Below, one piece after another: positions 1 through 64,000 of a stretch of DNA of 64,000 bases. This DNA is from Peribolospora baueri (taxonomy: Eukaryota > Basidiomycota > Peribolosporomycetes > Peribolosporales > Peribolosporaceae). Numbering within the stretch: the stretch's first letter is position 1; each line of letters begins with the position of its first letter. The DNA lies in contig JAMDHS010000020.1 of the NCBI GenBank assembly GCA_029717555.1, positions 62,001-126,000 of the forward strand. The letters run 5' to 3'. The notes under the pieces were generated by a model, which worked only from the letters and a program-made list of their open reading frames with translations, was not told the DNA's origin and searched no databases. The position numbers were made by a program, and so were the translations under genes.

Positions 1-1773
1 ATCGGAGAAGTCAGAAAGAACCATTTCCCGGATGTCTTCCGAAAGAGCGATGTCATTCGGATCGCGTTCTCGAGATCGACGGTCACTTCGCTCCTCCTCC
101 GCGGGCGCAAACGACTCGCCGCCCCCGCGACCACCTTCAAAGATGGCCTCGTCACCAGATGTGCCTCCGAGACCTAGATCATCGTGCTCTTTGCGCATTT
201 CCTTCTGGAGCCTGTGAGACGAGGTGCCAAGCCCGGTTAGCTTTCAACCCCTTGGGTCGCGATCATCGATTTCATATAGAAAGAAAAGCAGCAGCGACTC
301 ACCTCTTGACATTCTTGACGTGCCTCTTCGACCGTTCATGATTCTCCCACGCTTGTGGAGATTTGAACCTCTTGTCGCAAGCCCAGCAGGTCAAGTCGTC
401 GTCCTCCCCATCGAACACCCCGTCTTCCGCGCCCATCAGCTCGTCTCCATCCATCTCGTCCTCGTCCTCCAATTCATTAGCTCCCGACCCCCCTCCTTCG
501 TCGTCAGAGCCGCTTACGTCGTACCCTTCCTCCTCCTCTCGGACTTTCTGCCATTCCTGCTCCTTGTAATTCCGAATAGCTTCCTCCCTCTCCCGCTGCC
601 TCTCCTCAGTTGCTCTCCGCCTGGCATCCGCCATCGCCGCAGATGAAGACGGTCCCGAAGTTTGCGCGGCCTGAAAAGACTTGAAGCGAGGATCACGCTT
701 GCGGATGAACTGCGCGAGAGAGCGAACGACGTCATTGTACTCTCGCCTGGCCGCATCGCGAGCTCGCTTGTTATCTTTCTCCATGAGCCTGCGAGAATGG
801 CGATCATTGGTCAATAAATGAAGGCGCGGCGATGGGCAATGACAATCAGCGAAACTCACCTTTTCACACGCCGGTCCGGAGCGTCATTGAGACGATGCTC
901 GTCCTTCCAAGCGAAACACTTGCGCGTCGCGAAGTTCATCCAAGCGCTGTAAAAGTCCCTCACTGGGACTTGATGATCTGCAACGGCCTCCGCATATGGC
1001 GTATGCGAGTAGCCGAAGCTGGGGTAGGAAGGGGCTGCGTCTTTGTAAGGCGGGTCAGAAGGATAGGCGGTCGCAGACACCTCCTCTTGGGCGAGGCGCT
1101 CAAACAGACGACGGTAGGTACCGAAAAAGGATGAGTCTGAATCGCCAGCGAGGCGCGCCGGGGATGAGAGCGAGGGGTCAAAGAACTTCATGATCTGATG
1201 CGTCGTGAGACCGGGGCCGCTAGAAGGCCGAGGTCCATCCGCTGCCCTTCCCGTGCGAACCGATTCAAAGAGGGCTTCGTCGTCTTCATCTTCTCCTTCT
1301 GTATGATACGGGGATCCCGGAAGGAAAGAGGTGGATCCGGCTTTAGAATCGCACACGTCCGCTCTGCCGACGCTGCACCCAAACCCTGCTCACCGCCTCT
1401 GAGGATAGAATCTCTATGCTGATCATACCACGCGCGCTCTTGCTCATCGGATAGAACTGAGAACGCATTCTGCAGCTGAGCGAAGATCTTTGTAGCCTCT
1501 TCCACATTGTCGGGATTCTTGTCAGGGTGATGAATCTGGCAATGTGAAACGAACGGGATTGCGATTGAGCAGGTTACCTTGCCAAGACGGAGGCCCAGAC
1601 GCATTAGCTCCACTCGAGTCTGTTGCACTTACGAGTGCCTTCTTCCTATATGCCTTCTTGATCTCCTCGCTCGTAGCGTCGACGCTGACGTCGAGAAGAG
1701 CGTAGTAATCGACAGGCCCTTCCCCATCTTGTCCTACCCCTTCGCGCCCGCTCGCAGATTGCGAAGCACCCAT
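1..1773 (-). CDS. JJJ1: JJJ1/DNAJC21-type J-domain ribosome biogenesis factor (3' end outside window)
   Basis: Exons (minus): 1633-1773, 1394-1535, 860-1340, 303-788 and 1-211, continuing past the window edge. The start ATG at 1771-1773 opens directly onto the J domain (DYYALLDVSVDATSEEIKKA), and the HPD motif lies right after intron 1 (IHHPDKNPDN). Downstream come the family block around KFFDPS, the segment RRVKRLMEKDNKRARDAARR leading to FIRKRDPRF, and a C2H2 zinc finger (CWACDKRF..WENHERSKRH). The remainder is acidic and low-complexity. In yeast Jjj1 stimulates Ssa at the 60S subunit and helps release and recycle Arx1 and other late pre-60S factors in the cytoplasm. The order J domain, basic helix, C2H2 is diagnostic. 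The second zinc finger expected at the C-terminus would lie beyond base 1. The intron before the acidic segment has a weak acceptor, so that join is the least certain. Confidence 0.9.
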
Positions 1774-2301
1774 CGTCCGCGCGCAATCTCTCCGGTGCTC
1801 GACCCGTGCAAACCGTACAAACTGGCGTTGCCACCGACGAAGACGATGTCCGAGGATGCGTGTGAATGGATGTGTCACGGTGTGGCCAATTCCCCGTTTC
1901 CGACCTGGAGAAATATTACTGCGGTAACGCCTAGGAGATCTCTACGTCGTGTTCAGGCTTCCCTAGAACGCCATGCACACGACATCTCCGTTCAAACAGG
2001 TCGGGAGAGGATGCGGGGATAACTATCTCCATCTCTTTTTGCAGGCCAAGCCAAAAACGTTCCCTGTTCAGTATGGATGAAACGTCCCGGCTGGGACAAG
2101 CCGCTTCACTTGGAGCGGTCGACGCCCGTCTTACATCCCGACGATCACGCACAGATCACAAGGACTTATCACTGAGCACAATGATTGCTTTTACCCGAGC
2201 GAAGGTCTGTATGTCAAGACACTGGAATGGGCACATCCGGCGCCCTCTTACTATCCACATGCCGCTATCCTCCACCCACGTTTCCGATACGCGCTCTCAT
2301 C
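1774..2301. other. Intergenic, JJJ1 promoter side and COX12 3' flank
   Basis: No convincing coding signal. Short open frames here have neither splice context nor recognisable motifs. JJJ1 transcription should start inside this interval, and COX12, on the same strand, ends at 2302. Confidence 0.5.
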
Positions 2302-3243
2302 TCAGGGCTCCAACGAGTGCGGGAACCGGCCCTCCTCGCGCTGCTCGTCCCACTTGGAAATCTATAGCGGAAAAGGGAGAAGGGACTTGTAAGTTTGCGC
2401 CGACAACAGTTGCGAGCAGAACGACATCTATCCTGGCAACCGTAGCCTGTGCCCTGCTCGACCGTCGTGACATATCAGACAGAAAGAAGACTTACCCATT
2501 CGTCTACAAGGGAAAAAGGCGATGAAGGTCGCAGAGACAGGGCAAAAGGTCCAGGTGTGAGCAAATACATTCGAAAGGAGGGGTGTCTTGCACGGGTCCC
2601 GCGATAGAAAAGCGGCTAGAAGCACGAGCCCCATGATTCCAGCTATCCCGAGCTCCTTGCCTGCCAAGAGTCCAATTGCCTAGAAAACGAACAAGAAAAC
2701 AACCAAAATACAAGAAGAACAAAGACTCACTAGGGCAGAGAGAGTGGTAGGCGCGGAAGAACTGCTTGCACGGAGCGAAGTCCTCGCCCTTGGCGTTGAT
2801 GCACTTGAAGTAGTCGACATAGTTCTGCCAGCTGACGGATTGGACAAGTTATCGAAAAAAGTAACGCGTGATATGGACAGGAAAATAATTTAGCTATGAA
2901 CGGCGGAGACAGCCATGCAGCTTGGGGAGACCGCCGAGAGGTGAACGCACCAGTGCTTGGTCTGGTTTTGGTTGGGCTGAAAAAAAGGAGCAGCATGATG
3001 AAATTCTTTAGCGCCGCGCGCTTGAACCACCCTACCATCACCGCCTACTCACGAATCGGGCGTCGAAACCCGCGGTCTGCGAAAGCGTGGACGGCGATAG
3101 GGAAACGGAAGGCTTGATCAGTTGGAGCGCCTTTGCAGACTCGAGGCTTGGGGTCGGCTCGGCACGGCTCGGCTCGTGCCTCAACGACAAGCGAGAAACA
3201 GATCGCCCACCTGGAGAGTGTACTGCTTCTGCTCGTCTGCCAT
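2302..3243 (-). CDS. COX12: Cytochrome c oxidase subunit 6B (Cox12)
   Basis: Six exons (minus): 3211-3243, 3053-3076, 2951-2976, 2731-2831, 2496-2503 and 2302-2361. They give 83 aa, the same length as yeast Cox12. Start MADEQKQYTLQ; then TAGFDARF, PNQNQTKHCWQNYVDYFKC, INAKGEDFAPCKQFF, YHSLCP, NEWISKWDEQREEGRF. The four cysteines of the twin CX9C/CX10C CHCH fold are present, so the protein should be imported and oxidised in the mitochondrial intermembrane space through Mia40 and sit on the outer face of complex IV. Exon 5 is only 8 nt and supplies the NEW tripeptide; without it the conserved C-terminus cannot be reached in frame. All borders are GT-AG. Every exon join is supported by conserved residues, so the model is firm although the gene is small and fragmented. 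Confidence 0.95.
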
Positions 3244-4577
3244 AGCGAAGAGAAGGGCGCGATGGAAGGAGGAGTAAGAGGAGGTAAGAGGGATGAAGGT
3301 GTGCGTAACGTGCAAGCAAGCACTGAGGTGATGCACTCATCGCAGCACGGGAAGACCGGGTTCCGACGAGCGCGAGCCACTTGCCGCAGCGGCGGCAATT
3401 CTCACGCGCTCGTGGCCCCGCACGTGAATCATCCATTAGGACAGCCGCATTTATAGCTAGAAGATGGCAAGCACCTGGAAAGGGCGACGGAAATGGACAG
3501 CAGAGAGGAATGATGACACCTCGAGGAAGTGCGCAATACGTCCAATGGTGCCACTGCCACCTCCATTACGCCTGGCCGATGGTGGTCAGTCGACAAGACG
3601 GCTGTCCCCCCTGCTAATCACTGCACGTGCTGCGGTGCAGCGGGCGTGCGATGAGTGCGCCCGTCGTCAAGGAAGGGCGTTGTGTAGCAACAACCCTCAT
3701 CGGGCGTCACACCCCCTTGTGCAGCGCGAGGGGAGCAGAGTCTGCTGATCGTTTGGTCGCCGTTTCTTCCTTGCCATTCTCGTCAAATACGGAGCAGCGC
3801 ATGGAACAATATGCCACTGCGAACTGGTGACGTAAATCTTTCGTGGGACTGCAGATGGAGTTACTTTCGTACGACCGGGCGCAGCTGGAGACCACATTCG
3901 GCGGTTGTCAAATCCTGACGTCGGGCCCTTGGAGCCATGGTCACGACCGTCAGAGCTGGCTATCTGCAGCTGCATGTACCTTCAGTGACTGGTGTCCATC
4001 GACCGAAGACGACCGAGATTACAGCCAAGCTATGGCGGCGGCGATGACGACGGTCTCTCCTCGTACTAACACACTTCTCCTTCCTTTCCTTCATCTCGCT
4101 CCTTCACTCTCACCACTTTCTTCCTTTCTCTTTGCTCTCCACTCTCGGTCTCTCTCTCTCGACCGTGAGCGCGGTGCCAGGCACACCAGGGCCCTTCACG
4201 CAGACCGATTGAAGCGGCTCTGATCACCAGCAACAGCCCTGGCACAAAGGTTATAAACTGGCCCTTTTCGGCTATCATTGCCTCGTCATCGCCCTCACCC
4301 GGTCTCTCCTTCAGCGTTGACACCACCTCTGACGGCACGTCGACCGTGATCGTCTAAGAAGACGGTTCGCTTCAGACCGTCAGTTATTCGAACGACGCCC
4401 CCGACACTCGTTCCCATTTTTCTAGTGCCGAGCACGCTCTCTTTCTGCCTATCTATTTTTTTTCTCACAAGGCTCGCCTCCTCGGTCCACCTTACACCCT
4501 TACCGGACAACCCGCAACTGCGCGACCTCGCTCGGCGTACATGAACTAACCCGCCTTCCAAGCTTTTCATTCGCGAG
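3244..4577. promoter_or_regulatory. Divergent upstream region between COX12 and the orphan membrane protein gene
   Basis: About 1.3 kb without a supportable gene. Pyrimidine-rich runs (about 4076-4160 and 4435-4460) lie upstream of the plus-strand gene, as is common near fungal transcription starts. Open frames on both strands here lack motifs and look random. Confidence 0.4.
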
Positions 4578-7500
4578 ATGAGACTAGGTCGATACGGAAA
4601 CGGCCGTGTCTGGGCCCCACTACTACTGACCATCCTTGTAGTGGCGTCGACGGCGGCCGTCGCTCTCGATTCCAGGATGGCAATCGGGGACGTTGCTTGT
4701 TGCCGTCGGTCGCTTCGCAAGCGCTATCGAAGCAACCTCGGCCACCTCGACGTCTTCACAGATGATCAAGCTCTTTGGTCAGTGCAGACGGAGGAGCAGT
4801 TCCAGAGGGCGACGCGCATCTCTCACGCATCCGCTCTTGTCCAACGGACATCACGCTTTTCGTTTGCACGCTTCAGTTCGCCTTGGAAGGCGTCACGGAT
4901 GTCGGCTTTGAACGTGGCCGTGCGGGCTTACGGGATGGACTCGTTTTCTCCATTAGCCACGGCATCCCTCCTATCTTATCCTTCTGTCGTCCTCGAAGAT
5001 GCCAAAGGACTAACATGGAGCAGCAGCCTGGCTGTGATCGAAATCTTGAGCGATATACCCCTCTTCGTGCTAGGCCCCGCATCCATCATCATCACCGGTT
5101 ATATGATTCTCGTCTTCGGTGGTCTCACGGACAGAGGTGTGCTCTATCTCCTCCTCGCGCCCATCCTCGACTTCATCGGCGGCATCCTCGACCTGTCCAG
5201 GATCCTTGTCCTGGACGCCAGACCCACCACCGTCACCACGCAGTCGTCCTCAACGGGTACGACGGCAATAAACGCTACCACGCTCTACACCTCGAACATG
5301 ACCAGTCTGTCGGTCGGCTCGACCATCTTCTTCGCCGTTGCCGTTTTCGCCAAGTTCCTATTCCTTTACCGTGCCACCTGCGGCGACGGTCTCCCGAGGC
5401 ACGTCGGTTGGAAATTGGAGCCCGACGAAGAGGAGGGGAACGACGACAAGGAGCGACCGGAAGTGAATCGAGCTCGAGTCGCGAGCGATACCGTGATTCA
5501 AAGGCCACGGAGGGCCCTGAGCCGTCAGATGGTGGGGGTTGGCGGCCAGCAAGATCAGAATTTTGGTAAGGAGGGGATGCCTACGTCGGCCCTCGACTCT
5601 GTTCGGCCAGATGGCGAAGAGCGTGAAAGGAGAGGGTGGGCGACGCTCGGCTTCTTGGGCTCTTTGGCCAAGTTCGCCCTCATGTTTGGGGCGGCAAAGT
5701 GAGTAGATGTATAGGTGGTATCTCCGACTAGGAAGTAGACTCGGGGACCAAATACCCAACTCATGCCGACGACGTCTCGTTTAGCATTGCGGTCTTGTTC
5801 ACCGTTCAGAACATCGGCAACCTCGTCTCTGTACCGTCGTTCACCGCCGTCCGAAAGGCCGAGAGAGCGCTAGAGGTCGTTCTGTACGTCTCTATCAGCG
5901 CCGTCCTGATTTGGATCTACGGAATACCGCGCAACGTCCGTGGACTCTTGGCAAGGGTAGAAGTCTTGCCCATCTTGGCCGGCAACTCTATCGGCTTGAG
6001 CGTCAGCATAGTTGGTCTGGCGATCACGACGTTCGACACCACTGTCGTCGGCAGACTTCTCATCGCTGTCCAGCTGGTAGGTTTGAGCCTAGTCTTCTAA
6101 GCCGAGGTTACAGTACGTGTCGTGCTCACCCTCGTCGTTTCCGCTTGCAGTTCATCTACCTGTTCGATGCCATGGTCTCCCGCAGCCGGCTCGAGATCAA
6201 TGAAAATGCGCTTCGCAATCGCGGTGATCCTCCCCTGCGCAACTTGCTCCTTCCGACGCCACGAGCCTCCACCTTCCGGATCACCTTCCGGAGCGGTCTA
6301 AGTCGGTCGACGCCGTCTTTCCTCTTCAGACGTGTCTCGAGTGACAGGAGAGTTCCGTCCCGTTCGCCATGGCAGGGAGCCCTTAGAGGACTGGAATTGT
6401 CGACGGTACAGGAGCGGAACGATCGGGATAACGACGGCGCTCAGAGCACAAGGGCGATCAGCGGTCCGTCGCCAGGCCGCTTCTCGGCAGGTTCGGCGCC
6501 AGGTCCGTCCAGCTTGGTCCAGGAGAGCCGGAGATGGTTCAAGTGGATGCGTTCGTCTAAAGGCTTTGCGGAAGTCGATCCCGAGCTGGTAGCAGAGGAC
6601 GACTTGCCAAGCTCGTCGTACAAATACGCCCTCCGTCCGCCCGAGTCACCTATACGGTCCAGCTTGGACAGCTCAGAGAGACGAGCCGAGGCGTTACGAA
6701 GGACTCAGAACGCCTTGGAAGGCTGCAGCGCCGTCACGTCGACGTTTGACCTTGAGAGCGGCAGAAGGGAGAACGAGGCGAGCCCGCAGTTCGACATGAT
6801 AAGGAGCGAACCTAGTGCTGGCCCGAGTGAGTGTTCTTGGTCTATTTCGCAAGAGTATGCGCCATGGGGGGCTTACTGGTGCGCGCGGCTCGTCCTGCCG
6901 TTGTCTAGCAGCAGCAGGCACTTCCGTAAGACGCCCACGGCCTCCGCTTGCGCAGGACACGCGGGAGGAGTCCGAGGAGTACCGACTTTACACGTCCGTT
7001 GATGACGCCCAGGCCGACCCGGCGAGAGTCAGCTCGGACGTGGAGCCGGAAGATGATGACGTCCTGAGCGAGGCAGCCATGGTGACCCTTCGACCACGGA
7101 GAATGAGCGCTGCCATGGTGACCGGTGGTGGGCCGCCGCGGCAAGCACTGACAGCCAATGCCGCCATCATGGCCGACTCTGTCCGACTCGTTCGAGTTGA
7201 AAAAGGCCAGCAGCCAGGGTCAAACGGTCCAAGTTTAAAGCCGAGCGGGCGTACGGATTCGGACGGGTCGAGCAAGCGGCCATCCGGCATCCTCTCCCGT
7301 GGAGTATCGTCCAACATGTCGGGCTCCTCCTCCCAGGACGTCGAGCTGAGCGCGTTGAGTCTTAGCGGGTTTCCACAACCCCCGGACGCGCTCCTCCGGC
7401 CGCCGAGCTCGGCGAGAGAGGGACTGATGAGCCGAAGCTCGGGGCTGAGCGTGCCCGAGACGCCTTGGGTGCCTTCGTTCCCGCTGTCGCCGTCCGACGC

Positions 7501-7628
7501 GGCGACGCAACGCAACGACGCTTCTCGGTACGTTCGAGACGTGACCTCGTTCATCGACCCTCGCTTCTCCAGCCTGACGACGTCTCCGCCAGGGAGCGCG
7601 AGCGCGTCGAGCAACATGTCCCGACAAA

Positions 7629-7659
<31 letters not shown>

Positions 7660-8275
7660 GGCGGGGGCAGGAGGCGCATGGCGACCGGAAAAGGCGCAGC
7701 TGGTGCGCAATTTGACCAACGTCACCGAGGCGTCGCGGGAAGAAGGGTCCAGCGAGGCGGCGAGCTCGGCGCGGGACAGCGCCCAGCGTCAGCTTCAGGC
7801 CCAGCACCAGGCCCAACCGACAGCCGGCTCGAGCTCGGAGCGGACAGGAGGAGAGAGCGATGGAGAGCTGCTGGAAGGCGTCATCCGGAGGGCCAAGTAT
7901 TCGGGGCAGATGCGCACGCCGATCCTGACGCGACAGATTGCGATGGCCGCGGCCGGTGCCGGCACCGGCCGCGGCGGCGCAGGACCTCCAGGGCAAGGGG
8001 AGGATGGGCAACGTGAGCGCAAGCCTCTGCCGCCCGTACCCGCTGCCAGCCGCCACGAGAGGTCAGGTTCGTCGACGTCCACGTCGGAGGTTCGCGGGGA
8101 CAAGGCTCGTCCGCCGCCTTTGGAGCTGCGTGTATCGAATCTGAACGAGCGACGCGGACGCGGACGCCATCGAGGTGGCTCGCCCGAGCGGGACGGGGAC
8201 GACTGGATCGTGAAGACGAGACGCGTTCACGTTGGCCAAGCTCGGGATGGCCGGGGCGAGGGCGAGGGCGCATAA
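4578..8275 (+). CDS. Large orphan multi-pass membrane protein with disordered tail
   Basis: Exons 4578-5698, 5785-6076, 6151-6826 and 6909-8275 give 1,151 aa. I do not recognise the family. The N-terminus has a signal-like stretch (VWAPLLLTILVVASTAAVAL). Further hydrophobic spans lie around residues 160-185 and 190-210, near 255-270, around 360-385, and in exon 2 (VVLYVSISAVLIWIYGI, and the span around GNSIGLSVSIVGLAI), with a last one starting exon 3 (FIYLFDAMV). This suggests 6-8 membrane segments. From about residue 490 the protein is Ser/Pro/Arg-rich and probably disordered and cytosolic, with an Ala-Gly dipeptide run encoded near 7630-7675. The exon 3-4 join uses an acceptor at 6907-6908, which keeps the frame; the stronger-looking one at 6954-6955 does not. 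An internal ATG at 4899 (MSALNVAVRAYG) is an alternative start. The frame stays open through all exons, so the gene is probably real, but its function is unknown. Confidence 0.7.
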
Positions 8276-8646
8276 ATCTCGTTTCGTTTCGTTTCGTTTC
8301 TTTTTTTTTTTTTTTTTCTTTTTTTTTTTTAATCGGTATTCGCCGCCTTTTCTCAACGGTCGGTCGGTCATCTCGTCTGTACGAGTCCTGTCTCGCTCTC
8401 TCTGGTGTTTCCGATCGAGGACGACCGTCAAAGGTCGGCCTTTGGAGGGAGCAACGTCTCGAGAGACCTCAGATAAGTCGAAGAAACGACGAGAGGCAAA
8501 CAACATTCAATTCGATTCCGTTCCGCAGCGAGCGGAGTGAGTGAGTGACCGTAACCGTGACAGCCAGAGTGTATTGTGAGTGCATGCAGAGCGTATCCGA
8601 TCCTAAAGCAAAGGACAAATCGCGACGACGAGGAAGCCAATTTAGA
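8276..8646. other. Convergent 3' region with a long T tract
   Basis: Lies between the stop codons of the orphan membrane protein gene and IDP. It holds a (TTTCG)n-like run followed by a near-pure T tract at about 8300-8330, compatible with 3'-end or termination signals for the plus-strand gene. No coding signal is seen. Confidence 0.45.
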
Positions 8647-11090
8647 TTAGAGCCTGTTTTGAGGCAGGATGCCTTGAGAGGCCAGCTTCTTCTCTGTGGT
8701 CGGCGCATTATAGAACAAGATGGGAAGATGGGGTCAGGGGACGGACGGAGGAGGAGGAGGACGTAAGAAGAGAGAACAGCTGACGCACCGAGCTTAGACT
8801 TGATGTGGTCGAGGAACTCAGTCGTGGCTGAAAGACGAAGGAAGGGGGTGAGCGGGCAAGCTGGCGTGACCGATGCGGCGGGGCAGTACTCACTGACGTA
8901 GTGCTCGCGCTTCATGTTCTTGCCGTGGAGGCTCAACGCGAGGTCCTTGGTCATGACAGAGTCGACTGAGAACGGCGTGCATTGCAGGTCAATCACAGCG
9001 CGAAAACGTAATTAACTCAAGAAAAGGGAAAACGAAAAGCTCACCGTCAATGGCCTCGACACAAGCCTCCTCAAGGTCATGGGCGAACCTCCGCAGCGGA
9101 TCGTTGTGGTCAAGCTTAGCACGGAAGGCGAGGCCTCGAGTCCAAGCAAAGATCTGTGTCGACGGAACGGAAGGCGATCAATCGGGTCAGCTTGAGCTTG
9201 GCCTACCACCGCTGGCAGTGTGGACGACGCTCACCGAAGCGACCGAGTTGGTAGAAGTCTCGTTGCCCTTCTGATGCTCTCGGTAGTGGCGTGTGACGGT
9301 ACCGTGAGCGGCCTCAGCCTCAAGGGTCTTTCCATCGGGCGTGACAAGTTCAGATGTCATCATGCCGAGGGATCCAAAGCCCTGAGCGAGGATGTCAGAC
9401 TGGACATCACCGTCGTAGTTCTTGCATGCCCATACAAAGCCGCCGGTAGACTTGATGGCCTGGGCAACCATGTCGTCGATGAGACGGTGCTCGTACCAGA
9501 TGCCCAGCTCTTCGAACTTGGCCTTGTACTGGCTGTCGTAAATCTCCTGGAAAATGTCCTTGAACCGTCCGTCGTACTTTTTCAAGATGGTGTTCTTCGT
9601 GCTCATGTACTGCGGTGCAAGAGGGGCCAATGAGCCGCCGAGTCGACTCTGCGTCGGTACAAAAACCCCAAAGACCTCACTCACCAGCGGCATCTTCTTC
9701 TCGATGGCGACGTTGAACGAGCTGTGGGCAAAGCCTTGGATGCTCTCGTCGGTGTTATACATGGACATGGCGACACCGCCGGACTTGGGGAAATGGAAGA
9801 CGTCGTATTGCTGCTTGGGGAGGGAAGGGTCGTCGGGGGTGTAGATGAGCTGGAGCTTGCCGGCGGCGGGGGCGACGAGATCGGTGGAGCGGTACTGGTC
9901 GCCAAAGGCGTGGCGGCCGATGACGATCGGCTTGACCCAGCCGGGGACGGGGCGAGGGATCTTGTTGAGAATGCTGGGCGGTGAGGGCGTGATGAGGTGA
10001 GAAGAAGAAGGGCGTACGTAAGCGGAGGAGAGAGGAGAGAGACGCGGGCGTAGCTAAGCGGAGGAGAGAAGACTCACATGGGTTCGCGGAAGACGGTACC
10101 GCCGAGGATGTTCCTGATGGTGCCGTTGGGAGAGCGCCACATCTGCTTGAGGTTGAACTCTGGACGGCGAGGGGAGGAGGTGAGCGTGGTGAACAAGCAA
10201 AGCCGGACGACAACCGACCTGAGGTCACTCACCCTTGACGCGGGCCTCGTCCGGGGTGATGGTAGCGCACTTGATGCCGACGTTGTACTTGAGGATGGCC
10301 TCTGCAGAGTCGACGGTGACCTTGTCGTCGGTCTTGGGGAGGGAGGGTGAAGGAGACAGTCAAGTCAGTCCCTCGCTCTCTCTGGCAGTCAGTCAGTCGG
10401 TCTGAGTGAGACCCGCCCTGCCCAGATGAGGATCGGGCGGGGGGAACGAGGCACATACCGCATCACGGTTCTCGATGCTCAGGTCGTAATACTTGATGTC
10501 GACGTTGACGTAGGGGAGAATGAGCTGGAAGAAGGGGGTGCATAAACTCGTCGTGGTCGTCAGCTAACAAGAAGAAGGAAGAGGAAGAAGAAGAAGAAGA
10601 AGAAGAAGAAGAAGAAGAAGAAGAAGAAGAAGAAGAAGAAGAAGAAGAAGAAGAAGAAGAAGAAGAAGAAGAAAGAAATACAAACCTCATTCTTGATCTT
10701 GTGCCAGATGATCCTGGTCATCTCGTCGCCATCGAGCTCCACGACGGGATTGGCGACCTGGATGCGGGAGTCGGTGGCCGACGACGCGGCGGTGGAAGCG
10801 GTGCGTGCGGAGGACGCCATGGCGGTGGTGGGGAAGGTGGAGGCGAGGGCGAGGGTTGGGGATCGGCGGTGGTGAGCGGGGAGGTAGAGACGAGGAAAAG
10901 AAGAGCGAGTGGAGAAGGAACGAGTTGTCGAGGTGGAAGAGAGGGAAGCAGAGAAAGAGGAAGGACGACGGCGGGAGATAGCACGGAGGGAAGAAGAGGC
11001 GGAGGCCCGAGCGAGGGAGGAGAGGACGGAGGCGGAGGCGGAGGACGAGGACGCCGAGCCGGCGGTCAAGGCGGTGACGGTAAAGGCCAT
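8647..11090 (-). CDS. NADP-dependent isocitrate dehydrogenase, probable mitochondrial form
   Basis: Ten exons (minus): 10686-11090, 10459-10524, 10233-10332, 10078-10159, 9685-9973, 9235-9609, 9045-9153, 8894-8965, 8789-8827 and 8647-8693; 527 aa. Family landmarks run in order: [120 protein letters not shown]-type [29 protein letters not shown]. The enzyme oxidises isocitrate to 2-oxoglutarate and makes NADPH. The first about 90 residues are rich in Ser, Ala and Arg with no acidic residues, a typical mitochondrial presequence. A second in-frame ATG at 10818-10820 (MASSARTAS) just before the catalytic domain could give a cytosolic form of 437 aa. The protein ends in NRL, a weak match to peroxisomal signals. 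The intron at 10525-10685 carries a 30-unit GAA repeat. Confidence 0.96.
10584..10673. repeat. (GAA)30 trinucleotide microsatellite in IDP intron
   Basis: Ninety uninterrupted bases of GAA on the plus strand, read as UUC in the sense transcript. The tract lies inside the 161-nt intron 10525-10685 between the exons ending IKNE and starting LILPYVNV. It dominates the intron and extends its polypyrimidine tract. Confidence 0.97.
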
Positions 11091-12308
11091 GGTTGGGAGG
11101 ACGAGGACGAGGGCGGGCGTGCAGGCCAAGGACAAGGGCAAGGGCAAGACTACGCGGGGCCGTGTCGTGGGTGGGTGCGGGGGGAGGGCGGGGCGAGGCC
11201 GGGACGGAGAGAGACGGAGGAAGGAAGGATAGACAAATTGGCTGGGCTGCTGTTGGGGTGAGCGACCGAGAGAGTTGGCTGGGCAAGCTTGGGCTTGGAT
11301 GGGTTGGCTGGCTAGCTGGCTGACCTGGCTGGCTGACTGGGCGAGGGTAAGTCAGACGAAGGAGGGAGGGAGACGGATGGACGTCAGGGCGAAAAAAGGC
11401 GAAGAAGGAGGAAGAGACCGGTGAAGTCGGCGAGCGGGCGAGACGATGATGACGACGATGACGACAAGGACAAGAAGAACAAGGACAAGCAAGGAACAAG
11501 CACAACTGGGACGACGATCCGACGACGACCCGACTCGTCCGCAATCTTTTTCATCTCGACATTTCTTCTTCTCTCTCTCTCCTCTTCTCTACATTTCCTC
11601 CACTCCAGCCACGTCAATCAGAGTCACGCACGCGCAAAATTCTCATCGTCCGATCTATCCCCATTCCCATTCCCAATTCCCTTCCATTCCCCCGCGTCGG
11701 CCGATCCGATCGGGAATACTCGGGGCGCCGGCGTCCCAAGCCGGAAGCCCCCTGCTGCGGCTGCGGCCCAGTCGCTCGCCATCGCCTCGGCGACCGGGAC
11801 CGACAGTGGTCCCCGCACGCGAGGCTCGCGAGGTCTGCCGATGGCATGCCACGGTATGCCATCGCTCGCCGCCCTCGGGACACTCGGGCGCTCGGGCACG
11901 CTCGGCGCACCTCGGTATCGACCCAGACGCGATCAGATCAGATCAGATCAGATCAGATCAGATCAGCGAGCGAGCGTCTCGACCGTGTTCGCTCCAAGGC
12001 GGCGGAACTTTGGGGCATGCGTTGCCTTCGCGGATAATACGTTCATCCTCCCGGCGCCCGACCGGCCAAACACCATACCAGAACAAAACAAAACAAAACA
12101 GAAAAGAACGACACCGACGTCGCCTCCGTTCCATATAAAAATACAAAACCTGCCGTCCGGAGGAGGAGTGAATACGAGTGTGCTGAGGCGAACGACGAAC
12201 AAACGAACGGACAAACAAACAAACAAGCAGCAGTCATAGGAAACAGAGGAGCGGCCGCATAGACGCACGCGACCGACCAAACGGACGGCCCGCTATCCAG
12301 TCAGCTAA
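11091..12308. promoter_or_regulatory. IDP upstream region and 3' flank of the Zn2Cys6 gene
   Basis: About 1.2 kb without a supportable gene. The 5' part is purine-rich on the plus strand (IDP 5'UTR side). A seven-copy GATCA tandem repeat lies at 11931-11965 and an AT-rich box (ccatataaaaata) near 12130. A long plus-strand open frame (11421-12239) is low-complexity and has no motifs, so it is not called. Confidence 0.4.
11931..11966. repeat. (GATCA)7 pentanucleotide tandem repeat
   Basis: Seven perfect copies of gatca followed by a partial copy, upstream of IDP and downstream of the Zn2Cys6 gene. Confidence 0.95.
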
Positions 12309-13377
12309 CTAGCTATCCAGCCCACCTCCCCCCCCGCCAAACCCAGGCCCGATCCCAAGGGCAAAAGAGTTCATCGTCTCCAGCAGCTCCGCCGCGCCCG
12401 TTCCGCCAGTGGTCGTGAGCGTCTGCTGGGAAGGCCCGAAGAGGCTGTCCCAGAATGCCCACTCGTCGTCCGGCTCTGGCTCGGGCTCCGGCACCGACGA
12501 CGACGCCGCCATCGCCATCGTCTCTCCGTATTCGTATTCCTCCTGGTCCTGTCCTTCTCCGACTTGATGTTGTTCTTTTGGCACGCGGCTCGGGGACTGG
12601 AACAGCAAGACAGGAGTAGGCGAGACGGCCACTGACGTCGCCGGGTCCGAAGACGGGTACTGTGCCCGGACGGACGTACCCGTACTCGCGCCCGCCCCAC
12701 CGACGGCGGCGGCGTCGAGCGACACACCTTCATCGACCGTCAAAGAAGGAGGCGCACGCTCCCCGTCGACCGTCTGTCGTCGACGACGCTTCCCCGAACG
12801 TCCTCCATCTGCTTCTCCTCCTTCTCCTTGTCGAGACTTGCCCCGCCTTTGCTCCACCCGTTCACACCGCTTCCCCCCTTGCTCCAGCAGCCGAGTCAAC
12901 ACGTTGACCGCTCTATTCGCCACCGTGCTCACGTTCGTCGCAGCCCTACAATAGTTCGAGTACCGAAAAGGAGCGGCGGAGGGATCAGCGCGATCCAACG
13001 TAGGCGTGCCCACGGACTTACTCACCGCATCGCCTCAATCGCGCTTTGCACATACCGCCTGTTCTCCTCCGCGACCGCAGGCGCATGCGGCCCCACACAG
13101 TAGAGATCGATGCAGAGTGCGACGGCAGCGGTAAAAATCTGCACGAGAACGACCCACCAGCGCATGCCCGGAAAATCGACTTTGCGAGCCTGCCGGACGA
13201 GGTCGAGGCAGTCCTTGGCCGAGACAAGCGTGGCGTCCTTGGAATGTCCGTACCTTGCGTCGCTGTACCCGCGCGCCATGAACGGGCGATGAAGGCGCAT
13301 GATCCGGTTGTGCAGCGTGAGACCGATGAACAGCCTCTGCCACACCAGCTGCCGCCGTTCCGAATTCCCTTCCGCCG

Positions 13378-13414
<37 letters not shown>

Positions 13415-15125
13415 GACAACGTCATAGCGGAGGTAGCCGGGCAGGTTATAGAACGCCGTTCGAAGCTCGCTTTCGAGCGATGCGATCGCGTCGTACGATA
13501 TGCCCTTGTTATACAGGTCCACGAATCGGCGTGCGCCTGCCGAGCGCGGGGCGCGGTGGTGGGACAGAGCGTGTGAGCCATCCATTTTCTCCCATCAACG
13601 GCTCGCTTCGATTAATACGCGAACGGCGACAACCACTCACTCGTCGCAAAAGGCACCTTGGCAATGTGATAGCTCGAGCTGGTGGCCGTGCGACGGAGAT
13701 CGTGCGAGACGATGGAACGGTCGTCGACCAGCTCTTCGTCGTCCACATTGGAGAACATCTGTGTCTTGACCTGGTCTGGGTGAATGCTGTAACTGAACTG
13801 GCACGACGATGCCACGTACCAGTCCTGACACGTCAGGCTCCACCACATCCGTCGGCCGATCTCCCGCGACACGGCACCCATCCCCCGTCTGTCCGCCCCC
13901 GGAGCGTCGAGCCGGCCGAGACCCATCGCGGTGGCCATCCTGATCGCCAGACCGAGGTGGGCGTGGTGGAGGCCGCTAAAATCGCGGTTGTTGAGCCAGA
14001 GACCCATGATGACGAGCGTCTGCAACGCTTCCATCGAGTGGTACGCCGCAAAGTTGGACTGAGCGAGCGCCCTGTGGCTCGCGTGGTAGTACATCTCATC
14101 CTCCCCGTGCCCGACTCCTGTCGGCGCAGGAGACCGTCCGTCATCAAAGTGCTCGCCGAGGCAAAGGACGATGAACAGCAGCGCCAGCCATCGCGCCGAC
14201 TCGTGCCGTTCATTCTCGGCCCAGAACCGTCGATATCGTGAGAGGAATGACGGAACGTGCAGCGGATGATGGATCCATTCGACCCGATCCAGGTAGACGT
14301 CCACGAGATGGTCGCACCTTTCCTTCGATGGCAGCAGGTCGAGCAGATCGTCGTACGACCCCAGAGGAGACGCAACAGCGAGCGGGTATGCGGCTAATCC
14401 AGATTGCGGTGAAATAGTAGGAGAAGCGGACTGGCGTCTGTCGTCGGCGATCCGCTGAGATGCACCCACGAGGATGTGATGGTCGAATAGGTCGTGCATG
14501 GACACGTCCAGCTGCTGCGGACCCCGCTTGGTCGCGAGGTCAGCAAGATCTGCCAGCGTCCCCGCCGATTCCTCCAGGGCATTCGAGACCGCCCTGCCGG
14601 CGCCGTAAGAGGGAGAGGAAGAAGTTTCGGGATCGCGTACAGGTTCAGGCTCGGGCGAGGGAGAACGTTGGAGTCCCGATCGGGCGATGACTCGTTCCAG
14701 CCGCGCCACTCGTCGTTGCAGATCCGCCACGCTCTGTTCGCTGCGACCGCCCTCATCGTCGCGGTCCTCTCCGAAGAACGGGGCGGCGCCGGCGCTCCAG
14801 GTGCACGTCTCCCCTCGTCGGATGCAGTTCGAGCATTGGCGTTTGCGGTCGCACTGCGTAGCAGGCCCCAAAGGACGAAGAGAACGGAATGAGGGCCAGT
14901 TGCGGAGCACGGGCGAGAGATACGGTGTATCAGACGGCTGCAGTGTCGGCATCACGAGGACGACTCACCCTGACCTTCCTCTGACGACATTGGACGCCTG
15001 TCGCGGAGGAAAGGACGAAATGAATGATCGGGAACGTGTCTCACTCAGAGCCTGCGCTGGAGCCCCAGAGCGGAGAACAAGAAGCACTCACAGGAGAAAC
15101 TCGGTCGGCTACCAGCGCTCGCCAT
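12309..15125 (-). CDS. Zn2Cys6 (Gal4-type) transcription factor
   Basis: Exons (minus): 15092-15125, 14969-14997, 13641-14853, 13026-13536 and 12309-12945; 807 aa. The zinc cluster is split over three exons and only appears after splicing: SCVQCRQRKVR, then CDRKRQCSNCIRRGETCTW, spaced CX2CX6CX5CX2CX6C. A short linker and a heptad-like helix (VADLQRRVARLERVI) suggest dimerisation. The central region matches the fungal-specific regulatory domain (LVDVYLDRVEWIHHPLHVP; MGRRMWWSL-type segment read here as IGRRMWWSLTCQDWY). Exon 4 holds a poly-Ser run encoded by a TCG-type repeat, and the C-terminus is acidic and Gly-rich. The protein should bind paired CGG half-sites in the nucleus. It is divergent from a short-chain dehydrogenase 314 bp away, a common regulator-target arrangement, but the target is not known. 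Confidence 0.92.
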
Positions 15126-15439
15126 GAGTGAAACAAGCCGGCCTGTGCAAGTTTTGGCTTCGCGCGACGGGCGAGACAAGCTGCTGGCGGAGTGGTATGA
15201 GTGGGCGGTCGAAGTAGACGCCGCCAGATCAAGGCCAGATAAAGTGTCGCCCCACGGCCGCAGCCGATAACTCGTCCGCCGATCGCCTTCGTCGCTCGCT
15301 TGCTACCGGCATCAGCGCACCCCCAGCGGCCAATGACGGTTACGATCAATCAGGCTTACGAGCCACCACCACACATACACACACACACACGCAACGCCCG
15401 CCCGCGAGCGACGACCACATCGACGTTGAGGATGAGGTG
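15126..15439. promoter_or_regulatory. Shared promoter of Zn2Cys6 regulator and SDR gene
   Basis: A 314-bp divergent intergenic region containing a (CA)n run at about 15370-15390 and several CGG/CCG trinucleotides. No clean CGG-Nx-CCG site stood out by eye. Confidence 0.5.
15370..15390. repeat. (CA)n dinucleotide repeat
   Basis: About ten CA units with one interruption, in the Zn2Cys6/SDR divergent promoter. Confidence 0.85.
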
Positions 15440-17138
15440 ATGGAGAAGCCATTTCTGCGTCGCGCACCTCCAACCGAGCTCGCCGTCGCCTTTACGATGG
15501 CCGCACGGGCCCAATTCGTTCGGATCGTCGCCACGGGTGGTCACAGTGGCCTGGTGAGTCTGTAGTTACCTATATTAGGCCCCGGTTCAAAGGACTGCTG
15601 GACACCTGGCGTCGGCGCTGCGAGATCGTTCAGCCTGACTCGTTCGCGCTCTCGATCCTCCTCTAGGGCTTTGAAGCGCTCCGACAAATCTTCCTCTCCC
15701 CGCCCTCCACCTTTCCCGCGCCCTATCACCTCATCCTCTTCGTGCGCTCTCCCGACTCTGTCGCCGTCGCTTCCTCCATTGTCCATCTCCGCCAACTGCA
15801 GCCCGGCTCGCGCGTCGAGGCGCGCAAGCTCGACCTTGCGTCGTTGGAGACGGTGCGCTCGGCGTCGCAGGAGCTCTCAAAGGATCTGCAGCGGGAGAAG
15901 TTCGAGGGGACCGGGACTGGGAGGGCGGATCTCTTTCTGCTTTGCGCCGGAGCGGCAAAGGCGAAAAAGGAGACGACGGAGGACGGGTTCGAGGCGACTC
16001 TGCAGGTCAACCACATTGGTAGGCAGTCCGATTATACAGTCTCTCCCATCGTCACCGGCGTGCGCCATTCATTTCCTTTTCTCTTTCCCGCACCTCCACG
16101 GCTGCATACACCAGCCCACTGGCTCCTTCTATCCACCCTTAAAACCCACATCGCCGACCAGGTTCTTTGCGCCGATAAAACCTTGCCGCCCACGAGGATC
16201 GTGTTCGTCTCTTCGGACCTTCATCGGAGGGTCAGGGATGTGTGTGAGTTTGCGAACGGGGTTTTCGTTCAATCAGGGCCGATAGTTTATCAATAGATGC
16301 TTGATGAAAACCATATGTTGTGGTTCCTGATTAGCCGATCTCCGTGGATGCTGAACCTTCTCTATTTTATCGTTTAAAGCCAAGATAGATTCTTTGTTCG
16401 ATCTCTCCAAGGAGGAGTGGAGCGGAATGGCTGCCTACGGCGCGTCCAAATTGGTGCAGCTCGCCAGCATTCAGCGGTGGAGGCGAGAGTTTGAAGCTCT
16501 GTGCGAGGAGCGCGACCAGTCTGGCGATGGGCACGAAGGGAAGCTGGAACTCGTGTCCGTCACGCCGGGTGAGGATAATATCTCCTTCGCCGGAGCTGAG
16601 CTTGTCTGTCCGCGATTCATTCACGCATGTTCGCGCGCTGATCGACGTTTCACCCTTGCCCGCCGGACGGGCCTCGTCAGGCTTCGTTCCGACCACCGGG
16701 TTGGACCGAGAAATGCCTTGGTACAGCCGACTGTGGATGAAAAGCGTGATGCCTTTCCTGACCGTTATCGTGACCGGGATCTCACAAGGTGAGCGAAATG
16801 GGTCGAGCGTCGCGGTCCCTTCGTCCGCTGCACCAAACCAGGTAGAGCCGACCGATGTGATATGCTAATGGACCGGGTGCCATCATCTCGAAACCTTTGC
16901 TTTTTTCGCTCCCCTCGCTCTTCCAGCCGGCGAGGCCATCTGTACCGCTTGCACGGCGCCCTTGATCACCGTGCCGCACTCGACCGCCCGCCCGCCTTCG
17001 CCCGCGGTGACGCCGTCCGAGGACGACGGCAGACGAGTCCGCGTGGCCGCGCTCGACAAGCGTCGCGAGCTGGTCAACCCGGACGAGCGCGTCTTCGACG
17101 AAGCGATGCAGGACAAGTGGTGGCCGAAGATTGCGTGA
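15440..17138 (+). CDS. Short-chain dehydrogenase/reductase
   Basis: Exons 15440-15553, 15667-16018, 16115-16243, 16380-16568, 16681-16788 and 16927-17138 give 367 aa. The Rossmann cofactor motif is TGGHSGLG, split across intron 1. Further SDR features: LDLASLETV (aspartate after beta-3), LLCAGAA (NAG-type), the QVNHI helix-4 asparagine region, VFVSSDLH (catalytic Ser region), YGASK (YxxxK catalytic pair) and SVTPGFV. The fold and order match classical SDRs of the retinol-dehydrogenase/WW-oxidoreductase-like group, which oxidise or reduce small alcohols and ketones with NAD(P). The N-terminal 20 residues before the Rossmann fold are extra; ATG at 15497 (MAARAQF) is an alternative start. The substrate cannot be told from sequence. 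It is divergent from a Zn2Cys6 regulator that may control it. Confidence 0.9.
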
Positions 17139-17309
17139 AAACCGTTCGGGAGATTGGCAATCGAATGGGCGCGCCCGCCGCTCTTCCTTCTTCTCCTCAG
17201 CTTCTGGCACGGTCTTTCAGGTTTCTTGGTACGCTCCCACGGTGGACGCTTCCCCTGCCGGCCGCGCAGTCCAGTTCCAGATATCACACGATATCGCCTC
17301 TATTGTATT

Positions 17310-18967
17310 TCAGAGAACGAATGTACCGACGTAGCCGATCGCGGCGGCGGTACCCAAAGCCGTGACGAAATTGACCTGGTGTGATCGAATGAGCACGATC
17401 GTTAGTTAGTGCCGGGGGCGCGGGGAAAATTAGAGAAACATTGCACTCACCGCACTGTTGCTCAAGACGTCTATGCCACTGACGGTTTCCCAGTCGTCTT
17501 TGCCGTCGTCGTCTGACCTTTTCCTTTCGCCGGCTTTGGGCAGTCGAGATGCGAGTAGGACCTTTCCGCGCGATGGCGAGTAAAGGGTGCGCTGGAGCGT
17601 GGCGCCTAGGAGGGAGTCGAACTGGCGACATATGGACAAATTAAAATAAGACTTAGAATCAGGATCAAAATTAGGATCAAGCACCCACCAAACTGCCGCA
17701 GAGACCCGCTGCGCCGGCCAATGCCACAACCTTGGCCCACTCGGCAACGCTCAAGGCTTTGCAAGAGGCGTTGCCGAAGTAGAGCGAGGTGACGCAAACA
17801 AGGCCAACGAAGAGCCCTCCAGCGAGGGAGACAAAGGTGCCAAAGGCGGTGACGCCGCCGTTCGTCCCTGGAGGCACCTGTCGAAAGGTGGTAATCAAGC
17901 GGGGCTTGGAGTTGGCAAGGATACCGAGCTGTGAAGGTGAAGAGGTGATAGAAATGGTCAGATATGCAAGACCGCATGGTCACTCCGCATTAAGGGGACG
18001 GGGGAGATGATTGACCTCGCTGGCAAGGGTATCGCCCATACACGTCGCGAAGTGTCTGAAAGCGACAACAAACAAGCAGGTCGAGGACCGGGTTAGGCGA
18101 TATGCAGTATCCCCCATAGTTGGCCTCCGACAAGAAGGGCGAAACGCGAGGTTACTCACCCGACTGCACACAGGACGAGGAACCTACTGAGTCGAAGTTC
18201 TTGCGCGGAACTAATAGCGCACCATGCCTTTCCGTCGCCGAACGGGAGCCCTGGTACCATAGGGGCGAGCTCTTGAACGGCCGATTGCAGGGAAGCGGGG
18301 AGTGAGGTGGACATGAGGAGCGACGTGGCGAAGGCGATGCGCCACAGAATAGCTGCGCTCGCACCTATTTTGGGCGAACCACGAATTGACTCTTAGCCAT
18401 ACGCCGTAAGGGAGAGGGTGAAAAGAGGAGTCCACCAGACTCACCGGTCCAAGAATTGCAAAGGACCTGAACGGCGTCCCGTCGCCCTCCGCTCGCCGCC
18501 TTGTGAGACGCTGTGCGGGAGCTCGAGCGCACGTCCGAGGCTTCCACTTCCAATCTTGCCTTGCGAGCCGCACCGACCTGGAGGGCGAAGAGGGGAAAAG
18601 AAGACGGTGAGTGCAGGACAAACGTGAAGGCGAGTTTCGATGCTTGGGAGACAGAACAAGGAGAGACAGAGCTCGCCTTAGTTGTCCTCGAGCCGGTGAA
18701 GTAGAAGGCGAGCAACAGGGCCGCCCATACGCTCAGCGGGTTCTGTGAATCGACGTTGACGCAAAGAAGAGTGCGAATGGGGATCGTGAGAGTGTGATCT
18801 CTCTCGACGAACCGACGGCCGGGACGCACCGCCAAGCTCGCGTAGCCCACGACCGCGGCCGCGACGGCTCCGTCGAGGGAGAGGGAGCCTTTTCGGAAGC
18901 CATGAGCGCCGAGGGCGAGGGCGAGGAGCAGACTGCCGGGGTAGAGGTCGCTGACGCCTATCGTCAT
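17310..18967 (-). CDS. TMEM19/DUF92 family integral membrane protein
   Basis: Eight exons (minus): 18830-18967, 18677-18742, 18445-18577, 18160-18364, 18016-18055, 17689-17928, 17451-17621 and 17310-17375; 352 aa, close to human TMEM19 (336 aa). Family blocks: LGAHGFRKGSLSLDGAVAA, FYFTGSRTTKVGAARKA, QVLCNS, GHFATCMGDTLASELGIL, PRLITTFRQVPPGTNGGVTA, then a run of hydrophobic helices. These conserved Asp, Asn and Gly positions define the DUF92 family, whose plant and cyanobacterial members include VTE6-type phytyl-phosphate kinases; the fungal role is unsettled. The intron after TTK uses a GC donor (AAG|GCGAGC). That intron is 99 nt with no in-frame stop, so retention would insert 33 residues. 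The gene is convergent with the SDR, 171 bp apart. Confidence 0.9.
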
Positions 18968-19734
18968 TGCCTTTTTTGTATTTTTGTGGAACGGAGTGCG
19001 AGCGAGGCGCGAGGCGTGTATAATAGGCGATCGGATGAACGCGGCGCGTCGGTGCGAGAGGACGACTTCGCTTGTCGCGTCTCGTTTTACGTTCGTATCT
19101 TCCAGTCGAACTGGCGTTAACGGAGAAGGAGGACCACGTGGGTCGGACGGGCCACGTGGGTGGAGACGGAGACGTCGTCCGCCCTTTATTATCTTCCTTG
19201 TCTTTCGTTGTCTTCGGCCCGCAACCCCGTGTCGACACCGTTCCGACAGCCGTCTGCGCTTGGTTGGGCGGAGGGCGAGGGCGAGACGTTCGAACCGAAA
19301 AGGAGACGAGACTCTGATTGAAAAGCGTCCCACTCAACCTCACCTTTTCCCCGCCCGCCTCGACGGCCTGCCTAGGCCTCTGGGATGATCTCAACTGTCT
19401 CTTGCATTCACCCTCGTTTGTCCCTATATGACTTCGCCGCCGGGCGCGCTTTCTCCTAGCTTTGCTCGCTTACTCTGATAACATCCGACAGCATCATCGC
19501 GCTGACAACAACTTTCTCCTTCCTCTCAACCGCGCCACTACAAATCTGCGTCTCGAACGCTTTTTAGCTGCTCACGAGAACGCCGACGTCGTTGACCGGA
19601 CGAGGTCGTGCACGGAGGGGGTAGGGAGCTGTTTGTAAAGAAGTACGCAAAGATGATGGAGACGCTGGGGTTGGTAGAAAGGACGAGTTAGTCGACCGTT
19701 CGGAGGGATCGATCTGTTGGATTCGAGAGACACG

Positions 19735-19791
<57 letters not shown>

Positions 19792-20019
19792 AGCGCAAAG
19801 ACGGCGTCCTCGTATCTCCTAATGTCCCGACGTCCTCGTGTAACTGGCGTAGTGACCCAATGCCCTACCGTAGCATCGCCATGTCGTCGTGGAGCGATGT
19901 GAGGCTCGCGCTCGCTACCCGCCGGGCCGCCCCACGCCCTGCCAGTGATCGACCGCAGCGGCGACAATACCTCGCGTCCATCGCTCGTGCCCATTCGCCT
20001 TGTCGCAACGGCATTGGCA
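18968..20019. promoter_or_regulatory. Divergent region between TMEM19-like and SH3 genes, with GT/GA microsatellite
   Basis: About 1.05 kb. Contains a (GT)n(GA)n compound repeat at 19735-19789 and pyrimidine-rich stretches. No supportable gene; a long minus-strand open frame (19865-20431) is antisense to SH3 exons and is ignored. Confidence 0.45.
19735..19789. repeat. Compound (GT)n(GA)n microsatellite
   Basis: About ten GT units pass directly into about eighteen GA units, some 230 bp upstream of the SH3 gene start. Confidence 0.95.
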
Positions 20020-21098
20020 ATGTTCGCCGACTTGACCGAAGAGGACAAGCAGGCCTTCTTCGCCTTGCTGGACGAGTGAGCAACCCAGAGGGCTGGACAA
20101 CCCTCTTCTGACGGTCGGCCAAATGTCCGCTGCTCATCGTCTTTTCAACTCGCGTCAGGTACTTTTCTTCACGCCCCCACCTCTTCCAAGCGCGCGATGG
20201 CGTTAACCCGTCCTCCCTGGCGCGAAGAGCCACCGGCATTCTAACAGCCTCGAATGTGTCCACGCCGCCGCTTCCGAGGGCAGCGGGCTCAAGCAACGAC
20301 AATGCCGTAACGACCTCCAGCCCCCCTCCACCTCCGCCCTCGTCAACTAGACCTTCGCTCGTCGTGAGGGGTGTGCCCGGACAACAGGCCAGGTCTACCC
20401 CAACGGGCCTCTCGACAGGGAAGGTGAGCAAGCAAAGACGTTCTTTCCTCCATCACTCAATATTACCGTCTAGTTGTCTCCTTGCACATCTTGTCCCAGC
20501 GTTGTGCGACTCGCGCTCAGTCTCTGCTCCTTCGGTTTACATTTCCACTTCCCCTGTATCACTCGCCATGCAGGCCATCAGCTCCATGTCGACCGCCTCC
20601 GCATCATCCGCTTTTGGCTCGCTCGTCAACCGAACGACCCCAGAGCAAAAAGCGGCCGCCGCCAAGGCTCAAAGAGAGAAAGACGCTCCGCCGACGAGGA
20701 GGACGATGCCTCCACCGGTGAGAAGAGGGATGCAGGAAGAAGACGCGGATGCGCAGGTCGATGTGGTTGAGCACCAGGCGGAGGGCATCGGCGAGGCAGA
20801 AGCCCTTTACGACTACGCAGGCACGGTGAGTTTCCTCCCGGAACCGCAGCCATTCCTTTGTCAGACCGAGCTGAGCCACCGGTAATCGCCTTCTCTTCTC
20901 TCATCATCCTTCTGCTCTTACTCTCTTTCCTTACCTCATTCGTCTGTGACCTTTCAGGACCCGGACGATCTGGAGTTACGCGAAGGTGACAGGATCGTCA
21001 TCACGGAGAAGGTGGACGAGAACTGGTACAAGGGTATCGTTCAGGACGCCTCCGGTCGGCGCGGCATGTTCCCGGCCTCGTACGTGAAGGAGCTGTAG
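20020..21098 (+). CDS. SH3-domain adaptor protein
   Basis: Exons 20020-20075, 20159-20423, 20574-20825 and 20958-21098 give 237 aa. The N-terminus (MFADLTEEDKQAFFALLDEY) is a short conserved-looking helix followed by FSSRPHLF. The middle is Ser/Pro/Thr-rich with a proline run. A helical stretch follows (TPEQKAAAAKAQREKDA), and the C-terminus is a complete SH3 domain: AEALYDYAGT, DPDDLELREGDRIVI, DENWYKGIV, GRRGMFPASYVKEL. The ALYDY motif, the conserved Trp and the final PxxYV identify the fold. The architecture resembles fungal Lsb/Pin3- and Sla1-network adaptors that bind proline-rich ligands at cortical actin, but the exact orthologue is not clear. An in-frame ATG-TGA just upstream argues for the start at 20020. 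Confidence 0.87.
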
Positions 21099-22053
21099 TG
21101 CGACACTCGAGCTCGAGCTTGGGAACTTATTTACTTGGCTTGCAAATCTTCACGGGGAGACCGTCGGCTGTTGCGGGAACACCGCGGCCCGCAGAGGCTT
21201 CAGAGCGCTAGCAGATAGATGCATGCTCCTTCTGACCGGCAATGCCGACCAACAAAACGGCCTGGCTCGGCCTCTGAGTGCCGAGATGTCGCATTTTGCC
21301 GGTCAGATACTATCGGCGTCTGCAACTCGCTTTCCATACACGGGGAAGACGCACATGTTGCACGATTCAGCCACGGCGCTCCACCAGCACCGTGGGCTCA
21401 TTGTGCGCGTCACACCAAACCACAAATGGCGTACATGTGTGCCGTCGAGATGGAAGCGAGAAAGAGATTTGATTTCGTTCCAAGTGTCTATATAGGATAG
21501 TCCTATGTTGGTTACCTCCCGCGACGCCTTTCCGTTCCGAGTCGAGAGTGTGGCGTGCACAGCCGCCGCATTCGGGTTCAATTTGTTTTGCGGTTGCCAG
21601 GCAGACGCGGTTGCGCGCGCCGTTCCACACGACCAGATCGGAGGAGCGCCCACCTGGCGACCACAACGGTGACAGCAACGATTGCAGCTCTCATATGAAG
21701 GACTCTGCCTCGTGAGAGCAGTCATGTAAGAGAGACGGATCCTCTCCTCCCCTCACTCCTCATCCTCTACCATCGCCCATCCCGGCCAGGAGGCACCGTC
21801 CGCCGATCTGTTCATATTCAACCTGCTTGGCCGCGTTGATCGCGGTCCAGGGCACCTGCTTTCTTTCCATCCTTTCTTTGCTCCTTCCTCATTTCACTTC
21901 TTCTCAGCTAAAGAATCCGATCAGGCGTCTGGATAATCGACCCAACCATGGCGGTCCGCAAGGCGCCTTTGCTCCTCGCCGGCCTGCTCCTTGTCTTCTT
22001 CACAATCGCCTCGAGTCTCGGCGTTCGTGGCGGCCTTTGCGCACCGGCAGGAC
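21099..22053. other. Intergenic, no clear gene
   Basis: SH3 3' flank and upstream region of the doubtful small gene. An ATG at 21948 opens a hydrophobic stretch (PLLLAGLLLVFFTIASS), but I could not connect it in frame to the downstream exons. A minus-strand open frame at 21303-21725 has no recognisable domain. Confidence 0.35.
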
Positions 22054-22611
22054 ATGATGTGGCTGCTCACTCTCTTCGTCGGGAACCTACCGGCGCCGTT
22101 GGTCCCGATCTCCGGTGGGCAAGACTGCATTCCAAGGTCTCCGTAAGGCAGGCTTGGGTTCAGCACCGGAGGGACGACAACTGCACGGGGTGTGGTCTGA
22201 GCATGAGGCGACGCGATACGGACGACAAGGACGAGAACGGCAAGCAAACCTCCTCAAGGTGAATCTGATTCGTTCTCTGTTGGACATTTTACCGCATACT
22301 GACGTCTCGGTGCGACCCGTTATCCTCCCCCGCGCCGGCCCCCCCCCCCCCCGCCCCACATCACATCAAACACGAAACCTCATTCAAGTGAGTCTTCCAA
22401 GATAGCCACAGCACCCCCGACGCTAACGCAAACCCCGGCACCAGCGCCTACGGCCTCATACACGCCCTTCCAACAGTTCCCGAAAAGCATCCAATTCAGT
22501 TCGAACGGCGATGTCGTCGATATGCTCTCTGACGTGCCGTTAATCTCCATGGGCCCATTGGCGCTAGCGTTGTCCACCCTGTTCGTCAAACTCTGGCTGA
22601 GGGCGTTTTGA
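22054..22611 (+). CDS. Putative small membrane protein (uncertain model)
   Basis: A tentative three-exon model, 22054-22114, 22164-22258 and 22402-22611 (121 aa), keeps phase across GT-AG borders. The first exon encodes MMWLLTLFVGNLPAPLVPIS, a membrane-like helix. The second is charged (EGRQLHGVWSEHEATRYGRQ). The last exon reads IQFSSNGDVVDMLSDVP and ends with a hydrophobic helix (LISMGPLALALSTLFVKLW). This last exon looks most like real coding sequence. The N-terminus may lie further upstream, since the frame stays open back through SAFVAAFAHRQD. The second intron contains a run of about 14 C residues. I recognise no family. Confidence 0.35.
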
Positions 22612-23559
22612 TTGGTGAGTTTGTTCCCTTTCTAATTTATACGATTGGCCGCGGCTGAACGAGAGTCTTGTCAATCCCTCCCTCCGTGCAACGCTTTCAG
22701 GGCCGCTCTTTTTCTGCTTCTCTCTCCTTTCTTCGCCTTCCTTGCCTCGACGATGGACCTGACCTTGTCAGCGGGTCTACGTCTCGAGCCCGTACCAAAG
22801 TTTCCGACACCTCCCAAACTTCGAACGCTCACTTAGTTATGGTTTACGATTGTAGCCATGCATGTAGAAGATATTTGAAGCGATTGCGAAGAGGGCCCGG
22901 CACAGGGAACGTAGAAGAGGAGGGGGGACTAAGCAAAGGGAAGGTCTGGTTGAAAGTGAGGCCGATAAATTCGGCAGAAAGAAAGAAAAAAAACAGAAGG
23001 TGTTGGCCGTTAAACATTTGCTTAGGGCTTGTTTCGATCAGCCCAGCATACGTTTCAGTCGCCGATTCCTTGACTCGTGCACGTAGTTTGGGGGTGGAAG
23101 GTGAGCTCTCCAATAGCCTGCCCAAAATCCGGCGAGCAGTTTTAAGGCGATGTCAAGATGCCGTCGGCGGCAAGTCGGCTCTGATTTGAAGTCGAGGGCA
23201 TAGATAGGCACGTGATGATGCGTCGTCACGTATTCTTCTGCCCTGAACAACTAAACACCCTCTCCCATTTCCTCCGTCGTACACCTCTCTCTGTCTATAA
23301 GTGAGTTTTTCATGGGCACGTCATCGTCGCCCGCCTCTAGTTGGCTTTCCTTCTGTACGGCGAGCTCCACGATAGAGAGGAGATGACAGCCGAGCGCGTG
23401 GGACATGACCGCGGTGGGTCATCCAGGCAGAGTCGTCGGTGTCGCTAGCCCCAAAGGTCCGCGCGCGCTTCGCCGAGGCCTATTCTCAGGACCGACAATC
23501 AAGACCATCCACGAGGAGTTGCGCGGTCAGAGGGAGTCGGAAGGAGGCGGCGGAGCAGT
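22612..23559. other. Intergenic, no gene seen
   Basis: AT-richer than its surroundings. Open frames on both strands lack motifs. It flanks the retroelement fossil. Confidence 0.4.
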
Positions 23560-24320
23560 CTTCCGGGCGCGGGGTTACGCGATTGACCGCGACGACTTGC
23601 TCTACCTGATCGATCCGGTCGACGACCACCTTCGCCTCTGTGTGCCGACGCAGCTGCACAAGGAAGTCTTGGAGATTTGCCACGACCGAGAAAACCATCA
23701 AGGCGTGGACGCAACCTACCAGCGCCTCCAACGGGACTTCTATCTCCGCAGCATGTCGAAGGTTGTGCGTGGCTACGTGGCCCACTGCCCGTCGTGCGAG
23801 GTCAACCGCACGCACCGACATCCGCCCTACGGGGAGCTCCAGCCGATCTCGGCGCCGGCGCGCCCTCTGCACACCGTCACGATCGACTTTGTCGTCAAGC
23901 TCCCGCCGTCGCAGACGCCGGCACGTCGCACGATCTTCGATACCATCCTCACCGTCACGGACAAAACGAGCAAGATGATTATGCATGTACCGGAGATGAT
24001 CTCCGACCGGGATGCGCGGTTTACGTCTGCGTTCTGGAACACGCTCATGAGCCTCCTCGGTGTTCGTCTCGCCTATTCAACTGCGTACCATCCGCAAAAG
24101 CGAGCGGAGCAACCATACGGTAGAGATCACGCTCCGGTACTATGTCAACGCTAACCAGGACAATTGGGTTTCTGCCCTCGGGGACATCGAGCATGCCTTC
24201 AACAACCGGCGATTTACGGTCACGTACGTGGCTCGCTCTCAACGAGGTGCTCTTCGGTTTCCTGAAGCGGGACGCAAGTAGCATCCTCAATCTGTCCGCC
24301 CCGGCTCCTGACGCCGTCGC
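23560..24320 (+). mobile_element. Fossil fragment of Ty3/gypsy integrase, plus orientation
   Basis: Translation shows a Ty3/gypsy pol integrase region: the linker DDLLYLIDP, an HHCC zinc-binding stretch (LHKEVLEICHDRENHQGVDA ... HCPSCEVNRTHRHPPYGEL) and part of the rve catalytic core (IDFVVKLPPS, ISDRDARFTSAFWNTL). Only this part of pol is present; no gag, reverse transcriptase or LTR was found. The copy is broken, with several breaks, so it is an inactive remnant. It runs tail-to-tail into a second, inverted copy of the same segment. Confidence 0.9.
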
Positions 24321-24329
24321 CGTCGCATA

Positions 24330-25010
24330 CAAGGACGGGCCGGACGGATTGAGGATGCTGCCTGCGTCCCGCTTCAGGAAACCCGAAAAGCACCTCGTTG
24401 GGAGCGAGCTTCGTGACCGCAGATCGCCGGATGTTGAAAGCATGCTCGATGTCCCCGAGGGCAGAAAACCAGTTATCCTGGTTAGCGTTGACGTAATGCC
24501 GGAGTGCGATCTCCATCGTCTGGTTGCTCCGCTCGCTCTGTCCGTTGCACTGCGGTGATACGCGGTGGAGTGAGCGAGGCAGACACCAAGGAGACCCATA
24601 AGCGTCTTCCAGAACGCAGACGTGAATCGCACATCCCGGTCGGAGATCATCTTCTCCGGCATATCCCAATACCGTCGCACGCTGGCGATGAAGCACTCCG
24701 CCCATTCCTCCGCGCCCCAATCCTCCCGTCCCGGGATGAGCATGATCGCCTTGCTCGTTTTGTCGGTGACGGTGAGGATGCTGTCGAAGATCGTGCGATG
24801 GGCCGGTGTCTGCGACGGCGGGAAGCCTGACGAGCAGATAGAGGTCCCGCTGGAGACGCTGGTAGGTCGCGTCCACGCCTTGATGATTTTCTCGGTCGTG
24901 GCACATCTCCAAGACTTCCTTGTGCAGCTGCGTCGGCACACAGAGGCGAAGGTGGTCGTCGGCCGGATCGATCAGGTAGAGCAAGTCGTCGCAGTCAATC
25001 ACGCCAATGC
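24330..25010 (-). mobile_element. Fossil fragment of Ty3/gypsy integrase, minus orientation
   Basis: An inverted near-copy of the adjacent integrase segment: DDLLYLIDPADDHLRLCVPT, EMCHDRENHQGVDATYQRL and the rve core (SDRDVRFTSAFWKTL) are readable. It is broken by internal loss and other changes. The two arms are each about 0.7 kb and look alike enough to come from the same family, so they probably arose from one insertion event or a local inverted duplication. Boundaries are approximate. Confidence 0.88.
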
Positions 25011-25409
25011 CGGCCACGTCGTCTGCCTTATGTGGAACGTCAGCGGGCGCTGTAACCGCGACAACTGGCCCCGCCAGCACGTCTGCGCGGAGTGTGCGGA
25101 CCCTCGACCGCGAACCTCTGTGGCTGCATCAGCACCAAGCCTGCCATCCACCCGGCGTCGCGACCAGCGGTGGCGCCTACAACATGAACGGGTCGTACGC
25201 TGTGAGGCTCGCTTTCAGAGACCTCACCCGACAGAATACCTATGCCTTCCACTTCTTAACCCGACGTAAGTTCGCGAGCGGAAGGAGACATCATTATCAT
25301 AGGGCCTTAGTAAATGGGAGGCAACAGTCGAGAGAGCGGCCATTGGCGTGTAATAAGCGCCTCGTCACGTACGCGGAACCGCTACCATTTCACGGGCGGA
25401 ACGACGGCT
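25011..25409. other. Flank of the retroelement fossil with a zinc-knuckle-like stretch
   Basis: Plus-strand translation at about 25026-25093 contains WNVSGRCNRDNWPRQHVCAE, a Cys/His pattern like those in fungal mobile-element proteins. It is too short to assign to an element. The rest of the interval shows no gene and ends at the LARP7-like stop codon. Confidence 0.35.
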
Positions 25410-27565
25410 TCAATCAAACCTCATGTGCTTGCCCTTCTTCTTACTCTCCGTCTTCCTCCTCTTGGAGAGCCCCTTCGTTACGTCCAGTCCGCCGTCGCGT
25501 TCTTCCCGCACGCTGCCATCCACATCTCCAGAACCAGTAGACGGTCTGTCGATCCCTGCTATCTCCGCGTCCTTGTGTCGATCTCGCCGCACAGGCTCAC
25601 CCTGCACCCGACCACCTCGGCCTTCTGAACCTTCACTGACACTAGTGGCAGCTCGCGCGGCGGCCTTTGCTCGCGCTGCCTTGCGAACTGAAGCCGGAAG
25701 CGACATCCAATATTCTCGCTCTCGCTCTCCCGAAAGCAGCTCCATTTGAATCGGCGCACGGTCGCCCTCCAAGGCCGCGTCGGCGGTGGTCGCTGAAGAC
25801 GCATCGGAGGATGGTAGGTAGGTTGGGTTGGAGGAAAAGTATGCGATCAACGACGTCGCATGGGAAGCCGTCCTCGCACGAACGTAGCACTGACGCACGA
25901 TCAAGCAAAAGGCTCAAAACGTTTCAGCCACACCTCTGACAAAACACCGGTGTTTGGCAAACTCACGTCGGCAGACCTATCGTGGCGATCTATATAGTCC
26001 ACGGCGCCAGGTACAGACTTGTCGAAGAGACTTGTTAATGTTGTCTTGTTTGCTCCAGCAGGGATATGACGCCCAAGAAGGATGACTCCAAAAGGGTATT
26101 CGGCTGTCGCGGAGAGCGGAGAAGCTGAGTCGGAGGGATTCGTACGTGGCATGTTGGCTACAAGAGTCTCGTGTCGCGCCAGTGGGACCGATGGTTTGAG
26201 GTCGCGACTGACTGTCAAAGCTTCGGCCTGTCGCGCTGCGTGGTTGGACTCTTGCAGTCGCTTCTGCAAGGCGAGGTATTCGTCCCTTAAATGGTCCCAC
26301 GCTGGCCTGGGAGTTTGAAGCGAATGAATTCAGTCACGTCCAAGGTCGTATTAAAGAGGTAAAATACGGTTGCTCACTTGGACAGGACTCGGAATCCATC
26401 CCCTCCGGCCGTGTGCTCGCCCGTGTCCAGCTTGCTCGCATCGTCTGTTCGGTCTCTCTCGGCCACGGGCGAAAGCTTGCATCCAGCTGCTCGACCCTTT
26501 GAGCTGCTCAGATCCCACGGCCATCGCTCTTCCATTGTGCGCACGTCGTTTTCATCGCCCAACACGATGAAAGCGAATCCTCGAAACTCGCTGCCGCCCA
26601 GTTCTTCTTCAAGTTCTAAGCCGTGTTCCTTTTCTTTTCCCTTGAACGATCTACGGGCGGTGGAAAACGCTTCGCTTTGAGCTTGAAGAGGACGTTGGCA
26701 CGGGCCTGAAGCCAGACGAGGAAAGAAAACAGCCTGTACCGACTGATCCGGACTTGTGGCAAGAAGAAAGCTGGCTACGCTGGCGGCGGAGTGGACCCAA
26801 GATGGAAAATTCTCCTGCGATGGACAGGTCAACTCAATGGGTCAGAGACGCCTCTTGCACTGGACACAATTCGCGAATGAACGCACCACTCACCGCATAG
26901 ATCGTACGACGCAGCCAATATTCCGTGCCTCGTCGTATGTCCGACTTGAAAGCATTATTTCGCCGGAAACCAAAACCGTTCGGAGACAACTGAGGAACAA
27001 TGAAAACCCGGCGTTTAGCGAGTCTGCCACAGCTTTCGTACCACGATTGCCTGCCTACCGTGATATTTTGGACAGGGAACCCTTTCAATGCCCGGATGAT
27101 GTCAGCCTGGGAGCTGCAGACTTTCGCAATAGCGAGTACGTCTAGCAGACGAAGGATATGGACATCTACATTGCAAAGCAAAATCACGGCGGACGCTCAA
27201 AGTGGTCAGCACGAACGAGCTCAGAAAAGGTTCAGAGCAGGGAGAAAGCAGTCCAGTCTGCCGACATGGTCCAGCTCACAGTCATCGCCAGCGCCATTCA
27301 CAGCCTCCCGTAACAAGTCATTCTGCGGTTTTGACAATCCGTAGTCAGACAGCTCGAGATGAACCGCTGCAGAGATCTCTTGAAGACGCTTGCGCTCCTT
27401 GGACGAGGAGGCTTCGGCAGCGGTGGCCTGTCTCGTAGACCCGCTACCGCTGGGCTCAGCATTGCGGGGGGCACCGCCGGAAGGACCAGGGTCCCTGGAC
27501 ACCTTGACAGGCGGTCTGCGTGAAGCGCCTTGGTGGACCCGCCGGGGAACGAAGGGAAAGGACAT
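25410..27565 (-). CDS. La-related protein 7 (LARP7/Pof8-type) RNA-binding protein
   Basis: Six exons (minus): 27280-27565, 27059-27165, 26894-26989, 26378-26814, 25967-26306 and 25410-25889; 581 aa. In order: a low-complexity N-terminus; a La-type winged helix (LSDYGLSKPQNDLLREAV, then YVHILRLLDVLAIAKV); a canonical RRM with RNP2 (RTIYAENF) and RNP1 (FRGFAFIVL); and a C-terminal xRRM (FGVILLGRHIPAGANKTTL, VDYIDRHD, CYVRARTASHATSLIAYF) followed by ELLSGEREREYW and a terminal GKHMRFD. The last two match the end of metazoan LARP7 (LSGxxExxYW ... KHIRF). LARP7 proteins hold the 3' end of one RNA: 7SK in animals, telomerase RNA in ciliates (p65) and fission yeast (Pof8). In a fungus, telomerase RNA or U6 is the likely client. 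It is divergent from NUP192. Confidence 0.85.
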
Positions 27566-27802
27566 CGAGGGACTTTTGGTGTGGTGGTCTGCAAACGATC
27601 GCGTCTTCGAGCCCGCACGCGTTCTTTTTGTCTCCCGCTTTGTCGCCGTCGATCAATCTCATTCTCTCCCCTTGACCACGACCACCACGACCATCAGCCA
27701 TCACATTGACCTCAACTCGCCGAACGCTCTGCTCGTCACGCTCTCCTTATACCCTCCTTCCCAAGGGCTGACCAGCAAGCACACGGTGAGGAGACTGCCG
27801 TC
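27566..27802. promoter_or_regulatory. Bidirectional promoter of LARP7-like gene and NUP192
   Basis: 237 bp between two divergent start codons. Contains a (ACC)n-like stretch near 27677-27697. No other element is recognised. Confidence 0.6.
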
Positions 27803-30800
27803 ATGGCGTCAACGTCGGTCACCACAGGCACACCGCCGGCCGGGGCCTCGTCTACGGTAGTAAATGAGCGTCGCCTCTTCCGGTGAGCAGACCCCTCGGA
27901 CCGCATCTTTCGTCCGAGTCTCTGTGACGGCTACTGACACTCATGTGCATTTCATTCACGTCCCTCGCATCGTGTGAGCGTAGGTCATACCGAAGCATCT
28001 ACGAAGCCCTCGACTCCAACCGCCCAGCGGACGCATACGAGCTCAACGAGCTGCTCGACGCTCGCTTGCCCAAACTGAAAAGCTGTGCCGAACCCTTTGG
28101 CAAGCCGTCTTCCGATTCCAGGACCAAAGTAGAGAGCGGCAGTGTTGAGGTGTATGGTGTCGAAGTCAACGTCTCGGAGACAGAGAAGAAGCTCGCCTTC
28201 AAGATCAGCAAACGCTTCGACCTGGACGAAATCGAAGCGTTCATTCTCCTCCGGTCATACTTTCAGACCGAAGAAGAGGTCGGGCACATTCTTGGTGACC
28301 CGGAAACATCACCAAAAACGGTCGCTGCGAAGGAGGGGCTTCCAGATGACTTCATCGACGCATTCTACTTCGACGAGCGGGTCTTTCTCAGGCGCATTGT
28401 CAGTGCCCTCCTCCGGATTATCGGACACCAAGGTCTGCATTCTTTCGGCGGGATTGCGAAAGAAAAGGTCATGTTCATATTCACCGATGGCTTCACACTG
28501 CGGCTTCTTGACAAGTTTCGGCGTACCACCCAGCAACAGCTCCCCGAGTTCGTCCGAGCAAGCTTTCGGGACGCGGGCGCGTGGGCGAAGCAAATCGTGC
28601 GAGAGCAGCAGAGCCTGCTGGAGGTCATATTCCTCGACTTCTACCAACGCGATCGCCCCGACGCGGCGGCCATCGTGATGATCCTGCGAACGGCTCTGGA
28701 TACTGTAATGGGCGCAAAGCAAGAGATTGCCATCTTCTTTGATGCGGAGGCCAACGATCTCATGGTTGAGGTTCAAGGTTTACTCGTCTTGATTGCGGTC
28801 GAGGTCCTTTATCTGGAGGACATACCGGAGGAGTTCTTATTAACCGAAAGCCCTTCGCCCAACGACATGATGTTATCGCCCGAGCACCTCAAAGAAGCCA
28901 CCGAAATCGTCCAGTCATTTCCCTCCGACGCCATCTTCAGCCCCATCATCCTCGCCTGGTCTTTCTTGCTGAGCAGGGTGACGAATGTTCTCTTCGAGAA
29001 CGAGGACCCCATGCCGGAAATTTTCCGGGACTTCGCAAGAGCCGTCTATCCTTCACATACATCAATCCGACCAGATGGGCCGATGGAACCCCCGCTCTGG
29101 CAAGGACTGACTACCATAGCTTTGGCCCCCGACATGCAACTGTTCCCGACTCTGCTTCGCATCCTCGCCCCGCCACTGGTCTCCGGCGTTCCCTCCTGCA
29201 TCTCTCCGGACTCGCCCAACGCCCTCGGTGCCCGCTCGGTAATCAAAGGTCTCATTATGGCTCTCTCTGATATAGTACGCGTTGAGCACGTGCCGGACTT
29301 TGATGGCTTGGTCGACGTGTGGGTCGCCCTCTTCGGCATGACCGAAGACCCCGCGGGAGAGACGATTCGAGCGAAAGGCATCGCCACTCTTTGTGTCGAG
29401 TTCTGGCAAGTCGACTACGAGCAACCTCAGCGTAGGGCCCTGCTCGAGATGGCCAGGCAACGCTTCCCCGTTCAGCCGCGGCCTCTCCTCCGTCTTCTGC
29501 GCGCCCTATCTGGACACGCTGAAGAAGAAGATTTCGATGTCGACGGCCCGGCTTATCGTTGCTCGTTGTTCGTGCTAGACTACTTCTCCTCGCTGCCAAC
29601 CATCGCCTCCGTCCTTCCTCCCGATCGCCCCGCGACGCCTTCACCATTCTCGGTAATCTCTGACGGCGTCTTCGAGTCTGTGCGGCCAATTCCCGTCATC
29701 GGAGGCATTTCCGTGCCCCCTGGTGTGCGCGGTCATCTGATCAGCGAGCCAGGGCGTACGCCTATGGTGGTTAGCTGGCAGTGGCAGAATTCCGGTTTCA
29801 AGCTCGTTATGGCCATTCTGGACTCCCTGGTAGGACATTCCAGCCAGGACCGGGAGTCGGAGCCGGAGTTGGACAACGTCTTTCAAGGGAAAGAGCCCGC
29901 TCCGACTTTCTTCGACCTCGTACCCAACGCCGAACCAGGCGACGAGGTCGACGTGATCACGGACATTCTCGGCCTGATCGAAGCCCTCTTCTCCACCGGG
30001 AAGAACGCCACTAGTCGCTTCCTCGACCATGTGCTTGGGGCGGGAGTAGACTGGACCGACGACGAGGGGATGGAGGCAGACGAGGGTGCTGACAGAGACC
30101 AGGACGAGGGTCTGAATCCGAGCGCTGGTGATTTGGTGTCGATTGTCTTCAAGATCTTGGAACGAGCCCTGTCGGCTCGCGCCCCGCCTCCACAGATCGT
30201 CACTTCAATCTTCAAGATCCTAACCCAGGTTCTGCCGATCTATTCCGATTCGATATGGATGCTTCTGCGCAGCTCCAACATTATTATCGGCGCTCCCGGG
30301 CTTGCCTCAACGGCCACGTATGGAATCGACAGCAGCTTTGCAAGCCCACAATCAACCATTCTCCGCGCCGATCGGGCACGAGGGACGTATCTCATGACGT
30401 TGGCCTATCTTGACTTCGTCCTGGAGCTTCTCGCCGACGTGCGACTTTCCCAGTTGGACGCCCCAACCGACGTTTTGCAGATGAAAGCGGTGGTATTGCG
30501 CCGCGCTCTTGCCTTCGTCAATACCGAGATCTGGTCGGAGTATCAGTCGTGGCGATTTGATGTCGTCAGGCAGAAGTTCGAGATCGGCTTGCAGACGGGG
30601 AGGCTGGCGGAAGAAGTGCTCGCCGACGTCTCACTTCTCCGACAGAGGGAAGGTGGCAGAGTCGCCGACATGGGTCCCCTCGGCATTGTCGGTGACGAGA
30701 TCATAGGTCGCTTTGTCACTGGGACCAACTCTGCTCAGCTCGCTCCTCTCTTTAGCGTCCTCAGTCGCGGTCAGCAGCAGGTGACCGCTCTCGACCGTGT

Positions 30801-33800
30801 TTTGCGGCCCGGCGACGTACGGACGCTGGAGTCGCTAATTGAACAGCATTTGCGTCTATCTCGGCTCATCCTGTCACGTCGGCTCGCAGCACTAAAGGAT
30901 CGCCCTTGCCTCCTGGAAAGGCTGTTTTTCGACCACGCCACTGCCGGGTTCCGCCTCAAAGGCTCGATTACGGGTACTCGCATCGTCCAAGTCGACCTTC
31001 TCGATGCTCTCTTCGGCTACGTATCTTACTCGATTTTAGCCGCCAACTACTCCATCGGCACCGAAGCGTCCAACTTGCTCACGAAGCTGTGTACTCTGAC
31101 AAAACTCTGGCAGCCGAACCCTCCAGCTCTGGTCAGTTACCTCGGCTCGCCCGACGATCTGGAAGGGACGGTCTCAGAGATACTCGACGTCCTCGCCAGC
31201 GAGTTTCAAGAAGATCGCCTCAAAGCGTCTATCTGGTCTTTACTCGCCAGCATCATGGATTCGCAACCTGCCCTTGCAACGCTATTCATCACCGGCAGAC
31301 ACTTGGCTCATCGCATCGAGACCCAGATGGACCGGAAGGCGAAAGGCAAAGGAAAGGAAAGTCAATCGCCGGGTCTACCGCGAACGGCCCTTGGAGTCGC
31401 TATTGAGCAGCTGAAGGCTTGGAAGTCGCTCTGGGACGAGAGTCCATTTATGCTTGAGCCCATCCTACGCTTCGTCGACCTCGCCTGGCAGCGAATTTAC
31501 GAACACGGTCTGTCGTTCGAGGAGCGCCGCAAGGACGTCGCGTTCTGGAAAGAGCTGGGAATGATCGCTCTTCAAGATCTTGGTCGGGATCCGCCCCTTG
31601 CGAAGGAGTCTGGTGTGGCCGGCGGATATCTCGATCCGGGCCGACCCGTGGAGGTGGAAGAGTATTGCTATCGCATGCTTTCGCGGGCCAGGGCAGTCAA
31701 CCTGCTCACCACGGAGATCGGTGCTTTACCACGGACGGCTGAGACTGATCAGCAAAAGCCAGAGCCGTTGAAAGCACTTCTCCTCAACGTCGTCAACCAG
31801 AACGGTCTGAAAGCCATCGTTTCTGCGGCTATGGTTCGGACCGTGGTCGTGAACAGGTTGGTTGTTGAGGCGGAGATGGCGCTCATGAAGTCGTGGCGGG
31901 CGTTGTTCGAGACGTCTGTACCATTCTTCGTGGCTCACGGCGAGCCGGAAAAGGTTCAGTCTGCGTTCATCGCTGCCGCCAAGCTCGCAGCTGGAGAGAT
32001 CGCGGAAGAAGAGGGACGGGGCGAGACAGTGCTCAAGATTCTCGTCGAGCGCTCACGCCTCCTCTTGGTCCTGACGGAGATCGCTATCACACCGCCGGGC
32101 AAGGCGCGGAACGTCCGCGAGGCGGTCGAACTCCTGAAGGAGATCGTTCGGGTGGCTACAAGCGACACTTTCAGCCTTTTCGACTCTGTACAACGGCTGA
32201 TCACGCCGCTTTTGCACCGCGCCGTGTTCTCTTCGATCCTCCTCGTTCTGAGGCACATTGTCGCGCTTATTTCCGCCGGAGAGTCGTGCAAAGCTGAACG
32301 GCCGGATCTGCAACAGGCGGTCATGACTCTGCTCAACATGACGTTCGGCGCCGTACGTCGTCTCTTCGATGTCGCCCGGACAACCGAGACGTTGGACAAC
32401 TCGTTGGCGGTCGACGTAGATCTGAAGCTTCTGACCGCCGTGTTGGCGCAATTGATCCGACCGGAATTGGGTAGCACGCCCAGTATCTGGCTCGCACAGT
32501 GTCAGGAGGTAGAGTTCTTTCGCTCGGCGTTTGAACTGCTCGTTCTGTCTCGGCCAGTGCCGTTGGACAGCGGCGGTGGGTCAGGGGCGGCCAAGCCTCT
32601 GTACACCCAGCATCTTCTCGACCTCTTTCTCGCACTCACTGTCGTCCCACAGGCCGCAGAGCAGATGGCCCTGGACGGCGTCATGACGGCCCTCTCTTCC
32701 AACGGGTCCTTGACGCCGCTGGCGGAGGCCGGACAAATAGCTTCCACGGATCCGGCGTTCCCAGGCGAGCGTAACCCGTCACATACGGCGTGGTGCACGG
32801 TGTTGGCCATCGTGGCTGGGCTGATCGACGTCCTCGGGTTGACCAGTTCGCACTTCGTCGAGGTCGAGGTCGTAGCTTTCATCCACGTCTACGGCACCCA
32901 GCTTCTGCGCGGCCTGAGTTATCGTGCGCCCGGGGAGCTGCCGCGGCCGGGTGAGGGAGGACTGATGGTCATGTCGGAGCTGCTGCCGGAGGAGACGCAC
33001 GGAGAGGGCACGTTCACGACTGCGGACCTGGACGAAGCAGACAAGGTGGCGCGGCTGTTCTACGGTATCGCCGTCAGCACTACGCCAAGAGAAGAGCCGG
33101 CGAAGGCTCTGCAGACGCTGGCGGAGAACGGCCTACAGCTGCTCTCGCAGTATGTCTATCTGCTCACACACCCGCAAGCGACGGCTACTTTTCTCGAGCC
33201 CGTCACGCCAGAAGAGCGTCGTCTGTTGGAGAAGGAGGAAAATGAAGCGGATAAAGAAAGCCAGCGGGCGGGGACCAACGTTAGGGCGGAGGAGGGGGCG
33301 GACTGGAACTGGAGCCCGACGAAACGACCGCTTATGAACGACGTGCTTTGCAAAATCTTGCACGTCTCCGGTGTTCTCGTCTCCGCGGTCCTTGAGACGA
33401 GCAGGGCGACCGTGAAGGTGCTCACAGGGGAGCCTTTCGAGTGGCCTACGGACCGGACGATGGTGATACCGGTGAGTGGGATTATAAATTCGTAGGCGCT
33501 TGCCCCCGTCCCCCCCATTTTTCCGTTTGCTTCGATCATGCGTTCGGCGCTTACACTCAATCCTCGTGGCAACACGTCTCTCTGCATCGCCTTCCAGACT
33601 GCACGAACCAGCCTCGAAAGGCCAGCATCTTTCGGCACGCTTCTTGATCTTGCCTCTCAATCTCTCGACTTGCTCTCTCAACCGGCTTCGGTCATCACAG
33701 CTCCAAGACAACCGATGTCGCCTTGGCTAGTCACTCCTTTGGCGTCGTCGGTGGCCGCATACACGCTCGAGCGCTCTCTGACGCTCATCGTGACCCAAAT

Positions 33801-34104
33801 GGCGCTGTGGAACTACGTGCCGGCGGACATGAGGACTGAGCTGCTGGCTGTGTTGGGGAAGGCGGCGAAGCGTATGCGTGCCATGGGTGCGGTAGGTGGA
33901 AGGGAAAAGGAAGGCGCATTGGGTTCCTCGTTGACCGGTGCTAAGAGTTGGGGGGCGAAGGGCCCGGCGGCGTTCATTGAAGTGCTTCACAAGTTTGTCG
34001 AGCTGCGCTTAACTCAGGAGACGCGCGGCGGCGGGGCGGTCGAAGGGGAGGTCCTCGACCGGCGAAATTCTTTGGAAGGATCTCCTTCCTTTGGGCTGTT
34101 TTGA
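27803..34104 (+). CDS. NUP192: Nuclear pore inner-ring nucleoporin Nup192/Nup205
   Basis: Exons 27803-27882, 27984-33471 and 33598-34104 give 2,024 aa, near human NUP205 (2,012) and above yeast Nup192 (1,683). It starts MASTSVTTGTPPAG and is all-helical in appearance, a long alpha-solenoid. Recognisable family stretches include FRSYRSIYEALDS near the N-terminus and the large central block around QREGGRVADMGPLGIVGDEI. The protein is a scaffold of the inner ring of the nuclear pore, binding Nic96/Nup93 and Nup53. The first exon is short; an in-frame ATG at 27943 after a putative intron start is an alternative start. Intron 2 splits after MVIP and is supported by a strong CCTTCCAG acceptor. The gene is compact for its size, with one 5.5-kb exon. 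COG6 starts 248 bp downstream on the same strand. Confidence 0.9.
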
Positions 34105-34352
34105 GTTGCACTCGTGTAAAATAGGAACGCCTATTTTTCCCTTCTGGTCAATGGAATCTACGTCCAGGGAAGCGTTGCGATGATGACCACCACCAGCTCC
34201 TCCCTCCGATCGTGCTGTCGCCGCAAGCAGGTGATCTCAGATGATCGGAGCCCTTCTCAACGCGCGCTCGCTGCGCTCCTCTTTCTTCGACCAGCAAGAG
34301 ACAGCAAAGCGAGATAGAGAGATAGAGAGATAGAGCGCTTGCTTGCGTCGCC

Positions 34353-37300
34353 ATGTCGGCTCTGACACCCCCCCTTTCTCCCACAACGTCCCCTCCTACC
34401 ATATCATCTCCTACCCCCATTTCACCGCTCCCCCGCTCCCCGCTCCCCGCCGCTCCGTCTAGCACGCCCGGCGCATCGAACCCGATCAACGCCAAGCTCC
34501 GCTCCATTCTCTCCAACAATTTCGAGGACGAGGCCACGCGGAACGCCCTTCGTACCCTTGATGGATTTTACGTGAGGCAGAAGGACAGGGAGAAGGGGAA
34601 AGGGAAGGAGAGGGAAAAGGACGGGGCTGGAGAGCGCTCGGGGAGAGGGACGGTGGACGTGACAAGTGCGAGGAGGAACTTGAAGAGGAACGTTCAGGGG
34701 AGGATGGAAGAGGCTAGCGAGCGCGTGCTTAACGTCTGCAAGACGCTGGACGAGGTGAGCCCGCACGCTTTGCTTTTCGTACCTCCAGCGTCTCAGCGAG
34801 CTATCCGAGCGTCGCTGACACCGACGCCCGTCTTCTCGTCTCCTCGTCCCTACGCTGCAGCGTCTCGGAGACCTGGAAACGAACGTGGGCGACATGCACG
34901 CCTGCTGTGACGAGGTGGAGACGAAGCTGCGTCAAGCGGCGAACTCGACTCGGTACCTCATCCAGCATGCCCACGGCTTACAGCAACAACGGTGCGCCGT
35001 CCAGCGAAGCACGAGAGCCTGCTCGTCGCGCTCACGACGGCCTTCTTCCTTTTCCTTCTTCCACTTCTTGTTGAGCAGACTGCACGCCTCTCAGCGAGCC
35101 CGCATCCTATCTCTTTTCCTGACTCGCTTCACTCTCTCCCAAGCGGAGTTGCAGGCACTCACCGTCCCAGCGACCGAGGAGCCGGTCGGAAAGACGATGT
35201 TCGCAGCGATGGACCGAGTGGAGCAGATCCGAAAGGACTGTAGGGCGCTGCTGGCGGGTGGCGGGGAGGGTGGAGGTGGGATGCGCGCTGGGTGAGTGAA
35301 AACCTTTAGGCCCGTCTCTAACAACTGCTCATCTGGTTTGCCGACGTTCCCACATCGACATCGCTCAGCGTCGACATCATGTCGACCACCTCGGAGTATC
35401 TTGAGGCGGGCTATCAAAAACTCTACAAGTGGTGCACTTTCGAGTTTAGAGGCTACGTCAAAGAGGGAGAACTTCTCGAAGTTGGACCCGGCATGCGCGA
35501 GGCGATTCGGCGGCTCAGCGCCAGGGAGGACCTGTACGAGTGAGTGCATGTCGTGCGCTTGGACGCAGATTTGCATCCTTCGGCCTGACAATTGGATGCT
35601 GTTTGTCTCTGGATACAACACGCTCATCCCTTCTTGTTCCTTCACCGGCGCAGCCTCGCCCTACAAACGCTCATCACTGCCCGTTCATCGACCATCCTCC
35701 AGTTGTTTATCTCAGCTCTGACAGTAGGCGGCCCAGCTCCGACTTTCCTGCCTCGTCCCATCGAGCTGCACGCGCACGAGCCGACTCGGTACGTGGGCGA
35801 CATGCTCGCCTGGGTGCACCAGGCCCTGGCAAACGAGCGCGAGTTTCTGGAAGGCCTTTTCGGTGCCAAGGAGCTGGGAAGGAGGACCGGCGAAGCGAGA
35901 CAGGGGTTTAAGAAGCAAGACGTCGCTGGAGGAGAAGCTTCCTCTGGCGACGTGGGCGAAGCGGAGAAGACGGTGAGGAGGCTGTTGGATGCGAACATGG
36001 AGGGAGTCTGTAGACCATTGAAGGTGAGACCCTTTGTCGCTCGGCACTGTCATGTCCAGCACGCCGGCTGGTCTCATTCTGGCCTTTCTCACACGGACGG
36101 CCAACCTTCGCTGCCATTGTCTAGCTCCGCGTTCATCAGACGGTCAAATCCCAGGAGGGCTCAATTACGGCATACCGCCTGGCCAACCTGGTCGAGTTCT
36201 ATCGCACGACGATGGAGCATACGATTGGGCCCAATGCGAACTTGAGTAAATCACTTCGAGAACTCACCGAGCTTTCCTACCGTGCCTTCTTCGCCACGTT
36301 GGAGGCCCAGGCGAGAGGTCTACTCAGGTTCAACGAGCCTCCCGCCTCTGACCTCACGCCGCCTGCTCCGCTGCTCGGCAGTACGGTCACGCTCAAAGAG
36401 CTCATGGCCGTGCATAACTCCTCCTTGCTAGAGTCCATAGAAGGTGCCGACGAGGCCCAGGCGGGGGAGAAGTCGCTGGAGGAGGAGACGGCCATCACCG
36501 ACTTCGAAGAAGTCATGGATAGGCTGCTGGACCCGATGCTGGACATGTGCACCAACCTCGGGACACTCCTGCTTAGAAAAGGCAAAGGGGCTCGTAAAGA
36601 GGCGGAGGGAGAGTGGGAAAGGGGCATCTTTGAGATCAATTGTCTGGAGTATGTCAGGGTGAGTCCTTTTACTGCTGCCAAGTGACGGATTTCCCATTTC
36701 CCAGAGCCGGAACCACTTCGTTTCATTTTAAACACGAACGTAAATTGATTGCTCATCCTGCCTTCGTTTCCTTTTCTGCCAGAACGCACTCTCCCCATAC
36801 CCCTTCACTACCATCCGGGTCATTCACATTCAGAAGAGGATTGACGAGCACGCAAGTCTTTTGACGGACGCGCACGTGCGTGGTCGTGCTTCTTACCCCG
36901 TCTTTTGGTGGCCGTCCTCTGACCCTTGTCTCTTCTTCCTGGTCGATCTGCTGTAGTTCAAGTACCTCCTCGGCGAGAGCGGACTCGCCCCCATTATAGA
37001 TGCGTTGGATACGAAAGACGCAGATGTAAGCTTCTTGAATATCCGGCCTTTGTCTCCATGCGCATCTCGTTCGAGCTGAGCCAGATGACTACGATCTCCC
37101 CCGTCGTTTCCTGAATTGGTGCTGACATCTATCACGCTTTATTCTTTCGTCACCGCGTGAACAGACCCCGCTGTCCCACAACCCGCCAACGGCGCCTCAG
37201 CTGCTGACGACCTACCTATCGACGTTCTACTCCTTCCTTTCATCCCCTCTCGCGCTCGCCTCACCTCGCCTTTCCCTCCTCGTTTCACCCTCTCTCCGTT

Positions 37301-37461
37301 TTTCGATCCATCGTGACGCTCTGAGGCGCGTCGGAGAGGCATATGGTCGCGTGATCGACGCCGTGAGGGAGCCCAAGAACAGGTATGAGTGGAAGGAAAG
37401 CTTGGTTAGAAGGAGTAAGGAAGAGGTCGAGGTGCTGCTTGGGGTGGAGCAAGACGCCTGA
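34353..37461 (+). CDS. COG6: Conserved oligomeric Golgi complex subunit 6
   Basis: Nine exons: 34353-34754, 34861-34991, 35079-35291, 35369-35539, 35654-36023, 36125-36658, 36783-36875, 36957-37025 and 37165-37461; 759 aa. After a Ser/Pro-rich head come the COG6 landmarks: INAKLRSILSNNFEDEATRN, RLGDLETNVGDMHACCDEVE, FLTRFTLSQAELQAL, TTSEYLEAGYQKLYKWCTFE, LRVHQTVKSQEGSITAYRLA, LVEFYRTTM, and near the end YEWKESLVRRSKEEVEVLLG. COG6 is part of lobe B of the eight-subunit tether that captures retrograde intra-Golgi vesicles. Exon 3 must start at 35079; the acceptor nearer AELQAL would break the frame. All borders are GT-AG. Confidence 0.95.
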
Positions 37462-37938
37462 GGTAGTCCGGAGTACGTAGAAGTAGCTTGTGTTGGTACT
37501 TGATCCGCTTGTATGAACACAGCGTCGTGACCACCCTCATAACGCGCATCGTCCCCAAAGACCAGCTTCCGCTTGCTTGATAGGCATAGCATCTCCAAGA
37601 CGCACCAAAAGCACACCTCTGCCCGCATCGTGACACACAGACACAAAGGAAGCAGAAAGAATACATTCATGTCGCTGGTAGTTTTGCATAAGACAAAGGT
37701 GGGAAGGAAAGGGACATGATGGAAGGGGCCAGACAGACAGTCGCGGGAACGGACACGCACACACACGCCGTTCCCTCGCTCCCTTCCAGCAGCGCGACAC
37801 AATCCCGATCCGACCGAACGACTCCCTTCGCTCTCTCCCTGCTGCCAACCACTCATCATCCCCTCCCCGCAGACCGCGCCCCCCTTACCGCCACCATCAC
37901 TCCCAGTGATACGCCGAAAACCGCGCCAAAGGGTAAGC
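37462..37938. other. Convergent 3' region between COG6 and RPS13
   Basis: About 480 bp with no gene. Contains a short CA run (about 37756-37766). 3'UTRs of both genes are expected here. Confidence 0.5.
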
Positions 37939-38507
37939 TTAGGCGACGAGAGTGGATGCGGTGGCGCTCTCGTACTTGAAGGTCGGGGGCAGCTGACCGC
38001 GGGTCTTGTAGTACCGGCTGAGGCGGTGGATACGGGACTCGATGAGAATGAGGCGGAACTTGGAGTCCTTGTCCTTGCGGTTGCGCTCGAGGTGCTTGCG
38101 AACGGAGACGGCCTTCTTAATGAGGTGGTAGAGGTCCTCGGGAATCTCGGGGGCGAGGCCTGAAGAAGAAGGGGGGAGTAGAGCGAGAAGACATGGCCGC
38201 GGCCCAAGTTGAGCGACGTGGACCGATGGGAGCCACGCACAGGCTGCTTCGCGCGCCCGCTCGGTCACTCACCGTGAGTCTTGAGGATACGGAGTATCTT
38301 GTTACCGGTGACAAAGCGGACCTGAGCAATGCCGTGCGAGTCGCGGAGCTGGACGCCGATCTGGGAAGGGGTCAAGCCCTTGCGAGCGAACTTGGTGATC
38401 TGGTCCACGACCTCCTCCGAGGTGGTCTTGAGCCACGAGGGAGGGGTGCGGCGGTAGGGGAGGGCGGACCCGCTAATACCCTTGCCCTTGGAGTGCATGC
38501 GACCCAT
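37939..38507 (-). CDS. RPS13: 40S ribosomal protein S13 (uS15)
   Basis: Two exons (minus): 38273-38507 and 37939-38159; 151 aa, exactly the usual eukaryotic length. Starts [20 protein letters not shown]; then [93 protein letters not shown]. It binds the central domain of 18S rRNA in the small subunit. It shares a 367-bp divergent promoter with RPS6, which would keep the two subunits co-regulated. The 113-nt intron shows no obvious snoRNA boxes. Confidence 0.98.
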
Positions 38508-38874
38508 TTTGGCTAGCTTTTGTTGACGTTGGAGACGAAGGGGCGAACGATTCTTGACGGCGGCTTCGTCGTTTGCGTGACGGACGGTCCAGTCGGTGGT
38601 GACCTTCGGATTCTCAAACCTGGCCTTGGCCTCTCACCGGTAACCCTAGCCAGTCGCGCACCAGGGAAGGCGCGCGTGAAGTAACCCTACTCTTAGGCGT
38701 AGTCCGTCTGCCGCTAGCTATACAGTTTCCCTTGTTCTCGGCGACAAGCGGAGAAAAGCCTGCGGAGGCGACTGCGGCGGAGGAAGGACGGCGAGGTCGG
38801 GGCTGGGACAGACAACAACGAGCACAAGACAGGGCCGACACTCTCTTTATCCTTCAAGATCCCCACCGACAAGC
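38508..38874. promoter_or_regulatory. Bidirectional ribosomal-protein promoter with two telomere-like boxes
   Basis: 367 bp between RPS13 and RPS6. Two copies of gtaacccta lie in the same orientation at 38640-38648 and 38681-38689, 41 bp apart (about four helical turns). Such TAGGGTTA-type teloboxes are known Tbf1/telobox-type ribosomal-gene elements in several fungi and plants; their use here is inferred from position. Confidence 0.65.
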
Positions 38875-39950
38875 ATGAAGCTCAACGTCGCCAACCCCGC
38901 CACAGGGGCCCAAAAGTCCTACGAGATCGACGATGAGCGCCGCGTGCGCATCTTCTACGACAAGCGCATGGGCCAGGAGATCGAGGTCGATACGCTCGGC
39001 GACGAGTGGAAGGGCTACGTGCTCAAGATCGGCGGCGGCAACGACAAGCAGGGTTTCCCCATGAAGCAGGGTGTTCTCCTCCCCTACCGTGTCCGCCTTC
39101 TCCTCTCTGAGGGCCACTCCTGCTACCGTGCTCGCCGCACCGGCGAGCGCAAGCGCAAGTCGGTTCGCGGCTGCATCGTCGGCCCCGACATCGCTGCCCT
39201 CCACCTCATTGTCGTCAAGCGTGAGTGTCGCTTCGTCTCCTTCGGCGGTCGAAGGGCTAGGGACGGAGGAGGTTCACTGGAGAGATGTTTCGCAGTTGTG
39301 GAACGAAGGTGGAGCTAGCTTTGGGTTGATCGTCTGGTGTGCTAACGTTTCGGCTCCACCGGATTCACCGTATTCAGAGGGCGAGCAGGACCTTCCCGGT
39401 CTCACCGACGTGACCGTCCCTAAGCGGTGGGTTCTCACCTCAATCTGTGTTGGATTATTGGAATATGCGCTTAACTGAACATTGTTTTCGTTCTTTTCCT
39501 CCCACAGCCTTGGTCCCAAGAGGGCTACCAAGATCCGCAGGTTCTTCAACCTGACCAAGGAGGACGACGTGCGCAAGTTCGTTATCCGTCGCGAGGTTCA
39601 GCCCAAGAAGGAGGGCGCCAAGCCTTACACCAAGGCGTGAGTGTCCAAGCAGCGAGGCGGGGCGGGCCGAATTACGCGGTTATCACAGGCGTTTATCCCA
39701 CTGACGTCCTCTTCTACTCGCTCTGGCTGCACCGACCTTGCACAGTCCGAGAATCCAGAGGCTCGTTACGGACAGGCGCCTGCAGCACAAGCGCCACCTG
39801 CGTAGCCTCAAGAAGAGGCGGTTCGAGAGGCAGAGGGAGCAGGTCAAGGAGTACAACGCCATCCTCGAGAAGCGCATGGCGGAGAAGAAGGAGCACGTCA
39901 AGGCCGTCCGTGCGGCCAAGAAGGCCAAGCGCGTCGCCGCCTCTGCCTAA
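38875..39950 (+). CDS. RPS6: 40S ribosomal protein S6 (eS6)
   Basis: Four exons: 38875-39220, 39378-39426, 39508-39636 and 39746-39950; 242 aa. [20 protein letters not shown] opens the protein; then [67 protein letters not shown] (made across intron 1), [46 protein letters not shown]. The tail ends [12 protein letters not shown], so the RRxS-type phosphosites at the C-terminus of animal S6 are not obvious. It is a component of the small ribosomal subunit body. All joins keep phase. Confidence 0.98.
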
Positions 39951-40485
39951 AAGCTGCACTGGCCGAGTCGACGAGTCTCCCATCGGCTCAATCCTTTCTC
40001 TCTCGCCATGTGGCCATGAAGATGACCGTCTTTTCCGCTCTCTCTCGGCCTGTCTTTCTGTTTCGCGTCCCTCTTCTTGTCAACGATGACGAGTTGGTGG
40101 GAGTGAAAACGGGTGGTCGCCAGACAGGTTCGATATGTACGCTACATGCACGCGCCCAGTCCATGTCTTCCCCTTTTATCTTTCAAAAGGCCATCTTACC
40201 CAATCTTCAGCGGCGATGCGGTGGACGAATTTCGTGACTGACTGGCTTATTCGCTATCGTGTGGTGTGACGCGTTGTGGTGGAATGCTTCTGCCGCCATC
40301 GCCCAAAGAGTCGTAGCAGGGTGGTCCCTTTAGCTCGAACTTCCACCACCGTCATTTGAGAGCAGCTGGTGTGCAGTCAGCCGGTGCTGCGGCAAGTGCA
40401 CCAGCGATCAGCGAGTCTTCGACTCGTCTTTCCACTCACCGGCCACCAGCTGACCCATCCTCGCCCGATCATTTCCGCGGCCAGC
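39951..40485. other. RPS6 3' flank and SPC2 upstream region
   Basis: About 535 bp with no gene seen; ordinary mixed sequence. Confidence 0.45.
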
Positions 40486-41603
40486 ATGTCTCAGCGCAAG
40501 TCGAAAAGCAAGTCTGGTAGCTCGTCACCCAGTGGTGCCGGCATGGCGATTGACAGTCTTGAGGCGGAGCGGAAGGGCGCGCACCTTCAGAATGGGAGCG
40601 CAGTTACGACTACTGAGGCGGCCTCCACTGCCGGGGGAGGCGCAGAGGAGGAGGTGACGCCCATCAAGGTGGACGTGGCTAACTTGTCCGAGCTGAAGAG
40701 CACCTGCGATGAGGCTGTGGAAAGGGTGAGCTTGTTTACCTGGACGGGCCAACGCTATGGGGAGCGGCATACAGCTGACGTAGCGACTTGACTGTCCGCC
40801 TGTCTCCATCTAATCCTGTTCCGAACATCGTCGCAGATTCTCACCAAACCTTCAGGTCCACTCTTCAAGGCATCACACTTCCACACGGACGTTCGGCTTG
40901 TCCTCGGCTTTACCTCGGCGGCCATCATGGTTGGCACGACGCTCTGGAGTTACTTCATCGAGAAGGATTGGCAGAAGAACAAGGGTTGGACGGCCGTGTC
41001 GGTGGCTGCGTGAGTGGTGCCGCTCATCCGTGTCCTATTGTCTTCAGCCGCCGTTTCTCTGTTCCACACAAGCACAGAAAGACCCTTTGTGCTTACTCCA
41101 CATGTCGCTTCTTGTTCTCGGACGGTCTTGGGCTCTCTCAGGTATATCATCCTTTCCCTCATCCAAACTGTATACGCGTATTACGTCGAAGGAGACGTCA
41201 TCTTTACCGGAAAGCGCAAGATGGTATCTAATCGAGTTGAGTGACCTTCTTCGACCTCACTACGGGCGAGAGATCGACTGACCATTGTCGTTCTTCCACA
41301 CAGATCGAGACCGAGCGCCTAACCGTCTCGTCCCCTTCCCTTCCCCCACCCACCAAAGCCACCCCGTCCTCCGCTTCCACTGCCGCTCCAACGGCTAAAA
41401 CGGCGATGGTCCCGCCGGTCTACACCCTCAAGTTCTCCTATCTTCGCTCCTCCAACGGCGGCAAGAGCATCCTCCGTCGCTCTCGCGAGAAGGTGACCTT
41501 GGGCCACTTGGGCGAGTGGTTCACCAGCGACGGCGAGTTTGTGGAGGAGGAGTTCGAGAGGAGGTTTCTGAAGGGACTGGAGAAGGTCATGGGCAGCTCT
41601 TGA
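40486..41603 (+). CDS. SPC2: Signal peptidase complex subunit 2
   Basis: Exons 40486-40725, 40837-41009, 41142-41235 and 41304-41603 give 268 aa. A Ser/Gly-rich cytosolic head is followed by KVDVANLSELKSTCDEA, HTDVRLVLGFTSAAIMVGTT (membrane segment 1), WSYFIEKDWQKNKGW, then YIILSLIQTVYAYYVEGDVI (segment 2), FTGKRKM, IETERLTV, PPVYTLKFSY and SREKVTLGHLGEWFTSDGEF. This is the SPCS2/Spc2 layout: two ER membrane helices with both termini cytosolic. Spc2 supports the catalytic Sec11 subunit and its contact with the Sec61 translocon. The donor of intron 3 is slightly uncertain; using gttgag keeps VSNR, which fits the family better than the earlier gtatct. Confidence 0.93.
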
Positions 41604-42237
41604 TGAAGGCAAGTGGTAAATGGGCTTGGTTTGGTTCAACGGCGTCGTCGATGGCCAAGTTTAGGGTTGGAGCGATGAATTCGGTCCGTCGGCTCGAGCG
41701 AAGTCCACCCACGCGGGGGAAGTGCGAGTGTGGACGGACGGGCGAACATAGGGGTTTACCCAACTCACGCATATACCGCTGAAGGTCGACGTCGGCATGT
41801 AATCGTCATCTGTCCACAGATTTATCGAAGGCCGACCCTCTCTCACAGTCAGTCTGCGCCAAGGATAGTCGTTTTCCGATCGCTCACATGAAACACCTCT
41901 CCTCGCGCGAGCCGTCTGCAACCTCGGTGTCCCCTCAGGAAACTGAATCGCGTCGCGGATGCATAAAAAAGGGCTCTGTTGACGCTGCGACGATGGGGAA
42001 AGACCGGAAATGCGGGAGACTATAAAGGATGAGGAGGACGAAACGGGTCGGGTGGGTATAGACAGAACAAACGATGGACACGTCGGATTGTGGAGGAGAA
42101 ACAAAAAGGCGGATCGTCTTCGACAAGAAGAGGTCGGTCGGTCGTCGCGGGTCATTACAGGATCGTGTCGTTCGGTTCGGTTCGGTTCGGTCCAGTCCGG
42201 CGAGGGTGCCCAAGGTCCACAATGGCCGCCCGTTCCT
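41604..42237. other. Convergent 3' region between SPC2 and the EF-hand gene
   Basis: About 630 bp with no supportable gene; open frames are overlapping and motif-free. A short CGGTT repeat occurs at about 42172-42190. Confidence 0.45.
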
Positions 42238-43341
42238 CTATGCCTCGGACCCGTCCCTCTCCGCCTCGCCCGCCTTTTCGCTCTCCTCCACCGTCTCCCC
42301 GCCTTCTTTCCCAATCAACGACGTCGAGCTATCTCGATGCCGCATCGTGCCTCCCATGCCGATACCTTTGAGCTTGTGCTTAGGAACCGGCTCCCCCTCG
42401 TCCACCCCGTGGTCCTCGCGACGCGTCGAGACCAGGTTAAGGCTCTGAGCGAGTCCCAAGAGGAGAAAAAAAAGTCGTCAAGCGTAGTGAGGGTGTGTGT
42501 CGGGAAAGAAGGAGCGACGAACGTCGATCGAATCGAGTCGCGCCAAAGAGGAAGATTTGACAAGTGTGCCCCAGAAGAGCCATGTGGACTCTTGCTCACC
42601 TCGTCGAAGCCGTGCTTGCCCAGGTCCGCCCACGTCTCCGAAGGGTCGTTCTCCGTCTGGAGTGAGTACATCTGCATGAATCCCTCCAGCTGTCGCATCG
42701 AACGGGGAAGAGAGAGGAAGTGAGTGAGAACGGGTGGCGGTCGGGCGCGTCATGGAACGAACGGCTCTCGCACGACGACGTTTCCATGTGTCCGTCGTGC
42801 ACTCGTTCCGCACAAGCAGAGCGCGGGACAAGGGAGGAACGCAACTCACTGTCATGAATCCCTGATCGTTAACGTCCAAAAAGTCCAGGATCTCCTTCTT
42901 GCTCTCCTCGTCGAACGGGCTACCGTTCGTGTCGATCGCGAACCGGTCGAGACCTTCCGTGGTGAGGTAGGCATCTACGGGAGGCTTCCTTCCGCCGGAA
43001 AAGGGAAGCGAGGTCGGAGAAAAGGGCGGCTTGTCGTTCGCAAGGGCGACCGACGAGGAGGAGGGGGAGGAGGTACCATTCGCGCTGGTCCCTTCCCCCG
43101 CTTGTGACGCGGCCGCGGACGAGGAGGTGCAATATTTGCTGAAGATGTAGGTCAGCGTGTTCTCGAACTGTAGGCAACAGAGCGAGGCGAGGCAGACGGA
43201 AACGAGGTGGACGTGAGCGATTACGGTGCCCAGGGAGGACGGCGAGCTTCCATCGGCTGGCGTGGGCCAAGGTCGTGCGTGGTTGGGCAGGCTCACCTCG
43301 GGCGTCAGTTCGCCGTCTTCGTTCAAAAGGGTAGCCGGCAT
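42238..43341 (-). CDS. Small EF-hand protein with a Miro-like EF module
   Basis: Exons (minus): 43297-43341, 42850-43167, 42600-42689 and 42238-42444; 219 aa. It opens MPATLLNEDGELTPE then FENTLTYIFSKYC, a helix-loop-helix-like start, followed by a Ser-rich linker. The second module reads AYLTTEGLDRFAIDTNGSPF, DEESKKEILDFLDVNDQGFM, TLEGFMQMYSLQTENDPSET, WADLGKHGFD. The string LT.eGF...y.lQ....eeTW.dL..hGfD resembles the EF-hand/EF-assist unit of Miro GTPases (LTL.GFL..ht....r...TW..Lr.fGYD). No GTPase domain is present, so this is not Miro itself. The EF loop DVNDQGFMTLEG keeps some acidic positions; calcium binding is possible but not certain. The C-terminus is acidic and probably disordered. 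Confidence 0.8.
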
Positions 43342-43597
43342 CCTTCCTTCCTTCCTGCCCTGGGAGGTGCACGAGCGCCTGATCAAAGGGTGAGTGTGAA
43401 AGGGAAGGAGATGACGAGAAGGACGGTGGGCGAGAAGGGAAGGGACGGCGAAGAGGGACTGACTAGCTAGCAGGAGAACGGGTGACTGACGCACGGCGGA
43501 CGGGAGGGAATCGCGTTGCCGCAGTCTTTCGTCTTTCTCTGCGACAAGCGGCAGGGCAATCTCCCCGTCCGCCCGGCTGGGTACACACACACGCACG

Positions 43598-46500
43598 ATG
43601 GCCGTCCAGCGAAAGGCAAAACAAAAAACGACGGAGGGGAAGAGCAGCTTCAAGAAGAGCGTTCCCGTACGGCTCCTCAAGGAGCAACAGATGAAGAAGC
43701 AGCAGCGGAAGGAGGCGCAGAACGTCTCGCGAAGGGGCGATCGAGAGGACGACGACGAGGCGCGGGTCGACAAAAACGGCGCCGACGGCGCTTCTTCGCC
43801 CCGCAAGAGGCGTCGAACGGAGAAGCAGAAAGAGGCGTCGGCGTCGACCTCGTCGGAGGCTCGCACGCTGTCCTCGAAGTTGCTCGTCCCGCAGGACAGG
43901 CTGCCATGGAAAAAGCTGGAGCGCCCCTTTGAGGCGGGTTTCGATCTAGACGGGGGCCTGCTCGAGCTGGAGGAGGTGGACGGGGTGGAGGTGCGGTACG
44001 AGGAGCAGGAGGGGGGAGGGCGGATTGTCAAGTTTGCTTTGAAGGAGGAGCGGGGAGAGGGCGAAGGGAATGTAGGCGAGGAGAAAGAGGAGGCGGAGGG
44101 AATTTCTTCAGATGACTCGGAAGAACAGGAGTCTCGCGATGAGAGCGGCGAGGCGCCAGGGGAGGAGGCGGAGCGGGAGAATGCGAAGGGGAAGGGCGGA
44201 AAGGAGGACGGGGTGAAAGCTCTTTCCAGCGGTTCGGAAGAGGAGCGTGTCGAGGAAACGTTTGACGGTAAGCCCCGGCGCCGAACCGGATTCTAGGCAC
44301 GATCCTTCCATTCTCATTGGCACGATTGGGGCCTGATATCGTCTCGACGTGTTTGTTTGCAGACGCCCTCCTCCCAGCTTGGTCGTCCATCCCTCTCCAC
44401 CCGTCGCTGAAGCATGCCCTGCTCGCGATGAACTTTACGGCGCCCACCAACATTCAGGCGGCTGCGTTGCCGAAAGCTCTGGAGGGCCGAGACGTGGTCG
44501 GCGTCGCGGAGACGGTGAGTCCTGAGCAGCATCCCGTCCAGCCCGGATCTAAGGGCTTGCACACGTCTTTACGATCAGATGCGATGAGACAACATGATAT
44601 GAGATGAGATGAGCGCCTTGCTGACCGGCATCGCCTTGGATTTGTTTATTCAGGGCTCCGGTAAAACGCTAGCGTACGGGATGGCGATCCTTCACCACAT
44701 CCTCGCCAACACGGAGGACACGTCGCCGAGCGAACATGGTTCGCCTCGACGACCCCTTTCCGCCCTCGTCCTCGCCCCGACGCGCGAGCTGGCGCTCCAG
44801 GTGACGTCGCACCTGAGCGCCGTGCTGGACGCACGGCACGCTCGCGCCGCCTCTTCTTCGTCTTCCGACGGAGGGCCGCGAGGGAGGAGGGTGGTCGTGG
44901 CGAGCGTGTGCGGAGGGATGAGCGTGCAGAAGCAGAAGCGGGTGCTAGGGGCGGGACCGGACGTGATCGTCGCGACGCCGGGCCGACTGTGGGACTTGCT
45001 CGGGGACGACGACGATCTGAGTCGACAGGTGAAGTGGGTGCGGTTCCTGGTCGTCGACGAGGCGGATCGGATGATCGAGGCGGGCCACTTCAAGGAGTTG
45101 GACAGTATCCTCAAGCTGACGCGTCGTCGCACCAAGTGAGTAAGAGAGAGCGCGGGCGCTCGGTCGGTCGGTCGGTCGGTCGGTCGAAGACGAGGTTCGA
45201 CGTGTGCAGGCTGACTGATTTCGCTGACTGGCTTTCTCTCTTCATGTCCGCCGCCGCTGCGATCACCCTGGCAGGAACGACGAGGGCTTCAAAGACGAGT
45301 TCGACGCGGATGAGGCGGGCGCTGCGGCGACGGAGGCGCGGGAGGACATTCAGACGTTCGTCTTCTCCGCGACGCTGAGCAAGGAGCTGCAGCGGGACCT
45401 GAGGCGCGGGAGAGGCGGCGCTGGAGGGCAGGGCAAGGGCAGCAAAGACAAAGGCAAAAGAGGGACGACGCTGGAGGAGCTCGTTCTGAAGATGGACTTT
45501 CGTGACGAGCATCCATTCGTCATCAACCTGGCTCCCGAGAGGGGCGTCGCGGATACGCTCATGGAGGCCAAGCTGGAGTGTCTGAAGGAGGACAAGGCGA
45601 GTCGGCGGGACGGGCGGAGGGAAGGAAGTAGGTTTTGAGCGACCATTACTGACGCTCGTCCTTCTCTTTTCTTTTCTTTCAGGACCTCTACTTGTACTAC
45701 TTTCTGCTCCGCTACCCGGGGCGGACGTTGGTATTCGTGAACAGCGTCGACGGCATCCGGCGACTGCAGCCGCTGCTCTCGCTCCTCCGCTTCCAGTCGC
45801 TGCCGCTGCACTCGCACCTGCAGCAGCGGCAGCGGCTCAAGAACTTGGACCGGTTCAAGGCGGCGACCGAGGCGGTGTTGCTGGCGACGGACGTGGCGGC
45901 GCGTGGGTTGGACGTGCCGAGCGTGGAGCACGTGGTGCACTACCAGCTGCCTCGGACAGCGGATGCGTACGTACACAGGAGCGGGAGGACGGCACGAGCG
46001 AAGAGTGAGGGCGTGAGCCTGGTGCTGTGCGGGCCTGAGGAGAAGAAGGGGATGACGGAGCTAATGAGGAGCTTGCGTAGAGGTGAGCATCGGGCGCCCT
46101 TTCCAAGTCGGGCCTTCTTTTTCTTTCTCTTCGCGCGCTGAAGAAAAGCGAGCCGTTTGTCCGTCCGTTCGTCTTTTCGGCAGAGGACGAGCTGCCAGAC
46201 TTACCGGTGGAAGCGTCCTTCCTGGCGCGCCTGAAGGAGCGCATCGAGCTGGTGCGCCAGATCGACCAGGCGGAGCACAGGCTTCGGAAGGAGCAGCATG
46301 ACCGGAGCTGGCTGAGGGAGCAAGCGGAGGCGTTGGAGATTGAGATGGATTCGGACTTTGTGTGAGCGTTTGTTTCTTTTCGTCGTCGTCGAGGATCCTT
46401 CCGTCCGTCTCATCCCGCTGCTCCGTCCTTCCTTGCTTCTTTCTTGCCTCTTACAGCAGCGACTCGGACGACTCGAACTCGCCTGCGCATCGCCAGTCCA

Positions 46501-46874
46501 AGGGAAAGGCGAACGGGAGCTCGTCCAAATCGCGCGAGCTCAAGGCGCGGCTGTCTGCGCTGCTGAAACAGCCGCTGACGGCGCGCGGGGTGTCGCACCG
46601 GTACATCACGTCAGGACGGCCGGGCTTTGTGGAAGGGCTGCTGGACGGGAGGCGTGAGTGGGAGGGGGCGAGGGATGGAGAAGAGAAGAGACGGGCGGCT
46701 TTTCCGCGGACCGGCCAACTGATCTATCTCTGTTTCTTCCTTCTTTCAGAGCACGCGACGCTATTGGGGGTGGAAATGTCGGCAGCGAAGGACGATGTGG
46801 GGGTCAACGCGTCCAAGGTGGGCAGGGGAGGGAGCAGGAAGCGACGGGGCGCGGTGGAGGAGGAGGCGAATTAG
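43598..46874 (+). CDS. MAK5: DEAD-box ATP-dependent RNA helicase Mak5 (DDX24-like)
   Basis: Eight exons: 43598-44267, 44363-44514, 44654-45135, 45275-45596, 45683-46082, 46184-46361, 46457-46653 and 46750-46874; 841 aa. A basic then acidic N-terminus leads to the helicase core: [14 protein letters not shown] (Q motif), [12 protein letters not shown] (Walker A across intron 2), [21 protein letters not shown] (DEAD variant DEAD), FSATLS (SAT), then [32 protein letters not shown] and [13 protein letters not shown] (motif VI). Mak5 acts in nucleolar assembly of 60S subunits. Family-specific features are the insert-rich SAT region and [17 protein letters not shown]. That KD junction is made by a GC-AG intron (45597-45682, donor AAG|GCGAGT); no GT donor in the right phase exists. 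Confidence 0.96.
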
Positions 46875-47375
46875 GCGGCACGCAGCGCCGCAGTCAAAGT
46901 TCGCTGAATGAATGGACGAGCGGAGGCGGGCAGGAAGGGGTGCTTGTATGCGCCACGTGGCGTGCCCGCCCATTCATTCCATTTCATTCTAGTCAGTCAG
47001 TGACTCGGCAGGGGCTAGTGACGCACAGAAGAACGCCACTCAGAGTTTGTCGTTGGAGAAGAAAAAAAAAAAAAAACCTCGGGAGTGCCGAGTTTGGCCT
47101 CGAGACGGACAGATAGGCTAGGCTCATTCACGTCCTTGTCCTTGTCCGGGCGGGGGTGGAGTGACGTCATCGGCGCGTCGCCCATGAGCGAGTGTGCGAT
47201 CGATGCGTGCGCTGCGCCAGGGGCGACGGGCCGCGTGCCCCGCGTGACGCGACGCAGCGTACAACAGACGGACGGACGGACGGACGGACGGACGGCCGAC
47301 ATGGACGGGGGGTGGTGTACGTCAATAATAGCGAGTCACACGACGCGATCCGGCCAGGCCAGCAGCAGCACTCAC
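46875..47375. other. MAK5 3' flank, no gene
   Basis: About 500 bp. Contains an A15 run near 47060 and an (ACGG)n tandem repeat at about 47268-47294. No coding signal until the decayed MFS gene. Confidence 0.45.
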
Positions 47376-48330
47376 TCAGGTGGGCCAACGACCGAGGAGG
47401 ATCTCGAAGCCGTAGATGGCGCCGACGGGGGTCGTGTCAGTGACCGTGTAAAGAAGACCGCCGCCGATGGCGCTCAGCGCGGCTCCGAGCATGATCCAGG
47501 GAGACCACTAGGACTATGGCTAGAACGGGTCGAGGTGCGCGAGTTGGGAAGGAGCGGGAGTGAGGGCGGCGGCACGGAAGACGTCCGACGGACGACCGGG
47601 TTCGCACCTCTACGAAGGAGCCGGACATCATGATCGAGATCGTAGAGGACCGACCTTGATGCAAGTGGCCCAGGATGCGCCTGTCAGCGAGATCCATATG
47701 GCCCTCAACTTGAGGTCGGTCGGTGAGCCTGCCGACGACGTAGTACACGCCGACGAAGATGCCCGCTCCGCCGACTCGAAGACGACCAAGGTCTGTGGGA
47801 GGGGAACGCCGAACGGCGATGGCGGTGAGCTCGGTGCCAGGTGACCGCGGATGTCGGCCTCGAGTTGGCAGGCATGTCACGTCCCGTCGCGCTCACCGCG
47901 ATGAAGATCCACTTGGCGTCGAAGGAAGCGAAGATGCGTCCTGCAGCGCGCGGACGGAAGGATGGGGATGTGGATGTGAGCGGGCGGGTGGGGCATGTCA
48001 CATCGCATTGCTTCGCATCGCTACGCGACGACGCGACGCGACGCAACGTTACGCAGAGGTCTCACCCCATGAGAGCATGAGGGCGACGCTAGCGAGAAGT
48101 TAAGAGGATTGGAGCCAGGAGATCTTGTCGAACGTGTCGAGCTCGCGGCGATGACGGGCGCGGCGGTGCCTGAGGGCGAACAAGCGAGCGAGGGAGCGAG
48201 GTGGGCTGAGCTTGGTGGGCTGCGAGAAGAGGAGCCGAGCCACACACGCACTTGATCCCTCACCTACGACGTTCGAGTCGATGCCGTTGAGCATCTCGGT
48301 CAGCACGGTGGCGAAGCGGCCACGGGCGAG
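47376..48330 (-). pseudogene. Decayed major facilitator superfamily (drug-efflux type) transporter
   Basis: Pieces of an MFS transporter of the 14-helix drug-efflux type read in order on the minus strand: TEMLNGIDSNVVG, TAAPVIAA, LDTFDKISWLQSS, ASVALMLSWGRIF, FDAKWIFIA, VVFE, VGGAGIFVGVYYVVGRLTD, LRAIWISLTGASWATCIKVG, TISIMMSGSF and SPWIMLGAALSAIGGGLLYT, ending GAIYGFEILLG. They match helices 1-5 and a later helix. The pieces lie in different frames: one shift between PVIAA and the LDTFDK segment, a stop after WLQSS, another shift near RLTDRPQ, and parts of the middle and the whole C-terminal half are missing. It cannot make a working carrier. Position next to the P450 suggests it was once the exporter of the neighbouring cluster. 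Confidence 0.8.
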
Positions 48331-49472
48331 GGCCGGCGGCGCGGGTAGGGACGGTTTGAGTGCGTGGGGAGGTGGTGGTGGGCGACGACGACGACGAGGC
48401 GCAGGTCTCGGTATCTTGCTGTATCTCTGCCTGCCTGCCTGCCTACCTGCCTGTCTGTCTGTCTCTTTCTCCCCTCCTTCCTCCCATTCTATCTTTCTCT
48501 CTCTTCTCCTGCTCTCATTCTCTATGCCAAGTGCGCATTGGGAGACGTCTGGTCGAGCCATGCGAATCGGAGCGAACGACGAAGCGCTGGCCTGGTTGGT
48601 CTTGCCTCGACAATGCGTTGTCCTGTCTGCGAGGGCGATGGCAGGCGTTTTCACGGTCGACGTCCACGCGGACGGCGTGGTGCGGAACGAGCGCGGGCAC
48701 GGCGCGGCATGAGTGGGCGTGAGTATCGTGTGTCTCCTCCGAAAGCGCCTGCCTGTGATTCTGTCTGCCCGCTCTGCTCTGCTCTGCTCTCCACTGCGCT
48801 GCACGCCGACCGGTCCGGTGGATAGGAGGACGCGCCTGCCTACGCCTTGGTGCCCCCGCCGGCCAGGCCAGGATGTGACCACCGCCTCTTCTTTCCCATC
48901 CGTTCTCCGTCCAGCCACGGCGCTTTGCCGGACCCTGGGTGTGTGCCGGAATGAGGGCCGGGCTGGGTGCCGTTCTGGGCCACACACAGACACGCCCGTT
49001 TTCTCCTGGCCGCACCCAGACCCAATCCAGACCGCATCCAGACGCGCGCCCACTAAGCCCCGTCACCCGCACTCGCTCTCGCACTCGCACTCGCACGACG
49101 GTTCCGTGTGGATAAGAACGGGCGTGCACTTTCGTCGCCTCCGTCGCTTGTTCTTCTCGCCGACGCGATCGCCACCCGCAACACAAACACGGACACGGAC
49201 ATGGGTCAGGGCACTACGTGCGTCCGCACAGGTCTGCTGGACCTGACCCGCGCTGCCCTCACTCGCCCCGCCGGCCAGATGGGATAGGCGCCTTCGTGCG
49301 TACCGTACCTTGTCATCCGCCGAGTCGTTTGCGACTGCTCCTGCGTGGGGGATCTCGAGTCCGAGCCCGGGCTGGAATTCGTCATCCTTATACCAGCTGT
49401 TCACCTTCCCCCCCTCCGTCGCCCCCGCTTGGCCCTCTCTCTCTCGCCCCCATACCCGTCTTCTCTACTCAG
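48331..49472. promoter_or_regulatory. P450 upstream region with simple repeats
   Basis: About 1.1 kb. Contains CCTG/TGTC tandem runs (about 48428-48465), a (GCTCT)n run near 48773-48790 and a (GCACTC)n run near 49070-49097. No gene supported. Confidence 0.4.
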
Positions 49473-51349
49473 ATGGGCCTCCTATCGCTCCCTTTGCCCT
49501 TCGACCATGTCCCGCTGCAGGGCTTCGCCGCCGGCGTCCTCGTGCTCTGCATCCTCGCGCTCCTCTTCCGACGCGTCGTCTCGCCCTGGAAGAACGGCAA
49601 GCGCTCCCACCCGTTGCCAGACTCGCCTCCCGGCGCCTTGCCCTACTTGGGCCATCTCTTCTATGTCGCCAAGCCGAGCCTGATGCGCTCCAACTTTGAG
49701 AAGTGGGGCCCCAACTTTGGCGATATCTTCACCTACACAATCGGCCCGCACCGGTTCCTCATCCTCAACAGCACCCACGCCATCGAGGAGCTCCTCGGAA
49801 GGAGGGGCGCCATATACAGCTCGAGGCCGATGGATGCCAGTGAGTCGTCCGTCAGTCCAGTCCAGTCCAAGCGTCGGCGCCGCTTGTCGCCTGCGGCCAG
49901 TCGGCCAGGCCAGACTGGGGACGACTTTCGACGGTATGCTCACCTCTTCTCGCCTCGCCCGGCCCGGGACAGTCGCTCGCGCCTTCTTCACCCAGAAAGC
50001 CACCTCGTTCACCCCGTACGGCCCCGTGTGGAGGCACGCACGCACGCTCATCTCCAAGTCGTACGGACCGGCGCACGCCGTCTCCGACTTCACACGACGA
50101 CTCCTCGAGACCGAGGCCGGGGCGCTCGTCCAGAGGTTGGCCAGGGAGGTACCGTCGACGGAAAAGTTCGATCTGAACGTGGGCTACTACGCACTTGCCG
50201 TATCCTGGCGGACCATCTTCATGGCCGAGGAAGTGGACCCGGCGATCATCGAACCGGCGACGACGGCGGTGCGCGGCGTCACCAAGGCCGAGGGCTTCGG
50301 GTCCAAGATGGTCAATCTGTTCCCCTTCCTCGAAAAGGTACCCGGCTTCCTGCACCGCGACGTGTCGGCGGCGATCGAAGCGCGCAGGGACCTGTCCGCC
50401 ATCTTCGCCCCTCGCTACTACGAAGCCTTGGCCAAAGTCAAGGCAGAGCGTGACGGAAGGCCTCTGCCGTCCGGGCTCGAGCCGGACTGCCACGCGCGTT
50501 TCGTCGCAGAATCGCAGCTGGACGGCGAGATCGACGAAGAGCGGGCCGTGTTCCTCATCGTCGGCCTCCTCTCGGCCACGTCGGACACGACGAGCGGGAG
50601 CGTGAGCTGGATGGTCAAGTACCTGGCCGAATACCCGGAGGTGCAAGCCAAAGCGCACGCCGTGCTGGACGAGGTGGTGGGCCGCGACCTGTTGTCGCCG
50701 CCGACGCTGGCACACGACGCGCGCGAGCCCGACGGCCACTCGGCGCTCGAGTACATCCGCGCCATCGTCAAGGAGACCAACAGGCTCAACCCGGCCTCTC
50801 CCACCGGCGGCCCGAGGGTGGTGGAGCAAGACGACGCCTACAAGGGACGCTTCATCCCTCGCGGCTCCATCGTCTTGCTCAACCTCGGCCACGTTCAAAG
50901 GGACCCGGCGGTGTACGAAGACCCTCTCCGCTTCGATCCCGAGCGTTGGCTGCGCGCTGACAAGACGGGCAAGCGCCCCGGCCTCGACCTCGCCCACGAC
51001 GTGTGGCCCTGTGAGTTGTTTGCTCAGCCCCACTCTGTCCGTCTGTCCATCCATCCCTTTCGATCCTTCCCAGACGTGTGCCCGGAAACAGACCTGACTC
51101 TGATCACCCTCTTTCTCTATCCACCCCTCGCCCCCCTTTCCCCCATCAGTCGGCGCGGGCCGCCGGATCTGCCCGGGCATCTATCTAGCGACCGAATCTC
51201 TTTTCATGGCCATCACGTACATCCTTTGGGCGTTTGAAATTCGACCCCGCCACCCTTCTGACACGCTTGACACGGCCAAGGACCCGGGTGTGGGCAAGAT
51301 CGTGGTGGCACCCACGTCTTTGGACGTCGTTCTCGTACCCCGTCTGTAA
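49473..51349 (+). CDS. Cytochrome P450 monooxygenase
   Basis: Exons 49473-49839, 49973-51010 and 51150-51349 give 534 aa. An N-terminal anchor (GVLVLCILALLFRRVV) and a proline hinge (PLPDSPPGALPYLGH) mark an ER-bound enzyme. Later features: the I-helix SATSDTTSG, the ExxR motif in KETNRLNP, PERWL, and the haem loop FGAGRRICPG, built across intron 2, with its cysteine ligand. The family cannot be named safely, but the loop and RPMDA region resemble fungal CYP5xxx-type enzymes used on secondary metabolites (for example the O-methylsterigmatocystin oxidoreductase group). It opens the oxidative gene run on the right of the window and is convergent with the aldolase gene 108 bp away. Confidence 0.93.
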
Positions 51350-51457
51350 TAATTGTATTCATTGTGACTGCCTGCGCCTGCGCCTGCCCCCCCAGCACAT
51401 TCCGTTCCCCTATCCCTTTTTCATTCCTTCATGACCTGTAATCCATTAGTGACAAGC

Positions 51458-52464
51458 CTATTTCAAAATCTGCGCTCCAGACAAAGCACCCTTGGCGGCG
51501 GAGAGCGTAGAGTAGGCGTACTCGTTGAGGGCGGCCAAGTCGGTCATGACGGCCAACAGGGACATGCCTCGTCCGGCGTTCTTGCGAGTCAGGGCCACGC
51601 CGGCGTCGACGTCGATGGCGGCTTGGGCGGGAGCGGAGAGAGTGCCGACGAACTTGTTGCGCTCACGCGCCGCGGCGGCGACGGAGGCGAGGGCGGCCTC
51701 GAATTCGGCCTCGTCTCCGTCCAATCCGGGAGGGAGGTGGAGGGAGAGGCGCAGGTCGGCGGGGCCGACGAAGGCGCCATCGATGCCGGGCACGGCGAGG
51801 ATGTCGCGCACGTTCTCGACGCCTCGCTTGCTCTCGATCTGCGCCATCAACGTAATCTCCTTCGAGTGCTTGAAAAAGTACGAGGCCACGCCCGGCCGCG
51901 TGCCGCCGCCGCCTGCTGGACCGAGTTGCCGTGGCAAAGCAGCGATGGCGTGGAAGGGTCCGAAGGAGCGCGACCCTTCGGGCGGGTAACGGGCGACATC
52001 CACGATGGCCTCTGCCTGCTCTCGCGTTTCGACCTTGGGTACGATGAGACCGCTGGCGCCTGTGGTGGGGGAAGAGGTGGAAGACAAGAGTTAGCTTAGC
52101 GTGTCCTCGGTGTTTCGCGTCCTCCCCGGCCTTTCTCTCCCCCTTCTCTCTCTCTCTCTCTCTCACCCGCGTCCAACGCCCACTTGACCCAAGCGATATC
52201 ATGGCTGGGCAAGCGAACGATAGGCGCCGTTCGGCCCGCGCCGCCCATGGCGATCGCCTTGACCAGCTCGTCCATCTCCGTCGGACCGAGCGGGCAATGC
52301 TCGGCGTCGATGACCATAAAGTCAAAGTCATGGGTGTGTGCGAGCGTGCGAGCCAGGACGGCGCTGCCCGAGACGAGCCACATCCCGAGCAGCGGCTCGT
52401 CCGCCTTGCGAGGGCCGGCGAGCCGGGAGCGCAGGGAGAGAGACAGGGGCACGTCGTCGTCCAT
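51458..52464 (-). CDS. HpcH/HpaI-type aldolase
   Basis: Exons (minus): 52167-52464 and 51458-52059; 299 aa from MDDDVPLSLS. Class II pyruvate-aldolase features: LLGMWLVSGSAVLARTLAHT, DFMVIDAEHCPL (with the general-base region), VRLPSHD, GLIVPKVETREQAEAIV, ARYPPEGSRSFGP, LMAQIESKRGVENV (the metal-binding Glu) and PGIDGAFVGPADLRLSL (the metal-binding Asp). The family cleaves or forms C-C bonds between pyruvate-like and aldehyde units using a divalent metal. An upstream in-frame ATG at 52609-52611 would add 50 residues with an Arg/Ser-rich, mitochondrial-like look; the shorter start fits the usual family length. The substrate is unknown. It shares a 513-bp divergent promoter with the amine oxidase, pointing to co-regulation. 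Confidence 0.9.
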
Positions 52465-52977
52465 CGCGGCGATGGAAGGAGCGTTTCGGAGGAAGGGGGC
52501 CGAGCGTGGGTGGGTAGAGCGGCTGGCGGCAAGTCGGCCGAAGCTGGCATCTTCCGGACTTCCGCGCCAGGACGGGGAAGAGGGTCTGTCGTTGATCAGA
52601 GCCCATCCCATCCTTGCGCTCTACGTGCATACACTCCCGTTGCGATACAGATCCAGAGTCGGACGTGCATGCGATCCGTAATCGCACGGTCGCTCCTCGA
52701 TCGACTAGTGGGGACCATTCAGCCCCCGTGGCCGACTGACCAGCTCAAGGAACGACCAACGAATGGCATCGCCGCCTTCCACGTCCGAGCCCGAGCCCAA
52801 GCCCGAGGCGAGAGGAGAAGAGACGAGACGAGACGAGACGAGAGCACGGCACGAGCAGCCGGAACACGAACGAAAACTTTCATATTCATTCCCGCCTTTG
52901 GCCATGGCCTGGCGCAGCCCGGACAGCCCGTGTACGCCGTGCCTGCCAACCTTTCCTTCCCTCTGGCAGCTTTAAAA
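52465..52977. promoter_or_regulatory. Divergent promoter of aldolase and amine oxidase
   Basis: 513 bp. Contains a (GAGAC)n-like tandem repeat at about 52821-52843. If the long aldolase start is used, the space shrinks to 366 bp. Confidence 0.5.
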
Positions 52978-54833
52978 ATGCAATCCGACTGCGACACCGT
53001 CGTCGTCGGTGGGGGCGTCGGTGAGCGAGCCGCACTCCATCTCCGCAGACCTGAGTCGGTGAATCACGCTGACCCCGCCGCTGTGGATCGTTCGCAGCGG
53101 GCCTTCAACTCGCCCTCCGTCTGCTCCACGCCGGGAAGAAAGTGGTAGTGGTCGAGAGCTCCGATCGGGTCGGCGGTCGCATCCGAGATGTCGACTTTGG
53201 CGAGGGCATCGAGATCGCCGGTCTCGGCGCCTGGAGGTACAACGCCAACGACAACAAGGTCGAGGCGCTCGTGAAACACTACGGCATCGCTACCGGCTCG
53301 TGGGCCAATCCGACGAGGCAGTACGCGGCGAGGAACGGTGAGCTGGCCGATGGATGACCTCTTCTTTCTCGCGCAAGGATCAAAAATGACGAGAGCGGAG
53401 ACGAGCGGCTAACGTCCATGCGCCCTCTTTCCTGCGGACCAAGTCGTCAAGCCGAGCGTGCGCGCGATTCGACAATCCGTTTTCCCCTCCATCGGCGAGG
53501 ACCATCCGCTGGCGTCTCTGCCCGAGGACGAGGTGGACAAGAGGGCGAGAGAGATCGTGGCGCAATCCTTCCTCTCCTTTTCTCCCAACGAGCATGCTGG
53601 CGACCCACCGACGGGGGGCACTCCCCCCGTCATGTCTACCATCGTAGAAGACGCATTCGGCACGGAGACGGAGCAGTTCTTGTCCTCCGTCTCCCACAGC
53701 TACCACGCCATCTCCGGCCTGCCCGTCGACTTTGTTGTGAGTGCTCGCTAGAGCGGACCCGCCGCGGCGTATGTATTCCAACCCAACCTTGCCCTTCACA
53801 TCTGTCCAGTCGCTCATCCGGTCCGCAAACCCCGAAGAAGACCACCCTTCGAGGCCCGTGCGAGGGATGAACGCCCTCGTCGAGGCGATGGCCAACGATG
53901 TGACCGCGCGGTCGACCGTTAGGCTCAACAGCGAGGTGGTCGGCGTGCGCAGGAGCGACGGCGACGACAAGGGCGGCCGCAAGTATACGTTGACGCTCGC
54001 TGGGCCCGGTGCGACGGGAGAGAGCGGCCATCGAATCACCGCCGACTCCGTGGCGTTGGCCATCCCCTCGTCGTCGCTGCGACGGCTCGCCACGGCGTCC
54101 TCCCTTCTTCGCCCCTTGGCCGAGAACGCGCTGTTGTCGGCCAGCTACGGCATGCCCGCGTTCAAAGCGGTGGCTCTGTACCCCAGCGCGTGGTGGAGCG
54201 CGGCGGCGGTGGCGAGTGACGGGGACGACGAACGACGAAACCTCCAAGACCGCGAGTTCCTAGTGACTTCCTTCTCCAAACTCGGCCTGGTCATGCCGTA
54301 CGCGGGCAGAGGTCCGCGCGGGGAGGCGGCTCTCCACCTCGCCTATTGCAATGACCACCACGCGGCACAGGGCGGTCACTGGGCTCGGCTCGTCGAACGA
54401 GCGAGAGGGGACCGAGAGGAGATCTACGCCAGCGTCGAGTCTGAGCTTCAGGCCCTCTTTCCCACTGCGGACATACCGCGGCCGATACGCTTCGAATACG
54501 TCCTGTGGGCGGACGGGTCGATGTGAGTTACGTTCCGGCGGCGGCCCCGGGGGGGGGGGGCGGGCGCGTTCAGCTTCGACTAACCATCGATCTCTTCTTC
54601 GGTTTTGACACCCGGAACGCGGCGCTTGGGCCAGACACGTTCCTTGTCTCGTCCCTGGTGCGGAACGGGGATTATCGCGCAAGGTCCTCGAGGATTGGGC
54701 CGTCGGCGGACCTCTTCCGGGCGAGCAGATCGTCCTTGCCGGCGAAGCGTTCGCGAATCGGTGGGGCTGGGTGGAGGGGGCGCTCGAGACGGCGGACAGG
54801 GCGGCGGACGTGCTGGTGGGTATGTCCGAATAA
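52978..54833 (+). CDS. Flavin-containing amine oxidase
   Basis: Exons 52978-53020, 53098-53337, 53444-53736, 53810-54522 and 54635-54833; 495 aa. The dinucleotide-binding motif VVVGGGVAGL is created across intron 1, followed by VVVVESSDRVGGRIR and EGIEIAGLGAW, as in MAO/polyamine oxidases. The C-terminal flavin motif is present: GEQIVLAGEAFANRWGWVEG then ALETADRAADVLV. These enzymes oxidise a primary or secondary amine to an imine and release hydrogen peroxide. No N-terminal signal or C-terminal membrane anchor is seen, so it is probably soluble. The intron at 54523-54634 holds a 12-G run. Its place in the cluster suggests it works on an amine intermediate, for example a tryptamine-like group, but that is inference. 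Confidence 0.9.
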
Positions 54834-55077
54834 GAGAAAAACAACGAGAAACCAAACTGGCTTTGCGACTTTGTTTTTCCCTCGAAAACGGATATTGTAA
54901 TGACGTCGTTTCGATATCGTCTTAAGGAGATGATCTAATACATCTAGGGGAAGAAGAAAAAAAGAGGCCCCACAAAGATCCATTACGCACACACCCACAC
55001 CCCGCCCAAAACCGTCAGGACTACCCATTCATTAGAGCGCGCTGGGGAAGTTCGAGAGACAAAGGGACGCGGGGTTT

Positions 55078-56673
55078 TCAACGAGACGAAACGGAGGCGC
55101 AGGCGCTGCCGAGGGCGAAACCCTGGTAGAAGAGGCAGGACGGGTCCCACTGGGCCTTGAGGGCCTCCAAGGCGGGCAAGTTGGTCTGGTACAGGTCCTG
55201 AGGGCCGAGATCGGCGACGGAGGCATAGTTGGGGTACGCGCCGAGCGGCTTGCCGTCGCCGCCCACATCGATGCCGGCGGTGTGAGCGAGGGCGGAGAGC
55301 TGCTTGCGGAGCTGCGTCGCGGCGGCGGCGGCTTGAGAGTCGAAGGAAGTGTCGGTCCAAGTGAGCTGGATGCCGACGATGGCACCGAAGGTGTAAGGCT
55401 GCGGGGGCCAGGCGGCCTTGGCGTTTGAGATGACGTCGAAAGCGGTCTTGCGCACGGGTTCGAAGAGGACGGCGCTGCCGTTGTTCACCTGCGGGTAGGT
55501 AGCGAGGAAGGAGGTGTAGGTGGAGAGGGCCTGCTCGAGGAAAGCGGCAGGGAGGGAAGCGACGGTGAGGGTGTCCATGATGTAGCGACCGGGCGGAATG
55601 TTAGCGTCCTGCTCCTGGTTGACCTGGACGTAGTTCTTCTCCGCGGGCGGCGGCAACATGGGAACGGAGACGAGCTTATCGAAGCCGGCAAAGGCGCCAG
55701 AGCTGTTCGCCGCGGCGGCCGTGCCGTTGAACCACGGGTTGGCGAGGATAAAGACGGTGTTGTCGAGAGCGACGAAGGAGACGATCGCGTTGGCGCTCGT
55801 TCCGGTGTCGCTGGCCGTCATGGTGTCCATGGCGCTGGAGACGCCTGCGATGTCGTTGGCGCTGTAGAGCCAGAAGCCGGACCACTGCGTGGGCGAGACG
55901 GGGAGGGTGTTGAGCTCGAAGGAGGTGACGACACCCAACTGGTTCAGGGTGCCGCGAAGGCCGAAGAAGAGGTCGGGGTGGGAAGAGGCGGAGGCGGTGA
56001 CCACTTGGCCTTGGGCGGTGACGACTTGCATCGAGACGATCTGGTCCGTCGCAAAGCCGGCCGCGCCGGTGAGCCAGCTGTCGCCGCCGCCGAGGAGGAG
56101 GCCGCCGACGCCGACGTCGGACACTCTTCCGCCGAGGGGGAACCGGGTGCCGCCGGTGGCCGTCTGCATGGAGGAGTAGACGTCGCCCCATCGCGCGCCG
56201 GGGCCGACGGTAACGCGTTGGGTCTGGCTGTCGTAGCTGGTTTTGTTGAGCGCGCGCAGGGAGAGGACGAGGCCGGGCGGGTACTTGCCGGGGGCGTCAA
56301 ACTTGTGACCTCCGGCGAGGACGGCGTAAGGGATCTTCTGCGAGGAGATGCAGCTGATGATCTCCGCCACGTCCTTGCTGTTTGCGGGCAGCGCCGCGAC
56401 GGTGGCCTGGGAGTAGGCCACGTTGGCGGCGAACCTGCCGACGGCGTCCTGGAAGCCTGCGTCGGACGAGTTGAGGAGCACGTTGGCCGACGACAGCTCG
56501 AGTTTGCACCTGGACAGCGCCGCGGCGACGTCCTGAGGCGTGACCGTCGGCACAAACTCTGGAGCGCGCCGGCCACGACCGCCGCCTTCGTGCCCGTGCC
56601 CGTAGGCGCTGGAGAAGCACAAGCCGGTCAGGGCGCAGAGCAAGCCGAAGGGGGTGTTTGCGGGGAGGCGCAT
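55078..56673 (-). CDS. Secreted FAD-linked (berberine-bridge-type) oxidase 1
   Basis: A single exon of 531 aa. It starts with a signal peptide (MRLPANTPFGLLCALTGLCF, then SSAYG). The PCMH FAD-binding domain follows: PANSKDVAEIISCIS, VLAGGHKFDAPGKYPPG with His123 in the place of the flavin-linking histidine, VTVGPGARWGDVY, FPLGGRVSDVGVGGLLLGGG and GLRGTLNQLGVVTSFEL. The substrate domain carries several N-glycosylation sites (for example NGTA, NNGS). The C-terminus (YQGFALGSACAS) lacks the usual short berberine-bridge motif. Only one covalent flavin link is expected; no Cys is seen at the second site. It would act in the secretory path or outside the cell. The second oxidase lies 764 bp upstream in the same orientation. 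Confidence 0.92.
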   Translation of the reverse strand: MRLPANTPFGLLCALTGLCFSSAYGHGHEGGGRGRRAPEFVPTVTPQDVAAALSRCKLELSSANVLLNSSDAGFQDAVGRFAANVAYSQATVAALPANSKDVAEIISCISSQKIPYAVLAGGHKFDAPGKYPPGLVLSLRALNKTSYDSQTQRVTVGPGARWGDVYSSMQTATGGTRFPLGGRVSDVGVGGLLLGGGDSWLTGAAGFATDQIVSMQVVTAQGQVVTASASSHPDLFFGLRGTLNQLGVVTSFELNTLPVSPTQWSGFWLYSANDIAGVSSAMDTMTASDTGTSANAIVSFVALDNTVFILANPWFNGTAAAANSSGAFAGFDKLVSVPMLPPPAEKNYVQVNQEQDANIPPGRYIMDTLTVASLPAAFLEQALSTYTSFLATYPQVNNGSAVLFEPVRKTAFDVISNAKAAWPPQPYTFGAIVGIQLTWTDTSFDSQAAAAATQLRKQLSALAHTAGIDVGGDGKPLGAYPNYASVADLGPQDLYQTNLPALEALKAQWDPSCLFYQGFALGSACASVSSR

Positions 56674-57436
56674 GGCGGTAAGCGCACCGGGCGGGGGGCA
56701 AAGGGAAAAGAGTGGGAGAAGCGGAGCAAAAGAAAGGTGAGAGAGTGTGCGTGAGCGCTAGAAGGCCTTCCTCGCTGCCCCCTCCCAAGACTTCCTCGTC
56801 TTCTTTATGTCTTTTTTGCTCGAGACACGGGAGGGGAGGTACGAACGGTGGCGGCGGCGGCGGTGGACGAGGCGAGGTGGATATGCGTGTTCGTTCCATC
56901 TTCACCACCGGGGCGGGGGCTTGCGCCTTTACGCCCACGGCGAGGCGAGCTGGCGAACGAAGCCTGGGCCTCTGGCAGGAAAAATGCGGGACGGAGGGCG
57001 CCAAGGCAGAAAGGGGGGAGGGAGGTGAGTGAGGCCGGCGACCATCATATCTCCCTTCGAAGACGGCGCATAACCAAAGAGGTCGACGGACACATCGCCC
57101 GTGGCGTAATGCTTCTCCAATCACCCACACGCATAGCAGTAGCACGCACTGACCCGGGTCGAGGCGAGACGAGACCGAGTCTGGTCTCGAGAGATCGTTG
57201 CGGAAGAGCACGCACGACTCGGAACCGCATAATAATTCCTTCGGATGACCGGGAAAATTTTTAGTATTTCTTTTCCCACACAGCGGAAACAGAACATGGT
57301 AAATTCCCAGAAAAACACAAAAAGAATAATAACAACGACGACGAGCCCAACGGACTACGCGCACAGGAATCAAATCTGGCCAAGAAGGACGCTAAAGCGT
57401 CCGGCCGGACGGGTGCTTTTCTTTCGACAGGCTCGT
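56674..57436. promoter_or_regulatory. Upstream region of oxidase 1 and 3' flank of oxidase 2
   Basis: About 760 bp without a gene. A 14-bp palindrome (cgtccggccggacg, 57398-57411) lies just downstream of the oxidase 2 stop codon, possibly part of its 3' end. Confidence 0.4.
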
Positions 57437-59632
57437 TTACGCAGGCGAGATCTGGATACCCTTGTTGAAAACGTTCTCAGGATCGTACTTGGCCTTGAGC
57501 CGCTCCAGCCGGCCAAGGTTCTGGCCGTAGTATTCGGACGCCGGGACACCCGCGAGGGAATAGTTGGGGTAGAGCAACGCGCAAGCCGACTTGCCGCCCG
57601 CCGCCTCCGTGATCCGTTTCTCGCCATCGAGCAGGGCGTCCGGGACGAGGGCGTTGATGGAGGGATCGGGCGAGACGATGAGCAGCTCGAACACGTTCAA
57701 TTGCGGGTCGCCATGGGGGAACGCCGACGACTCGTTGGAGAAGTTGGCGAACGCGCCCTGCGGACACAGGAAAGGGGGGGTTCAGAGACCTTGGGTCAGC
57801 CCCTCGGCCCTCGCGACAGGCGGGGGCGGCATTCCCACCTTGAACATGGGCTCCACGAGTACGATCGTCCCCATAAAGCGCGGGTCGCGCCCGATCAACT
57901 CCTCCTGCCACTTGAGCGCCGCCTTAAAGACGTCGACGGTGAGCTTTGCGGGGGAGGCGGTGTGCATGAACGCGTTCAAAACGTTGGACGGCGTCGACAA
58001 CGAGTCTGATGGTGATGATGATGATGAAGAGGCGAGCGATCGATGCAGAACGAACGACGGGGGTCAGTCAGGAGAGAGCCGCACACGCACGCGACCAGCC
58101 GAGGAAGGACTCGCCCTGCATCGCGTTAACCTCTTCCCAAGTCATCTCCTTGGTCTGGTTGGCGACCGGCCCCAAATCAAGAGCCCATTTGAACACCTCC
58201 TGCCCTTCCTTCTCGGTGCCGTTCGTCAGCAGAGGCGCGATGACGCAGGCAGGGTGGTACTCGGGCGGCTGCCGCATGGTGACGAACAGCAGGGACGCTC
58301 CCGGGTCACGGTTGTTCGCGTGGAAAGTGGAGATGGCCTCTGTGAGCGCGTCGAACTTGTCCATAGTGAAAGCTGGTGGAGGTGGGGGGGGCCGGGGTAG
58401 AGAGAGGTGGGTGAGCACCGCCAAAAAGGCTGTTCTGGTCCGCCAGTCCTTTAGGTCCATGAACCGACCGACGTACCGATCACTCCAGACCAGCTTCGCT
58501 TCGGCTTCGGGAAAGCTCGCTGCGAGCCCCGGGGGGGAAAGGACAAAGAGGGAATTGAATACGCTTGCACGACAGCGTGGCGCAGAAGAAGCAGAAGACG
58601 GACTGACCAAGACAAACTCGGTGACGACTGCAAGAGGGCAAGACATGACATGAATGGCAAGACGACTCAGGTCAAGACTCCGGGGGGGGGGGGGTCATGC
58701 GGCTCTGCTCTGCTCGACTCAAGCCGCCGCATGCTCACCACCGAACTTGTTTCCGGCGCCTTTGAGGGCAAACATGAGGTCTGCGTCGTCTTTGGCGCGG
58801 ACGACCTCCCCGTTAGCGAGGACCACCTGAGCGGCGGGGGGGAGGGGGGAGGAAGGGCCAAAGTGCACGCGGGGTGAGCAGGAGAGAGAGCCAACGTGCC
58901 CCGGGGCCGAGGGCGAGCGGCCATCCGTCTGGCTCACCTCGGCATCGACGAGACTGTCGGAAGCGAGGCCGTGCTCGTGAGCGAGGTAGCTAATCCCACC
59001 GCCGAGGATGAAGCCGCCCACGCCGACGGAGCCGACCCTGCCGCCGAGAACGGTGACGTCGGTGGAGGCGAGCTTGCCATACACGGACGACCACGTCTGA
59101 CCGGGGCCGAGGACGACGGTGTTGTCCTTGGCGTCGTACTCGACTCTGAGACGGAGCGAGGTGATCAGCACACAGGAGAAAGGGGAACGACCGACGGTGC
59201 GCTAGCTAGCCAGGCCGGGCTGGCTGGTTGCTGCTGCTGCTGTTGCGGCTGCTCACTTGTTCAACTTGGCGAGGTCGATGACGACGCCCTCCGACTGCGA
59301 GTACGACATGCCGCCCGACCGCACAGCAAAGTCGATCTTGTTCGAGGCGAGCCATTTCACCTGCACACGAGGCCCAAGGTCGCGAGGCAGGAGCGGAGGT
59401 CAGGCAAGGCAAGCGACGGGCGGGCGCGGGAGAGCACACGACGAACGGTACGTACCGCCTTGGAGACGTCGTCCACGGTCGCGGGCCGGAGGACGGCTTG
59501 GGCTTGTTTCTTGTTCTGGACGCCCCACGAGGTGGTGGACTTGTTGAACTCTGCGCCATCGGTGGGGGTGATGACTTCGCCAGAGAAGGCGGGTCGGAAG
59601 GCGGCGAGCTGTTCGGCGAAGGAGGCAGACAT
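57437..59632 (-). CDS. FAD-linked (berberine-bridge-type) oxidase 2, histidine replaced
   Basis: About nine exons (minus): 59456-59632, 59257-59360, 58938-59145, 58739-58826, 58608-58627 (20 nt or slightly longer), a short exon near 58473-58521, then about 58068-58379, 57839-58005 and 57437-57757. Readable blocks: AFSGEVITPTDGAEFNKSTT, RPATVDDVSKA, SNKIDFAVRSGGMSYSQSEG, VVLGPGQTWSSVY, VLGGRVGSVGVGGFILGGG, NKFGVVTEFVL, FTMDKFDALTEAISTFHANN and YPNYSLAGVPASEYYGQNLG. The FAD-attachment histidine of the GGH motif is Met77 (GGM), so flavin is probably not held by an 8-alpha-histidyl bond. There is no signal peptide, so it is likely cytosolic, unlike oxidase 1. Borders between 58379 and 58627 are uncertain, because the introns there have lengths divisible by three and no stops. 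Confidence 0.82.
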
Positions 59633-60666
59633 GGCGGCGAGGCGAGGCGAAGCGAGGGAACGCGATCTGTGGCAAGCGAGGTCGGGCGTGAGGATGGTGG
59701 TGGGACGCGTCTTGCGTCTTGCTTTGGCGGTGGACGTGGCCGACGGGCGTGGCTGGCTGGCTATCTATCCAAGGGGTCGTCGTGACCGCCGATAGACACC
59801 CACAGCCGCCCGCCCGCCCATCCGACGGGCCGGCGAGCCCCGACGGGGGCGGTGGAGAATCGAGGATGCGGATGAAACACGACGGCGGTCGTGCGTGTCC
59901 GACAAGCTCGCTGTCCGTCGCACAAGGTGCGTGCGTTTGGTGCGAATACGGATGGAGCCTTAATGGCCACGTTCCCACGTTACGCCGCAGCCCCGTGCGG
60001 GGCATCGAAGTCCGCACGGGGCTGCGGCGCGCGACCCAGAAAGCAGACTCTGGTGCGGCCCAGACATACATACGTGAAACCGACGTGGCTTGCGGCACGG
60101 CGGCCGCATTTTAGAAGTGGGTGAGCGGACAAGGCTTGCTTAGAATCGCACGCGCCAGGGCCTCCCAGTCGATGGCCAATCGCCAATCGCAAGCGTCCAT
60201 CGCCCATTCCACCCGTCCCTCGGCCTGGGCCCTGCAGGGCGCCGCTTGATCGCCGTCCGACGTCGGACTGACCGTCGGCGAGCATCGAGATCGATTGCGT
60301 CGCGTCGCGTTCCTTTTCCTACCCCGTCCTCGCTGTCCTCCTGTCTGATCGCGGCTTGAGCGCCGGTGTACCGCCTAGTTCGATACTCGAGTGAAGAAGG
60401 TTCCGCGACCGTGAATTAAAGGAACGCTCGCTCGCTAGTTGGAAATCTATTCTCCGCGAAACGACTAAAACGGCCAGTCAGGTCTAGTCTACATTATTAT
60501 AGGTCCGCAAGCGGGGTAGGTAGCAGGGGGGACGTGTCTACGATGAAAACAAGGTATACAGAATGGAACCATGCAGAGAAAGGGTAGCGAAAAAGGGAAG
60601 CGAAAGGAAAAGAAAGGGTGGTGCAGAGGGAGAAAGAACAACAAGCGCGGACGGACGGCCCCACGT
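59633..60666. promoter_or_regulatory. Oxidase 2 promoter and DMATS 3' flank
   Basis: About 1.03 kb with no gene. It holds the 18-bp inverted repeat at 59983-60029 described separately. The rest is ordinary GC-rich sequence. Confidence 0.5.
59983..60029. promoter_or_regulatory. Perfect 18-bp inverted repeat with CGG-N11-CCG core
   Basis: Left arm 59983-60000 (cgccgcagccccgtgcgg) and right arm 60012-60029 are exact reverse complements, separated by 11 bases (ggcatcgaagt). The inner ends give CGG-N11-CCG, the spacing bound by Gal4-type Zn2Cys6 dimers, and the arms extend the symmetry far beyond the half-sites. It lies about 350 bp upstream of oxidase 2. Confidence 0.7.
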
Positions 60667-62097
60667 TCAGGCGCGGCCCCGTTCCCGAGCGTAGACCTCT
60701 GGGCTGAGGTAGATGGTAACGTCGCGCTCGCCGTTCTTGATCGCGCATCCGATCATGGTCTGCAATCCGGATCGAGAATTCAGGTCGCGGTGAGCGCCGA
60801 GTCGACGTACGAGGTCGGAATACCAACCGCGCTCGCGAACGAGACCGTGTCGGACCAAGAAATCGTCCATCCGGTCGGCCAATAGGGCGTCGGATCGGAA
60901 GTAGTGTCGCACGGGGAGATAGAACTTGGCCGACGGTAGAGGTCGGCCCTTGCGGAGCTCGTAGTAGGCCACGATGCCCTTTGTTCGCTCTGACTGGCCG
61001 TCGAGGTCTTGGCACGCCAGCACCGAACTAGAACCGGTCGTCGCCGTCGTCGTCGTCGCCTGCGTGGCCGGCGCGGGAACGTCCACAGGCACCTCACAGA
61101 ACGCCGCCCAGAGGTCCTGAGCGGCGCTGATCTGAGACTGCAGGGCGGCGTCGGTGGAAGGGACGGCACCGCCGAGAGACAGGTGCGACACCAGGTCGTC
61201 GAGGCCGGAGACGCGGAAACGCACGTAGACCTTGACGCGCGCCAGCTCTGGGGAAAGGCAGTCGACGCCCAAAAATTCGACCGTGCCCGCGGGCTCGTCG
61301 GGGCGACGACCGGCGTTGAGACCGCGCAGGTAGGCGTCGATGGCGTTCCACCCTTGATCGAGGCCGATGGACCTCATGGCGTCCGCGTAGGCCGCTTCGA
61401 CGGGTTGACGACGACGACGGTTGTGGGCGCGCTTGAGGGCGTCGGTGCACATGTACGCTTTCAGCAGCGGCTCCCGGCCAACGAGGTCGCAGCCGAACGC
61501 CAGTTGGGTCAGACCTTTCGCTTCGTCCGGCACGTTTGGGCCCGGGTCGAGGACGAGGTGCTTGCGGAGTTGGTGGAACCAGCCGAGGTCCATGTTGGGC
61601 GAATACGCCTGGTGCTCTTCGACCCATGCCAGCGGCGCCAGCGCGTTCACCGGGTCGGCCCTCTGCAAGGCCTCCGTAGGTGGCGCGGGCTCAAAGGAGA
61701 AGCGCACCTTGGCGCCGGCGTTCTTGGAGATGCTGATTGAGTACTCCACGGGAGAGTGGTCGTCGGTCATGTACGACTTCCAGCGCGCCGTCGGCAAGCC
61801 GCCCGGGCCATCCATCGGGGGGTTCGGGCCCAACGCGCCGGATCGGACGACGCGTTCGATGAAGAGCTCGCGCGAGGCGGCCGCCCGGCCGACGTCCTCT
61901 TCGCAGGCAGACAAGAGGATAGAAAGTTGCTCTACCAAGAGAGCGGCGCGGAACCATGGCGGCTGCTCCTTCTGCTGCATCGCCGAAGCGGTACTCGCAG
62001 ACCTGACCCTCCCGCCTAGTGCGGACCGGAGGGTGGGTAGACAAGTGGAGAAGGTGGGTTTAGAAGAAGCGAGGGTCTGCTGAGGGGCGAGCATCAC
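60667..62097 (-). CDS. DMATS-type aromatic prenyltransferase
   Basis: A single exon of 476 aa (437 from the second plausible start at 61980, MQQKEQPPW). Dimethylallyltryptophan-synthase family features in order: WKSYMTDDHSPVEYSIS (acidic residue E118 that would hold the indole nitrogen), VRFSFEP (R132), LLKAYM (K213/Y215), EFLGVDCLSPELARVKVYVR (R287/K289/Y291), SHLSLGG and AKFYLPVRHYFR (K391/Y393). These Lys/Arg/Tyr pairs form the ring of the PT-barrel that shields the allyl cation and binds diphosphate. The enzyme should move a dimethylallyl or similar group from its diphosphate onto an aromatic acceptor such as tryptophan, tyrosine or an indole product. The first 39 residues are Ser/Arg-rich without acids, like a mitochondrial presequence, which is odd for this family. 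It is the likely signature enzyme of the surrounding cluster. Confidence 0.88.
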   Translation of the reverse strand: MMLAPQQTLASSKPTFSTCLPTLRSALGGRVRSASTASAMQQKEQPPWFRAALLVEQLSILLSACEEDVGRAAASRELFIERVVRSGALGPNPPMDGPGGLPTARWKSYMTDDHSPVEYSISISKNAGAKVRFSFEPAPPTEALQRADPVNALAPLAWVEEHQAYSPNMDLGWFHQLRKHLVLDPGPNVPDEAKGLTQLAFGCDLVGREPLLKAYMCTDALKRAHNRRRRQPVEAAYADAMRSIGLDQGWNAIDAYLRGLNAGRRPDEPAGTVEFLGVDCLSPELARVKVYVRFRVSGLDDLVSHLSLGGAVPSTDAALQSQISAAQDLWAAFCEVPVDVPAPATQATTTTATTGSSSVLACQDLDGQSERTKGIVAYYELRKGRPLPSAKFYLPVRHYFRSDALLADRMDDFLVRHGLVRERGWYSDLVRRLGAHRDLNSRSGLQTMIGCAIKNGERDVTIYLSPEVYARERGRA

Positions 62098-63747
62098 CGT
62101 CGGAGGGGTTTATTAACGTAGAGCGGGAAGCAGGAGCAATGACCGCTATGGAGAGACGCGAGCAGGATAGGATCGCAAGCGCTCTGATTGTGAGAGGGAG
62201 AGAGGGAAGGTGAGGGCCATCCGAGGCAGGTACGGACGGACCACTCTGCTTTTTTTTACTCTTATCGGGTCCGGACAAGCGATCTCATCCTTACGGGGCC
62301 ACCCACTGCGGGATGGCCGTCTGAACAGACCCGTGGGCTGGGCTGGGCTCGGAGAGGTGCTTTCCGCCGCAGGGGAGGGCGACGGATAGCAAACCGGAGG
62401 ACCGGTGGGGATGGAATAGTCAGCACGTTACCCGGAGACAGACCAGACCGGTAGGCAGGGCACTGCAACGACTCGGATAAGCGGTGGTGGACAACGGCGG
62501 TGCCGTCCTGGAACGGGCTTGATGCACCCGCTTGGAGTTTGCACATACGGCGCGCATGTTATCTATAGCCGTCCGTCCACTGAAAACTGAAGCGGGCACA
62601 GCCTGAGAGACGGGCTGACCTGGGCGTGTGCTCATCGCACCCGGAAGAGGCCAGGGCGTTCTCCAAGGCGGCGGAGAGCGACCCAGTTAGGTGTGCGCCC
62701 GCTGTACTCTTCTTGCTGTACTCCACCGGACGTTCCTCTCCCTGCGCTCAGGGCCGTCACGAGACGACGACACGTTCAAAGGCCATGGCAGGAAGCGCCG
62801 TCGTTGCGCGGAGCAGAGGAAGTATGCTCATATTAGCATTTTCGTTCGTCCCTGCCTCGCTCTCTCTGCCTCTTTGTCTCTCTGTCTCTTTCTGTCTCTC
62901 TCTTTCGCAAGCGGAGGTGGAACGGTGCGGACGGAGGGACGAGAAGACGAAGCGGGAGCGAGAGAGAGAGGAGAAGCGGATATGGACCGAAGATCAAAGA
63001 CGAAGAACCGCGCCGTGCCTACAGAGGACGTGGCAGACGAATACGAATACAAATTCGAATACGAACACGAATCATGACCGACCTGTCTCTGCATGGACAC
63101 GGATGGAGCTGCCAGGTGCCAGGCCCAGCGCGAGGGTCACTCTGGGCCTGCGCGCTGGCGGCGGTACCCTGGAGTCACCTCTTCGGAAAGCGGCTCCAAC
63201 TCGGACTAGGGCGGCGTTACGGTGTTCCTGCTGCGTCGTCATGGCTTATCATGCGTACGCACACCCAGCCAACACCCAGCAACACCCAACGACACCCACC
63301 GTCACGCTCGTCCCACTCTCTCAACACCCCGTGGCCGGGTGGACCTTTTACTCGAGTCCTGCCTTCTCCCGTCGGCATTCGCATGGATCCTGATATCCGG
63401 CTGTGGCCACCGCTCTCACGCCCGCTGACCTGCGCGCACAGCTTCTCCGTCGGCCTGTGCAGCCAGCAAGGCCTTCATGGCCCCGGCCTGGTGCTCCATG
63501 ATCTGCACCGACAGGCGGAACAATGTGTCCACCTATAATCTCATCATCGTCCCCTGCGGCGCGTGCTCCAACCAAGGCACGCAGCCAACGACACACCCTC
63601 TTAAAGCTCCACGGGGCCTCTCGTCGCACCGTCAGGTGTCCCTCCTTCCACCTCCACCGCCTTCGCCGCTTTCGACTCCATACCCATTCCCCTCTCCACC
63701 AACCCGTCCGGCGCGTCGTCCATCCACCGCCCTTGACATCGCTCAAG
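62098..63747. promoter_or_regulatory. Upstream region of DMATS and of the right-edge gene
   Basis: About 1.65 kb between divergent starts. Contains CTCT-rich and GA-rich stretches (about 62850-62990) and a degenerate GAATAC repeat near 63037-63070. Long open frames are low-complexity and overlap each other on both strands; none is supported. Confidence 0.4.
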
Positions 63748-64000
63748 ATGGATCCGAGCGCCCTTCCGACGATGACCATCCCGGTCGTCAGCGAGACGCT
63801 CTTGCGGCAGCAAGGTGAGCAGTAGCAGTCACGAGCCGCCGCTGGGCATGGGCGAGAGAGAAGAAAAAAGGAAGGAATGAAGGAAGGAAAGGGCGCCCAC
63901 GCCAGCGTCGCTCGTCCGCCCCCTCGACTCTTCTCACCTCCGTGCGTGCGTCCCACCTCGCGCCTATAGCCACCTTCAACTACATTCAGGTAGCCTTTGC
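63748..64000 (+). CDS. 5' end of an unidentified gene (truncated by the window)
   Basis: Exon 1 63748-63814 encodes MDPSALPTMTIPVVSETLLR QQ and ends in phase 1 at a GTGAGC donor. Exon 2 starts at 63970 after a CTATAG acceptor and continues ATFNYIQ to the window edge. The splice borders and phase agree, so a gene probably starts here, but too little is visible to name it. It may belong to the neighbouring enzyme cluster. Confidence 0.5.

Follow-up and report, generated by a model that had tools for sequence, protein, structure and literature searches.

A bounded six-gene cluster in Peribolospora baueri

Do the six enzyme genes that fill positions 49473-62094 of a 64,000-nucleotide stretch of Peribolospora baueri DNA (the window) belong together, and, if so, what might they make? 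The interval holds, in order, genes for a cytochrome P450, an HpcH/HpaI aldolase, a flavin amine oxidase, two FAD-linked oxidases (BBE1 and BBE2) and a DMATS-type prenyltransferase. All six give intact spliced models, with GT-AG introns and zero internal stops, and the intergenic gaps measure 108-1034 bases, the two widest separating BBE1 from BBE2 (763 bases) and BBE2 from the DMATS gene (1034 bases). The set is a real orphan cluster, intact and compact. Its six genes have the placement and order that a sequence-only reading had claimed, and Pfam matches and splice models make each of them readable as intact; the P450 start at 49473 agrees exactly, and at the other end the DMATS gene itself is confirmed, with its start at 62094 rather than at the earlier 62097.

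The models are sequence-based predictions from a gene finder. The last exon of the amine-oxidase gene and three of the eight introns of BBE2 were placed manually, following the reading frame and the usual appearance of such proteins. The first acceptor of the P450 gene is ambiguous (exon 2 may begin at 49901), one amine-oxidase splice acceptor (AAG) is unusual, and an alternative upstream ATG at 52611 is possible for the aldolase.

Table 1 Genes of the cluster and of its flanks, numbered from the first letter of the window
Feature	Position	Strand	Gene model	Pfam match or remark
Cytochrome P450	49473..51349	+	3 exons (49473-49839, 49973-51010, 51150-51349), 534 aa	PF00067, E 4.8e-62
HpcH/HpaI class II pyruvate aldolase	51458..52464	-	2 exons (51458-52059, 52167-52464), 299 aa	PF03328, E 7.7e-36
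Flavin amine oxidase	52978..54833	+	5 exons, 495 aa	PF01593, E 6.3e-39, positions 1-442 of 443
BBE1 FAD-linked oxidase	55078..56673	-	1 exon, 531 aa	PF01565 (FAD_binding_4), E 2.8e-23
BBE2 FAD-linked oxidase	57437..59632	-	9 exons, 468 aa	PF01565, E 1.1e-26; PF08031, E 9.1e-9
DMATS-type aromatic prenyltransferase	60667..62094	-	1 exon, 475 aa	PF11991, E 7.3e-61
DEAD-box helicase	Left flank			
MFS transporter relic	47391..47941	-	Three collinear fragments	Flank, outside pathway
Multi-TM-looking protein gene	63772-65561 (right flank)			Named from reading the translation
NagB-like gene	Right flank, beyond the multi-TM-looking gene			Named from reading the translation, not by Pfam
Pescadillo	Right flank, beyond the NagB-like gene			

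The DMATS gene is the sole PF11991 match in the 22.1 Mb genome. Its companions come from larger families, with at least 4 HpcH, at least 4 amine-oxidase, at least 9 FAD_binding_4 and at least 20 P450 loci (grouped matches, hence lower bounds). From these genome-wide counts and the single DMATS gene, the chance of finding such a set within 12.6 kb of DMATS comes to approximately 2e-11, a post hoc figure that assumes random placement. Judged by intact enzyme genes co-located beyond chance, the locus is a gene cluster. As the earlier reading had it, no PKS or NRPS lies inside; ketoacyl-synthase and condensation domains exist in the genome and, among the matches listed, none is on the cluster contig.

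Non-biosynthetic flanks bound the cluster on both sides. On the left stands the predicted core gene, a DEAD-box helicase, and the dead MFS exporter reported there is indeed a relic. Direct Pfam scans of the relic gave zero matches, and the idea that it is undetectable was rejected when it was matched to a second locus in the genome, L007: its pieces are 67%, 52% and 68% identical to pieces of that locus (tblastn), which itself hits MFS_1 below the cut-off (E 4e-4). On the right, the cluster had been thought to leave the window with its edge unknown; instead, the DMATS gene is followed by a multi-TM-looking gene, a NagB-like gene and then Pescadillo, and an unknown right edge is rejected. In the stretches scanned, Pfam matched no transporter, which leaves the relic, and no regulator either.

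An acidic residue at the Arg244 site of the DMATS

The Trp_DMAT match covers profile positions 40-348 of 357, which places the enzyme in the family. Protein searches with it returned 5 and 6 relatives, the best at 39 and 38% identity. In a pattern-based scan of prokaryote genomes (106 stretches, 17 relatives), the best segments reached 22-29% identity, which made none of them a close relative, and among the 39 stretches of viral contigs that matched the pattern there were 0 relatives. The best match of solved structure is 8day, dimethylallyltryptophan synthase 1, presumably from Fusarium fujikuroi (E 3.7e-21 alone, 2.6e-31 with a profile); the similarity is weak, and at the position of FgaPT2 Arg244, where the cluster enzyme has Glu, 8day has Phe.

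Aligned with FgaPT2, the cluster DMATS keeps E117 (Glu89), R131 (Arg100), K212 (Lys187), R286 (Arg257, which we take to be a diphosphate-binding residue) and K288 (Lys259). Three sites are changed: A199 stands at Lys174 (Val in one relative), E273 at Arg244 and K390 at Gln343. Glu at the Arg244 site occurs in all three close rows of the alignment and in 0 of the 20 more distant rows. The available text of PMC11443524 gives the roles of Arg100, Lys187, Lys259 and Glu89 in FgaPT2, Glu89 holding the indole NH and being kept in most family groups. Arg244 is described as binding the tryptophan carboxylate and Lys174 as the base (PMC7253389, available text), and both are tied to C4-prenylation of free L-tryptophan (PMC7253389, PMC11443524); with Ala199 and Glu273, the cluster DMATS has neither residue of this L-tryptophan C4-prenyltransferase pair. 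Nor does it match the tyrosine O-prenyltransferase, in which Phe replaces Lys174 and Lys replaces Gln343 (PMC11443524, available text): Lys390 fits a 4-O-dimethylallyl-L-tyrosine synthase, although Ala199 is not Phe. According to the same text, the Lys174 site is small and hydrophobic in aromatic-polyketide and cyclic-peptide prenyltransferases, with Ala in reverse-C2 cyclic-dipeptide ones. These pocket substitutions allow direct, falsifiable substrate predictions.

Companion enzymes

In the aldolase, DxEH, R, E and FVGPADL motifs, which presumably supply the metal-binding and catalytic residues, align with those of solved pyruvate aldolases and mark it as a class II enzyme; macrophomate synthase (1izc) is among its sequence matches (E 9.3e-23). 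Another fungal aldolase, CghB, is predicted to help to build the unusual amino acid of Sch 210972 (PMC8159843, available text). CghB, which we compare by its description alone, and macrophomate synthase are examples from fungal secondary metabolism of C-C bonds formed by aldolases, as proposed for the cluster aldolase, but that text describes no DMATS beside either.

Two motifs of the amine oxidase resemble those of an L-amino acid oxidase. Its Arg61 aligns with the GGMR-motif Arg of 8jhe, an enzyme of that kind, at a position occupied by Tyr in MAO-B, and its C-terminal GWVEGALETAD resembles GWVEGAL of 8jhe. Arg90 of the snake L-amino acid oxidase interacts with the substrate carboxylate (PMC7052187, available text), and Arg61 is probably its equivalent; other active-site residues of such oxidases are His223, Lys326 and Tyr372. 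In a PDB search, a MAO-B chain (1.6e-11) scored above the L-amino acid oxidase (4e-11) and 6-hydroxynicotine oxidases also matched, so an ordinary amine substrate is possible.

Splicing across an intron restores the heme motif FGAGRRICPG of the P450. The His of the G-G-H motif links the flavin in BBE-type oxidases; BBE1 keeps this GGH flavinylation site in an alignment with EncM, and BBE2 has GGM where its aligned relative 9p1o has GGH. By eye, the N terminus of BBE1 is hydrophobic and signal-like and BBE2 has no obvious signal peptide. Against the BBE C-terminal model, BBE1 scores 17.4 bits, below the cut-off of 20.6. The closest protein to BBE1 is 46% identical and comes from Parajaminaea phylloscopi; a word-based search found no DMATS relative from that species, which may thus lack the complete set. 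No homologue of the whole six-gene set was retrieved, and the literature searched held no described counterpart.

Relation to ergot and cyclopiazonic acid clusters

The ergot set comprises DmaW/FgaPT2, EasE and CloA together with genes for catalase, old yellow enzyme, SDR and N-methyltransferase. Our cluster has in common with ergot and clavine clusters the grouping of a P450 with DMATS and a BBE-type FAD oxidase, which would favour a basidiomycete pathway of the ergot/clavine type, with 4-dimethylallyl-tryptophan, N-methylation and a chanoclavine cyclase. However, Ala and Glu replace the Lys174 and Arg244 on which the analogy drawn by the sequence-only reading would depend, and the aldolase, the amine oxidase and the second BBE are extra. 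Six-frame Pfam scans (E up to 0.001, in one scan 0.1) of 46300-49470, 51200-55080, 56700-60700, 62100-64000 and the next 10 kb found no catalase, old yellow enzyme, SDR or N-methyltransferase, that is, no EasF/EasC/EasD/EasA-type family; the rest of 49116-62109 was scanned by Pfam as long reading frames. With two key DMATS residues and the companion families missing, membership of the ergot type was rejected, and we regard such a pathway as scarcely probable.

The earlier reading was right that the cluster differs from the ergot set. A DMATS beside an amine oxidase does have a precedent, DmaT/CpaD with MaoA/CpaO in the cyclopiazonic acid cluster (PMC3202784, available text). The two clusters share a DMATS and a flavoenzyme of the amine-oxidase family, and in A. 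oryzae also a P450; the cyclopiazonic acid cluster differs in needing a PKS-NRPS, absent here, and the available text mentions neither an aldolase nor a BBE pair for it (PMC3202784).

Alternative readings and a proposed pathway

The reading we prefer, to which we give about an even chance, is that the six genes form a functional cluster, lacking its own NRPS or PKS, that makes a prenylated aromatic metabolite. In its favour are the intact models, the co-location at approximately 2e-11, the non-biosynthetic flanks and the conserved catalytic and cofactor motifs. Against it, Pfam matched neither a regulator nor a transporter in the stretches scanned, a MAO-B chain outscores the L-amino acid oxidase, and the BBE1-bearing species yielded no DMATS relative. 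Glu at the Arg244 site is also unexpected if the DMATS uses a free amino acid, yet 8day, a tryptophan enzyme by name, has Phe there.

A serious rival, although on balance a rather unlikely one, is that other loci produce the aromatic compound, a phenolic or a polyketide, and the cluster tailors it, with the DMATS prenylating the phenol and the other enzymes modifying it. Few basidiomycete DMATS enzymes have been characterized: BypB and VibPT, placed in the order Russulales, and ShPT from Stereum, all acting on phenolics, namely orsellinic acid, hydroxybenzyl alcohol or aldehyde, and hydroxynaphthalenes (PMC10344970, available text). The sequence-only reading had instead supposed an aromatic amine as the substrate, and the fungus that carries the cluster is apparently a member of Ustilaginomycotina. 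As members of the DMATS superfamily from basidiomycetes they resemble the cluster enzyme, a comparison made by description only; PMC11443524 also cites a 2024 paper on basidiomycete O-prenyltransferases. Ala at the Lys174 site, where small hydrophobic residues are described for aromatic-polyketide and cyclic-peptide types (PMC11443524), and several ketoacyl-synthase loci in the genome also suit a phenolic substrate supplied from elsewhere. On the other side, it is hard to see what an amine oxidase or a pyruvate aldolase would do to a phenol. Retention of the Glu89 equivalent also speaks against it, although most family groups share this residue.

In bacteria, HpcH/HpaI enzymes and amine oxidases classically serve catabolism, and the neighbourhood could be mixed, a catabolic pair (amine to aldehyde, then aldol or retro-aldol) lying beside a smaller DMATS-BBE-P450 cluster. 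The mixed gene orientation and the position of the widest gaps, between BBE1, BBE2 and DMATS, would fit. We consider this improbable: the pair is enclosed by the P450 on one side and the BBEs on the other, the gaps are short, and Pfam scans of the flanks found no further catabolic family, though there is a NagB-like gene further right. Chance alone may have brought the genes together, or the locus may be decaying, its genes sharing no function in either case; the dead transporter adjoining the set would fit, but this is very unlikely, given six genes readable as intact and co-location far beyond the family counts.

On the preferred reading of a functional cluster, step order and substrate are inferred from the sequence. 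The amine oxidase, acting as an L-amino acid oxidase, would convert an aromatic amino acid (Trp, Tyr or Phe type) to its 2-oxo acid, to whose carbonyl the HpcH/HpaI enzyme would add a pyruvate enolate (or oxaloacetate after decarboxylation), giving a branched hydroxy-dicarboxylic skeleton. The DMATS would C- or O-prenylate the aromatic ring of an intermediate that it binds without the Arg244-carboxylate contact, and prenylation may precede or follow deamination. BBE2 and the P450 could then act inside the cell to oxidize or cyclize the product, which BBE1, with its secreted look, might finish along the secretory route or outside. If the aldolase acts in this way, the cluster would yield a prenylated branched acid without a megasynthase.

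A more specific version, speculative and to our minds unlikely, is that the enzyme represents a new DMATS subfamily with an acidic acceptor-pocket residue (Ala/Val-199, Glu-273, Lys-390) in a pathway of deamination followed by a pyruvate aldol step. Such a pathway would end in a monatin-like hydroxy-dicarboxylic acid bearing a prenyl group, or in its lactone or spirocycle, made from amino acid, pyruvate and DMAPP without a megasynthase. The size of the set, six bounded genes with a single-exon DMATS, suits reconstitution.

A bounded six-gene cluster

The window (C91:62001-126000 in an assembly of 22.1 Mb and 178 contigs) contains six intact, tightly packed enzyme genes, all claimed by the sequence-only reading and each matched by Pfam: a P450, an HpcH/HpaI aldolase, a flavin amine oxidase, two berberine-bridge-type FAD-linked oxidases (BBE1 and BBE2) and the aromatic prenyltransferase DMATS. 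Gene models were built from stop-to-stop reading frames and a small codon-bias gene finder, with checks by hand; two in-frame options compete for the first P450 acceptor, one acceptor in the amine-oxidase model is an unusual AAG, and 3 of the 8 BBE2 introns were placed by hand. The intergenic gaps, in order from the P450 through DMATS, are 108, 513, 244, 763 and 1034 bases, the 513-base gap being a divergent upstream region common to the aldolase and amine oxidase genes.

Genes of the cluster and its flanks, in window positions; right-flank coordinates past 64000 continue the window numbering
Feature	Position	Strand	Exons	Remarks
DEAD-box helicase gene	43691-46365			left flank
MFS transporter relic	47391-47941			left flank
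P450	49473-51349	+	3	cluster
HpcH/HpaI aldolase	51458-52464	-	2	cluster
Flavin amine oxidase	52978-54833	+	5	cluster
BBE1	55078-56673	-	1	cluster
BBE2	57437-59632	-	9	cluster
DMATS	60667-62094	-	1	cluster
Multi-TM-looking protein	63772-65561			right flank; gene finder, tested piece without Pfam match
Glucosamine-6-phosphate deaminase-like gene	67691-69260			right flank; gene finder, name read from translation
Pescadillo	70191-72757			right flank; gene finder and Pfam

To the right of the helicase gene, a stretch of about 3 kb has no Pfam match and holds the MFS relic, as expected from the dead exporter proposed on this side. Pieces of this relic are 52-68% identical to L007, a locus on contig C22 of the same genome. 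The right edge had been thought to leave the window; instead, the multi-TM-looking protein, the deaminase-like gene and Pescadillo come after DMATS, and the six frames of 62100-64000 have no Pfam match. As far as Pfam scans and the gene finder show, the cluster is these six genes. G+C content per 2 kb is 0.61-0.65 across 44001-64000, richer than most of the earlier window (0.56-0.64), and is 0.638 in the cluster versus 0.589 for 1-46365. Further left, one uninterrupted 1850-codon frame (27943-33495, +) translates into a large protein.

Profile searches of the whole genome found a single DMATS locus, with at least 4 HpcH, 9 FAD_binding_4, 4 amine oxidase and 20 P450 loci, these counts being lower bounds from exon matches that we grouped ourselves. 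Under random placement, the probability that a P450, an HpcH, an amine oxidase and a pair of FAD_binding_4 loci all fall within 12.6 kb of DMATS is approximately 2e-11, a guide rather than a test, as the family set was picked post hoc. The co-location is beyond chance, and a thousandfold correction would not change this conclusion.

Active-site residues of DMATS

The best solved relative of DMATS is dimethylallyltryptophan synthase 1 (8day; E 2.6e-31, three-row profile). Mapped onto the tryptophan C4-prenyltransferase FgaPT2 (chain 3i4x, chain numbering offset by 6), five residues are kept (Glu89 as E117, Arg100 as R131, Lys187 as K212, Arg257 as R286 and Lys259 as K288) and three are changed (Lys174 to A199, Arg244 to E273 and Gln343 to K390). 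In the sources cited, Glu89 holds the indole NH (PMC11443524), Arg244 contacts the substrate carboxylate and Lys174 is proposed to act as the base (PMC7253389). Taken with these roles, the residue pattern is that of an active-looking DMATS, not of an ergot-type tryptophan C4 enzyme. A residue other than Lys at 174 is described as a mark of other substrate groups, with small hydrophobic ones found typically in aromatic-polyketide and cyclic-peptide prenyltransferases; tyrosine O-prenyltransferases share Lys at 343, but have Phe at 174 (PMC11443524).

The two closest proteins carry A/E/K and V/E/K at the Lys174, Arg244 and Gln343 sites. A further 20 rows are more distant: the bacterial protein P0005, the related proteins P0003, P0004 and P0084, and 16 prokaryote loci out of 17. 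None of them has Glu at the Arg244 site, where Arg occurs in 3 and Lys in 1; at the Lys174 site, 19 have Trp and the badly aligned locus L023 has a gap. Of four aligned solved chains, two carry Phe at the Arg244 site, one Arg and one Thr. The Glu-273 signature, from three sequences, may mark a separate DMATS subfamily. No named fungal relative of DMATS, Parajaminaea included, appeared in the protein database at E 1e-3, or 1e-5 with a profile, in a search that required shared 5-residue words and scored 8000 candidates, and so would miss distant ascomycete enzymes. P0005 (Myxococcaceae bacterium GXIMD 01537), annotated as an iron-containing redox enzyme family protein, is an unusual fusion of a bacterial DMATS to a PF14518 domain.

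Oxidases and aldolase

The PDB ranking of the amine oxidase places a MAO-B chain first (1.6e-11) and an ancestral L-amino acid oxidase second (4e-11). The motif GWVEGAL(E/Q)TAD is common to our enzyme and the ancestral oxidase, and Arg61 aligns with the Arg of the latter's GGMR motif and with Tyr in MAO-B. Arg61 would be the equivalent of Arg90 in snake-venom L-amino acid oxidase, which is described as contacting the amino acid carboxylate (PMC7052187). These features only tilt the case towards an amino acid substrate. An alignment of the aldolase with solved HpcH/HpaI enzymes pairs up the motifs DxEH, R, E and FVGPADL, and its sequence matches include macrophomate synthase; the latter and CghB, whose role is predicted, are fungal precedents (PMC8159843).

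BBE1 has a hydrophobic N-terminus and the GGH motif. BBE2 has GGM in place of an aligned relative's GGH, that is, Met for the flavin-linking His, which may leave its flavin without a His link, perhaps non-covalent or Cys-linked only. The closest protein to BBE1 comes from Parajaminaea phylloscopi (Basidiomycota, Ustilaginomycotina, Exobasidiomycetes, Microstromatales), at 46% identity over 93%; other matches covering about four fifths or more are at 25-30%. On the strength of that single protein, the source fungus would be a relative within Exobasidiomycetes.

A putative pathway and its precedents

From their content and conserved motifs, we infer that the six genes probably form a pathway in which an aromatic amino acid would be oxidised to the 2-oxo acid, pyruvate joined by aldol addition, the aromatic ring prenylated, and the product tailored oxidatively by the P450, BBE2 and BBE1. 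The main alternative is that a phenolic or polyketide substrate comes from elsewhere, in agreement with Ala199 of DMATS and with the basidiomycete enzymes described in PMC10344970, but this gives no account of the amine oxidase and aldolase. The genome also encodes ketoacyl-synthase, condensation and PLP-decarboxylase domains, with none of the matches listed lying on the cluster's contig, so either supply route could operate.

The ergot pattern combines DMATS, a BBE oxidase and a P450, and the same trio is present here. DMATS and an amine-oxidase flavoenzyme are likewise the pair described for cyclopiazonic acid (PMC3202784). In Rhizoctonia solani, 11 DMATS genes are reported as expressed, so basidiomycete DMATS are already known (PMC9593035). 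DMATS paired with an HpcH-type aldolase was not found in the literature searched, which covers few subscription papers. As far as can be seen, the full six-gene set is a new combination, parts of which have precedent. Orphan clusters are common in fungi; this one is of note as compact and bounded, with a specific active-site prediction, in a lineage poor in characterised DMATS chemistry.

Elsewhere in the assembly, the genome's sole listed 5.8S rRNA match (L005:1501-1651, contig C106; 101 bits, above cut-off) is followed by truncated-looking rDNA. By eye it looks mutated against the usual fungal 5.8S, and it may represent a degenerate copy of the rDNA, the real array being collapsed in or missing from the assembly.
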